This document shows, piece by piece, positions 1 through 42,451 of a DNA stretch of 42,451 bases. The notes beneath the pieces are model-generated. The model saw only the letters and a list, made by a program, of their open reading frames with translations. It was not told the DNA's origin and did not search any database. The position numbers were made by a program, and so were the translations under genes. The DNA lies in contig JANXUA010000072.1 of NCBI GenBank assembly GCA_025352085.1, positions 1 to 42,451 on the forward strand, read 5' to 3'. Origin of the DNA: Caulobacteraceae bacterium. Lineage in GTDB: Bacteria; Pseudomonadota; Alphaproteobacteria; Caulobacterales; Caulobacteraceae. How positions within the stretch are numbered: the stretch's first letter is position 1; each line of letters begins with the position of its first letter.

Positions 1-242
1 ACGCCGACCATCTCAGGAAGCGGCTCGCCGAGCTTCACGCCGAAGCTGTCATCCCAACCACGACCTCGCGCAAACGGCCAATCCCTTACGACGTCGTCGC
101 CTACCGCCAGCGCAACACCGTCGAACGACTGTGGGCCAGGCGCAAAGACTACCGCCGCATCGCAACGCGCTATGACAAGCTCGCCCACAACTTCCTCGCC
201 GGCGTCCTCATCGCAGCCATCGTCAGCTACTGGGCCAAATGA
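1..242 (+). CDS. IS5-family transposase, C-terminal part
   Basis: Partial DDE transposase of the IS5 family; codons run in frame from base 3 to the TGA at 240-242, giving 80 residues. The C-terminal signature is clear: an N-T-V-E-R segment, whose glutamate is the expected third catalytic residue of the DDE triad, followed by a basic stretch and the typical R-R-I-A-T-R-Y-D-K-L-A-H-N-F tail ending in W-A-K. The enzyme cuts and pastes its own element. The N-terminus with both catalytic aspartates is off the window, so it cannot be said whether the element is intact. Confidence 0.85.
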   Translation, partial: ADHLRKRLAELHAEAVIPTTTSRKRPIPYDVVAYRQRNTVERLWARRKDYRRIATRYDKLAHNFLAGVLIAAIVSYWAK

Positions 243-251
243 GTCCGGACC
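1..251 (+). mobile_element. Right end of an IS5-family insertion sequence (truncated by window start)
   Basis: The stretch holds the last 80 codons of an IS5-like transposase, followed at once by GAGTCCGGACC, which I take as part of the terminal inverted repeat because nothing but trxA lies beyond it. The next bases are CTAG (252-255), a typical kind of target for some IS5 subgroups, and they contain the trxA stop codon. The left end lies outside the window, so the target duplication cannot be checked. The exact boundary is inferred. Confidence 0.6.
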
Positions 252-587
252 CTAGGCGGCCGCGGCCACGCCGGTCTCGGCCAGCCATTCGAGAATCTTC
301 TGTTTGGGCATGGCGCCGACCTTCATCGACGCCATCTGGCCATCCCTGAACAGCATCATGGTCGGAATGCCGCGCACGCCATAGCGCGAGGGCGTGGTCG
401 GCGAATCCTCGATATTGAGCTTGGCGACGGTAACCTTGCCGGCCAGCTCTTCGGCGATCTGCTCCAGCGCCGGGCCGATCTGTTTGCAGGGGCCGCACCA
501 TTCGGCCCAAAAATCCACCAGCACCGGGCCGGTGGCCTTCAGCACGTCGGCGTCGAAGGATTCGTCGGTAATCGCGACCGTACTCAT
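252..587 (-). CDS. trxA: Thioredoxin TrxA
   Basis: Cytoplasmic thioredoxin, 111 aa, a protein-disulfide reductant supplied with electrons by thioredoxin reductase. The active site W-C-G-P-C is present (Cys31 and Cys34), and the cis-proline loop reads R-G-I-P-T. A longer frame exists upstream, but the ATG at 587 fits the family length and has AGGAG about 11 nt before it, so this start was chosen. The TAG stop (252-254) lies inside a CTAG that directly abuts the inferred IS5-family end, so any native 3' flank or terminator of trxA has been displaced by the insertion. The gene is divergent from the dehydrogenase gene at 765, with 177 bp between them that should hold both promoters. Identification is secure. 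Confidence 0.95.
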   Translation of the reverse strand: MSTVAITDESFDADVLKATGPVLVDFWAEWCGPCKQIGPALEQIAEELAGKVTVAKLNIEDSPTTPSRYGVRGIPTMMLFRDGQMASMKVGAMPKQKILEWLAETGVAAAA

Positions 588-764
588 TTTAGGCAAGCTC
601 CTGTTATCGAACACCCGATGTAGTCCCCCGCCGCCCAAGGTCAACCGCGCCGCGGGGTTTACACTGGTCGAGATTTTCTGCGGGTCTCGTCAGCTTGGTT
701 GCGGTGAGGGTCGAACGGGATCATCGTCGCCCAATCATTCCGGCAATCGGGTGGAGAGATCGGC

Positions 765-1667
765 ATGCGAATCGTGATGACCGGGGCCACCGCCGGGATC
801 GGCCTTGAGGCGGCCAAACGCCTGCGCGGTGAGGCCGACGGCACACTTGTTGTCGGCGCCCGCACGCCGGCCAAGCTCCCCGCCGCCCTCGCCAGCGCGG
901 TCGATGCGCGTCTACTCGATCTGGCCAGCCTCACCAGTGTTCGCGCCTTCGCGTCCGGCGTCCTGCGCGAAGCGCCGTTGGACGCGCTGGTGCTGAACGC
1001 CGGCCTGCAATGCTCATCGCCCAGACACAGTCAGGACGGGTTCGAGCTGACCTTCGCGGTCAATCATCTGGCGCACTACCTCCTGGCGCGAATGCTGGCG
1101 GCGCACATCAAGCTGGGCGGACGGATTGTGCTCACGGCCAGCGGCGTCCACGATCCGGCGCTGGCCAGCGGCGTCCCGCCGCCGCACCACGCCAACGCCA
1201 AGGCCCTGGCCTTTCCCGAACTCGACCAGGACCTCGACAAATCGGCGATGACCGCCGGCATGCGCGCCTATGCGACCTCCAAGCTGTGCAATGTGATGAC
1301 CGCGCGCGAACTGGCCAGGTGCCTGGCGTCCGACCGGCCCGATCTGGCGGTGATGGCCTTCGATCCGGGTCTGACGCCCGGCACGCGCCTCGCACGTCAT
1401 CATTTTGAGCCGATCGGCGCGATCTTCAAGCACGTCCTGCCGCTGGTCATGCGCAAGGGGCCGGGTGTCAGCACGCCGGAAAACTCCGGCCGCCTGCTCG
1501 CCGATCTGGTTCTGTCGCCTGACTATGGCGCGGCGCGCGGCGACTATTTCGCGGTGCGCGGCGAGGCATTGGAGCGGCGCGATCCTTCCGTCCTCGCGAG
1601 GGATGACGCCGCCTGCGCCAAGCTGTGGGACGACAGCGCCGAACTGGTGGGATTGCCGGCGGATTGA
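765..1667 (+). CDS. Short-chain dehydrogenase/reductase
   Basis: NAD(P)-dependent oxidoreductase of the classical SDR superfamily, 300 aa, probably cytoplasmic. The cofactor motif T-G-A-T-A-G-I-G is at residues 6-13, the N-A-G structural motif at 78-80, the catalytic serine near 126, and the active-site Y-A-T-S-K at 169-173. Length and the extended C-terminus resemble the retinol-dehydrogenase/protochlorophyllide-reductase-like branch, but no substrate can be given. GGAG lies shortly before the ATG. It is the only + strand gene in the first 16 kb and is convergent with the dehydratase gene that ends at 1673, only 5 bp away, with no terminator hairpin visible between them. Confidence 0.88.
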   Translation: MRIVMTGATAGIGLEAAKRLRGEADGTLVVGARTPAKLPAALASAVDARLLDLASLTSVRAFASGVLREAPLDALVLNAGLQCSSPRHSQDGFELTFAVNHLAHYLLARMLAAHIKLGGRIVLTASGVHDPALASGVPPPHHANAKALAFPELDQDLDKSAMTAGMRAYATSKLCNVMTARELARCLASDRPDLAVMAFDPGLTPGTRLARHHFEPIGAIFKHVLPLVMRKGPGVSTPENSGRLLADLVLSPDYGAARGDYFAVRGEALERRDPSVLARDDAACAKLWDDSAELVGLPAD

Positions 1668-1672
1668 AGCCG

Positions 1673-2629
1673 CTACGCTTCCGTCAGGATCGCCGCGTAG
1701 AGGGCCGGATCGACATTGCCGCCGGAGAGAACGGCGACACTGCGGGCGTTCAGCGCCGAATGGGCCAGTGCGCCGGCGATGGCGACCGCGCCGCTGGGTT
1801 CGGCGATCAGGCGCGCCTCGGCGGCGATTTGGCGCATGGCCGCCTTCATTTCCGTCTCCGTCACGGTGACGATCTCATCGACATAAGCGCGGATGTGCGG
1901 CCAGGTGCGCGCGCCCAGCTTTTGCACGCGCAGGCCGTCGGCCAGGGTGCGCGCGACCTCGTCGGCGGTAAAGCTGACGATCCGCCCGGCGCGAAAGCTC
2001 TCAAACGCGTCGGCGGCCAGTTCCGGCTCGACCCCGATCACCCGCACGTTCGGGCGGGTCAGCTTGATCGCCGTCGCCAGACCGGCCAGCAGACCGCCGC
2101 CGGACACCGGCGCGAACACCGTCTCAACGCCCGGCGCCTGCTCAAGAATTTCCAGACCGATGCTTCCGGTTCCGGCCATGATGGCGTCCTGATTGAACGG
2201 TTCGATCAAGGTCAGGCCGCGCTCGCCGGCCACGGCCGCCGCCCGCTGCGCCCGCTCGGCGCTGGCCGAGCCGACCAGCAAGAGTTCAGCGCCGGACCGC
2301 CTGACTCCGTCGATCTTGATGGCCGGAGCGTCGGACGGCATGACCACCACCGCGTGCACGCCCAGCCGCTGGGCCGCGAAGGCCACCGCCTGGGCGTGAT
2401 TGCCGCTGGAATGGGCGACAATCCCCGCCGCGCGCGCGTCTGCGTCCAGGGATAAGATCGCATTGAAGGCGCCCCTCAGCTTGAACGCCCCGATCGGATG
2501 CAGGCTTTCGGCCTTAAGCCTCAGACCGCTCGGCGTCATGGCGACGATGGGCGTTTGCCCGACGTAGGGCGCGATGCGTCGGCGCGCGGCGTGAATGGCC
2601 TCCAGGGTGATGAGCGGAGCGTCGGTCAT
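1673..2629 (-). CDS. PLP-dependent threonine/serine dehydratase-like enzyme
   Basis: Fold-type II pyridoxal-phosphate enzyme, 318 aa, related to threonine ammonia-lyase and serine racemase. The PLP lysine is in the segment G-A-F-K-L-R-G-A (Lys50), the substrate-binding loop S-S-G-N-H is at 74-78, the phosphate-binding glycine loop S-G-G-G-L near 176-180, and a late S-G-G-N near 302. There is no C-terminal ACT domain, so it is not the allosteric biosynthetic IlvA; a catabolic dehydratase or a racemase is likelier. Its ATG overlaps the addA stop (ATGA, 2626-2629), so it is translated at the end of the addB-addA run. The start follows from that overlap; the frame continues upstream without a good alternative. 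Confidence 0.85.
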   Translation of the reverse strand: MTDAPLITLEAIHAARRRIAPYVGQTPIVAMTPSGLRLKAESLHPIGAFKLRGAFNAILSLDADARAAGIVAHSSGNHAQAVAFAAQRLGVHAVVVMPSDAPAIKIDGVRRSGAELLLVGSASAERAQRAAAVAGERGLTLIEPFNQDAIMAGTGSIGLEILEQAPGVETVFAPVSGGGLLAGLATAIKLTRPNVRVIGVEPELAADAFESFRAGRIVSFTADEVARTLADGLRVQKLGARTWPHIRAYVDEIVTVTETEMKAAMRQIAAEARLIAEPSGAVAIAGALAHSALNARSVAVLSGGNVDPALYAAILTEA

Positions 2630-5600
2630 GGGTTGGCCGCCAGGGCTTCGAGGGACGCCGACATCATCGCCGCCGGCACGGGCATCAGTTTGGGCCCGTC
2701 GGTCCACACCAGCGCCGCCTCGACGGCGTGCCACGGGAAAACCTCGGCCAGCACCGCCGCGTAGAGGGCCATCTGGCGGATGTATACGGGATCGGCGCTC
2801 TCGATGCGGTCGGGGGCCGGGCGATTGGTCTTGAAATCGACGACCAGAACGCGGTCGGCGGTCACCACCAGCCGGTCGATGCGCCCGGAAAGCTTCAAGC
2901 CGCCCGGCAGGGTCCCGGCTCCGCCGGCGATGGCCACCTCGGCGCGCGAGCCGGGGCCGAACACGCTGGCGAACGTTGGATCACCCAGAACCGCCAGGGC
3001 GGCGGCGGCCATTTCGGCGCGCTGATCGTCGGTCAGATCGCGTTCGCGCGCCAGGATGCGCGCGGCGGCGGCGGCCCGATCCGCGTCCGGCAGGTCAGGG
3101 AGCCATTGCAGGAGGCGGTGGATGAGGTCGCCGCGCCGGTAACGGCCCAATCCGCCGGCCGATAGCAGGGGCGACGGGGCCGGAGTCTTCGCGTCGTCGT
3201 CGAGATTTGACGGTGAGGCGTAGCGGGCCAGCGGCGATTCCGCCGGCGCGAGGCCGCCGGTCCAGGCCGGAAGCGACGTTATGTCGGCGGGCGCGGCGTC
3301 CGTCGCCTCGGCGCGTACGGGATCAGGGCCATAGCGCCAGGCCTCGCCGCCGCCTTCCATGACGAAGGCGCGGATGACCAGCTCGTCGAAGGCGCGACGC
3401 ACGAAGTCATACCAGCTGCCCTCGAAACGCGCCGTCTGGCTCTCCACGCCGCAAATGATCAACCGGTCGCGCGCACGGGTGAGGGCGACGTAAAGCAGGC
3501 GCGCCGATTCCTCTCCGGTCGCCGTATCGCGCGCGGTTCGCGCCTCGCTCGACGCCGGGCAATCATCACCCTTGCGCGGCGCCCATAGATACCCGCCGTC
3601 CGCGGTGGTCAGCAGGGGTCCGCCCTGCGAGGTGGCGCGGGTGGTGGTGTCGGGCAGGATGACGATCGGGGCCTCCAGGCCCTTGGCGCCGTGCACGGTC
3701 ATCACCCGCGCCTCGCCGCCGCCGGGTGTCTGGCCCTCGTCGGCCTCCCGCTTGATTTCCAGTTCCGTGGCGGCGATCTTGGCCAGGAAGGTTTCCAGGT
3801 CATGCACGCCGCGCGCCTCGGCGGCCTGGGCCTGGACGATGAAGGCGTCGAGGGCCTCTTGGCCCTCCGCCCCCATCCGGGTCAGAACGCGTTGGCGCAT
3901 GGTTCGCCCGGCGCCGTCGAGCCGATTGAGCGCGCGGCCGTAGAAATCGAACGGCGCGGCCCGGTCCGCCTCGGCCAGCGCCCAGGCCAGAAAGTCCCCC
4001 GCCGCGCGCCACGCCGGGCGCTCCCCCGCCCGCACGGTCAGCGTGTCCCACAGCGAGCCCCGGCGCCGGTACGCCAGATCGAACAGACTCTCTTCATCGA
4101 GGTCGCAGAACGGGCTGCGCAACAAAGCCGCGAGGGTCAGGTCGTCGGATGGAAAACGCGCGAACCGTCCCAGGGCCTGAAGATCGGCGAACACGCCATG
4201 TTCGGAAAGCTTCAGTCGATCGGCGCCGGCCACGGCCACGCCCTCGCGTTTGAGGGCGCGGATGATCTCATGAAACAGCACGCCGCGGCGGCGGACCAGG
4301 ATCAGCACGTCGCCGGCGATACAGGGGCGCAGCGCCTTGCTATTGCGGTCGCTCACGCCGTCGCCGCGCGCGATCATGGCGCGGATAGAGAGGGCGATGC
4401 GCCGCGCCAAGGCTTTGTTGGCGCCGGTGACCGATTCGGCGTCCACCGGGCCCCAGGGATCGACCTCGACCGGAGGGCCATCCGCCTCCAACGGCCAGAC
4501 TTCGACGCAGCCGCCCGTCCTGCGTTGAGCGGTATGAGTGATGGGTATGGCGCGCACCCCGGCGCCATCTTCCGGCGAGAGGCCCGCGCGCAGCTCCGGC
4601 GCCTCGATCACCTTGTCGACAAAAGCCAAAACCTCGGGCGCCGAGCGCCAGCTTTCTCGCAGTGGGACGTCCTGGAACCGTTCGCCGGCGTTCGCCGCCA
4701 TGGCGGCGAAGGTTCGCCTCTCGATCGCCAGCCTCTCGGGCGCGGCGCCCTGGAACGAGAAGATCGACTGCTTTTCATCGCCGACGGCGAACACCGTACG
4801 ACCGGCCGGGCGCGCGCCCGCGCCGGTGAAAAATTCGGCGGTGAGGGTGCGGATGATGTCCCATTGCGCGGGCGCGGTGTCCTGGGCTTCGTCGAGCAGA
4901 ACATGCTCCAGACCGCCATCCAGCTTGTAGAGCACCCAGGCGGCGTCGGCGCGGATCGTCAACAGCTGGTGGCTGCGTGCGATCAGATCGCCGAAATCCA
5001 GCGCCCCCCGCGCGCGCTTGGCGGCCTTGTAACATCCGGCGTAGGCGGTCGCGAGGGTCAGGGCGTGGACGGTGTCCTCGGCGACGGCGACGGCGGCCAG
5101 GCTGGCGAAGGTGTCCGCGTGCCGGGCCTGTTCCTCGATCATCCACACCGTGATCGCCGGATCGACCGACACCGCCGTCAGTTTCTTCAACGGCGTATTG
5201 GCCTTGGTCGAAAAGATCGCCCAGACCTCGGCGAAGGCAGACCCTGCGTTGACCGCTTGCATGGCCACAGCCCGATCGCGATCGGTCTTGGCGCCGCTGG
5301 CGGCCAGGGCCTCGGCCGCTCGCTTCCACTGGCCCCAGCGGATGCGGGCCACCGCCTGCGCCTCGACAACCGCGCGTGATGTCGGCGCCCCAAACCCGCA
5401 GCGTCGCCAGACATCGGCTTCTAAGCCGCCGGCCGCTTCGCAACGGGCGATATAGTCGGAAATGGCCGCGCGTTCGGACTCGAACTTGGCGAACATCGCG
5501 TTGAATGCCTGATAGTCGAGCTCCACCGAGAAATGCGCATAGGCGTCGCCGACCGCGCCGTCGCGATGGGCTATGGCGAAGGCGGCCACGGCGTCCCGGG

Positions 5601-6057
5601 CGCGCGTCGAAACCTCGGCGGCCGCCGCGTCCTCCAGCACGCTGAACCCCGGCGAAACGCCGGCCTCCAACGGGAACCGACGCAGCAATTTTTCGCAAAA
5701 AGCGTGGATGGTCTGGATTTTCAGACCGCCCGGCGTATCCAGCGCCCGGGCGAACAGGGCGCGGGCCTGCGAGAGGTCCCGTCCCGCCTCGTCGATATTC
5801 GCCAATTCTTCGGTCAGTGGCCCGTCGTCCATAATCGCCCAAGCGCCCAGATCGCTGAAGAGGCGTCGCTGCATCTCCGCCGCGCCGGCCTTGGTGTAGG
5901 TGACGCACAAAATGGCTTCCGGTTTGGCGCCGGCCAGCAACAGGCGGGCCACCCGCTTGACCAAGGTCGAGGTCTTGCCCGATCCGGCGTTGGCGCCGAC
6001 GAACACCGACGCCTTGGGGTTCGAGGCCAGGATCTGGGGGTCGAGACGCGCGGTCAT
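2626..6057 (-). CDS. addA: AddA, helicase-nuclease subunit of double-strand-break repair enzyme
   Basis: Large subunit (1143 aa) of the AddAB helicase-nuclease, which resects DNA ends and prepares them for RecA; the alphaproteobacterial counterpart of RecBCD. It is a UvrD/Rep-type SF1 helicase with Walker A G-A-N-A-G-S-G-K-T-S at residues 21-30, a Walker B-type L-D-E-A-Q-D in the middle, a late V-T-V-H-G-A-K-G-L-E helicase motif, and a C-terminal PDDEXK nuclease whose D-F-K-T core is visible near residue 1080. The ATG at 6057 overlaps the addB stop (ATGA), which fixes the start over a longer arginine-rich extension. The 3' end overlaps the dehydratase gene in the same way, so the three are probably cotranscribed. 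Confidence 0.95.
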   Translation of the reverse strand: MTARLDPQILASNPKASVFVGANAGSGKTSTLVKRVARLLLAGAKPEAILCVTYTKAGAAEMQRRLFSDLGAWAIMDDGPLTEELANIDEAGRDLSQARALFARALDTPGGLKIQTIHAFCEKLLRRFPLEAGVSPGFSVLEDAAAAEVSTRARDAVAAFAIAHRDGAVGDAYAHFSVELDYQAFNAMFAKFESERAAISDYIARCEAAGGLEADVWRRCGFGAPTSRAVVEAQAVARIRWGQWKRAAEALAASGAKTDRDRAVAMQAVNAGSAFAEVWAIFSTKANTPLKKLTAVSVDPAITVWMIEEQARHADTFASLAAVAVAEDTVHALTLATAYAGCYKAAKRARGALDFGDLIARSHQLLTIRADAAWVLYKLDGGLEHVLLDEAQDTAPAQWDIIRTLTAEFFTGAGARPAGRTVFAVGDEKQSIFSFQGAAPERLAIERRTFAAMAANAGERFQDVPLRESWRSAPEVLAFVDKVIEAPELRAGLSPEDGAGVRAIPITHTAQRRTGGCVEVWPLEADGPPVEVDPWGPVDAESVTGANKALARRIALSIRAMIARGDGVSDRNSKALRPCIAGDVLILVRRRGVLFHEIIRALKREGVAVAGADRLKLSEHGVFADLQALGRFARFPSDDLTLAALLRSPFCDLDEESLFDLAYRRRGSLWDTLTVRAGERPAWRAAGDFLAWALAEADRAAPFDFYGRALNRLDGAGRTMRQRVLTRMGAEGQEALDAFIVQAQAAEARGVHDLETFLAKIAATELEIKREADEGQTPGGGEARVMTVHGAKGLEAPIVILPDTTTRATSQGGPLLTTADGGYLWAPRKGDDCPASSEARTARDTATGEESARLLYVALTRARDRLIICGVESQTARFEGSWYDFVRRAFDELVIRAFVMEGGGEAWRYGPDPVRAEATDAAPADITSLPAWTGGLAPAESPLARYASPSNLDDDAKTPAPSPLLSAGGLGRYRRGDLIHRLLQWLPDLPDADRAAAAARILARERDLTDDQRAEMAAAALAVLGDPTFASVFGPGSRAEVAIAGGAGTLPGGLKLSGRIDRLVVTADRVLVVDFKTNRPAPDRIESADPVYIRQMALYAAVLAEVFPWHAVEAALVWTDGPKLMPVPAAMMSASLEALAANP

Positions 6058-9000
6058 TCGCCGTCTCCGCCGTCGCCTTCGCCCAGCACATGCCATTCCC
6101 ACAGACGCGCAAGATGGTCGTAGTCGCCGCCGAACCGGCCGATGAACTGCGGCATGGCCCAGGACCGATAGCCTGTCGCGAGCCGGTCGAACTCGATCAC
6201 CTTGCGCTTGAGACCGGCCAGGGCGTCGGCGGCGAGAGCCGGGGCGTCACCGTCATCGCGCGCCTCTTCCCGGCCCGGCGTTCGACCGCCGCTCACCCGC
6301 ACGTAGACCAGTTGGCCGGGACTAAGCGGCCCGACGTCCGCAAAGCCGCCGGCCGCCAGGATGGCGCCGGTGAGGGTCAACTGCGGCGCCACGTCTTCGC
6401 GCACCATCTTGAGGCTCGGCGCCGCGCCGGTCTTGAAATCGAGGACGTCGCCGACGTCGCCGCGCACCTCGATCCGGTCGGCCTTGGCCTCAATGATGAA
6501 CGGCCCGCCCGGCGTCTCGAACGTGAGCCGGCCAGTTTTCTCGATGACCAGGCGCGCGCCGGGTCGGCGCCTGCGCTCGAAATCGACCACCCACGGGGCG
6601 ACGTTGACGGCGAGCGCCCGTTCGCGGGCCATGCGGCTTTCCGGCACGCCCGCCGCGCGCAGCTCGGCCAGCAGCAAGCCTGCGAAGCTATCCTCGGCGG
6701 CCTCGTCCAGTTCAATCGTCGCGAACTTCTCGAAAGCGGCATGGATCGCAATCCCGCGCGCGCGTGCCTCGACCGGCTCGTCAGGGCGATCGAGGGGGCG
6801 GAGACCCAGGATCGAGCGGGCGTAGATCGCGTAGGGATCGCGGATCCAACGCTCAACGCCGGTGACGCCCAGCTTGCGTGGGCGGGCGGAGAGCGGCGGT
6901 GTCGGATTGGGTCGGGACGCTGTACGCAGGGCGTCCGGCGCCTCGGCGAGCGGCGCGTCGATGCCGCGCGCCCAAGCGATCAGCTCAGGCCGGGCGGGCA
7001 GGTCCAGCCCGGCGCCCTTGACCAATGTGCGTAGACGCCACAGCCAACGCGAGGCGACCGCCGGCGATCCGCCGCGCCGCTCGCAGTTCAGCAACACCAC
7101 CTCGTTCGCGCACGCGGCCTGGGCGAAGTCATGGGCGGAAAGGCCGATGCGTCGCTCCGGCGGCGGCAGACCCAGGCGCTCGCGCATCGGTCGCGACAGG
7201 AAGGGATCGATCGGCGCGCCCTGCGGCCAAACCCCTTCCTCCAGCCCGGCCAGGATGAGCAGATCGGCCCGCACGAGGCGCGCTTCGAGCACGCCCAGAA
7301 TGCGCAGGCGCGGATGGCTGGCGCCGCCGGGTCGGATCAGTTCGCGCGCCATGAGCCCGTCCAGCAGCTCGCTGAACCCCTGTCGCGAAACCGGCGGCAG
7401 GGCCTCGCTTTCGTCGAACAGGCTCGCGAACAGGGCCGCGAGGCCTTCGCCGCCCTGTCCCGCCCAAAGATCGTCCACCCCGCCGTCCGGTCCGGCCGCC
7501 AGGGTCTCCAGGCTCCGCGTCAGGGCGCGGGCCGCGGCGGCCGCGGCGCCCTCGCCCCCTTCAAACGCCGAATCTGCCGGCGCCAGGGCGGCGCGCAGAG
7601 GCGGCGTCAGGTCGATCGCCGCCAGAATCGCGGCGATGCGCGCCTCGGACGGTGTATCCTGGGCGCGCGCCTCGGCCAGGGCGCCGGTGAGGCGCGCGAT
7701 CAACGCCTCCCAACTTCCCAGCCGGGCGCCGCGCAGGCCGAACCGCTCCAGCGCCCGACGGGCGATCTCGCCATCCTCGCGCGTGCGACCGAGCCGGGTG
7801 AAAGGGTGTTTGAGGATGGCCAGCAGGGTCGCCGGATCGGTGGGTTCCGCGACCGCGCGGGCGACCAAGGCCGCCAGCACGGCGATCGGGGCGGCGGCGA
7901 GCGGCGCCCCGGCCGAGGAGTCGGCGGAAATCCCCCAGCGGGTCAGCCGTGCGCTGACCCGCCGCGCCAGGGCGGCGTCCGGCGAGATCAAGGCGGCGGT
8001 CCGGCCCGGCGTCTCCAGCGCCTCGCGCAGCAGCAGGGCCGCGACCGTGGCCGCCTCTTCCTCGGTGCGGGCGGTGGCGGCGGTCAGGCCGGCGAGGCCG
8101 TCGGCGATGGCGTCGACCCCCGCCGCCTCGCCCTCGTTTCTCAAGTCCTTGATCTGGGTCAGCCAGTCGGCGGTGGCTTCGGGTGGGCGCAGGGCCTCGT
8201 TGATCAGCCGCCGCCGCCAGCGCCCTGAGCCAATGGCGTCGGTCGCCGGGCCCCAGTCCCTGACCTCGCTCCGGGCGACGTGCGCGCCATCGATCAGGCG
8301 GCGCAGGGCGCCCTGCGGGTGCTGGTCTTCCACCTGGTCCCACGCCGTGTCCGCCAGCGATGTGTCGAGGCCCGGCAGGACCACGCAGCCGCGCGGCGCG
8401 GCGGCAATGGCGGTCAGCAGGTCGGCGGCGGCCGGCGCCGAGCCCGTCGAGCCCGCGGCGATGATGATGTCCGTCGACGGATGATCATGCCAGCGCCTCG
8501 CGAGACGCCGCATCAGGGCGACGCGACGGGCGGCGACGTCCATCATGCCCAGGGCCGCCAGTCGGGTGGGCCAGGCGGTGAGGGCGATGTTCAGAAAGTC
8601 CGCCGACACCTGCCAGTGTTTGGCCAGCTCGCCTTCGACCAGGGCGGCGACGGCCTCCGGATCGCCCTTTTCCTCGATCTGGCATGTGTCGAGAAAGCTA
8701 GCCAGGGCGTCAGCCAATTCCAGTGCGGCCGGCGCGTCCAGTCGCCGCTCCAGCAGATCCTGGTGCGCCACGACCAAACCGGCCAGCTCAAAACGCCGCC
8801 GCCGTGGGTTGATCGCGGGTGGCAGATCGAGCGCCAGATCGCCCGGCTCGAACGGCGGCTCGCCCTCGTCCAGATCGCCCAGGGCGCGGATCTGCGGCAG
8901 GATCACCGCTTTGGCGTCTGACACGTTTAGAAACGCTTCGGCCAGAGACCGCGCCGCGCGCCGGGTTGGGACCAGGATCACCGCCTGCGCCAGGGCGTCC

Positions 9001-9113
9001 GGACCCAGCGGCGACAGCACCCGCCATACGCCTTTCGCCAGATCGTCCAGGAACGGTCGATGCGCCGGAATGGTGAACCAGCGCGGCGCCGGTTGGCTAA
9101 GAAAGTCGGTCAT
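6054..9113 (-). CDS. addB: AddB, second subunit of double-strand-break repair enzyme
   Basis: Partner of AddA, 1019 aa. The N-terminal part is a decayed SF1 helicase-like region with P-T-R-R-A-A-R-S-L, and the C-terminal part carries a PDDEXK nuclease with I-E-A-K-A-D-R-I-E and then V-L-D-F-K-T-G. In firmicute AddB four cysteines bind an iron-sulfur cluster around the nuclease. No cysteine occurs in roughly the last 270 residues here, which fits the separate alphaproteobacterial AddB subfamily. The ATG at 9113 overlaps the stop of the nucleotidyltransferase gene, and the gene runs straight into addA with another 4-base overlap. The longer upstream frame is rejected because it lies inside the preceding gene. 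Confidence 0.94.
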   Translation of the reverse strand: MTDFLSQPAPRWFTIPAHRPFLDDLAKGVWRVLSPLGPDALAQAVILVPTRRAARSLAEAFLNVSDAKAVILPQIRALGDLDEGEPPFEPGDLALDLPPAINPRRRRFELAGLVVAHQDLLERRLDAPAALELADALASFLDTCQIEEKGDPEAVAALVEGELAKHWQVSADFLNIALTAWPTRLAALGMMDVAARRVALMRRLARRWHDHPSTDIIIAAGSTGSAPAAADLLTAIAAAPRGCVVLPGLDTSLADTAWDQVEDQHPQGALRRLIDGAHVARSEVRDWGPATDAIGSGRWRRRLINEALRPPEATADWLTQIKDLRNEGEAAGVDAIADGLAGLTAATARTEEEAATVAALLLREALETPGRTAALISPDAALARRVSARLTRWGISADSSAGAPLAAAPIAVLAALVARAVAEPTDPATLLAILKHPFTRLGRTREDGEIARRALERFGLRGARLGSWEALIARLTGALAEARAQDTPSEARIAAILAAIDLTPPLRAALAPADSAFEGGEGAAAAAARALTRSLETLAAGPDGGVDDLWAGQGGEGLAALFASLFDESEALPPVSRQGFSELLDGLMARELIRPGGASHPRLRILGVLEARLVRADLLILAGLEEGVWPQGAPIDPFLSRPMRERLGLPPPERRIGLSAHDFAQAACANEVVLLNCERRGGSPAVASRWLWRLRTLVKGAGLDLPARPELIAWARGIDAPLAEAPDALRTASRPNPTPPLSARPRKLGVTGVERWIRDPYAIYARSILGLRPLDRPDEPVEARARGIAIHAAFEKFATIELDEAAEDSFAGLLLAELRAAGVPESRMARERALAVNVAPWVVDFERRRRPGARLVIEKTGRLTFETPGGPFIIEAKADRIEVRGDVGDVLDFKTGAAPSLKMVREDVAPQLTLTGAILAAGGFADVGPLSPGQLVYVRVSGGRTPGREEARDDGDAPALAADALAGLKRKVIEFDRLATGYRSWAMPQFIGRFGGDYDHLARLWEWHVLGEGDGGDGE

Positions 9114-9817
9114 CCGCCCGCCAGCTGCGTCTCGGCGGCGTCGCGGGCCGCCGGGTCGCCGACGTGCATCCACACGCCACCGACCGTCACGCCATGCAGT
9201 CGACCGCGCGCGGCCATCTCCATCCAATGCTGAAAGGCGCTGTGCCGCCCTGTCGGCCAATTGTCGATGGTCCGTGGACTGAGCATATGCACGCCCATGT
9301 AGGCCAAGGGCGCCGTCGCCGCCGCGCCGCGATGGGTCAGGCGGCCGTCCGGCGTCAAGAAAAAATCCCCCGGGCCGTCGAAGCCTAGGGTTTGTTCAAG
9401 CGGGACGACCATCAACAGGTCGTCCATCCGCTCGGAGTCCCACGCTGAGATCAGGCGCCCGAGCGCCGCGTCGTCGGTCCACACCGAATCGATGTTGGCG
9501 ACCAGGATCGGCGCGTCACCCAGCAGGGGCCGCGCCTTCTTCAGGCCGCCGCCCGTCTCCAGCAGGTCCGCACGCTCGTCGGAAATGACGATGTCGAGAT
9601 CAGCGCGCGACTTGAGGTGCGCCTCCAACCGGTCGGCGAAAGCGTGCACATTGACCACCGCGCGCCGCACGCCGACCTCAGCCAGCCGGTCGAGCATGTG
9701 ATCGATCAGGGTCCGTCCCGCGACGTCCACGAGGGCCTTGGGACGATCGTCCGTCAGGGGTCGCATGCGCGTGCCAAGGCCGGCGGCGAGAACCATGGCG
9801 GTGTCAGGCCCGGTCAC
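9110..9817 (-). CDS. murU: MurU-like sugar-phosphate nucleotidyltransferase
   Basis: Nucleotidyltransferase of 235 aa with the signature L-A-A-G-L-G-T-R-M-R-P-L-T then R-P-K-A-L near residues 10-27, and the conserved I-L-V-A-N-I-D-S segment for the metal/sugar site. Directly after an AmgK-like kinase it is best read as MurU, which turns N-acetylmuramic acid 1-phosphate into UDP-N-acetylmuramic acid in the recycling route known from Pseudomonas putida and Caulobacter. The GTG start at 9817 forms a GTGA overlap with the kinase stop, and the 3' end overlaps addB. A mannose-1-phosphate guanylyltransferase is the main alternative; the kinase pairing makes MurU likelier. Confidence 0.82.
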   Translation of the reverse strand: MTGPDTAMVLAAGLGTRMRPLTDDRPKALVDVAGRTLIDHMLDRLAEVGVRRAVVNVHAFADRLEAHLKSRADLDIVISDERADLLETGGGLKKARPLLGDAPILVANIDSVWTDDAALGRLISAWDSERMDDLLMVVPLEQTLGFDGPGDFFLTPDGRLTHRGAAATAPLAYMGVHMLSPRTIDNWPTGRHSAFQHWMEMAARGRLHGVTVGGVWMHVGDPAARDAAETQLAGG

Positions 9818-10905
9818 GCGCGGGCCGCCATCGGCGCGTGGCGCGCCAGCCACTCAGCCAGGCCCGCCGGCGCGGGGTCGCTCAGGCATCGATCCAGATA
9901 GCGCCAGAGTCTGGGCATGAAGGCGCGATAGCGCGGCTTGCCGTCACGCGCCACCAGACGGGCGAATATGCCCAATATCCGCACGATATTGGCCGCGCCG
10001 AGGGCGTGGAAATCGGCCATGAACGCCGCCGCGTCGACCTGCGGCCGGACGGCGAAATAGCGGGCCAGCACGGCGGCCTCCCGCTCCGGCGTCACATCGC
10101 GCCGCGCATCGTGCAACAGCATGGACATATCCCACGCCGGATGCGCCTTCACCGCGTCCTGGAAATCGAGCAGGCCCACCCGCGCCACGCCCACGCGACC
10201 GGGCAGCCAGATCAGATTTTCGGCGTGATAGTCGCGATGGCAAAACACGCTCGCCATCGCCGCGCCGCGCGCGTGAATGGGCGCCCAAACGGCGTCCCAT
10301 TCGGCCACGGCATCCGGAGAAAGGATCAGACCGGAGGTGAACTTCGGCAGCCATTCGATGAAGATCTCCGTCGCCGTGCGCAGAGCCAGTTCGTCATAGG
10401 TCAGCAAGGGCCAGCTTGATCCGTCGGCGACGAGGACGTCCGGCGGGGTCTCATCGTGCAGCACCGCCAGAGCATCGGTCGCCGCGTCATACAGAGGCGC
10501 CTCATCGGAGCTGGCCTCGATCAGCCGCGCGTAAAGATCGTCGCCCAGATCCTCAAGCACCGCCATGCCGGCGCCGGGATCGCTGGCGATCACCGCCGGC
10601 GTCGAAAAGCCGCGCGCGCGCAGATAACCGGCGCAGGCCACGAACGCGTCCACGCGCCCGGCCGCCAGGCGCGCGCTGGCGTTGTAGCCAAGGGCGATAC
10701 GTTCCGCGTCGGTGGCCTGTGGCGGGCACGGCTGGGTCTCCACCGACGGCGGCTGATCCATCAGGATAAGGCTGGTTCCCGACGGCAGGTGCAGCCGTTC
10801 ATAGGCCCGCGTCGAGGCGTCGCCCTGCAACCGCGCGCGGCGCGCTTCGCCCAAACCGGCGGCGCTGAGAAAATCGCGCTTCAGCGCCTCGCGCTCAGCG
10901 TTCAA
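9814..10905 (-). CDS. amgK: AmgK-like N-acetylmuramic acid/N-acetylglucosamine kinase
   Basis: Aminoglycoside-phosphotransferase-fold kinase, 363 aa. The catalytic loop reads H-R-D-Y-H-A-E-N-L and the metal-binding motif L-D-F-Q-D-A follows about 25 residues later, as in the APH/choline-kinase superfamily. Next to a MurU-like enzyme it probably phosphorylates the anomeric position of N-acetylmuramic acid released from peptidoglycan. The start is TTG at 10903-10905: no ATG or GTG fits, and GGAGGG lies about 8 nt upstream. It overlaps the end of tsaE by 11 bp and the start of murU by 4 bp, so tsaE-amgK-murU-addB-addA read as one unit. Function is inferred from motif and pairing. Confidence 0.83.
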   Translation of the reverse strand: MNAEREALKRDFLSAAGLGEARRARLQGDASTRAYERLHLPSGTSLILMDQPPSVETQPCPPQATDAERIALGYNASARLAAGRVDAFVACAGYLRARGFSTPAVIASDPGAGMAVLEDLGDDLYARLIEASSDEAPLYDAATDALAVLHDETPPDVLVADGSSWPLLTYDELALRTATEIFIEWLPKFTSGLILSPDAVAEWDAVWAPIHARGAAMASVFCHRDYHAENLIWLPGRVGVARVGLLDFQDAVKAHPAWDMSMLLHDARRDVTPEREAAVLARYFAVRPQVDAAAFMADFHALGAANIVRILGIFARLVARDGKPRYRAFMPRLWRYLDRCLSDPAPAGLAEWLARHAPMAARA

Positions 10906-11377
10906 GACGTCGGCCCTCCCAGGCGCCGTGCGGCGTGAGCGTCGCGTGGCGCCCTTCGCCCTCCAAGGCGATCATGACGTCCAGTCGATCGCGCGGCCGC
11001 TCGTCGCCGAGCCGTTCGGGCCATTCGATCACCGCCGCGCCGTGCGCCAGCGCCTCGTCAAGCCCGATTTCGAACGCTTCGGCGGCGTCGGTCAGACGAT
11101 AGAGGTCGAAGTGCGCGATCGGAAATTGCGGTCCGTCGTAGAACTGCACCAGGGTGAAGGTCGGGCTCGGCAAATCGCGTTCGCTTGGGATTAGCGCGCG
11201 GATCAGCGCCCGCGCTAGGACCGACTTACCCGCTCCCAATGCCCCGGAGAGGCAGACGGCTTCGCCTTTGCGCAACGCGCGCGCCAGCGCCGCGCCCAAC
11301 CGCGCGGTGTCGGCCTCCGTCTGGAGGGATAGGGCGCCCAAAGCTACGCATTTCTCGGCGGGCGATTCGGAGATCAT
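10895..11377 (-). CDS. tsaE: TsaE, ATPase of tRNA t6A modification
   Basis: P-loop ATPase of 160 aa that works with TsaB and TsaD to make N6-threonylcarbamoyladenosine at position 37 of ANN-decoding tRNAs. The Walker A segment S-G-A-L-G-A-G-K-S is at residues 44-52, followed by the family motifs S-P-T-F-T-L-V (71-77), H-F-D-L-Y-R-L (89-95) and I-E-W-P-E-R. ATG 11377 was chosen because the upstream extension is arginine-rich and lacks family similarity. tsaD lies about 10.5 kb away in this window (21926-23020). The gene opens the minus-strand run with amgK; only 67 bp separate it from the tal-pgi stop and no terminator hairpin is seen there. Confidence 0.92.
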   Translation of the reverse strand: MISESPAEKCVALGALSLQTEADTARLGAALARALRKGEAVCLSGALGAGKSVLARALIRALIPSERDLPSPTFTLVQFYDGPQFPIAHFDLYRLTDAAEAFEIGLDEALAHGAAVIEWPERLGDERPRDRLDVMIALEGEGRHATLTPHGAWEGRRLER

Positions 11378-11444
11378 GCGCCAGTGTGCGCGGGCGGCGA
11401 GGCGGGGATCAAGGGGTGGGCGGGGGTTCTTACCCGACCGCCGC

Positions 11445-14279
11445 CTAGATGGCGTCCGCCAACCGCGCCAAGCCAACCACAACATCCGCGCCCAAATCGA
11501 TTCGCAACAACCGCCGGCCGCGGTCCGCCAGCACGTCGAAATCGCCCTGCGCCTGCGCCGCTTCGATGACGCCGAAGGTGAGTTTGCGCCCGGGGACGGG
11601 GAGGTCGGCGGCGGGGGCGGCGGTGATCTGCAGGAAGACGCCGTTATTCGGGCCGCCCTTGTAGGCTTGGCCGGTGGAGTGCTGAAAGCGCGGGCCGAAA
11701 CCGACCACGGTGGCGGCCTTCAGGCGGTCGCGCAGGCGGGTGCGGACGGTGGTGAGGGCCGCCGTGTGCTCGTCGGTCCGGTCAAGATAGGCGAGCAGGC
11801 CGACGTAGTCACCGGCGCCCGCGCGCCCGAAATGCGCGCGCAGATAAGCCTCCAGGCTAGCGTCGCCCGCCGCGCCTTTCAGCGCCGCTGTGTTGTGCGG
11901 ATCGGCGTAGAGCCGGATCGCGCCGTCCTGGAAAAACGGCGTCTGCGCGGCGAGCGCGCCGGACGTTTCATAGGCGTCGGTCAGGGCGCGGGTCTTGATC
12001 TTGGCGGCTTCCACGTCCGGTTGGTCGAAGGGATCGACGCCGATCACCGCGCCGGCGACGGCGACAGCGATCTCCCAGCGGAAGAATTCCTGAAACAGGC
12101 TCATACTGTTGGCCACGGTGATGCGGGCGACCGGATGACCAGCGTCTTCGAGCTCCTGGACCGCCGCGTCGGCGGCGGCATTGTCCGCGCCCTCCAATCT
12201 CAGGTAAGCGAACAGGCGGTCGGCGCCGTAGACGACCGGCGCGCCGACGGGTTCGCCGTCGACCGGGATGATCCCCTTGCCGATCTTGCCGGTGGATTCG
12301 GCGATCAGTTGTTCAAGCCAGGCGCCGACGTCGGCGATGCCCGGCGAGGCGATCAGGGTGATCTTGTCTCGCCCGGCCAAGGCGGCGACGCCCATCAATA
12401 TTCCAAGCGCGAAGCCGGGGTTGGCCGCGGGCGGTGCGCCGGGTCCGCAAGCGTGGACCATCGCCGCCGCGCTGGCGAAAATGGCGCGGACGTCCAGACC
12501 GATAACCGCCGCCGGAACCATGCCGAACGGCGAAAGCGCCGAATAGCGCCCGCCGATGGCTGGATCGCCCAGAAAGACGTCCGCGAACCCGTCGGCGCGG
12601 GCGGTCGCTTCGAGTTTGGAGCTCGGATCGGTAATGGCGATGAAGTGCGCGCCCGCCGCTCCGGCGCCGAGCGCCTTCTGCGTCAGGTCCCAGAAATAGC
12701 GGTGCAAAACGTCCGGTTCGAGGGTTGATCCGGATTTGCTGGCGACGATGAACAGGGTCGTCGCCGGATCGATCAGCGCCGCCGTGCGGGCGACCTGGAC
12801 CGGATCGGTGGAGTCGAGGATCAAAAGTTCAGGGAATCCAGCCGCCGAGCCAAACGTTTTGGCCAGGACTTCGGGGCCCAGGCTCGATCCGCCCATGCCG
12901 AGCAGGAGGGCGTGGCGATAGCCGGCGCCCCTTAGATTGATCTGAAACGCCACAAGCGCGGCGCAATCGACCGTCTCGCCGGCACCCGCCGCCAGCCACC
13001 CCAGCCATCGGCCCTCGTCGGCGCCGGTCCACAGGCTCGCGTCATGGGCCCACAGGCGCCGCGTCCAGCCCTCGCGCGCCGCGCGCGCCAGGGTTTGCGA
13101 TTGCGCCGCCGCCAAAGCCTCGGGTATGGCGAGCCTCTGACCGTTCAGGCGCGCGCCGAGGATGGTCGAGCGCTTGCCCGCCACGGCGGCCAAGAGGTCG
13201 TCGAAGGACTGGGCGAATTTCTGCACGCCGTCGATCACCAGGGCGTCGGTGACGCCGGTGAGATCGAGGCCCAGCCGCTCGGCGTCGGCCAAAACCGCGA
13301 GGGCGCCGGCGACATCCTCCGTCAAGGTCTGGCGCACCGTCCCATGGTCGCCGAACGCCGCCAGAGTGGCCGGCGGCAGCGTGTTGACCGTGTCGCGCCC
13401 GATCAGGCTCTCGACATAGAGCACGTCGGAATAGGCCGGGTCCTTGGTGCCGGTGGACGCCCACAACAGGCGTTGCGGCGCCGCGCCGGCGGCCGCCAAA
13501 GCCTGCCAGCGCGGTGTCGCGACCAGGGCCAGATAGTGCTGATAGGCGTTCTTGGCGTTGGCGATGGCGATCTTGCCGCGCAGGGCCTTCAGCGCCGCCG
13601 AGTCAGGGTCGTTGGCGGCGACGCGCGTATCGATCGCCTTGTCGATCACCCCGTCGATGCGGCTGACGAAGAAACTCGCCACGCCGTGAACCTTGGCCAC
13701 ATCGCCGCCGGCGGCCTTGAACGCCTCAAGCCCCGCCATATGCGCTTCGGCGACGGCGAGATAGGCGTCCAGGCCAAACAAAAGAGTGACGTTGACGTTG
13801 ATCCCCTCGCCGATCAGGGCCGCGATGGCCGGAACGCCCGCCGCCGTGCCGGGCACCTTGATCATCAGATTGGGACGGTCGACCGAGCGCCATAGCCGGC
13901 GAGCTTCGGCCAAAGTGCCCTCGGTGTCGTTGGCGAGATAGGGCGAAACTTCCAGGCTGACGAAGCCGTCGGTCCCATTCACCTTTTCGAACGTGGGCCG
14001 GAGCTGGTCGGCCGCGTCCTGGATGTCGGCGATGGCCAGCCGCTCGTAGAGATCGACGACGTCGGCGTCGCGCGCGTCGATCAGGGCGCGCAGGCGGGCG
14101 TCATAGTCGGCGCCCTTGCCGATGGCCGCCTCGAAGATCGAGGGGTTGGAGGTGACGCCCTTGAGGCCTTCGTCGGCGATTCGTCGCTTCAGCTCGCCAT
14201 CGTCGAGAATGCGGCGGTGCAGGAAATCCAGCCAGACCGCCTGTCCGGCTTCGGCGAGCGCCTTGAAGCGATCGGTCAT
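11445..14279 (-). CDS. Bifunctional transaldolase / glucose-6-phosphate isomerase
   Basis: A single 944 aa protein with two enzymes. Residues 1 to about 370 are transaldolase: G-V-T-S-N-P-S-I-F at 41-49 and the Schiff-base lysine in M-I-K-V-P-G-T (Lys141). From about 390 to the end it is phosphoglucose isomerase: G-G-S-S-L-G-P, S-K-S-G-S-T-L-E-P and G-G-R-Y-S-A-L-S-P-F-G. The fusion is a known architecture in several bacterial groups. It links sedoheptulose 7-phosphate/erythrose 4-phosphate chemistry with fructose 6-phosphate/glucose 6-phosphate exchange, since fructose 6-phosphate is shared. The ATG at 14279 overlaps the tkt stop (ATGA). No frameshift or internal stop separates the domains. 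Confidence 0.95.
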   Translation of the reverse strand: MTDRFKALAEAGQAVWLDFLHRRILDDGELKRRIADEGLKGVTSNPSIFEAAIGKGADYDARLRALIDARDADVVDLYERLAIADIQDAADQLRPTFEKVNGTDGFVSLEVSPYLANDTEGTLAEARRLWRSVDRPNLMIKVPGTAAGVPAIAALIGEGINVNVTLLFGLDAYLAVAEAHMAGLEAFKAAGGDVAKVHGVASFFVSRIDGVIDKAIDTRVAANDPDSAALKALRGKIAIANAKNAYQHYLALVATPRWQALAAAGAAPQRLLWASTGTKDPAYSDVLYVESLIGRDTVNTLPPATLAAFGDHGTVRQTLTEDVAGALAVLADAERLGLDLTGVTDALVIDGVQKFAQSFDDLLAAVAGKRSTILGARLNGQRLAIPEALAAAQSQTLARAAREGWTRRLWAHDASLWTGADEGRWLGWLAAGAGETVDCAALVAFQINLRGAGYRHALLLGMGGSSLGPEVLAKTFGSAAGFPELLILDSTDPVQVARTAALIDPATTLFIVASKSGSTLEPDVLHRYFWDLTQKALGAGAAGAHFIAITDPSSKLEATARADGFADVFLGDPAIGGRYSALSPFGMVPAAVIGLDVRAIFASAAAMVHACGPGAPPAANPGFALGILMGVAALAGRDKITLIASPGIADVGAWLEQLIAESTGKIGKGIIPVDGEPVGAPVVYGADRLFAYLRLEGADNAAADAAVQELEDAGHPVARITVANSMSLFQEFFRWEIAVAVAGAVIGVDPFDQPDVEAAKIKTRALTDAYETSGALAAQTPFFQDGAIRLYADPHNTAALKGAAGDASLEAYLRAHFGRAGAGDYVGLLAYLDRTDEHTAALTTVRTRLRDRLKAATVVGFGPRFQHSTGQAYKGGPNNGVFLQITAAPAADLPVPGRKLTFGVIEAAQAQGDFDVLADRGRRLLRIDLGADVVVGLARLADAI

Positions 14280-16330
14280 TGGGTGCCGTCCAGTTGTCGT
14301 CGCGCCGCCGCGTGCACGCCATCAGCTGTAAAGCCAAAATGCGTCATCAGTTCCCCGATCGGCGCCGAGGCGCCAAAGCCGCGCATGGCGATGACCTCGC
14401 CGGCCTGGCCAACATAGCGGTCCCAGCCGAGCGGCGAGCCGGCCTCGACGGCCACGCGGGCGGTGACCGCGGGCGGGAGGACGGCGTCGCGATAATTTTT
14501 GTCCTGCGCCTCGAACAGCTCCCACGACGGCATGGAGACGACCCGCGCGCCGACGCCCTCGGCCGTCAGCCGCTCATAAGCGTCGAGCGCCAGATGCGCC
14601 TCGGCGCCGCTGGCGAGCAGAATCACGGCCGGCTCGCCCGCGCCGGCCAGCACATAGCCACCGCGCGCCACGCCGTCGGCGGCGCCATACTGGGCGCGAT
14701 CGAGGGTCGGCAGGGCCTGGCGCGACAGGGCGAGGCAGGTCGGCCGCTCGGTCTGCGCGAGGGCGACGCGCCAGGCCTGCGCCGTCTCATTGGCGTCGGC
14801 GGGGCGCAGAACCAGCAGGTTTGGGATGGCCCGCAGACTGGCCAATTGCTCGATCGGCTGGTGGGTCGGGCCGTCCTCGCCCACGCCGATGGAATCGTGG
14901 GTGAACACGAACACCACCGGTAATTCCATAAGCGCCGCCAACCGGATCGCCGGGCGCATATAGTCGCTGAAAATCAGAAAGGTGCCGGTGTAGGGGCGCA
15001 ATTTGGAGACCGCCATGCCGTTGGCGATCGATCCCATGACGTGCTCGCGCACGCCAAAATGCAGATTGCGCCCGCCGTAGGACGAAGGTCCAAACGCGCC
15101 GGCGCCCTCGAAGGTCAGGGCGGTCTTGTTGGAGGGCGCCAGATCGGCCGATCCGCCGAGCAGCCACGGCGTCGCTTGCGCCAGCGCATTGAGCACCTTG
15201 CCCGAAGCGTCGCGACTGGCCATGCCCTTGGGATCGGCCGGGAAGGTCGGCAGGGTCGCGTCCCAGCCGGCGGGAAGATCGCCGGCGAACATCGCCGTCA
15301 GCGCCGCCGCGTCGTCGGCGTGCGCGGCGCCATAGGCGTTGAAGGTTTCGGTCCACGCCGCGCGCAGTTTGCCGCCGCGCGCGCTCAGCGCTCCGCTCAG
15401 ATGCTCGCGCACGCCTTCGGGAACCAGGAACTGGCTGTCGGTCGGCCAGCCATAGGCGGCCTTGGTGGCGGCGATTTCCGCCGCGCCGAAGGGGTCGCTG
15501 TGCGCCTTGGAGGTTCCCGCCCGTCCGGGCGAGCCGTAACCGATCACGCTCTTGACCTGGATCAGGGTCGGTCGGTCGACCGTGGCCAGGAACCCGTCCA
15601 CCGCCGCCGCGAAGGCCTCGCAATCGTTGGCGTCGTCGACCACGCGCGTCGCCCAACCGTAGCTGCGGAAGCGCGCCGCGATGTCCTCGCTGACCGCCAG
15701 ATTGGTCGCGCCTTCGATGGTGATGTTGTTGTCGTCCCAGATCCAGCACAGGTTGGCGAGCTTGAGGTGGCCGGCGAGCGACGCGGCTTCCGACGACACC
15801 CCCTCCATCAGATCGCCGTCGCTGCACAGGGCGTAGACATTATAGTCGAACAAGGTCGCGTCCGGCCGATTGTAGCGCGCCGCCAGCCAGCGCTCGGACA
15901 TCGCCATGCCGACGCTGTTGGCCACCCCCTGGCCGAGCGGGCCGGTGGTGGTCTCGACGCCGGTGGTCAGGCCGTGCTCCGGATGCCCCGCGCACACGCT
16001 GCCCAACTGGCGAAAGGTCTTCATGTCGTCGAGGCTGACCGCCGGCCGATTGCGTGGCGCGCCATGTTTGTCGATCGCCTGCACCCCGGCCAGATGGATC
16101 AGGCTGTAGAGCAGCATGGAGGCGTGGCCCGCCGACAGCACGAACCGGTCGCGGTTGGGCCAGGCGGGATCGGCCGGATCATAGCGCAGGAACCGGCTCC
16201 ACAAGGTGTAGCCCACCGGCGCTATGGCCATTGGCGCGCCGGGATGTCCCGATTTGGCCGCCTCGACCGCATCCAGGGTCAGGGTGCGGATGGTGTTGAT
16301 GGCAAGTTGATCGAGGCGGTCGGCGGTCAT
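14276..16330 (-). CDS. tkt: Transketolase
   Basis: Thiamine-diphosphate transketolase, 684 aa, full family length. It moves two-carbon ketol units between sugar phosphates in the non-oxidative pentose phosphate pathway. Visible marks are S-G-H-P-G-A-P-M near residue 27, the thiamine-diphosphate motif G-D-L-M-E-G preceded by C-S-D and followed by W-D-D-N-N-I, and the pyrimidine-domain stretch E-D-G-P-T-H-Q-P. ATG 16330 was preferred to a 12-residue longer start because it aligns with the family N-terminus. It overlaps tal-pgi by 4 bp, so both pentose-phosphate enzymes are translationally coupled. It is the first gene of the long minus-strand run; its promoter should lie just above 16330. Confidence 0.95.
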   Translation of the reverse strand: MTADRLDQLAINTIRTLTLDAVEAAKSGHPGAPMAIAPVGYTLWSRFLRYDPADPAWPNRDRFVLSAGHASMLLYSLIHLAGVQAIDKHGAPRNRPAVSLDDMKTFRQLGSVCAGHPEHGLTTGVETTTGPLGQGVANSVGMAMSERWLAARYNRPDATLFDYNVYALCSDGDLMEGVSSEAASLAGHLKLANLCWIWDDNNITIEGATNLAVSEDIAARFRSYGWATRVVDDANDCEAFAAAVDGFLATVDRPTLIQVKSVIGYGSPGRAGTSKAHSDPFGAAEIAATKAAYGWPTDSQFLVPEGVREHLSGALSARGGKLRAAWTETFNAYGAAHADDAAALTAMFAGDLPAGWDATLPTFPADPKGMASRDASGKVLNALAQATPWLLGGSADLAPSNKTALTFEGAGAFGPSSYGGRNLHFGVREHVMGSIANGMAVSKLRPYTGTFLIFSDYMRPAIRLAALMELPVVFVFTHDSIGVGEDGPTHQPIEQLASLRAIPNLLVLRPADANETAQAWRVALAQTERPTCLALSRQALPTLDRAQYGAADGVARGGYVLAGAGEPAVILLASGAEAHLALDAYERLTAEGVGARVVSMPSWELFEAQDKNYRDAVLPPAVTARVAVEAGSPLGWDRYVGQAGEVIAMRGFGASAPIGELMTHFGFTADGVHAAARRQLDGTQ

Positions 16331-16460
16331 GGGCAGTCGGCTCCGCCGCGAAGGGCATGGAATCATGAGGGGCAGGCGCCCAATACCCTTGACGGCGCGC
16401 CCGAGGCAATGCGGACGGCCTGTACGGGGTCAGGGACCCGAAAATTTTTTTCAAAATCCG

Positions 16461-16485
16461 GGAACCGGCGATCATCCGACGCATT
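16461..16485 (+). promoter_or_regulatory. Candidate EcfG/SigT-type general stress promoter
   Basis: GGAAC at 16461-16465 is followed by exactly 16 bases and then CATT at 16482-16485. The alphaproteobacterial general stress sigma factor EcfG (SigT in Caulobacter) reads GGAAC-N16/17-CGTT, so the -35 element and spacing match and the -10 has one mismatch. It points at a structured RNA-like segment that begins about 8 bases downstream. Inference; the mismatch lowers confidence. Confidence 0.5.
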
Positions 16486-16491
16486 TATCCC

Positions 16492-16585
16492 ATGTCTCCC
16501 GACCCTAGGCTTCGCCCCCCCGACTGACGGCGGGAGACACAAGGGCCCGGCAAGAGCGAAAGCTCTGCCGGGCCCGTTCGTTTTC
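16492..16585 (+). ncRNA. Candidate GsrN-like general stress small RNA
   Basis: No coding frame explains this roughly 94 bp piece of the tkt-metX intergenic space, yet it is built like a small RNA. A perfect 9-bp stem pairs TGTCTCCCG (16493-16501) with CGGGAGACA (16531-16539). Its loop carries a run of seven cytosines (16515-16521 region). A second long stem, GGGCCCGGC-A-AGAGC (16543-16557) with GCTCTGCCGGGCCC (16562-16575), is closed by a GAAA tetraloop and followed by GTTCGTTTTC, i.e. an intrinsic terminator. A stress-type promoter (GGAAC) precedes it at the right distance. Caulobacter GsrN is known as an EcfG-dependent RNA of about 100 nt with a C-rich loop in its 5' hairpin and a 3' terminator; the resemblance is architectural and I could not compare sequences. 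Confidence 0.55.
16543..16585 (+). terminator. Intrinsic terminator with GAAA tetraloop
   Basis: A 14-bp stem with one bulged A (16552), loop GAAA at 16558-16561, then the T-rich tail GTTCGTTTTC. No + strand protein gene ends here, so it supports a short + strand transcript. On the other strand the tail is not T-rich. Confidence 0.75.
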
Positions 16586-16647
16586 AGGGCCGCGAGCCGC
16601 TCGAACGGCGACGTCCCGAGCGTAGGATTCAACTACCCCCCAACTTT

Positions 16648-16771
16648 CCGTCATGGCCGGGCGTCAGTCCCGGCCATCTATTGGGCGACGCGCCGTGGTG
16701 GCCGTGCGGCCGCACGGCCATTGGCAGGTCTCGCCAAATGGATCCCCGGGACTTTCGCCCGGGGATGACGG
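16648..16771. repeat. Dispersed long palindromic repeat, copy 1
   Basis: The element begins with CCGTCATGGCCGGG and ends with CCCGGGGATGACGG, an inverted pair. Inside are a second inverted pair (ATTGGGCGA near 16679 and TCGCCAAAT near 16731) and a central perfect 20-bp palindrome, GGCCGTGCGGCCGCACGGCC (16700-16719). Copies with the same ends and order lie near 29149-29272 and 33945-34113. It resembles REP/BIME-like intergenic repeats of alphaproteobacteria and carries no gene. Confidence 0.8.
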
Positions 16772-16842
16772 TGGAAAGAGGGTGGGCGTTCGACGCACCA
16801 CAGCGGTCGCTCCGCATTGACAGCCTCGCGCTTTGACGCTCC

Positions 16843-16894
16843 TAGAGCCTGATGCGATTGCACGGGACAGATGCGAGCGTTGAATCAGGCTCTA
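16843..16894. repeat. Inverted repeat upstream of metX, outer pair A
   Basis: TAGAGCCTGAT at 16843-16853 and ATCAGGCTCTA at 16884-16894 are perfect 11-bp inverted copies separated by 30 bp. It may be a small repeat element or part of the metX leader; nothing in it codes. Confidence 0.7.
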
Positions 16895-16905
16895 CGTTTT
16901 TGAGT

Positions 16906-16959
16906 CTAGAGCAAATTATCGCCGTTCAGACGCAACTGTCTGAACGGGGTTTGCTCTAG
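16906..16959. repeat. Nested palindrome directly before metX
   Basis: CTAGAGCAAA (16906-16915) pairs with TTTGCTCTAG (16950-16959), and inside it CCGTTCAGAC (16922-16931) pairs with GTCTGAACGG (16938-16947) across a 6-base loop. The 54-bp structure ends 8 bp before the metX ATG, so in a transcript it would lie over the ribosome entry region. It could be a REP-type element or a leader hairpin controlling metX; the sequence does not decide. Confidence 0.75.
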
Positions 16960-16967
16960 GTCGCGCG

Positions 16968-18125
16968 ATGACTGACGGCGATGCACCCACGGCGGCGACC
17001 GATGAGGGCGGCGGGGTGTTCGCCTTTGGCGCCGACGCGCCCCTGCGCTTGGAGTCCGGAGGCCGGATCGACGGCCTGGAGATCGCCTACAAGACTTATG
17101 GCCGGCTCAATGCCGACCGGTCCAACGCCATTTTGGTCTGTCACGCCCTGACCGGCGATCAATATGTGGCCTCCAACCATCCGGTGACCGGCCGGCGCGG
17201 CTGGGGCTCGTACCTGGTGGGTCGAGGACGCCCGATCGATCCCGGCAAGCACTTCGTCATCTGCTCCAATGTCGTCGGCGGTTGCATGGGCAGCACCGGC
17301 CCGTCGTCGATCAATCCGGCGACCGGCGCGCCGTGGGGTCTGGCGTTTCCGGTCATCACCCTGGCCGACATGGTGCGCGCCCAGGCCATGCTGGTCAGCG
17401 CGCTCGGCATCGAGCGCCTGTTCGCCGTGATCGGCGGCTCGATGGGCGGCATGCAGGTCCTGCAGTGGGCGGCCGATTACCCCGAGCGCCTGTTCGCCGC
17501 GGTGTGCATCGCCGCCGCGCCGCGCCATTCGGCGCAGAATATCGCCTTTCACGAGGTCGGGCGTCAGGCGATCATGGCCGATCCGGACTGGAGCGGCGGC
17601 GCCTATGGCGCGGGCGCGGCGCGGCCGGAAAAGGGCTTGGCCGTCGCGCGCATGGCCGCGCACATCACCTACCTCTCCGAGGCCGCCCTGCAGCGCAAAT
17701 TCGGCCGCGAGCTGCAGCGCGACGGCCTGTCCTGGGGCTTCGACGCCGATTTCCAGGTGGAAAGCTATCTGCGCCACCAAGGGGCCAGCTTTGTCGACCG
17801 CTTCGACGCCAATTCCTATCTTTACATCACTCGGGCGCTGGACTATTTCGACCTCGCCGCCGCGCACGGCGGGACGTTGGCCGACGCCTTTCGCGCCGCG
17901 CGCGACGTGCGCTTCTGTGTATTTTCGTTCACGTCCGACTGGCTCTATCCGACGGTCGAGAGCCGCGCGATCGTGCGCGCCCTCAACGCGGTCGGCGCGC
18001 GAGCTAGCTTCGTCGAGATCGACAGCGACAAGGGCCACGACGCCTTCCTGCTCGACGAGCCGGTGTTCCACGACGCCCTCGACGGGTTCCTCAGGGCCGC
18101 AGCCGCAGCGCAGGCGCCGTCATGA
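16968..18125 (+). CDS. metX: Homoserine O-acyltransferase MetX
   Basis: Alpha/beta-hydrolase-fold homoserine O-acyltransferase, 385 aa, the first committed enzyme of methionine synthesis; acetyl- or succinyl-CoA as donor cannot be told by eye. The nucleophile elbow G-G-S-M-G-G-M-Q is at about residues 145-152, the catalytic aspartate in T-S-D-W-L-Y-P and the histidine in D-K-G-H-D-A-F-L. The family signature [10 protein letters not shown] is also present. The ATG follows a 54-bp nested palindrome by 8 bp and has no clear Shine-Dalgarno sequence. The stop overlaps the metW start (ATGA, 18122-18125). I saw no SAM-II-like pseudoknot, although SAM-II riboswitches often precede such genes in alphaproteobacteria. 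Confidence 0.93.
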
Positions 18126-18736
18126 ACGCGCCGGCGATCCGCCCCGATTTTCAGGAAATCCTACGCCAGGTGAAGCCCGGATCGCGGGTGCTCGACGTCG
18201 GCTGTGGCGAGGGCGCCCTGCTGGAGTTGCTGGCGCGGGAAAACGGCGTCGACGGGCGGGGAATCGAGATCAGCCCGCAGGGCGTTTCGGCCTGCCTCGC
18301 GCGGGGTCTGGCGGTGATGCAGGGCGACGCCGACCGCGACCTCGACTATTTCGCCGCCCGGGCCTTCGACTATGTGATCCTCTCCCAGACCCTGCAGGCG
18401 GTGCAGAACCCGCGCCACGTTCTGGGCGAGCTGTTGCGCATCGGCGAGCGGGCGGTCGTTTCCCTGCCGAACTTCGGCCACTGGCGGGTGCGCCTCGATT
18501 TGCTGGTGCACGGCCGCATGCCGGTCACCGGAGTCCTTCCCGATCCATGGTGGGCGACGCCGAACATTCATCTGTGTACGGTGCGCGACTTCGCCGCCCT
18601 GTGCGACGACCTCGATCTCAACATCGACGCCTGCGCCGCCCTCGCCGACGGCCGGCCCGCCCGCCTGATCAACCCCGCGCGCGCCATCGAAAACTGGCGC
18701 GCCGAGGCGGCTTTGTTCCTGCTTAGTCGACGGTGA
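18122..18736 (+). CDS. metW: Methionine biosynthesis protein MetW
   Basis: Class I SAM-binding methyltransferase-fold protein of 204 aa. The glycine-rich motif V-L-D-V-G-C-G-E-G lies near residues 23-31 and [10 protein letters not shown] in the middle is the MetW signature. MetW is encoded beside MetX in many bacteria and is reported to support MetX activity, so the 4-base overlap here suggests coupled production of a complex or partner pair. No methyl acceptor is known from sequence. The downstream 54 bp before tRNA-Arg show no strong terminator. Confidence 0.93.
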
Positions 18737-18790
18737 GGGGCGTTAGCGCGTTGTCGTGGGCCGCTCGCGGTCTTATGAGGAGCCTCGCAC

Positions 18791-18867
18791 GTCCCGTTAG
18801 CTCAGCAGGATAGAGCACCGGTTTCCTAAACCGGGGGTCAGAGGTTCGAGTCCTCTACGGGACGCCA
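18791..18867 (+). tRNA. tRNA-Arg(CCT)
   Basis: The 77-nt cloverleaf includes an encoded CCA. The acceptor arms GTCCCGT and ACGGGAC pair perfectly. The anticodon stem CCGGT/ACCGG encloses the loop TTCCTAA, giving anticodon CCT and arginine (AGG). The T-arm carries GTTCGAGTC. The last 13 bases overlap, antisense, the end of the small gene at 18855-19151. Confidence 0.97.
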
Positions 18868-19151
18868 TTCGCGGCGCCGTTCATCACGGGCCCGGGGGAT
18901 ATGACGTTGATCGCGGTGGCCGTCGCGCCGTCGCCGCCCTCGCCGGTCCATACGACGCGGCATTTGGTCACCTGTTGGTCATCAACCTGGACGCTCCGGC
19001 AGGTCTTGAAGGAATCGTTCAACGTGGTTCGTTCGAACCGCAATCCCGGTCCGATGTGGAACGGACCGCCGGCGACGGCTATGGCGCCGGAGAGACAGCC
19101 GACCGCGAAGACGAAGCTGACGGCGGCGATGATGAGCAGGGTGCGGATCAT
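18855..19151 (-). CDS. Small membrane-anchored or secreted protein of unknown function
   Basis: A 98 aa protein with an N-terminal hydrophobic segment (about residues 4-27), which reads as a signal peptide or single membrane anchor, then a soluble part with two cysteines (T-C-R-S and K-C-R-V) that could form a disulfide in the periplasm. It starts at ATG 19151, overlapping the stop of the HAAS-domain gene (ATGA), so it is the third gene of the padR operon. Its TAG stop (18855-18857) lies inside the convergent tRNA-Arg gene, 13 bp from the tRNA 3' end. I do not recognise a family. The overlap chain argues for a real gene. Confidence 0.6.
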   Translation of the reverse strand: MIRTLLIIAAVSFVFAVGCLSGAIAVAGGPFHIGPGLRFERTTLNDSFKTCRSVQVDDQQVTKCRVVWTGEGGDGATATAINVISPGPVMNGAANGVP

Positions 19152-19723
19152 GCGGCGGCTCCTTGGGGGTCGAGGGCGGGTTTCAGAAGGCGAAGATGCA
19201 GGCGGCCGTACCAGACCAGGGCGTGGGTGCAGAGGATCGAGCCGACCGCCGTCAGCGATCCGATACAGGCGGCCACGGCTATCAGCCCCAGCCCGGCGAG
19301 GATCAGGGCGGCGATCGGCCCGCCGTGAATGACAAAGGGTCCCGTCACCATCATCGCCGCTCCGGCGGCGAAGCAGACGACGGCGACGAGGGCCATGGCG
19401 AACAGGGTTCCGATGATCCACAGCACGATCGGCAGGAGGATCAGAATGTCGATCGCGCCCAGGCCCAGCACCGCGAACACCGCATTGGCGGCGGCGGAGG
19501 GATTGCGCTCGACCTCCCAGCGATTGAGGCTGGCCTGCGCCTTAAGCTCCCGCGCCAGCCGGTCGGGATCGCCGAGGGCCTGCGCCACGGTCGCTTCGTC
19601 GCGCCCGGCGGCGGCGCCTTCGGTGAAATGCGCCTGATAGTCGCCGATAATATCTTCGATCGCGGCGGGAGGCAGGCCCCGCACCCCCGCGCGCAGCCGG
19701 GCCAGGAAGTCCTGACGGGTCAT
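19148..19723 (-). CDS. HAAS/DUF1700-type membrane protein
   Basis: A 191 aa protein. The N-terminal 65 residues (R-Q-D-F-L-A-R-L-R..., then I-I-G-D-Y-Q-A-H-F) match the helical HAAS domain that typically accompanies PadR regulators, with A-L-G-D-P following. The rest is about four hydrophobic helices with glycine- and alanine-rich stretches. Function in this family is poorly known; it is thought to be a membrane partner of the regulator. ATG 19723 overlaps the padR stop by 4 bases, and the 3' end overlaps the small-protein gene likewise. Confidence 0.85.
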   Translation of the reverse strand: MTRQDFLARLRAGVRGLPPAAIEDIIGDYQAHFTEGAAAGRDEATVAQALGDPDRLARELKAQASLNRWEVERNPSAAANAVFAVLGLGAIDILILLPIVLWIIGTLFAMALVAVVCFAAGAAMMVTGPFVIHGGPIAALILAGLGLIAVAACIGSLTAVGSILCTHALVWYGRLHLRLLKPALDPQGAAA

Positions 19724-20046
19724 TGAGCCCCTCCGAGTATGGCGTTCACCGCCGTGGAAAAATGCGTCCATTCAGCCTTCTGCGCCGCGAAGCGTTCCCG
19801 CCCGGCGTTGCTGAGCTTGTAATATTTGCGCGGCGGTCCGGCCGCGCTCTCGACCAGATAGGTCTCGACCAGGCCGTCGCCCTGCAGGCGGCGCATGAGC
19901 GGATAGATCGTGCCCTCGCCCATTTCGATGCCCTGCGCCAGACGCGAGGCGAGGTCGTAGCCATAGGCGTCGGACTTGGAGAGGAGCGCGAGCACACAGA
20001 GCTCAAGCACCCCTTTCTTCAACTGAACCTGGACGGCTTCGGCCAC
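19720..20046 (-). CDS. PadR-family transcriptional regulator
   Basis: Winged-helix PadR regulator of 108 aa. Typical features are L-L-S-K-S-D-A-Y-G-Y-D-L-A, the recognition region G-E-G-T-I-Y-P-L-M-R-R-L, and the wing G-P-P-R-K-Y-Y-K-L. It starts with GTG (20044-20046) preceded by GGAGAG at about 8 nt. It leads a three-gene operon with a HAAS membrane protein and a small membrane or exported protein, an arrangement usual for PadR regulators that repress their own operon. A partly symmetric ATACCTAGTTAT lies 60 bp upstream. Confidence 0.92.
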   Translation of the reverse strand: MAEAVQVQLKKGVLELCVLALLSKSDAYGYDLASRLAQGIEMGEGTIYPLMRRLQGDGLVETYLVESAAGPPRKYYKLSNAGRERFAAQKAEWTHFSTAVNAILGGAQ

Positions 20047-20105
20047 GGGAAACGCTCTCCTGTATCGATGAGAACCGTGTAACGGCAGCTACCGGTTAAC
20101 GCAAG

Positions 20106-20117
20106 ATACCTAGTTAT
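20106..20117 (-). promoter_or_regulatory. Candidate PadR operator
   Basis: ATACCTAGTTAT is symmetric at 10 of 12 positions and lies in the AT-richer stretch upstream of the PadR start, where autoregulation would be expected. It is the only such dyad I see before padR. Inference only. Confidence 0.35.
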
Positions 20118-20135
20118 GAATTGTTGGTAATGAAC

Positions 20136-20283
20136 TTTCCCTCCCCTTTATGGGGAGGGTGGACCGCGAACCGGGACGGGTGGGGAAGTGTCGATCAGCC
20201 CCGGAAACTGATGATGTTCTCGACTTCCCCACCCCGGGCTGCGCTTCGCTCCGTCTCGACCCTCCCCATAAAAGGGGAGGGAG
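20136..20283. repeat. Long palindromic intergenic element, second type
   Basis: The left end reads CCCTCCCCTTTATGGGGAGGGT (about 20139-20160) and the right end ACCCTCCCCATAAAAGGGGAGGG (about 20259-20281). Each end is itself a hairpin and the two ends are inverted copies. Inside, GGTGGGGAAGT (about 20179) pairs with ACTTCCCCACC (about 20223). It differs from the CCGTCATGGCC family elsewhere in the window. Nothing in it codes. Confidence 0.75.
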
Positions 20284-20316
20284 AAATGGCCGTCTGGAAC
20301 AACAGCGGAAAGTCCT

Positions 20317-20484
20317 CTACCGAACGGGCGCCAAAACGCATGAGGAGATTCCCTTGCCGGACAGCCCATCCCGCGGCCCCCTCGCCGCCACAGCCGCGGC
20401 CTTCGCCGTCCAGCCCTGCGATACACGATGCGCTAACAAGGCTCGACCCGCCGGCGTCAGGCGGGCATTCTTGTGTACGTTCAT
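20317..20484 (-). pseudogene. IS481-family transposase remnant (N-terminus only)
   Basis: From ATG 20484 the frame reads M-N-V-H-K-N-A-R-L-T-P-A-G-R-A-L-L, which is the usual N-terminal start of IS481 transposases, and continues to G-W-T-A-K-A-A-A-V-A-A in the helix-turn-helix. After about 34 residues the similarity ends and the frame closes at 20317. The catalytic RNase H-like domain is absent, so this is a dead fragment of an old insertion, possibly cut when the neighbouring palindromic element arrived. Confidence 0.65.
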
Positions 20485-20571
20485 CCGAGGAACTCCGGGC
20501 TTAGGGTTGGTGCTTCGCAACCCCAGCTTCTCAGCCCTTCCTCGGGTGAACAACCTTCATAGCTTCGACAC

Positions 20572-20937
20572 CTAGCCCGCCGTTACAACCCCCGCATCCA
20601 CGCTCACCGGCCACGCCGTCAGCGCCTTCCCGACGCAAGGACCGCCCACGCAAACGCCGTCTCCGGGGCGAAACAGGGCGCCGTGGGAAGTGCAGAGAAT
20701 GAAGTCGCCGTCGCGGGTGAGGTAGCGGTCGGGGAGCATGGCCAGCGGCATGCCGGCGTGGGGGCAGTGGTCGATGAAGCCAGTGACCGCCTCGCCCCGG
20801 CGCACAATGAAGCCGAGGAAGAGTTGGTCGCTCGCTCGGTACATGAACCCGCGCGAACCGGGATCGGCGAGGTCGTCGAGGGGGCACAGCGGCGTCCCGG
20901 CGGCGGGGCGCGCGGGGTTGTCGTCGTCGTCGCTCAC
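20572..20937 (-). CDS. Rieske [2Fe-2S] domain protein
   Basis: A small protein of 121 aa made of a Rieske ferredoxin domain. Cluster ligands are C-P-H (Cys58, His60) and C-T-S-H (Cys82, His85), separated by 21 residues, with G-A-L-F after the second pair. Such stand-alone domains carry electrons; the partner is unknown, and no oxygenase gene is adjacent. It starts with GTG (20935-20937), which overlaps the gpsA stop in a GTGA, so it is translated after tsaD and gpsA. That housekeeping context is unusual for a redox carrier and gives no hint of the partner. Confidence 0.9.
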
Positions 20938-21929
20938 CCCAACCCTTCCGCGCGCAGGGGCCGCGCCAACAACGCGCTGATCGCCGGGCCGACTTCGATT
21001 TCGCCGGCGAGGATGGCGGCCACCGCGTCGCAGATGGGGGTCTCGACGCCGAGGCGCCGGGCCAGGGCGATGACCGCCGGGGCCGTCGCGACACCCTCGG
21101 CGACGGAGCGCTTGTCGGCCAGGGCGTGGGCAAGGTTTTCGCCGCGCCCGAGCGCCAGGCCGACGCTCATATTGCGCGACTGCGGACTGGAACAGGTCAA
21201 GACGAGATCGCCCAGGCCGCACAGGCCGGCCACGGTTTCGGCCTCGGCGCCCAGCGCGGTCGCGAACCGCGTCAATTCGGCGAAGCCGCGGGTGATCAGG
21301 GCGGCGTGGGCGCTGCGGCCCAGACCGCGCCCCTCGACAATACCGCAGGCGATGGCCAGAACGTTCTTGATCGCCCCGCCGGCCTCCGCGCCGATCATGT
21401 CGCGGCTGATGTAGGGGCGGAAGGTCGGCGTGGCGATGGCCTGGGCGAGACGCTGGGCCGAGGCGAGGTCGGCGGCGGCGAGGGTGACGGCGGTGGGCAG
21501 GCCCCGCGCCACCTCGCCGGCGAAGCTTGGACCCGACAGCACCGCCGGCGCGGCGGCGGGCAGGGCGTCCGCCAGAACCTGCGTCATCAATTTGAGCGAT
21601 CCGGCCTCGACGCCCTTGGCGCACAGGATCACCGGCAATCCCCGTCGCGCGTGCGGCGCGAAGTCGGTCAGGGCGGCGCGCAAATGCTGGGCCGGGGCGA
21701 CGGCGAGCACCACGTCGACGCCGGCCAGATCGGCCAGATCATGCGTCGCGCGGATGGCCGGATCGAGGGTTGCGCCCGGCAGAAACAACGGATTTTCGTG
21801 GGTGGCGTTGATCGCCTCGACCACCTCGGCCTCGCGCGCCTGAAGAATGACCGTGAGACCGGCGCGCGCGCACACCTGGGCCAGGGCCGTGCCCCACGCG
21901 CCGCCGCCGATGACGCCGGCGCGCTTCAC
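20934..21929 (-). CDS. gpsA: Glycerol-3-phosphate dehydrogenase [NAD(P)+]
   Basis: Soluble enzyme of 331 aa that reduces dihydroxyacetone phosphate to sn-glycerol 3-phosphate for phospholipid synthesis. The nucleotide-binding motif [12 protein letters not shown] is at the N-terminus (residues 5-16), the L-C-A-K-G-V-E loop and the catalytic [12 protein letters not shown] stretch follow at family positions. GTG 21927-21929 is taken as the start because it forms a GTGA overlap with the tsaD stop and places the Rossmann motif at the expected distance; the upstream extension lies in tsaD. Confidence 0.95.
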
Positions 21930-23020
21930 GCCTTGGCGCCCTTGCGGCCGGCCTTGTGGGTGGGCGTCAGCCGCGCGGCGGCTTCGTCGAGCGGCCAGCG
22001 CGGGCGGGCGACGGCGCCCAGGCCGTCGATGAGGCCGAGCGCCAGCCGCTCGGCGCCGGCCAGGGCGATCATGGCGCCGTTGTCGGTGCAAAACTCAAGC
22101 GGCGGGGCGTCGAAGGTGAAGCCGCGCTCGCTCGCCAGGGCGTGCAGGCTCGCCCTCACCGCGCGGTTGGCGGCGACGCCGCCGGCGACCACGAACCGCA
22201 GATCCCGACCATCATGTTCGCGCGCATAGGCAAGCATCGCCCGGTCCGTCCGCTCGGTCAATTGCCGGGCGATGGCGCCCTGAACGGCGGCGGCCAGATC
22301 GCGCCGGTCGGTCGGGTCGCTGACTGTCGCCGCGATCCGCGCGGCGGCGGTCTTCAGGCCGGAAAACGAAAAGTCGCAGCCGTCTCGGCCGAGCAAGGCG
22401 CGGGGCAGGGGATAGCGCGCTGCATCACCGTCCTCAGCCAGACGCTCCAGCGCCGGACCGGCCGGATAAGGCAGGCCGAGCGCTCCGCCGATCTTGTCGA
22501 AGGCCTCGCCGGCCGCGTCGTCGATGGTCGATCCCAGCCGCGTGCAGGCGCCGACGCCGGCCACCTCCAGCAGCTGGCAATGCCCGCCCGACACCAACAG
22601 CAGCAGAAACGGATAGGGAATATCGGCGGTCAGCCGCGCGGAGACCGCGTGACCTTCCAGATGGTTGACCGCGATCAGCGGCAAGTCACGCGCCAGGGCC
22701 ATGGCCTTGCCGAACGAGAGGCCGACCATCACCCCACCGACCAAACCCGGCCCGGCGGTCGCCGCCACGCCGTCGAGATCGCCGACGGTCAATCCCGCCT
22801 CGGTCAGAGCGCGAGCGACGATGCCGTCGATGGTCTCCACATGAGAACGCGCCGCGATTTCCGGCACTACCCCGCCATAGGGCGCGTGCTCGGCGATCTG
22901 GCTGTGGATGACGCTGGAGAGCACTTCGGCTCGGCCGCCTTCAACGCGCACCACGGCGGCGGCGGTTTCGTCGCAACTGGTCTCTATGCCAAGAACGGTG
23001 AGGGGTTTTGGTCGGGTCAT
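21926..23020 (-). CDS. tsaD: TsaD, tRNA t6A threonylcarbamoyltransferase subunit
   Basis: ASKHA-fold protein of 364 aa (Kae1/Qri7/YgjD family) that transfers the threonylcarbamoyl group to A37 of tRNAs. The N-terminus has I-E-T-S-C-D-E-T at about residues 12-19, the metal-binding H-L-E-G-H is at 120-124, and L-L-V-S-G-G-H plus F-S-F-S-G-L-K follow. The ATG is at 23020, only 41 bp from the divergent hemC start, so both promoters are squeezed into this gap or reach into the opposing genes. Partner TsaE is also in this window. Confidence 0.96.
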
Positions 23021-23061
23021 TCAGGTTGCCGGGTGCAGTTGCGTGGGGTAGCGGTCGCGGC

Positions 23062-24000
23062 ATGATCAGGCAACCACTTCGCATCGGCACGCGCGCCTCG
23101 AAACTGGCGCTGGCCCAGGCCGGGCAGATGCGGGCCAGAATCGCCGCCGGCCTCGGCGATGACGCCGCCGCCGTCCTCGTCCACATCACTACCGCCGGCG
23201 ACCGGGTTCAGGATCGGCGCCTGATGGACATCGGCGGCAAGGGCCTGTTCACCAAGGAAATCGAGGACGCCCTTCTGGACGGCCGCATCGACTGCGCCAT
23301 TCATTCGCTCAAAGACATGCCCGCCGAGGGTCCGGAGGGCCTGGTGATCGCCGCGATCCCTGAGCGGGAAGACCCGCGCGACGCGTTCTTAAGCGCGCGC
23401 TTCGACGCCCTTGACGCCCTCCCGCGCGGCGGGCGCCTCGGCACCGCCAGCCTGCGCCGTCAGGCCCAGGCCCTGCGCGCGCGGCCCGATCTGGAGGTCT
23501 TGCCCCTGCGCGGCAATGTCGATACGCGCCTGGCCAAGCTGGAGCGCGGCGAGTTCGACGCCATCATTCTGGCGGCGGCGGGGCTCAATCGGCTGGGCCT
23601 CGGCGATGCGCCGCGCGCCTGGCTCGACCCGATGGCGACGCCGCCGGCGCCCGGCCAAGGCGCCCTGGCCATCCAGACCCGCGTCGAGGACCGGGACGCC
23701 GATTGGCTGCGGGCTTTGCGGCATCGCGACACCCAGCTGGCCGTCGCCGCCGAACGCGGCGCTCTGACCGCCCTGGAAGCGTCGTGCAAGACCGCGGTCG
23801 GCGCCTATGCGGTGGTCGAGGCCGGCGAGGTCCGCCTGATGGTCGAGGCGCTGACCCCCGACGGCGCCCAGACGTTCCGCGAGACCGGCGCCGTCAGCGC
23901 GGACGGATCGGACGCCGAGACGCGCGCGCGGGCGCTCGGCCTCGCGCTCGGCCACGCCGTCCGCGAGCGTGGCGGCGCGGCGCTGCTGATCGGATCGTGA
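23062..24000 (+). CDS. hemC: Porphobilinogen deaminase (hydroxymethylbilane synthase)
   Basis: Tetrapyrrole enzyme of 312 aa that polymerises four porphobilinogens into hydroxymethylbilane. Visible are R-I-G-T-R-A-S-K-L-A at the N-terminus, H-S-L-K-D-M-P (81-87) and L-R-R-Q (131-134). The dipyrromethane cofactor cysteine is Cys242 in E-A-S-C-K-T-A-V-G-A. ATG 23062 was preferred to an 18-residue longer start because it begins just before the conserved first strand. The stop overlaps the GTG of hemD. Confidence 0.95.
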   Translation: MIRQPLRIGTRASKLALAQAGQMRARIAAGLGDDAAAVLVHITTAGDRVQDRRLMDIGGKGLFTKEIEDALLDGRIDCAIHSLKDMPAEGPEGLVIAAIPEREDPRDAFLSARFDALDALPRGGRLGTASLRRQAQALRARPDLEVLPLRGNVDTRLAKLERGEFDAIILAAAGLNRLGLGDAPRAWLDPMATPPAPGQGALAIQTRVEDRDADWLRALRHRDTQLAVAAERGALTALEASCKTAVGAYAVVEAGEVRLMVEALTPDGAQTFRETGAVSADGSDAETRARALGLALGHAVRERGGAALLIGS

Positions 24001-24677
24001 AGACCGTCTGGATCACCCGCGCCCAACCCGGCGCCGAGGCGACCGCCGCGCGGCTGCGCGCGCTGGGCTGCGAGCCTGTCGTGGCGCCCCTTCTGGCGGT
24101 GCGCCCCCTCGCGGGGGCGCTGCTTGACCTCACCGATGTCTCGACTCTCGCCTTTACCAGCGCCAACGGCGTGCAGACCTTCGCGGCGCGATCAGGCGAG
24201 CGTAATTTCGCGGTGTTCGCGGTCGGTGAGGGGACGGCGGCGGCGGCCCGGACGGCGGGCTTTCACGACGTGCGCTCGGCCCACGGCGACGTCGCAGCCT
24301 TGGCCGCGCTGATCATCGCCGGGCGACCGACCGGCGTCACCCTGCATGCGGGGGCCCGGCATCTGGCGGGCGATCTGACCGGGCTCCTGATCAGGGACGG
24401 GCTCAAGGCGCGCGCCGTCGCTCTTTACGAAACCGTGGAGCAGCCGGTTGCGAACGATGTTTTGGCGCGGCTTGAGTCCATCGACGCGGCGCTGATCCAT
24501 TCCCCGAGGGCCGGCGCTTGTCTCGCCCGGCAATTGGCGCAAGCCCCGGCTCCCGGCCTTAAAATCCTCTGCCTGTCTCCCCAGATAGCGAGGAGCCTTG
24601 TCGGCGTGGCCAGGGACCAGATCCTGACCGCGTCTTTCCCAACCGAGACGGCCCTGTTAAGTCTTTTGCAGGTTTAG
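23997..24677 (+). CDS. hemD: Uroporphyrinogen-III synthase
   Basis: A 226 aa protein with the two-domain HemD pattern, which is weakly conserved in general: V-W-I-T-R-A-Q-P-G-A at the start, L-A-F-T-S-A-N-G-V near residue 50, and L-Y-E-T-V in the second half. It closes hydroxymethylbilane with inversion of ring D. The GTG start overlaps the hemC stop (GTGA, 23997-24000). Position directly after hemC is the main support beyond the short motifs. Confidence 0.9.
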   Translation: MKTVWITRAQPGAEATAARLRALGCEPVVAPLLAVRPLAGALLDLTDVSTLAFTSANGVQTFAARSGERNFAVFAVGEGTAAAARTAGFHDVRSAHGDVAALAALIIAGRPTGVTLHAGARHLAGDLTGLLIRDGLKARAVALYETVEQPVANDVLARLESIDAALIHSPRAGACLARQLAQAPAPGLKILCLSPQIARSLVGVARDQILTASFPTETALLSLLQV

Positions 24678-24712
24678 TAGTTCAAACAGGTGTCATGCCC
24701 GCCCGGAGCCCG

Positions 24713-25123
24713 ATGAAAGAGTCCGATCCGTTCGACGATCCGCCGCGCCCGACGCTGAGCCGGGGGTTTTGGCTGATGATCGCGCTCAGCGGAATCAGCC
24801 TCGCCGGCGCCATCGCCCTGACCTTGATGACGCCCAAACCCGCGAACGCCCGCGTGTCCGGGCCGGCGGCGTCGCCGGGCCGGCTGTCGGCGACGTCCAT
24901 GCTTGATCCCAATTCCGGAGCCGATTTTGGCGAGCCTGAGGCGTGGATGGAAACGGGTCACGGGTCCCTCGACCATCATCGCGCGCGGCCAGGCGCGCCG
25001 ACCGAGGCGGTGGAGGTCGACGACGAGTTCGGCGCCGCCTTGCAACCGGCCGGCGGCGCCTCCGCCGTGTCGCAGACGCTCGGCCTCATCCGCGCCCTTG
25101 GCGAATGGGTCAAGGGACGCTAG
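24713..25123 (+). CDS. Single-pass membrane protein of unknown function
   Basis: A protein of 136 aa (142 if the upstream ATG at 24695 is used; both have weak Shine-Dalgarno sequences, GGAG for 24713). One membrane helix spans about residues 18-39 after an acidic, proline-rich N-terminal tail; the remainder is soluble, low in complexity and without a family I recognise. It follows hemD by 35 bp and precedes tRNA-Thr, so it may be cotranscribed with hemCD; a membrane protein of uncertain role often sits after hemD in proteobacteria (for example HemX-like), but no coiled coil is seen here. Confidence 0.6.
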   Translation: MKESDPFDDPPRPTLSRGFWLMIALSGISLAGAIALTLMTPKPANARVSGPAASPGRLSATSMLDPNSGADFGEPEAWMETGHGSLDHHRARPGAPTEAVEVDDEFGAALQPAGGASAVSQTLGLIRALGEWVKGR

Positions 25124-25142
25124 AGAGACCTCCACTAAATGG

Positions 25143-25218
25143 GCCGCCTTAGCTCAGCCGGTAGAGCATCGCATTCGTAATGCGGGGGTCGCGTGTTCGA
25201 GTCACGCAGGCGGCGCCA
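25143..25218 (+). tRNA. tRNA-Thr(CGT)
   Basis: The 76-nt cloverleaf includes an encoded CCA. The acceptor arms GCCGCCT and AGGCGGC pair perfectly. The anticodon stem CGCAT/ATGCG encloses TTCGTAA, giving anticodon CGT for threonine ACG. The T-arm has GTTCGAGTC. No phage-like integrase or duplicated 3' end lies next to it. Confidence 0.97.
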
Positions 25219-25263
25219 CCCACCCCGAAATCATGAGCGGCGCCAACGGATCGGCGGACGGGT

Positions 25264-28242
25264 CTAGAACCGCCCGGTCAGCTTCAACCCGATGAGGCGC
25301 GGGTCGGTGACGAAGATGTTGGTGGTGAGGGCGGAGTCGTCGCTGTTGAGGAAGGCGCCGGAGATGGCGGTGGTGTTGAAGACGTTCTTCACATAAGCCT
25401 CGACTTGGAGCCCCCAACGCGGTTTGGCCAGCTTGAGCGACAGGTTGACGTTGCTGTAGCCGTGAATCTGGTCATAGGGCTTGTCGTTGAAGACCCGGGC
25501 ATAGGAATTGCCCTGCAGGTAGAAATCGCCGCGGAGGGTGGCGTACCAATCCCAGGGCAGGGGTTGGACATACTGGGCGCCGATCGACAGCGTGAAGGGC
25601 GGGGTGTTGGGCAATTTGTGGCCGGAGAGGTCCTTGAAGAAGCCCGCGCCGTGGTTGGGGGCGGTGCTCGGGTCGAACGGTTCGCTGAGGCTGGCGAAGA
25701 TCTGCCCGGCGTTCCCGTAGGCCTCGCCGCAGGCATAGGGAATATTGGCGCCGACGATGGTGCTGCCATTGTCGTCGGCGAGCAGCTGGGCGACCAGACT
25801 TGTCGGCAGGATGCAATTCGAGGTGCCGGCGATGTCCGAATTGACCACGGTCCAGGCGGGATTGCCCGCCGTTCGATCCATCAGATCGATCGCCTGTTGG
25901 CCTTTCGCCACCGAGCTGTCCTCCAGACCGAGATTGGCGTTCAAGGTCAGGTTGCGGCTCGGCGACCACAGGGATTCTATTTCGACACCCCAGATGTTAG
26001 CGTCTACGTTCTGGGTGATGGCGCTGCGGTCGACGATCGTCGACAACTGATATCCTGTGTAGTTGTAGAAGAACGTGCCGATGTTCAACGTCATCGCGCC
26101 ACCGAGCAGTGTGTTCTTTGTGCCAATCTCGAAGGCATTATTAAACTCCGGCGCGAACGTCAGCGGATGGGTGACACTCTGTGAGCTTTCCGACAATAGA
26201 TTCGCTTCCGGCGGCGGCGGATTTGCGCCGCCGCCTTTATACCCGCGCGCGTAGGAGGCATAGACTATGGTGTGGTCGGTGAACGCTAGCCGCGGCGTCC
26301 AGTCGACGTTGAAACGGCCGGTAAATGCCTTCCACTCTTGTCGCACTTCGCCCGTGGAAGGGTAACCGCCACCCTCCAGGAACGTCCAGCTCGGTTGGCT
26401 TATGAATCGCTTGCGGTCGTCGGTGAACCGCACGCCCGCTGTCAGCTTGAGGTCCGGCGTCGCCTGAACGTACAGTTCACCGAACGCCGCATAAGACTGC
26501 AGTCGATACGGATTGGAGCTTCGGACATAGTTATGTCCCTGACCGTTGAGACGGCTGAGCGGGTTGGGATCGATATAGGTTCCGTTTAGATATAGGGGCG
26601 CTCCTGGAGCGAGACAGCCGAAGACCGATGGGAAAGCCCCGACGTCGAAACCTGGTGGGATGTCGGGGGCCAAAGTGTTAATATCGATGATATGAGACGT
26701 GATTGGCACCGGTTGACCATTGCACGTGAAATCACCGGGTTGTGCGTTTGGGTTGCCCGGGCGGCCCAACGTAAGGCCAGCATAATTCACGTTCTGTACA
26801 AGAGCCGTAATCAGGTTGTCGAAGACAAAATAGTCTTCTTGGGTTTCATATCGCGTATAGTTAGCGCCGATATTGAAATTTACCGGCCCCTTCCAGTTAG
26901 AAGTAAGTCGGATTTCCTGTGAAAACTGCCGGGATTTCGCTCTGGAAAGGTCCTGGGCGACGATTCTATCCGAACAACCCAGCTGCGGATCGCAATATAT
27001 TCCATTTGGTGACAACAGGCCTATGGCGGGGAAAATCCCTGCAGCCGTATCGAACCGATTGTAGTCCTCGCTCGAGCGGATGACGTCCCTATTGTAACCA
27101 GTGTATGAATAAAAAGTGAGGGCATTGCTCAATGCATAGGATATATTCAGTTCAAATGTATTGCTTTCTGCCCCGTACCTAGGATCGATCTGTGACTGCA
27201 CGTCGCGCAGGTTGGTCGACTGGGTGGCACTGGCGTAGGGGTCGACCGGATTTAGGATCGGATTGCCATTCGCATCCGGGAACAGATATTGAGCGCCCCT
27301 CACGAAGGGGATTGCCAGGCCGTTGGGAGTCTGAAACGCGGTCTTGGCGTAGAGAGACCCAGGCAGGCAGCCTTGCGACAGCCAGGCCGCGTCAAGCGGT
27401 ATGGGGACCTGGCCGCCGATCTCGGTGGGTGTCGGCGCGCGTTCGCACAGTTGCTTTGTCGATCGGGCGCGATTGTCGTTCTCGTCGAAGTGTTCCCAAA
27501 TAGCGTCCACCGTGAGCCGCGCGTTCGGATGGAAACGCAGGCTCACCCGGCCGGACCACAGGTCGCGCCCATCGATCGAATGACCGGTGGTTTCGTTGTA
27601 GGCAAAGCCGTCGCGCTTCGTCCAGGCGCCGGCCACCCGCAGGTCGAGTACGTTGCCCGCGAGGGGTAGATTTACGAAGCCGCTCAGGCGCCGGGTTGAA
27701 TAATTGCCGATTTCGCCGGTCAGCTCTGCTTCGTACTTATCCGTCGGCTTGGCGGAGATGATATTGACCACGCCGGCGGTGGCGTTGCGGCCATAAAGTG
27801 TCCCCTGCGGCCCGCGCAGCACCTCCACCTGGCTGACATCGAAGAATTCCTGTTCGAACAGGTGATTGCGGATGAAGGGGGTGTCGTTGAACGAGACAGC
27901 GACGCCTGGATCCACGGTCGCGGAAATGGCCTGGGTGCCGATGCCGCGAATCTGAATGTTATAGCCGGTGAAGTTAGTCTTGGAGAAGGTCATGTTGGGC
28001 ACGGCCTTGAGCAGGTCCGGACCGCCTTCGATCTTCTGCGATTCCAGGGCCTGCGGGGAAAGGGCCGTGATGGCGATCGGCACGTTCTGGACGTTCTCCG
28101 ACTTCCTCTGGGCGGTAACGATGACCTCGTTGACCGGGGCGCCGCCGGCGGCGGCGGACACACCGCTCGCGGCGCCCATCGTGAGGGTGACGGCTGAAGC
28201 GCCCGCAATCAGACGAGCGCGGCGGGTGTGTCGGTCGTTCAT
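25264..28242 (-). CDS. TonB-dependent outer membrane receptor
   Basis: Outer-membrane beta-barrel transporter of 992 aa that takes up an unknown large or scarce substrate with energy from TonB-ExbBD. A signal peptide covers about residues 1-31. A TonB-box-like E-V-I-V-T-A-Q-R follows, then the plug domain with R-G-I-G-T and V-E-V-L-R-G-P-Q-G-T-L-Y-G-R-N-A. The barrel ends with the terminal phenylalanine expected for outer-membrane insertion (L-T-G-R-F). ATG 28242 follows GGGGAGG. The style matches the many receptors of Caulobacter and sphingomonads. A mid-barrel stretch at about 26600-27180 is distinctly AT-richer. A TetR gene lies directly upstream on the same strand. Iron-siderophore, sugar or aromatic substrates are all possible. 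Confidence 0.93.
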   Translation of the reverse strand: MNDRHTRRARLIAGASAVTLTMGAASGVSAAAGGAPVNEVIVTAQRKSENVQNVPIAITALSPQALESQKIEGGPDLLKAVPNMTFSKTNFTGYNIQIRGIGTQAISATVDPGVAVSFNDTPFIRNHLFEQEFFDVSQVEVLRGPQGTLYGRNATAGVVNIISAKPTDKYEAELTGEIGNYSTRRLSGFVNLPLAGNVLDLRVAGAWTKRDGFAYNETTGHSIDGRDLWSGRVSLRFHPNARLTVDAIWEHFDENDNRARSTKQLCERAPTPTEIGGQVPIPLDAAWLSQGCLPGSLYAKTAFQTPNGLAIPFVRGAQYLFPDANGNPILNPVDPYASATQSTNLRDVQSQIDPRYGAESNTFELNISYALSNALTFYSYTGYNRDVIRSSEDYNRFDTAAGIFPAIGLLSPNGIYCDPQLGCSDRIVAQDLSRAKSRQFSQEIRLTSNWKGPVNFNIGANYTRYETQEDYFVFDNLITALVQNVNYAGLTLGRPGNPNAQPGDFTCNGQPVPITSHIIDINTLAPDIPPGFDVGAFPSVFGCLAPGAPLYLNGTYIDPNPLSRLNGQGHNYVRSSNPYRLQSYAAFGELYVQATPDLKLTAGVRFTDDRKRFISQPSWTFLEGGGYPSTGEVRQEWKAFTGRFNVDWTPRLAFTDHTIVYASYARGYKGGGANPPPPEANLLSESSQSVTHPLTFAPEFNNAFEIGTKNTLLGGAMTLNIGTFFYNYTGYQLSTIVDRSAITQNVDANIWGVEIESLWSPSRNLTLNANLGLEDSSVAKGQQAIDLMDRTAGNPAWTVVNSDIAGTSNCILPTSLVAQLLADDNGSTIVGANIPYACGEAYGNAGQIFASLSEPFDPSTAPNHGAGFFKDLSGHKLPNTPPFTLSIGAQYVQPLPWDWYATLRGDFYLQGNSYARVFNDKPYDQIHGYSNVNLSLKLAKPRWGLQVEAYVKNVFNTTAISGAFLNSDDSALTTNIFVTDPRLIGLKLTGRF

Positions 28243-28382
28243 GGCAGGCCTCCCCTTCAGCGCTCGGCCCACTTCGGGATCGGCGCGCAACGTTTCTCCG
28301 TAATTTCTTTGGGGAAGCGGCTTCGAAGACGAGCCGTCCCTCGGCCGAAACTCGCTAGTATCGACCATGCTGTCAATACCTA

Positions 28383-28398
28383 TTTACGTTAATGTTTA
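28383..28398 (-). promoter_or_regulatory. Candidate TetR operator upstream of the TonB receptor
   Basis: TTTACGTTAATGTTTA shares the core AC-n-TTAATGT with the perfect dyad at 29964-29977. It sits between the first TetR gene and the receptor, about 140 bp before the receptor ATG. Inferred from similarity of three sites only. Confidence 0.4.
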
Positions 28399-29025
28399 TT
28401 AAGATGGCGAAAGGGGTGCGGATAGAAAGGACGGTAGAAGACGCGTGGCGATGCGCCGCACCGCGTGGCGGTCGCGTCCGAGCATAGCGTGGAGCGGCTC
28501 GCCGATCAGCGAATCGCCGACCGCGCACAGGGCGATAAACAGCAGCGCCGAGGGAATATGGCGGGGCGTGTCGCCGCTGGGCGCGCCGACCTTTTCGTTG
28601 ACGGCGTCCACCAAATGGTTGACGGCGTGTCGCACCGGCTCGAGATGCTCAAAGCGATCCGACAGCGCGATCCAGGCCGCGAGTTGGCCGGCTCCGTTGG
28701 TGTCGAACGAATTAAAAATGATATCAACCATGGCCTTAGGGCCGCCCACGTCGGATCGCACATGAGCGACCGCTTCCGCCAAAGCCGTCGCCAGGTCGCG
28801 CACCATGGCGCCCATCAGAGCCGATTGAAGCTGGGCGACCGATCCAAAATGGTGGCTGAGGACGCTGTGGGTGACGCCGATATCCTGCGCCACGGCCGAC
28901 AGCGTGACGCCCGCTGGGCCTTCGGCGAGCAGGATCCTGCGGGCCGACGCGAGGGCCTGTTCGCGGGCCTCGTCAGGCGAGCGTCGCCGACGCTTGAGCC
29001 GCACCGGCACCAATATCTGATCCAT
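28399..29025 (-). CDS. TetR-family transcriptional regulator, paralog 1
   Basis: TetR/AcrR-type repressor of about 208 aa. The N-terminal helix-turn-helix reads A-S-A-R-R-I-L-L-A-E-G-P-A-G-V-T-L, then I-G-V-T-H-S-V-L-S-H-H-F-G-S; the C-terminal half is an unassigned ligand-binding helical domain. ATG 29025 is used; a GTG at 29049 would add 8 residues and would put the start inside a dyad similar to the operator of paralog 2. It lies upstream of the TonB receptor on the same strand, 156 bp apart, and shares most of its DNA-binding region with the TetR gene at 29352, so the two come from a duplication. Confidence 0.88.
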   Translation of the reverse strand: MDQILVPVRLKRRRRSPDEAREQALASARRILLAEGPAGVTLSAVAQDIGVTHSVLSHHFGSVAQLQSALMGAMVRDLATALAEAVAHVRSDVGGPKAMVDIIFNSFDTNGAGQLAAWIALSDRFEHLEPVRHAVNHLVDAVNEKVGAPSGDTPRHIPSALLFIALCAVGDSLIGEPLHAMLGRDRHAVRRIATRLLPSFLSAPLSPS

Positions 29026-29042
29026 TTCGTCGCCGCCCCATG

Positions 29043-29058
29043 TTGACACTCATGTAAC
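29043..29058 (-). promoter_or_regulatory. Candidate TetR operator at the start of TetR paralog 1
   Basis: TTGACACTCATGTAAC matches the perfect dyad before paralog 2 (TTGACATTAATGTCAT) at 12 of 16 positions and is itself partly symmetric. Its place at the gene start suggests autoregulation. Inference. Confidence 0.4.
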
Positions 29059-29148
29059 CTCGACCATCGCGCGGAAACAAATCGAATGCAATCGGCGTTC
29101 AAGCCAATGGCGAGGCTTAAGGGTCCGGACTCTACCACCCCTGAAACT

Positions 29149-29272
29149 CCGTCTTAGCCGGGCGTCAGTCCCGGCTACCTATTGGGCGAGCGGTGGGTGT
29201 GGCCGTGTGCGCGCACGGCCAATGCGAGTTCTCGCCCAATGGGTCACCGGCACTGACGGCCGGTGATGACGG
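29149..29272. repeat. Dispersed long palindromic repeat, copy 2
   Basis: It has the same order of parts as copy 1: CCGTC...CCGGG at the left, GATGACGG at the right. The inner pair ATTGGGCGAG (29181-29190) and CTCGCCCAAT (29231-29240) is perfect here, and the core GGCCGTGTGCGCGCACGGCC is nearly symmetric. Copies differ at many positions but keep the pairing, which suggests that the structure is maintained. Confidence 0.8.
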
Positions 29273-29351
29273 GCGGGGGGAGGCAATGTCCCTGGAAGAG
29301 AAAGCAAAATCGCATGCCGATTGGGTTTGACCCTAGGAGCGGGGCCGCAGT

Positions 29352-29969
29352 TCAGAACAGGAAGGTCGGCAGCAATCGCGACACGATCCGGCGAGCGCTG
29401 TCGTTCTCACGCCCCAGCATGTCGCGCAACGACGGCCCGATCAGCGCGTCGCCGAAGGCGCAGATGGCGATGAACAGCACCGCCCCGGTGATTCGGTCGC
29501 GGCCTTCGGCGCCCTGCTCGGCGAACTTCTGGTGGATGGCGTCGACCAAAGCCTGCACGGCGGCGCGAACCGGTTCGAGATGTTCCAGGTCGCCGGAAAG
29601 GACGATCCAGGCCGCGAGGCGACCGGCGGCGCCCGAGTCGAACGCATCGAACACCTCGTCCACCAATGCCCGGGGGGCGCCGGCGTCGGACCGGAGATTG
29701 GTGACCGCGACGGCCAGCGCATCGGTCAAATCGCGCACCATCGAACCCATCAAGGCGGCCTGAAGATCGGCCGCCGAGCCGAAGTGGTGAATGAGGTTGC
29801 CATGGGTGACGCCGATATCGTCGCCCACCGACTTCAAGGTCACCGCGTTGGGGCCACCCGCGATGAGCAGCCGCCTCGCCGAGGCCAACGCTTCGCGCCG
29901 GGCCTCCTCCGGGGTCCGCCTGCGTCGCCTCGCGCCACCGTTGCTCCCCGTATTCTGCGTTATTGACAT
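29352..29969 (-). CDS. TetR-family transcriptional regulator, paralog 2
   Basis: TetR/AcrR-type regulator of about 205 aa, with R-R-R-R-T-P-E-E-A-R-R-E-A-L-A-S-A-R-R-L-L and I-G-V-T-H-G-N-L-I-H-H-F-G-S as the DNA-binding part. It aligns closely with paralog 1, including the following L-Q-A-A-L-M-G-S-M-V-R-D-L segment. Start choice is open: ATG 29969 lies inside the perfect dyad TGACATTAATGTCA, ATGs at 29978 and 29981 lie just before it, and none has a clear Shine-Dalgarno sequence, so a leaderless message is possible. It is divergent from the Coq4-like operon, the classic place for a local repressor. Confidence 0.87.
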   Translation of the reverse strand: MSITQNTGSNGGARRRRRTPEEARREALASARRLLIAGGPNAVTLKSVGDDIGVTHGNLIHHFGSAADLQAALMGSMVRDLTDALAVAVTNLRSDAGAPRALVDEVFDAFDSGAAGRLAAWIVLSGDLEHLEPVRAAVQALVDAIHQKFAEQGAEGRDRITGAVLFIAICAFGDALIGPSLRDMLGRENDSARRIVSRLLPTFLF

Positions 29970-29977
29970 TAATGTCA
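29964..29977. promoter_or_regulatory. Perfect dyad, candidate TetR operator between paralog 2 and the Coq4 operon
   Basis: TGACATTAATGTCA is a perfect 14-bp palindrome at the 5' end of the TetR gene and about 125 bp before the Coq4-like start. Size and symmetry suit a TetR dimer. Similar sites lie before TetR paralog 1 and the TonB receptor. The palindrome is observed; binding is inferred. Confidence 0.6.
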
Positions 29978-30101
29978 TCATTATCCATATAGACTTCAAG
30001 GCGCTCGGCCCGCTTCCGACGACGCGGTCACCGATCCTCGTGAATCGATGTCACCCGCCCACCCACGGCCCGCCTGCTCAATGGCGAGTTTAGGAGATAA
30101 C

Positions 30102-30899
30102 GTGACGACCGCCCAGACCTCGCTTGCATCCACCCCCCGAAGGCCGATCCAACCGCTCCGAGCCCTGCGCGCCTTTCGCCGGTTGGTGGCCGACAAGGAG
30201 GACACGCGCCAGGTTTTCGAGATCCTGAGCGCGCTGGCTGGCCGGTCGATGGATAAGGGCTACGCGCGGCTTCTGAACACCGCCGAGGGGCGACGGCAAG
30301 CGGACCTGCGCGTGGAGCTGAGTGATCGCCTCCAGGACGGGGCCTGGCTGGAGAGCCTCCCGCCCGGGAGCGTCGGCGCGCTCTATCGCGCATTCATCCG
30401 ACCCCGGCGGCTGTCCGCGTACGGGCTCGCCGATGAGAGCCGTGGCGTGCGGGACGCCGACTTCGACGCCCCCCATGAGGTCGCCTGGTACGCGCGACGC
30501 CTGCGCGACGTCCACGACATCTGGCATGTGCTCACCGGCTACGGGACCGACGCCCTGGGCGAAGCCTGCGTGGTCGCGTTCTCCTGCTCGCACGCGCGCA
30601 GCCCGGGGCTAGCGCTGATCGCCCTCGGCGCGGCGCTGGAGTTCAGGCGCCTGGGGATCCGTCAGCCGTACGCCCGGGCGATCGGGCAGGCCTGGCGCAT
30701 CGGTCGTAGGACGGCCTGGCTCGCGCCGGTGGACTATGAAGCCCTGCTCGCCGAACCGATCCATGCGGCGCGTCGGCGCCTGAACATCGCGCCGCCCAGG
30801 GTCTACGACGCCATTCCGGTCGACGGGCGCAACGGCTACCGATACGCCGCCGATACGGCCACGACGCGGCGGATCGGGATCGTCGGTGGCCTCGCATGA
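30102..30899 (+). CDS. Coq4-family protein
   Basis: A 265 aa protein of the COQ4 family. It carries the full family metal motif H-D-x-x-H-x11-E (His138, Asp139, His142, Glu154) in the segment H-D-I-W-H-V-L-T-G-Y. COQ4 is needed for coenzyme Q synthesis in eukaryotes and has been linked to chemistry at C1 of the ring. Bacterial Coq4-like proteins in TetR-controlled operons, as here, need not be part of the main ubiquinone pathway. The GTG start at 30102 has AGGAG at 5 nt; an ATG at 30081 lacks one. The stop overlaps the next gene (ATGA, 30896-30899). It begins an operon of three coupled genes. Confidence 0.88.
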   Translation: MTTAQTSLASTPRRPIQPLRALRAFRRLVADKEDTRQVFEILSALAGRSMDKGYARLLNTAEGRRQADLRVELSDRLQDGAWLESLPPGSVGALYRAFIRPRRLSAYGLADESRGVRDADFDAPHEVAWYARRLRDVHDIWHVLTGYGTDALGEACVVAFSCSHARSPGLALIALGAALEFRRLGIRQPYARAIGQAWRIGRRTAWLAPVDYEALLAEPIHAARRRLNIAPPRVYDAIPVDGRNGYRYAADTATTRRIGIVGGLA

Positions 30900-31750
30900 G
30901 CGTAGCGACCGTCACGCCCGCCGACCTGAATATCCACGTACGCCATCTCGCCTTCGGGCGGGACGCGCCCGCGCCTCGCTGGTGGCTGGGGGGAGATCCG
31001 GTGGCGACCGCCTTCTACAACGCCCTGTCGATCACCTTTCCTCAGGGCGAGCGATTTTTCATGGACAGCGTCCGCCGCTATCGGCCGCTCGCCTCCCCGG
31101 CTCTCGACGGGCAGATCGAGGCCTTTCTGGCGCAGGAGGCCACGCACACGCGGGAGCACCTGGCGTTCAACCATCAGGTGGCCGCCAACGGCTACGACGT
31201 CACGGCCATGGACGCGCGAACCCACGCCACGCTGAGCTTCACGCGCCGGCGACCCGATCACGTGCAACTGGCCTCGACCATCGCCCTGGAACATTTCACG
31301 GCCATCCTGGCGCACGCCCTGCTGGCAGACCCACGGCATCTTCGCGGCGCCTCGGAGGAGGCCGGCGCGATGTGGCGCTGGCACGCCATCGAAGAGCTCG
31401 AGCACAAGGCGGTCGCCTTCGACACCTTCGTGGCGGCGACCGCCGATTGGCCCCGTCATCGCCGGTGGCTGCTGCGCGTTCTGACGATGGCGGGGGCGAC
31501 GTGGCTTCTGTTCCTGAGCATCGGGCGCAACATCGGCGACCTGTTCGCCCAGGACGGCGTCGGCGTCGGCGCCTGGCGGCGCCTCGGCGGATTCCTGTTC
31601 TTCACGCCGGGTATCCTGCGCCAGATCCTGTCCCGCTATCTCACCTACTTCCGCCCGGGCTTTCATCCGTGGGAGCATGACGACAGAGCCCTGATCGCCG
31701 CGGCCGAGGCGAGCCTGGCGCTGCGAGGCGATCGGAGCGCGGCGGCATGA
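30896..31750 (+). CDS. PF10118-type 'metal-dependent hydrolase' with diiron-like motif set
   Basis: A 284 aa protein that I recognise as the family usually named predicted metal-dependent hydrolase (PF10118). What the sequence shows is two E...E-x-x-H sets: Glu52 with E-A-T-H (81-84), 29 residues apart, and Glu132 with E-L-E-H region (Glu167 to His170), 35 residues apart. That is the spacing of ferritin-like four-helix diiron proteins, so an oxygenase- or desaturase-like activity is at least as plausible as hydrolysis. A hydrophobic segment lies near residues 190-208, which may place it at the membrane. ATG overlaps coq4 and the stop overlaps the next ATG, so it is tightly coupled to both neighbours. 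Confidence 0.8.
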   Translation: MSVATVTPADLNIHVRHLAFGRDAPAPRWWLGGDPVATAFYNALSITFPQGERFFMDSVRRYRPLASPALDGQIEAFLAQEATHTREHLAFNHQVAANGYDVTAMDARTHATLSFTRRRPDHVQLASTIALEHFTAILAHALLADPRHLRGASEEAGAMWRWHAIEELEHKAVAFDTFVAATADWPRHRRWLLRVLTMAGATWLLFLSIGRNIGDLFAQDGVGVGAWRRLGGFLFFTPGILRQILSRYLTYFRPGFHPWEHDDRALIAAAEASLALRGDRSAAA

Positions 31751-32154
31751 GCGCCGGTCTCGCGCTCGCCCTCACCGTTCTCGCCACGGCGTCCGGCGGC
31801 ATCGAAGGGCTGTGGAAGACGCCGGTGGACGGCGGGAGCGTCGTGAAGATCGAGGCTTGCGGCGGCGCCATCTGTGGCCGCGCCGTCACCTCGCCCCGGT
31901 TGCGCGCCGTGCCCGGCCAAACCGATGTCCGCAACCACAACCACGCCCTGCGCGGTCGCGCGCTCATGGGGCTGTTGATCCTGAAGGTCCGACCGCTAAG
32001 CCCTGGCCGGTGGGGCGACGGCTGGGTCTACGATCCCGAAGAGGGCGCGACCTACCAGGGCGCGATCACGCTGCGCGACGACGGGCGACTGGAGCTCAAG
32101 GGCTGCGTGGTGGCGCCGTTCTGCAAGACGCAGGTCTGGACGCGTTCCGACTGA
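31747..32154 (+). CDS. DUF2147-family exported protein
   Basis: A 135 aa protein. The first 17 or so residues form a hydrophobic export signal ending near A-T-A-S-G-G. The mature part has the DUF2147 pattern: G-L-W-K-T-P near the start, an acidic/cysteine segment C-G-G-A-I-C-G-R, G-W-V-Y-D-P-E-E-G in the middle and L-K-G-C-V near the end. Four cysteines (two pairs) suggest disulfides in the periplasm. The family has no firm function; it is expected to be a small beta-rich, possibly lipid-binding protein. ATGA overlap with the diiron-like gene makes it the third member of the operon. Confidence 0.85.
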   Translation: MSAGLALALTVLATASGGIEGLWKTPVDGGSVVKIEACGGAICGRAVTSPRLRAVPGQTDVRNHNHALRGRALMGLLILKVRPLSPGRWGDGWVYDPEEGATYQGAITLRDDGRLELKGCVVAPFCKTQVWTRSD

Positions 32155-32277
32155 GCCCGCCAGCGGCATCGTTTCAAAGGAAAGTTTGGGCTTGCGTGAC
32201 TCCCTATCGTTTGCGGGGTTGATCAATCGCCGACGCGAAGACCCCTCTGGGCCCCTTCTCGTTCGGCGTGATGACGT

Positions 32278-32310
32278 TTATACCCTAGGGGATTATATTA
32301 CCTAGAGGCG
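32278..32310 (+). promoter_or_regulatory. Candidate RcnR-type operator/promoter
   Basis: The AT-rich stretch before the regulator contains two related parts, TACCCTAGGGGATTATA and TTACCTAGAGG, 16 bp apart. The G/C tract flanked by A/T is the general layout of CsoR/RcnR-family operators. It lies immediately upstream of the start codon and may also serve as the promoter. Inference. Confidence 0.4.
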
Positions 32311-32317
32311 TTTCGAC

Positions 32318-32596
32318 ATGGGCCATGTCGCCAACGAACGAACCAAACTCCTCAATCGTCTCAGGCGCATCCGCGGTCAGGTCGAGGCGATCGAACGGGC
32401 CGTGGTCGAAGAGAAGGAATGCGCGCGCGTGCTGCAGCAGGCGACGTCCTGCCGCGGGGCCATGGATGGCTTCATCGCTGAAGTCATCGAGGATCATATC
32501 CGCGAGCACATGATCGATCCCGCCGCCGGCCAGGATGATCCGCGCCGGCTGGCCGCCGAGGACCTGGTCGGCATCGTCCACGCCTATCTGACCTAG
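32318..32596 (+). CDS. RcnR/FrmR-family metal-sensing regulator
   Basis: All-helical repressor of 92 aa from the CsoR/RcnR/FrmR family. It has the family core R-L-R-R-I-R-G-Q-V-E-A-I-E and C-A-R-V-L-Q-Q. The residues at the four sensor positions are His3, Cys35, His60 and His64, the same set that binds nickel or cobalt in E. coli RcnR; formaldehyde-sensing FrmR keeps only Cys35 and His60 of these. No nickel/cobalt exporter or formaldehyde dehydrogenase gene is adjacent. A second cysteine (Cys45) is additional. It is convergent with the SnoaL-like gene, with a shared terminator hairpin directly after the stop. Confidence 0.88.
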   Translation: MGHVANERTKLLNRLRRIRGQVEAIERAVVEEKECARVLQQATSCRGAMDGFIAEVIEDHIREHMIDPAAGQDDPRRLAAEDLVGIVHAYLT

Positions 32597-32626
32597 CCGG
32601 CCCCGGGCGAAAAATGCCGGGGCCGG
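32597..32626. terminator. Bidirectional terminator between convergent genes
   Basis: CCGGCCCCGG (32597-32606) and CCGGGGCCGG (32617-32626) form a perfect 10-bp stem. It begins right after the RcnR-like stop and ends 9 bp before the SnoaL-like stop, so it can serve both. The T-tract is weak on both sides. Confidence 0.65.
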
Positions 32627-32635
32627 TCGCTGAAG

Positions 32636-33001
32636 TCACGCCGCCGGCGCGGCGTCGATGAAGCCGGTGACGTCGCACAGGCGTCCATCGGCGGCCACGA
32701 ACGCGAAATCGGCGCCAAACAGGACCGGCGCGCCGCCGCCGTCCGGGGCCAGGCTCCAGGAAAAGCGCAAGCGGTCGACGTGGGCTTCGCCGGCGCCCCG
32801 CAGCCTCAGGCTGTGGCCCGGAAAGTGGCTCTGGGCTTCGCCGATCATGTCGCTGATCGCGTCCTGGCCATCGGCCCGTCGCGCCGGATCGACATAGGAG
32901 CCGTCCTTGGTCCAGGTGCGCGCGACCAGGTCGCGCCGACGGGCCGGATCCCGTTCGTTCCAGGCCGCGAGATAGTGGTCGACGATTTCGGGAGTGGTCA
33001 T
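32636..33001 (-). CDS. SnoaL-like (NTF2-fold) protein
   Basis: A 121 aa protein with the cone-shaped NTF2/SnoaL fold pattern: E-I-V-D-H-Y-L-A-A-W-N-E-R-D-P at the start, W-T-K-D-G-S-Y-V-D-P, and G-F-I-D-A at the end. Such proteins act as small isomerases, hydrolases or binding domains; no catalytic role can be read. ATG 33001 has GAGG upstream; the longer frame runs over the divergent regulator gene and is rejected. It is divergent from the XRE regulator at 33135, which is a likely controller. Confidence 0.82.
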   Translation of the reverse strand: MTTPEIVDHYLAAWNERDPARRRDLVARTWTKDGSYVDPARRADGQDAISDMIGEAQSHFPGHSLRLRGAGEAHVDRLRFSWSLAPDGGGAPVLFGADFAFVAADGRLCDVTGFIDAAPAA

Positions 33002-33134
33002 ATTCGCCTCGTGTGAACTTAAGTTGCCGGCTCGCTGGTGTGACGGGATGAGGCGAAACTCCGCCAATCTCGGCGCACCGTCGATTACCTCGCAGGTTAT
33101 GGGAGGGGCGCGATCGTCGGTATAGGGTTCGCCC

Positions 33135-33935
33135 ATGCTGCGGACCGCGACATCGGTGGGCGATCAGTTGCGCGTCTGGCGCCGGCGCCGACGCATGAGC
33201 CAGCTGGATCTGGCCTGCGAGGCCGATATCTCGACCCGGCATTTGAGTTTCGTGGAGACCGGTCGCTCAACCCCCAGCCGCGAGATGATCCTTCATCTGG
33301 CCGAGCAGCTCGACGTCCCCCGGCGCGAGCGCAACGTCCTGCTGGTGGCCGCCGGCTATGCGCCGATCTTCCCCGAACGGGCGCTGGACGATCCGGCGTT
33401 GGCCGCGGCGCGCGGCGCGATCGAGATCGTGCTGGCCGGCCACATGCCCTATCCCGCCTTCGCCCTGGACCGGCATTGGCGGATCGTCGCCACCAACGGC
33501 GCCTTGCCGCAGCTGTACGAGGGCGTCGATCCGGTTTTGCTGGCGCCGCCCGTCAACGTGATGCGTCTTAGCCTGCATCCCGGCGGCCTCGCGCCCCGGA
33601 TCGTTAACCTCGCCGAATGGCGCGAGCACCTCCTCACCCGTCTGCGCCAGCAGATCGATCTGACCGCCGACGCCGTCTTGGTCGAGCTGATGAGCGAACT
33701 GCGCGCCTATCCCTCGCCGACGCCCACCCGGCCCCCGACGCAAGCCGCGCCGGCGCCCGTGATCACCCTGCGCGTTCGCGTGGGCGCGCAGACGCTGTCG
33801 TTCTTTACGACGACAATGATTTTCGGCACGCCGGTGGAGATCACCCTCTCTGAACTTGCGCTCGAGTCCTTCTTCCCCGCCGATCCCGATACCGCCGCCG
33901 CCGTGGCGCGGCTGTCGGGGCGCGAGCGGGGATAA
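33135..33935 (+). CDS. XRE-family regulator with MmyB-like domain
   Basis: A 266 aa regulator. Residues 8-60 form a helix-turn-helix (Q-L-R-V-W-R-R-R-R-R-M-S-Q, then A-D-I-S-T-R-H-L-S-F-V-E-T-G-R). Residues from about 85 match the MmyB-like sensor domain with H-W-R-I-V-A-T-N and N-V-M-R-L-S-L-H-P-G-G. MmyB domains are PAS-like and are thought to bind a small ligand, possibly a fatty acid. It is divergent from the SnoaL-like gene with 133 bp between the starts, an arrangement that suggests direct control. Confidence 0.9.
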   Translation: MLRTATSVGDQLRVWRRRRRMSQLDLACEADISTRHLSFVETGRSTPSREMILHLAEQLDVPRRERNVLLVAAGYAPIFPERALDDPALAAARGAIEIVLAGHMPYPAFALDRHWRIVATNGALPQLYEGVDPVLLAPPVNVMRLSLHPGGLAPRIVNLAEWREHLLTRLRQQIDLTADAVLVELMSELRAYPSPTPTRPPTQAAPAPVITLRVRVGAQTLSFFTTTMIFGTPVEITLSELALESFFPADPDTAAAVARLSGRERG

Positions 33936-33944
33936 CTCAACCCT

Positions 33945-34113
33945 CCGTCATGGCCGAGCGGAAGTCCCGGCCATCCAAGCGCGATGAGCACACATTGGTC
34001 GCGCTCGGCGCGGCCACGACGGGAGCCTCGACTTGGGCCGACAATCAGGCATGGCGCCGCCATGGCTGACGTGGTGGTCATGGACAGCCGGGACTTACGC
34101 CCGGCTATGACGG
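33945..34113. repeat. Dispersed long palindromic repeat, copy 3
   Basis: Ends are CCGTCATGGCCGAG and CCCGGCTATGACGG, inverted as in copies 1 and 2. This copy is longer; its interior has AGCGCGA (about 33978) facing TCGCGCT (about 33999) and a second part around 34056. It fills the space between the XRE gene and the nitronate monooxygenase-like gene, which converge there. Confidence 0.75.
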
Positions 34114-34138
34114 TAGGAAGGAAGGCGCTCTGCCGCCC

Positions 34139-35146
34139 CTATTCCGCCGCCAGGGCCAACGGCGCGCCGGCGGTGAAGGCGGTCTTGACCGCCAGGGCCG
34201 CCTTGGCCGCTTCGTATTCGCTCGCCAGGCGCGCCACCAGTTCGCCGGCGGTGGGAATCGACTTGACCGCGCCGATGCCCTGGCCGCAGCCCCAGATATC
34301 GCGCCAGGCCTTGGCCTCCTGATTGCCGCCGGAATTGAAGTTCATCTTCGAGGGGTCCGACTGGGGCAGATTGTCCGGGTCCAGGCCGGCGTTCTCTATG
34401 CTCGGGCGCAGATAGTTGCCGAGCACGCCTGTGAACAGGTTGGTGTAGACAATGTCCTCGCCGCCGCGTTCGACGATCATGTCCTTGTAACCCTGCACGG
34501 CGTTGGCCTCCCGCGTGGCGATGAAGGCCGAGCCGATATAGGCCAGATCCGCGCCCATCGCCTGGGCCGCCAATATCGCCCCGCCGTTGGCGATGGCGCC
34601 CGATAGCGCGATCGGGCCATCAAACCATTCGCGCAATTCCTGGATCATGGCGAACGGCGAGAGGCGGCTCGCATGGCCGCCGGCGCCGGCGGCGACCGGG
34701 ATCAGGCCGTCCGCCCCCTTGTCGACGGCCTTGTGGGCAAAGGCGTTGGAAATGACGTCGTGCAGAACGATCCCGCCCCAGCCGTGCACCGCGGCGTTGA
34801 CGTCCTCGCGCGCGCCCAGCGAGGTGATCACCACCGGAACCTTGTACTTGGCGCAAAGCGCGACATCGTCGTCGAGGCGGTTGTTGGTCTTGTGCACGAT
34901 CTGATTGACGGCGAACGGCGCGGCCGGCGTCTCCGGATGGGCGCGGTCCCAGGCCGCCAGTTCCTCGGTGATGCGCGCCAGCCACTCATCAAGCTGTGAC
35001 AGGGGCCGCGCGTTCAGCGACGGGAAGGAGCCGACCACGCCCGCCTTGCATTGGGCGATCACCAGATCGGGGCCCGATACGATGAACAGCGGCGAGGCGA
35101 TCACCGGCAGACGCAGGCGGTCGCGAAGAACGGGGGGCAGGGACAT
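34139..35146 (-). CDS. Nitronate monooxygenase-like flavoprotein
   Basis: FMN-dependent TIM-barrel enzyme of 335 aa from the nitronate monooxygenase / 2-nitropropane dioxygenase family. Typical parts are P-L-F-I-V-S-G-P near the start, A-G-A-G-G-H-A-S around residue 155 (phosphate/active-site loop), S-G-A-I-A-N-G-G, and G-S-A-F-I-A-T-R-E. Family members oxidise alkyl nitronates such as propionate 3-nitronate; other members are quinone reductases, so the substrate is open. It stands alone between the third long repeat and the porin terminator. Confidence 0.88.
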   Translation of the reverse strand: MSLPPVLRDRLRLPVIASPLFIVSGPDLVIAQCKAGVVGSFPSLNARPLSQLDEWLARITEELAAWDRAHPETPAAPFAVNQIVHKTNNRLDDDVALCAKYKVPVVITSLGAREDVNAAVHGWGGIVLHDVISNAFAHKAVDKGADGLIPVAAGAGGHASRLSPFAMIQELREWFDGPIALSGAIANGGAILAAQAMGADLAYIGSAFIATREANAVQGYKDMIVERGGEDIVYTNLFTGVLGNYLRPSIENAGLDPDNLPQSDPSKMNFNSGGNQEAKAWRDIWGCGQGIGAVKSIPTAGELVARLASEYEAAKAALAVKTAFTAGAPLALAAE

Positions 35147-35235
35147 CGGGGCAGACCTTGGTCGTTGGTGATCAACGATAAGGTCTTAGCGGCAAGTCGC
35201 GGTCTGTCAAAGCCCGACGTCGCCTATCAGATGAT

Positions 35236-35262
35236 CCTCCAACGGCGCGGCGCCGTTGGAGG
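35236..35262 (-). terminator. Strong palindrome after the porin gene
   Basis: CCTCCAACGGCGC (35236-35248) and GCGCCGTTGGAGG (35250-35262) are perfect inverted copies around one base. It lies 14 bp after the porin stop and 90 bp before the nitronate monooxygenase start on the same strand. No T-tract follows, so termination may be Rho-assisted. Confidence 0.6.
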
Positions 35263-35276
35263 TCGCTCGTCCTGGA

Positions 35277-36992
35277 CTAGAACTGCAGCTGGCTGCGCAT
35301 CTCGACGGCGTCATAGCTCTGTCCGACCTGCGCGCCGGCGGGCAGAACGCCGCCGCCGAAGTTGGCCACGGGGGCAAAACGGTTCACGTTGACGTGCTGA
35401 TAGTCGAACATAAACCGGATGGTGGGGTTCAGGTACCAGTTAAGCCCTGCGGTCCAGATCTTCTGCTCGCCGCCCCGGATCGCGTCGGGCGTCGCGGCGG
35501 TGAGAAGCGCGCCTTGGTGATAGTTCAGATTGAGGTCGGAATAGCGGCCCGCCAGTTCGAGTGCGCCCCAGGTGCCGGCCTTGAGATTGAAGGGCGCGTT
35601 GACCGCCGGGCCGTCGAAGGCGCCGTTGCCGCGATTGTATCGACGCGGCTCGCCGGTGATGACCCAGCTTCCCTCGACATACCAGCCGTGGAAACTCGGA
35701 TCGGGCAGGGCCAGGGGGTTGACGTTGCGATTGACGCCGTAACGGAAATATTCGCCCTCGACATAGAAGTTGCGAACCTGGGCGCCGCCTTCCAGCGCCG
35801 CTTCATAGACGTGCTTGGCGTCGATGCCGCCGGTGTCGACGAGGCGCGTGCCGTCGACGCGTGTTTCGGGGCGCTCGCGGAACTGGCCCGTGTATTGGCC
35901 CGCCACCGGGACACCGACCACGGACGGAGCGCTATTGTTGGGCTTGATGACGTACTGTCCATGGACGCCGAGGTGCACCAGCCAGTCATTGCCGCTGAAG
36001 GGCGCGACCGCGGCGCGTCCGATTACGGCGTATTGTTCGCCGAACGGCTGAGCGGTGGAGCCTCCGGTGGAATTGATGGTTCCGACCGTATTGCCGGTCA
36101 GCGCCGCCGACGCCAGCCAGTAGGCCCCGATGCCGGAGTCGCCGCCTGATCCGATGTCGCCGTTGCCGTAGATCTGGATGGCGCTGCGCGAATCGCCCGC
36201 CGCCACGTTGCGGCCCACTTCCGCCGGCGCCGGTCGCTCCAGAAGCGGCAGGGAGCCCGTGGAGGCGCTGGCCTGCAAGCCGATGATCGGCTCGAACGCG
36301 CCGACCTTGATGTGGAACGGCTTGAGGCCGGAATATTGCAGCCAAAGCTCGTGAATGTGCCCGGCGTCTTCCGCACCGGAGCCGCCGAACTCGTAGATGG
36401 CGCCGTATTCGAAGTCGCCGAACACCTTACCATCGACGCCCAGGCGCGCGCGGCGGAAGGTCGTGCCGCTGTTGAGTTGGCGAGCGTGCGCCGCCTCGGC
36501 GCCGCCGCCGCTGCCGCTGCGCCTAAAATCGCTCGTCAACGGGCCGACCGCGGCCTGATTGTAGTAGGCCGCGTCGAACTGCATCACCGAGTGAATGTTC
36601 GCCGAGAAGCGGCCGTCAGCCGTGGCGAAGGTCGGCTTGCCGTTGCCCAGCGTCGTCACCACCGTATTACCCGCGGGCGGGGCTTTGAGCGTGGCGATAT
36701 CGGTCGAGGCCGTATCGGTGGCCGCTTTGACCTCGTCGAGCTGTTGGGCGAAGGCGGTCATCTGTGCCTGGATGGCCGCGAGTTTTTCGTCGGAAACGCC
36801 GCCGGTGGAGCGCAACTGCGCAAGGTCTGACTGCATGGTCTGCAATTGCTGTTCAAGCGCATGAATCTTGGCGTCGCGAGCGTCGGGCCCGCGCGGCGCG
36901 GCGAGAGCGGCTCCGGCGACGCCGCACATCAAAAGGCCGGCCAGTGCCGCCCGCCCCAAAAAGCACGGTCGCGCCGGAAGTTTCGTCTTCAT
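35277..36992 (-). CDS. OprO/OprP-like phosphate-selective porin
   Basis: Outer-membrane porin of 571 aa. A signal peptide ends near A-L-A-A-P (about residue 32). A coiled coil follows (about 40-90, with D-A-K-I-H-A-L-E-Q-Q-L-Q), as in OprP/OprO N-terminal regions. The barrel begins with G-R-F-S-A-N-I-H-S-V-M-Q-F-D and ends in terminal phenylalanine (Q-L-Q-F). The family lets phosphate or polyphosphate through the outer membrane. It is divergent from pstS, and its upstream side has four 11-bp-spaced PhoB-type half-sites in its own orientation, so phosphate-starvation control is likely. Confidence 0.88.
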   Translation of the reverse strand: MKTKLPARPCFLGRAALAGLLMCGVAGAALAAPRGPDARDAKIHALEQQLQTMQSDLAQLRSTGGVSDEKLAAIQAQMTAFAQQLDEVKAATDTASTDIATLKAPPAGNTVVTTLGNGKPTFATADGRFSANIHSVMQFDAAYYNQAAVGPLTSDFRRSGSGGGAEAAHARQLNSGTTFRRARLGVDGKVFGDFEYGAIYEFGGSGAEDAGHIHELWLQYSGLKPFHIKVGAFEPIIGLQASASTGSLPLLERPAPAEVGRNVAAGDSRSAIQIYGNGDIGSGGDSGIGAYWLASAALTGNTVGTINSTGGSTAQPFGEQYAVIGRAAVAPFSGNDWLVHLGVHGQYVIKPNNSAPSVVGVPVAGQYTGQFRERPETRVDGTRLVDTGGIDAKHVYEAALEGGAQVRNFYVEGEYFRYGVNRNVNPLALPDPSFHGWYVEGSWVITGEPRRYNRGNGAFDGPAVNAPFNLKAGTWGALELAGRYSDLNLNYHQGALLTAATPDAIRGGEQKIWTAGLNWYLNPTIRFMFDYQHVNVNRFAPVANFGGGVLPAGAQVGQSYDAVEMRSQLQF

Positions 36993-37073
36993 CGAAATTA
37001 GGTCCCCTGTTGATCCATCGCGGTCGGCCGTTTGGCGAAAAAGCCGCGAGCCGGCAGACTTCTAACCGGCGCG

Positions 37074-37113
37074 TGTAACGGTCGGGCGACAGTTGTGTGA
37101 CGGTTGGATGACG
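37074..37113 (-). promoter_or_regulatory. Pho box array for the porin
   Basis: On the minus strand four half-sites follow each other at exactly 11 bp: CGTCATC (37113-37107), CGTCACA (37102-37096), TGTCGCC (37091-37085) and CGTTACA (37080-37074), separated by 4-base spacers CAAC, CAAC, CGAC. The PhoB half-site is close to CTGTCAT with 11-bp period. The array is about 80-120 bp before the porin ATG. Confidence 0.75.
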
Positions 37114-37140
37114 GCGCGCGCAGACGTCGCCATGGCTCGT

Positions 37141-37158
37141 TTGTCACAAAACTGATAC
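37141..37158 (+). promoter_or_regulatory. Pho box for pstS
   Basis: TTGTCAC-AAAA-CTGATAC gives two PhoB-type half-sites 11 bp apart in pstS orientation, 64 bp before the pstS ATG. The AT-only spacer is typical; the second half-site has mismatches. Confidence 0.65.
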
Positions 37159-37221
37159 CGGCCTTCGCTATGGAGCGGCGCTGAAGGGCGTCGAACAGGT
37201 TGGCGCAAGCAGGAGATGACG

Positions 37222-38250
37222 ATGCTGAAGACAATCGTGGGGGCGATCTGCGGGGCGGCCATGGCCGGCGCCTCGGTCGCGGCCAGCCTTTCCGGCGCGG
37301 GCGCGACATTCCCGGCCCCGGTGTATGCGAAGTGGGCCGAATCGTACCGGGCGCAGACGGGCAATACGCTCAACTATCAGGCGATCGGTTCGGGCGGCGG
37401 CATCAAGCAGATCAACGCCAATACGGTCGATTTCGGCGCCTCGGACAAACCCCTGAAGGCGGACGACCTCGCGCAATCGGGTCTGATGCAATTTCCCATG
37501 GTGATCGGCGGCGTCGTGCCGGTGATGAACCTTCCGGGCGTGCGCCCCGGCCAATTGAAGGTCAGCGGCCCGGTGCTCTCCGACATCTATCGCGGCGTGA
37601 TCAAGCGTTGGAACGCGCCCGCCATCGCGGCGATCAACCCCGGGGTCGCCTTGCCCAACATGCCGATTACCGTCGTGCACCGCTCCGACGGATCGGGGAC
37701 GACCTTCCTGTTCACCAGCTATCTGGCCCTCAAGGCGCCGCACTGGGCCAGCGGTCCGGGCGCCAGCGATTCGGTCAACTGGCCGGTGGGCATCGGCGGC
37801 AAAGGCAACGACGGCGTCGCCGCCTTCGTCAAACAGACGCCGGGCTCCATCGGCTATGTGGAATACGCCTACGCCAAGCAAAACCGAATGACCTACGCGG
37901 CTCTACAGAACAAGGCCGGTCGCTGGGTCGAACCGACCGCCGCCGCCTTCTCCGCCGCCGCCGCCGGGGCCAAATGGCAATCGGCCCCGGGTTTCTACCT
38001 TCTTCTGCTCGATCAGGCCGCTCCGGACGCTTGGCCGATCACCGGCGCCACCTTCATTCTCGTGCACACCAAGCAAGCCAGCTCCGCGACCGGGCATGAC
38101 GTGTTGGCGTTCTTTGACTGGAGTTACAAGAACGGCAACGCCGCCGCCGAGGCGCTCGACTATGTGCCCATGCCCGAACCCGTGAAGGCCCTGGTTCGCA
38201 GAGCCTGGCTGAAGATCGTTGGCCCGGACGGCAAGCCCGTCTATCGCTGA
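37222..38250 (+). CDS. pstS: Phosphate-binding protein PstS
   Basis: Periplasmic phosphate-binding protein of 342 aa that feeds the PstCAB transporter. After a signal peptide (about 1-21) the phosphate site motifs appear in order: S-G-A-G-A-T-F-P, G-S-G-G-G-I-K-Q-I, G-A-S-D-K-P-L, and R-S-D-G-S-G-T-T-F. ATG 37222 is chosen because AGGAG at 37211-37215 stands at 6 nt; the ATG at 37216 would touch the Shine-Dalgarno sequence. It opens the pst operon behind a Pho box and is divergent from the porin. Confidence 0.95.
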   Translation: MLKTIVGAICGAAMAGASVAASLSGAGATFPAPVYAKWAESYRAQTGNTLNYQAIGSGGGIKQINANTVDFGASDKPLKADDLAQSGLMQFPMVIGGVVPVMNLPGVRPGQLKVSGPVLSDIYRGVIKRWNAPAIAAINPGVALPNMPITVVHRSDGSGTTFLFTSYLALKAPHWASGPGASDSVNWPVGIGGKGNDGVAAFVKQTPGSIGYVEYAYAKQNRMTYAALQNKAGRWVEPTAAAFSAAAAGAKWQSAPGFYLLLLDQAAPDAWPITGATFILVHTKQASSATGHDVLAFFDWSYKNGNAAAEALDYVPMPEPVKALVRRAWLKIVGPDGKPVYR

Positions 38251-38271
38251 TCCGAAGTTCGATCTAACGGT

Positions 38272-38317
38272 GGGGCCTCGCGACGCGTTTTGTCGCGGCG
38301 CGGGGCCTTCCTTTTCG
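38272..38317 (+). terminator. Candidate attenuating hairpin between pstS and pstC
   Basis: CGCGAC (38279-38284) faces GTCGCG (38291-38296 region) across a T-containing loop, with flanking GGCC blocks that can extend the stem, then the T-rich CCTTCCTTTTC. It would let part of the transcripts stop after pstS, in keeping with the larger amount of binding protein needed. The stem is imperfect. Confidence 0.45.
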
Positions 38318-38358
38318 TCCTCGCCTCCCGCGCGTTAAGTCCGGTCCGAAAGGCGCCT

Positions 38359-39330
38359 ATGTCGACGACCGATGTTTCCTCGTCCGGTTCCGCAGACGTC
38401 GCCCGTCGGACGTCGCCGCGCGGCAAGACGTTTGATCCAATATTCGAAGGACTCTGTTTCGCCGCCGCCACCGCCCTGCTGGCGACGCTCGGCGGCGTGT
38501 TGATCTCTCTCTTCATCGGCGGCTGGCCGGCCCTGAAGACATTCGGATTTGGCTTCCTCACCGGCGTGACCTGGGACCCGGTGAAGGATGTCTACGGCGC
38601 CGCCGGCCCCATCGTCGGCACACTGATCACCGCCGCCGTGGCCCTGCTGATTTCCTTGCCGATCGCCGGCGGCGTGGCCTTCTTTCTGGTCGAGCTGTGC
38701 CCGCAATCCCTGCGCCGGACAATCGGCACGGCGGTCGAACTGCTCGCCGGCATTCCCTCGATCGTCTACGGCATGTGGGGCCTGTTCGTGTTCGCGCCCT
38801 TCTTCGCCAGGACGGTCGAGGCGCCGCTGATAACCTCGGCGGCGCCGGGCAGTTTCGCCGAAAAACTGTTTTCCGGCATTCCCAACGGTTCGGGTATTCT
38901 GGTCGCGTCGATCATTCTGGCGATCATGATCCTGCCGTTCATGGCCGCCACCCTGCGCGAGCTCCTGATGACCGTGCCCCCCCAGGTGCGCGAGAGCGCC
39001 TATGGCCTGGGCGCCACCACCGGCGAAGTGGTGATGAAGGTGACCCTGCCGTACGTCAGCCGCGGCGCCGTCGGCGCGGTCATGCTGGGGCTCGGCCGGG
39101 CCCTGGGCGAGACCATGGCGGTCACCTTCATCATCGGCAATTCGCACGATTTTCCACACGGTCTGTTCGACGCCGGATCGACCATCGCCTCGACCATCGC
39201 CAATGAGTTCAACGAGGCCAGCGGCCTGCAGGCTTCGGCCCTCATCGCCCTGGGTCTGGTGTTGTTTCTGATCACCTTCATCGTCCTGACCCTGGCGCGC
39301 CTGATGCTGCGCCAACCGGCGAGGGCCTGA
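38359..39330 (+). CDS. pstC: Phosphate ABC transporter permease PstC
   Basis: Inner-membrane permease of 323 aa with about six membrane helices; the first begins near residue 28. The ABC-permease coupling loop E-S-A-Y-G-L-G-A-T is at about residue 213, and A-L-G-E-T-M-A-V-T-F follows, as in PstC. ATG 38359 was preferred; a 23-residue longer frame starts inside the intergenic hairpin. It follows pstS after 108 bp and is 3 bp from pstA. Confidence 0.94.
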   Translation: MSTTDVSSSGSADVARRTSPRGKTFDPIFEGLCFAAATALLATLGGVLISLFIGGWPALKTFGFGFLTGVTWDPVKDVYGAAGPIVGTLITAAVALLISLPIAGGVAFFLVELCPQSLRRTIGTAVELLAGIPSIVYGMWGLFVFAPFFARTVEAPLITSAAPGSFAEKLFSGIPNGSGILVASIILAIMILPFMAATLRELLMTVPPQVRESAYGLGATTGEVVMKVTLPYVSRGAVGAVMLGLGRALGETMAVTFIIGNSHDFPHGLFDAGSTIASTIANEFNEASGLQASALIALGLVLFLITFIVLTLARLMLRQPARA

Positions 39331-39333
39331 CCG

Positions 39334-40185
39334 ATGACCGTTTCGCAAACACGCGTCATCCAGCGCAAGATCACCAATCTGGTCTTCGTCGGCTTCTGTT
39401 TCGCGGTGACCGCCATCGCCCTTACGGCGCTGGCGCTGATCCTGTACTCCCTGGTCAGCCAGGGTCTCGGCGGCCTGAACCTGGATATCTTCACCAAGGA
39501 TACGCCGGCGGCCGGCAGCCCCGGCGGCTTGCTCAACGCCATCATCGGCTCGATCCTGATGTCGGGGCTGGGTATGGTCATCGCGGTCACCATCGGCATT
39601 CTCGCCGGCACCTGGCTGGCGGAATACGCCGGGATGAGCCGCTATGGCGTGGTGATCCGCTTCCTCAATGACGTCCTGCTGTCGGCGCCGTCCATACTGG
39701 TGGGCCTGTTCGTCTACGAAATCCTGGTGCATCCATTCAAAAGCTTTTCCGGCATCGCCGGCGCGGTCGCACTGGCCCTGCTCGCCGCGCCGGTGATCAC
39801 GCGGACGACCGAAGATGTGCTCAAGCTGCAGCCCATCGCCCTGCGCGAATCCGGATTTGCGCTGGGGACGCCAGTGTGGACGGTAATCCGCACCATCCTG
39901 TGGCGTGGATCGACCAGCGGTCTTTTGACCGGCGCCCTCCTGGCCTTTGCCCGGATCAGCGGCGAGACAGCGCCGCTCCTCTTCACCGCCCTCAACAACC
40001 AGTTCCGCAGCTTCGACATGACCAGCCCGATGGCCAGCCTGCCCGCTGTCATCTACCAGGACGCCCTGACTCCCTATCCCGATCTTAATAAACTGGCCTG
40101 GGCGGGCGCCCTGCTGATCGCCGCCTCGGTGCTGATGATCACCATCATCGCCCGCATCCTTTCCACGGAGCAGAAACGCTCATGA
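39334..40185 (+). CDS. pstA: Phosphate ABC transporter permease PstA
   Basis: Second permease subunit, 283 aa and about six membrane helices. It has G-T-W-L-A-E-Y-A, the coupling loop E-S-G-F-A-L-G-T-P and [11 protein letters not shown] typical of PstA. It starts 3 bp after the pstC stop and its stop overlaps the pstB ATG (40182-40185), so transporter subunits are translated in step. Confidence 0.94.
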
Positions 40186-40991
40186 ATGCCCTCGCGCCGG
40201 CGCCGGCCGATACTTCGGTCGCCGCGATCGACAAGAGCACCGTCAAGCTCGATGTCCAGAACCTCGATTTCTTCTACGGCAGAAACCAGGCCCTGAAGGG
40301 TGTCTCGATCCCGTTCGCGGCCAATTCGGTGACGTCTCTGATCGGTCCATCCGGCTGCGGAAAGTCCACGCTGCTACGCGCGCTCAATCGCATGTACGCC
40401 CTCTATCCCGGCCAGAAAGCGACCGGAAAGATCATCTTCGACGGCGAGGATATCCTCAAGCCCGGCGTCGATCTTGCCATGCTGCGCGCCAAGATCGGCA
40501 TGGTGTTCCAGAAGCCGACGCCGTTTCCCATGTCGATCCACGACAATGTCGCCTTCGGCGTGCGCCTCTACGAAACCCTCGGCAAGGCCGACATGGCGGG
40601 CCGCGTCGAGGAATCCCTGCGCCGCGCCGCCTTATGGGATGAGGTGAAGGACAAGCTGCACACCTCCGGTCTGGGCCTGTCGGGCGGCCAGCAGCAGCGG
40701 CTGTGCGTCGCCCGCTGCATCGCGGTCAAGCCGGAAATCCTGCTGCTCGACGAGCCGACTTCCGCTCTCGATCCGATCTCCAGCGCCAAGCTCGAAGAGA
40801 CCGTCACCCAGCTCAAGGCCGACTACACCATCGTCATCGTCACCCATAACCTCGGCCAGGCGGCGCGCCTGTCGAAATTCACCGGCTTTATGTACCTGGG
40901 CGAGCTGGTCGAGTTCGGGGAAACCGAAGGCATGTTCACCCACCCCCTCACCACCCGGGCGTCCGATTATATCACCGGCAGGTTCGGGTGA
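40182..40991 (+). CDS. pstB: Phosphate ABC transporter ATP-binding protein PstB
   Basis: ATPase of the high-affinity phosphate importer, 269 aa. Walker [10 protein letters not shown] is at 55-63, the PstB-type Q-loop reads [12 protein letters not shown], the signature is L-S-G-G-Q-Q-Q-R and Walker [14 protein letters not shown]. It is coupled to pstA by ATGA. The 95-104 bp gap to phoU has a TGTCACA/CGTCACA pair that may be a further Pho site. Confidence 0.97.
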
Positions 40992-41047
40992 GCGTCTGCG
41001 CCCCCTCCGTTCTCAAGGCGCTCGACGTCCTTGGGCGGATTCACGGT

Positions 41048-41071
41048 CGTGTCACACAAGGCCGTCACACT
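41048..41071 (+). promoter_or_regulatory. Possible PhoB site before phoU
   Basis: TGTCACA (from about 41051) and CGTCACA (from about 41064) are direct repeats 13 bp apart, not the usual 11. They lie within 50 bp of the phoU start. Half-site sequence fits; spacing does not, so support is weak. Confidence 0.3.
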
Positions 41072-41095
41072 TAGCGAATCGAACGCGTGAAGATC

Positions 41096-41794
41096 ATGGA
41101 ACATACCTTAAGAGCCTACGACGAAGACCTTGACGCCATCACCGCGGAACTGGCGCGCATGGGCGGTCTGGCCGAGGCCGAGGTGGCCGACTCCATCCGC
41201 GCCATCGCCCGCCGCAACGTCGCGCTGGCGCAGACGGTGATCAGCCGCGACGCCGGGCTGGACGCCATGGAGATGGATATCGAGCGCAAAGCCATCCGTC
41301 TGATCGCCCTGCGTCAGCCGGTCGCCGACGACCTGCGCCGCACGGTGGCGGCGATGAAGGTGAGCATGAACCTCGAACGGATCGGCGATCTGGCCAAAAA
41401 CATCGCCAAACGCGCCATCGTCATCGCCCAATCGGAGCCGGTGACGCCGCTGACCGCTTCGATCGAGCGCATGGGCGAACTGGTCACCAGCCGGCTCAAG
41501 GACGTGCTCGACGCCCTGTCGTCGCGCGAGGTCGAGCGGGCGGTCGCCGTCTGGAGCCTCGATCATGAGGTCGACGAGCACTACGACACCATCTTCCGCG
41601 AACTCCTCACCTATATGATGGGCGATCCGCGGACGATTACCGCCTGCGCCCACCTGCTGTTTGTGGCCAAGAACCTCGAGCGCATCGGCGACCACGCCAC
41701 CAACATCGCCGAGATCCTGCACTATGAGATCACCGGGGTCGAATTGACCGACGAGCGACCAAAATCGGATGCATTGCAACGACATGACAGCTGA
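41096..41794 (+). CDS. phoU: Phosphate signalling protein PhoU
   Basis: PhoU, 232 aa from ATG 41096 (a GTG at 41087 would add three residues), two repeated three-helix domains. Each repeat carries the metal-binding motif: K-V-S-M-N-L-E-R-I-G-D-L-A-K-N and V-A-K-N-L-E-R-I-G-D-H-A-T-N. PhoU links the PstB transporter to the PhoR kinase and keeps the Pho response off in high phosphate. It overlaps the phoB start by 11 bp. phoR itself is not in this window. Confidence 0.95.
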   Translation: MEHTLRAYDEDLDAITAELARMGGLAEAEVADSIRAIARRNVALAQTVISRDAGLDAMEMDIERKAIRLIALRQPVADDLRRTVAAMKVSMNLERIGDLAKNIAKRAIVIAQSEPVTPLTASIERMGELVTSRLKDVLDALSSREVERAVAVWSLDHEVDEHYDTIFRELLTYMMGDPRTITACAHLLFVAKNLERIGDHATNIAEILHYEITGVELTDERPKSDALQRHDS

Positions 41795-42451
41795 CCCCGC
41801 CAATCCCCTGCGGCCCTCGATCCTGGTGGTGGAGGACGAAGAGTCCCTGGCCACTCTGCTTCAGTACAACCTGGACAAGGAAGGCTTCGCCATCACCGTG
41901 TGCGGCGATGGCGAGGAGGCCCTGCTGCTGATCGACGAAAAGCAACCCGACCTGGTCATTCTCGACTGGATGCTGCCATCCGTCTCCGGCATCGAGGTGT
42001 GCCGGCGCCTGCGCCAGCGCTCGGAGACGCGTAATCTGCCGATCATCATGCTCACCGCGCGCGGTGAGGAAAGCGACCGCATTCGCGGTCTGAACACCGG
42101 CGCCGACGACTATCTGGTCAAGCCGTTCTCGATGGTCGAGCTGTCGGCCCGCGCCCGCGCGGTCCTGCGCCGCATCCGTCCGGGCCTCGCGGAAGACCGG
42201 GTCCGGCGGGGCGATATCGTCATCGACCGCGTCGCCCATCGCGTGAAGCGTGGCGCCGAGGAGGTCCATCTGGGTCCGACGGAATTTCGCCTGCTTGATT
42301 ACTTCATGCAGCATCCCGGCCGGGTGTTCTCGCGCGAACAGCTGCTCAACGCGGTGTGGGGCTCGGACATCTATGTCGAGACCCGACGTCGATGTGCACA
42401 TCGGTCGCCTGCGCCGCGCCCTCAAATGCGCCCCCGAAGGCGACCCTATCC
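41784..42451 (+). CDS. phoB: Response regulator PhoB, partial with apparent frameshift
   Basis: OmpR-family response regulator cut by the window end. The receiver domain has E-D-E near residue 17, the phospho-acceptor Asp61 in V-I-L-D-W-M-L-P, M-L-T-A-R and L-V-K-P-F. The DNA-binding winged helix follows with L-G-P-T-E-F-R-L-L and F-S-R-E-Q-L-L. At W-G-S-D-I-Y-V-E-T the expected next part, D-V-D-V-H-I-G-R-L-R-R-A-L, is present but in another frame: after ACC at 42381-42383 two bases appear missing (or one extra). The original frame would go on as an arginine-rich tail. The shift is 67 bp from the window edge, so a sequencing or assembly error is a good alternative to a real mutation. Confidence 0.85.
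   Translation, partial: MTADPANPLRPSILVVEDEESLATLLQYNLDKEGFAITVCGDGEEALLLIDEKQPDLVILDWMLPSVSGIEVCRRLRQRSETRNLPIIMLTARGEESDRIRGLNTGADDYLVKPFSMVELSARARAVLRRIRPGLAEDRVRRGDIVIDRVAHRVKRGAEEVHLGPTEFRLLDYFMQHPGRVFSREQLLNAVWGSDIYVETRRRCAHRSPAPRPQMRPRRRPY

Follow-up and report, generated by a model that had tools for sequence, protein, structure and literature searches.

The window analysed here, a stretch of 42,451 nucleotides of DNA from a Caulobacteraceae bacterium, contains a locus of six genes (Table 1). Three genes encoding a Coq4 family protein, a PF10118 protein and a DUF2147 protein are joined by two ATGA overlaps (30896-30899 and 31747-31750), and a TetR gene (TetR1) with a perfect dyad lies divergently; both features had been reported in a first-pass annotation of the sequence and were borne out. 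That annotation placed the three genes and one TetR gene correctly in the unit but overlooked a second TetR gene (TetR2) and a TonB-dependent receptor gene that belong to it. TetR1 and TetR2 are paralogues; the TetR1 reading frame scored 228.7 bits with TetR2 as the query.

Table 1. Genes and operator-like sites of the locus (positions in the window)
Feature	Positions	Strand	Evidence and remarks
TonB-dependent outer-membrane receptor	25264..28368	-	PF00593 E 2.5e-23, PF07715 E 1.9e-15; true start probably near 28242
Weak operator-like site upstream of receptor gene	28384..28397		4 mismatches; alone not significant
TetR2, second TetR regulator, TetR1 paralogue	28399..29049	-	TetR_N E 1.6e-6
Operator-like site at TetR2 start	29044..29057		2 mismatches to TGACATNNATGTCA
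TetR1 regulator gene	29352..29999	-	TetR_N E 1.3e-7; probable start ATG 29969
Perfect operator dyad TGACATTAATGTCA	29964..29977		between TetR1 and Coq4; 0 mismatches
Coq4 family protein	30102..30899	+	PF05019 E 2.6e-19; likely start GTG 30102 with GGAG ahead; longest ORF from ATG 30048
PF10118 protein, predicted ferritin-like, dimetal-carboxylate ligand set	30896..31750	+	E 1.4e-78
DUF2147 protein, predicted lipocalin, probably exported	31747..32154	+	E 5.7e-26

The Coq4 protein passed the Pfam cut-off for PF05019 (69.8 versus 22.9 bits). Its HDxxHx11E motif is intact, as had been claimed, and reads HDIWHVLTGYGTDALGE; the same motif was present in 105 of 106 other rows, the exception being L223 with a spacing of x12. 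The best solved relative by sequence was Alr8543 of Nostoc (PDB 6E12; 5.4e-8), which shares the metal motif. According to the available part of the source, the Alr8543 crystal is described with oleic acid, and an older, withdrawn model had geranylgeranyl monophosphate in its place (PMC9774615).

The two E...ExxH sets previously noted in the PF10118 protein were confirmed as E52...E81xxH84 and E132...E167xxH170, and these six ligand residues (E, ExxH, E, ExxH) were invariant in 32 of 32 rows. A structural model was built from 5 sequences (pLDDT 74.7). Foldseek returned nothing below E 0.001 for this model (best 0.052). The VIA comparison listed 50 rows, 49 of which belonged to the R2, R2lox, AurF/CmlI or methane monooxygenase groups, with Z values of at most 13.0, a level at which the tool itself urges caution with helical models. 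The protein is predicted, from model and ligand pattern, to be ferritin-like with a dimetal-carboxylate ligand set. Its E, ExxH, E, ExxH pattern, and putatively its predicted fold, resemble those of dimetal-carboxylate oxygenases (AurF/CmlI, R2lox, ADO), although its sequence had no significant relative in the PDB (best E 0.83).

The DUF2147 model matched an HP1028-type bacterial lipocalin (4inn) over 119 residues at 2.3 A (Foldseek E 4.6e-8; Z 15.4, the next row having Z 9.0), but with only 21% identity, and a search of the PDB by sequence gave no match. The protein is thus predicted to form a beta barrel of the lipocalin type. Its N-terminus is hydrophobic as judged by average hydropathy, and the N-termini of relatives look signal-peptide-like by eye. 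Among solved structures, matches to the receptor were confined to receptors for siderophores, heme, colicin/pesticin and B12, which gives no clue to its substrate. Annotation searches likewise yielded nothing substrate-specific for the receptor and the TetRs, and TetR1 fell below the NCBIfam cut-offs for FasR (33.8 of 330 bits) and BetI (26.8 of 201.3 bits).

Conservation was surveyed in the best 80 of 307 relatives, and rarer layouts may thus be missing. Within the Caulobacteraceae, the six-gene order of the window recurs in L052, L058 and L245, and also in L069, where it is cut at the contig end; in these four loci a similar receptor adjoins the same TetR pair. A lack of co-occurrence of the three families in other genomes had been named beforehand as a refuting outcome; the three-gene operon was found in at least five other genomes (L052, L058, L082, L084, L245). 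At the class level, Coq4 and PF10118 occurred together in 17 of 289 genomes, against about 2.4 expected; among 118 near relatives, 21 of which hold both, no association was found (one-sided p 0.83). Coq4 without PF10118 and PF10118 without Coq4 were both found behind related TetRs with the same operator, and these varying gene combinations rule out a fixed three-gene module. Further PF10118 places (20 hand-picked from about 120 among the matches listed, half being top scorers) were also inspected. Outside the conserved order, L240 carries a divergent TetR-Coq4 pair in the vicinity of an acyl-CoA ligase gene, the gap of this pair having a site with 3 mismatches only, and in L235 the neighbours of PF10118 include FadB-like, thiolase and acyl-CoA dehydrogenase genes; no beta-oxidation homologue was seen in four of seven PF10118 loci read outside the order (L236-L239).

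The TetR-linked Coq4 proteins form two sister groups, type A (Coq4-PF10118-DUF2147), which includes the window, and type B (Coq4-DUF2147). Carriers of type A loci include plant- or soil-associated Caulobacter strains such as Root655 and AP07. In a tree computed without row L224, the six type A rows (95/89) and the 29 type B rows (100/99) each formed one group, and the two were joined (98/89); several rows of other families and the window's own row had long branches. A TetR1 homologue is divergent from Coq4 in most type B loci and in L052, L058, L082 and L084. Behind Coq4-DUF2147, many type B loci have the genes of long-chain fatty-acid beta-oxidation operons, namely FadE, FabG, MaoC, thiolase and FadD, whereas the window's type A operon contains PF10118 instead and no such genes. 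Of the 29 type B loci, 20 had beta-oxidation genes in their flanks, compared with 2 of the 46 loci in which Coq4 lacks a TetR; these and the other counts of neighbouring genes in type A and type B loci are lower bounds, because the gene caller skipped several DUF2147 genes and the TetR2 gene of the window, where it kept an antisense frame. Acyl-CoA dehydrogenase, hydratase and thiolase genes were not found in the flanks of any of the six type A loci, the window included and one locus being cut short. A search of the window's own genome found no FadE of the ACDH_C type, which is the type B FadE.

The dyad at the probable TetR1 start is conserved in relatives, and when its region was shuffled base by base 200 times, no shuffled version matched the core equally well. 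The operator TGACATnnATGTCA marks most TetR genes of both Coq4 groups, about half of the receptor genes and, with gap limits chosen by eye, many PF10118 genes without Coq4. With up to 2 mismatches it was found upstream of 29 of 35 TetR genes, 7 of 13 receptor genes and 9 of 1,109 other genes, the loci being related to each other and hence not independent. Anchoring the count at the Coq4 reading frame gave 27 of 35; since this misses sites where the frame starts far upstream, the TetR-anchored count was used. When both strands of the window's own genome were searched, the operator pattern gave 26 matches versus 1 for a control pattern. Outside the window's contig the matches fell at 19 places, and 16 of these were examined. 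The site fell inside a predicted gene in 6 of the 16. The best one is 38 bases upstream of an alpha/beta hydrolase gene, followed by a short-chain dehydrogenase gene, and only these two neighbours were named by the family search. FabG-, thiolase- or FadD-like genes occurred in four of the 16 stretches (L160, L163, L168, L171), but in the parts read none was the first gene after the site. The examined places thus mark no clear lipid regulon in this genome.

We propose, with about even confidence, that the locus is an inducible system for bringing a long-chain lipid, most likely a fatty-acid-type carboxylate, into the cell from outside and oxidising it. A lipid-derived ligand, perhaps a CoA ester, would detach one or both TetR repressors from TGACATnnATGTCA. 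The TonB-dependent receptor would take the lipid in, and the DUF2147 lipocalin would ferry it through the periplasm. Coq4 may then hold the lipid at the inner membrane, its HDxxHx11E metal site acting on the carboxyl end, and the putative dimetal-oxygen centre of PF10118 could hydroxylate, desaturate or shorten it. The products would enter beta-oxidation, the genes for which follow Coq4-DUF2147 in many type B loci. In favour of the proposal are also the recurring six-gene order, the grouping of the type A and type B rows in the tree, the excess of genomes with both families at the class level, the neighbours seen in L235 and L240, and an MlaA-type lipid lipoprotein gene after DUF2147 in L082. 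Several results count against it: the flanks of the type A loci yielded no beta-oxidation genes, this genome lacks the type B FadE, Coq4 and PF10118 show no association among near relatives, annotation of the receptor and the TetRs points to no substrate, the other operator-like sites of the genome form no clear lipid regulon, four of seven PF10118 loci read outside the order showed no beta-oxidation homologue, the L240 site has 3 mismatches, and the structural matches of PF10118 are of limited significance. The first-pass annotation had suggested an inducible pathway acting on a quinone, isoprenoid or other lipid. Its inducible lipid part gained from the conserved operator, the type B beta-oxidation operons, the predicted lipocalin and ferritin-like folds and, as far as the available part of its source describes it, the homologue with oleic acid; its quinone option lost ground, as set out below. 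A further reading, which we consider improbable, is that the TetR-linked proteins are a second, non-quinone branch of Coq4 that processes lipid carboxyl groups in catabolism and oxidatively decarboxylates or presents long-chain acids, and that in type A a PF10118 dimetal oxygenase uses oxygen to substitute for, or feed, the FadE-type beta-oxidation of type B.

A role in membrane-lipid homeostasis is rather unlikely. The TetRs would then respond to acyl chains of the bacterium itself, and the work of Coq4 and PF10118 would be to restructure its endogenous lipids or clear away damaged ones, without any substrate from outside. The predicted folds fit this equally well, many loci have PF10118 behind a TetR with this receptor absent from the stretch examined, and a gene for an MlaA-type lipid lipoprotein follows DUF2147 in L082 (a gene of the same cluster is present in L084). 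However, loci with a large TonB-dependent receptor linked to the module occur in both layouts (9 of 29 for type B; the window, L052, L058, L069 and L245), and more than half of the linked receptor genes counted carry the operator.

The type B loci also contain an SBF transporter (13 of 29) and a FAD_binding_2 dehydrogenase (17 of 29) weakly similar to 3-ketosteroid dehydrogenase models, as a module for steroid or bile-acid-like compounds would. In such a module, steroids would be the substrates of the dehydrogenase and the SBF symporter, and the acyl-CoA genes would serve to break down the side chain. The best model for this dehydrogenase was the unnamed PRK12834, with 904 bits versus about 49 for the steroid models, the type B FadE and thiolase scored best on general fatty-acid models, and none of these genes is near any of the six type A loci, which makes a steroid substrate quite improbable.

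In accessory quinone or isoprenoid chemistry, Coq4 would carry out the COQ4 reaction, decarboxylating an aromatic quinone precursor whose ring PF10118 would hydroxylate. The available parts of the sources describe COQ4 as a zinc-dependent C1 decarboxylase with the HDxxHx11E motif (PMC7615680) and as an oxidative decarboxylase (PMC11495197). The window Coq4 belongs to the same family with the motif intact, the geranylgeranyl monophosphate of the withdrawn Alr8543 model is in keeping with this reading, and a FAD hydroxylase adjoining the operon in L052 scored 105.8 of 224.65 bits on the UbiH/COQ6 family model. Unlike COQ4 of ubiquinone synthesis, however, the window Coq4 is apparently TetR-controlled and has a lipid-linked neighbourhood. 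A check for a separate housekeeping ubiquinone route found UbiD (E 1.0e-149) and UbiA encoded elsewhere in the genome; since UbiD is present, Coq4 is not a substitute for an absent UbiD route. None of 26 neighbour proteins scanned reached a quinone-synthesis cut-off. Because of UbiA and UbiD, and because Coq4 is absent from 130 of 390 sampled Caulobacteraceae, a ubiquinone role for the TetR-linked Coq4 is unlikely; a quinone-only reading is weakened, and accessory quinone chemistry we regard as very improbable. Finally, it is most unlikely that chance shuffling has brought Coq4, PF10118 and DUF2147 together as unconnected accessory genes, without a common pathway, behind a widespread type of TetR operator, since the same gene order is kept in at least six genomes and the type A rows are one group of the Coq4 tree, despite the many gene combinations behind related TetRs and the lack of association among near relatives.

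The families are known, and their combination is apparently undescribed. Literature searches, at the level of listings, found no functional study of PF10118 or DUF2147; PF10118 turns up in work on lanthipeptide proteases. Searches on COG3687 and on Coq4 ubiquinone biosynthesis in alphaproteobacteria found no papers. Among matches linking Coq4 and TetR, TetR refers to COQ9 in one, as far as the available part of it goes, and another concerns Mycobacterium abscessus. Work on COQ4, a deficiency of which causes disease in humans, has centred mainly on coenzyme Q. If the proposed import and oxidation of a long-chain lipid is true, Coq4-headed lipid-oxidation operons would allow a more general lipid-carboxyl chemistry of the family to be tested in bacteria that are easy to grow, and PF10118 and DUF2147 would gain functional hypotheses.

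The Pfam families TetR, Coq4, PF10118 and DUF2147 were all confirmed in the window, which comes from a Caulobacteraceae genome whose 187 contigs total 3.0 Mb. The first-pass annotation had described a three-gene operon coupled by ATGA overlaps, an intact Coq4 metal motif and a perfect dyad at the TetR gene. Each was found: two such overlaps join Coq4, PF10118 and DUF2147 on the plus strand, HDxxHx11E is intact in Coq4, and the dyad TGACATTAATGTCA spans the probable TetR1 start, 125 bases upstream of the probable Coq4 start. A paralogous gene, TetR2, lies directly beyond TetR1 (228.7 bits between the two TetRs), together with a TonB-dependent receptor gene. The unit is larger than the three-gene operon and includes TetR2 and the receptor. 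Two complementary arms between the TetR genes are possibly a terminator or a repeat element. The FrmR/RcnR-like gene downstream had no homologue among 80 related Coq4 loci. A homologue of the MmyB-like regulator was present in locus L095, near a Coq4 without a TetR link.

Features of the window and of fetched loci (L numbers; G, genome)
Sequence	Position	Strand	Feature
Window	25264-28368	-	TonB-dependent receptor
Window	28399-29049	-	TetR2
Window	29149-29272		pair of 62-base arms without spacer, complementarity 74%
Window	29352-29999	-	TetR1
Window	29964-29977		dyad TGACATTAATGTCA
Window	30102	+	probable GTG start of Coq4
Window	32318-32596		PF02583, FrmR/RcnR-like repressor (metal or formaldehyde), immediately after the DUF2147 operon
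Window	32636-33136		SnoaL-like protein
Window	33135-33935		MmyB-like regulator (MLTR_LBD), divergent from the SnoaL-like gene
L002 (G110, another family of the order)	1-3678		three tandem Coq4 copies, the first and second separated by a weakly TetR-like frame
L052	12073-13632		FAD aromatic hydroxylase-like gene, convergent, behind DUF2147
L061	3010-9162		RND efflux set on the far side of TetR1
L082	12098-13123		MlaA lipoprotein (outer-membrane lipid asymmetry), directly behind DUF2147
L241 (G232)	6559-8326		two Coq4 genes side by side

A neighbourhood survey, as the first-pass annotation had proposed, found the Coq4-PF10118-DUF2147 operon not only in the window but also in L052 (treated as the same contig as C338 of G065), L058, L082, L084 and L245; L243 and L244 were counted as repeats of L084 and L082, respectively. 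L052 and L058 carry the receptor, TetR2 and TetR1, then divergent Coq4, PF10118 and DUF2147, and L069 follows this order until its contig ends within Coq4. All six genes are present in L245, where the edge of the fetched stretch truncates the receptor; L082 and L084 contain the two TetRs and the operon with no adjacent receptor. At the position of the hydroxylase-like gene of L052, genes of other kinds are found in L058 and L082, and L084 has a gene of the same cluster as the MlaA gene.

The core TGACATNNATGTCA, scanned with up to 2 mismatches upstream of genes in 81 sequences, was detected before 29/35 TetR genes, 7/13 receptor genes and 9/1,109 other genes, counts that come from related and hence not independent loci. 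The window's copy ahead of TetR1/Coq4 is an exact match, the one at the start of TetR2 departs from the core at 2 positions, and the match before the receptor gene was not significant. These matches point to one operator common to most TetR genes of these loci.

A Coq4 tree of 106 rows (the best 80 of 307 relatives, 25 further class rows and the window) placed type A, the TetR-linked layout of the window (6 rows), and type B, TetR-linked Coq4-DUF2147 (29 rows), each in one group. The two were united as a 35-row group (support 98/89), from which 46 rows of Coq4 without TetR stood apart; judged from this tree, types A and B are sister layouts. By homology search, DUF2147 lies behind Coq4 in 19/29 type B loci, and in many loci FadE, PRK08261 FabG, MaoC dehydratase, FadI-like thiolase and long-chain FadD come next. 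FadE was present in 18/29 type B loci and FadD in 16/29. At least one beta-oxidation gene was found in 20/29 type B loci, whereas only 2/46 Coq4 loci without TetR had one; none was near the 6 type A loci. An SBF transporter (13/29) and a PRK12834 FAD dehydrogenase (17/29) also adjoin type B, and four type B loci had none of the beta-oxidation genes, transporter or dehydrogenase. Several Caulobacter type B loci carry an RND efflux set placed like that of L061; six loci share clusters 37 and 38. The Coq4 of L223 has x12 for x11 in the metal motif, the sole exception among the 106 rows.

At 20 hand-picked PF10118 places within Caulobacteraceae, a homologous TetR adjoined PF10118 in 18 (92 to 300 bits), and 13 of the 18 TetR-PF10118 gaps scanned held the operator with at most 2 mismatches. 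Since TetR and operator mark these places and most have no Coq4 in the fetched stretch, Coq4 and PF10118 look like alternative or joint parts of one regulatory scheme. L248 and L252 contain the receptor, two TetRs, PF10118 and DUF2147, with no Coq4 in the stretch. Outside the order, beta-oxidation homologues were present in three of seven PF10118 loci read (L232, L233, L235) and absent from the stretches of the other four. In L240, TetR is divergent from Coq4 with an acyl-CoA ligase nearby, and the operator is poorly matched there, with 3 mismatches.

The DUF2147 model (pLDDT 86.3, 25 sequences) matched lipocalin 4inn with Z 15.4 over 119 residues at 2.3 A (next row, Z 9.0). The PF10118 model (pLDDT 74.7, 5 sequences) gave no Foldseek match at E <0.001 (best 0.052). 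Among its 50 listed VIA rows, 49 were R2, R2lox, AurF/CmlI or methane monooxygenase groups and one was TenA; the best, CmlI, reached Z 13.0, a value at or below which matches may arise by chance for such helical models. Some class Ie R2 proteins are metal-free. The two E...ExxH sets noticed earlier are borne out by E52, E81, H84, E132, E167 and H170, invariant in 32/32 rows (one repeating the window), as are H88, H163, E166 and E169. The invariance of the six predicted ligand residues is a stronger argument than the fold matches.

Caulobacteraceae depend on ubiquinone. Coq4 is absent from 130/390 of them, and from 102 of the 311 with completeness of 90% or more and contamination of 5% or less. 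The window Coq4 is the sole one found in its genome, where UbiD and UbiA are encoded elsewhere. Without correction for phylogeny, Coq4 and PF10118 were above the cut-off in 27 and 26 of 289 genomes of the class and together in 17 (Fisher 1.6e-14), and showed no association among 118 near relatives (Coq4 in 71, PF10118 in 38, both in 21). COQ4 is described as a Zn-dependent decarboxylase in vitro (PMC7615680) or an oxidative decarboxylase in cells (PMC11495197). The structure of a Coq4 homologue is described with oleic acid, in place of the geranylgeranyl monophosphate of a superseded entry (PMC9774615).

Of the inducible quinone, isoprenoid or lipid pathway proposed initially, the lipid part is retained as the favoured account; its limit to three genes is not, since the receptor and TetR2 join in. 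The families are already known, and their combination, not found in the literature searched, is apparently undescribed. An inducible module for the import and oxidation of a long-chain lipid is the most parsimonious account; we infer its substrate and chemistry, and give the account an even chance of being correct.
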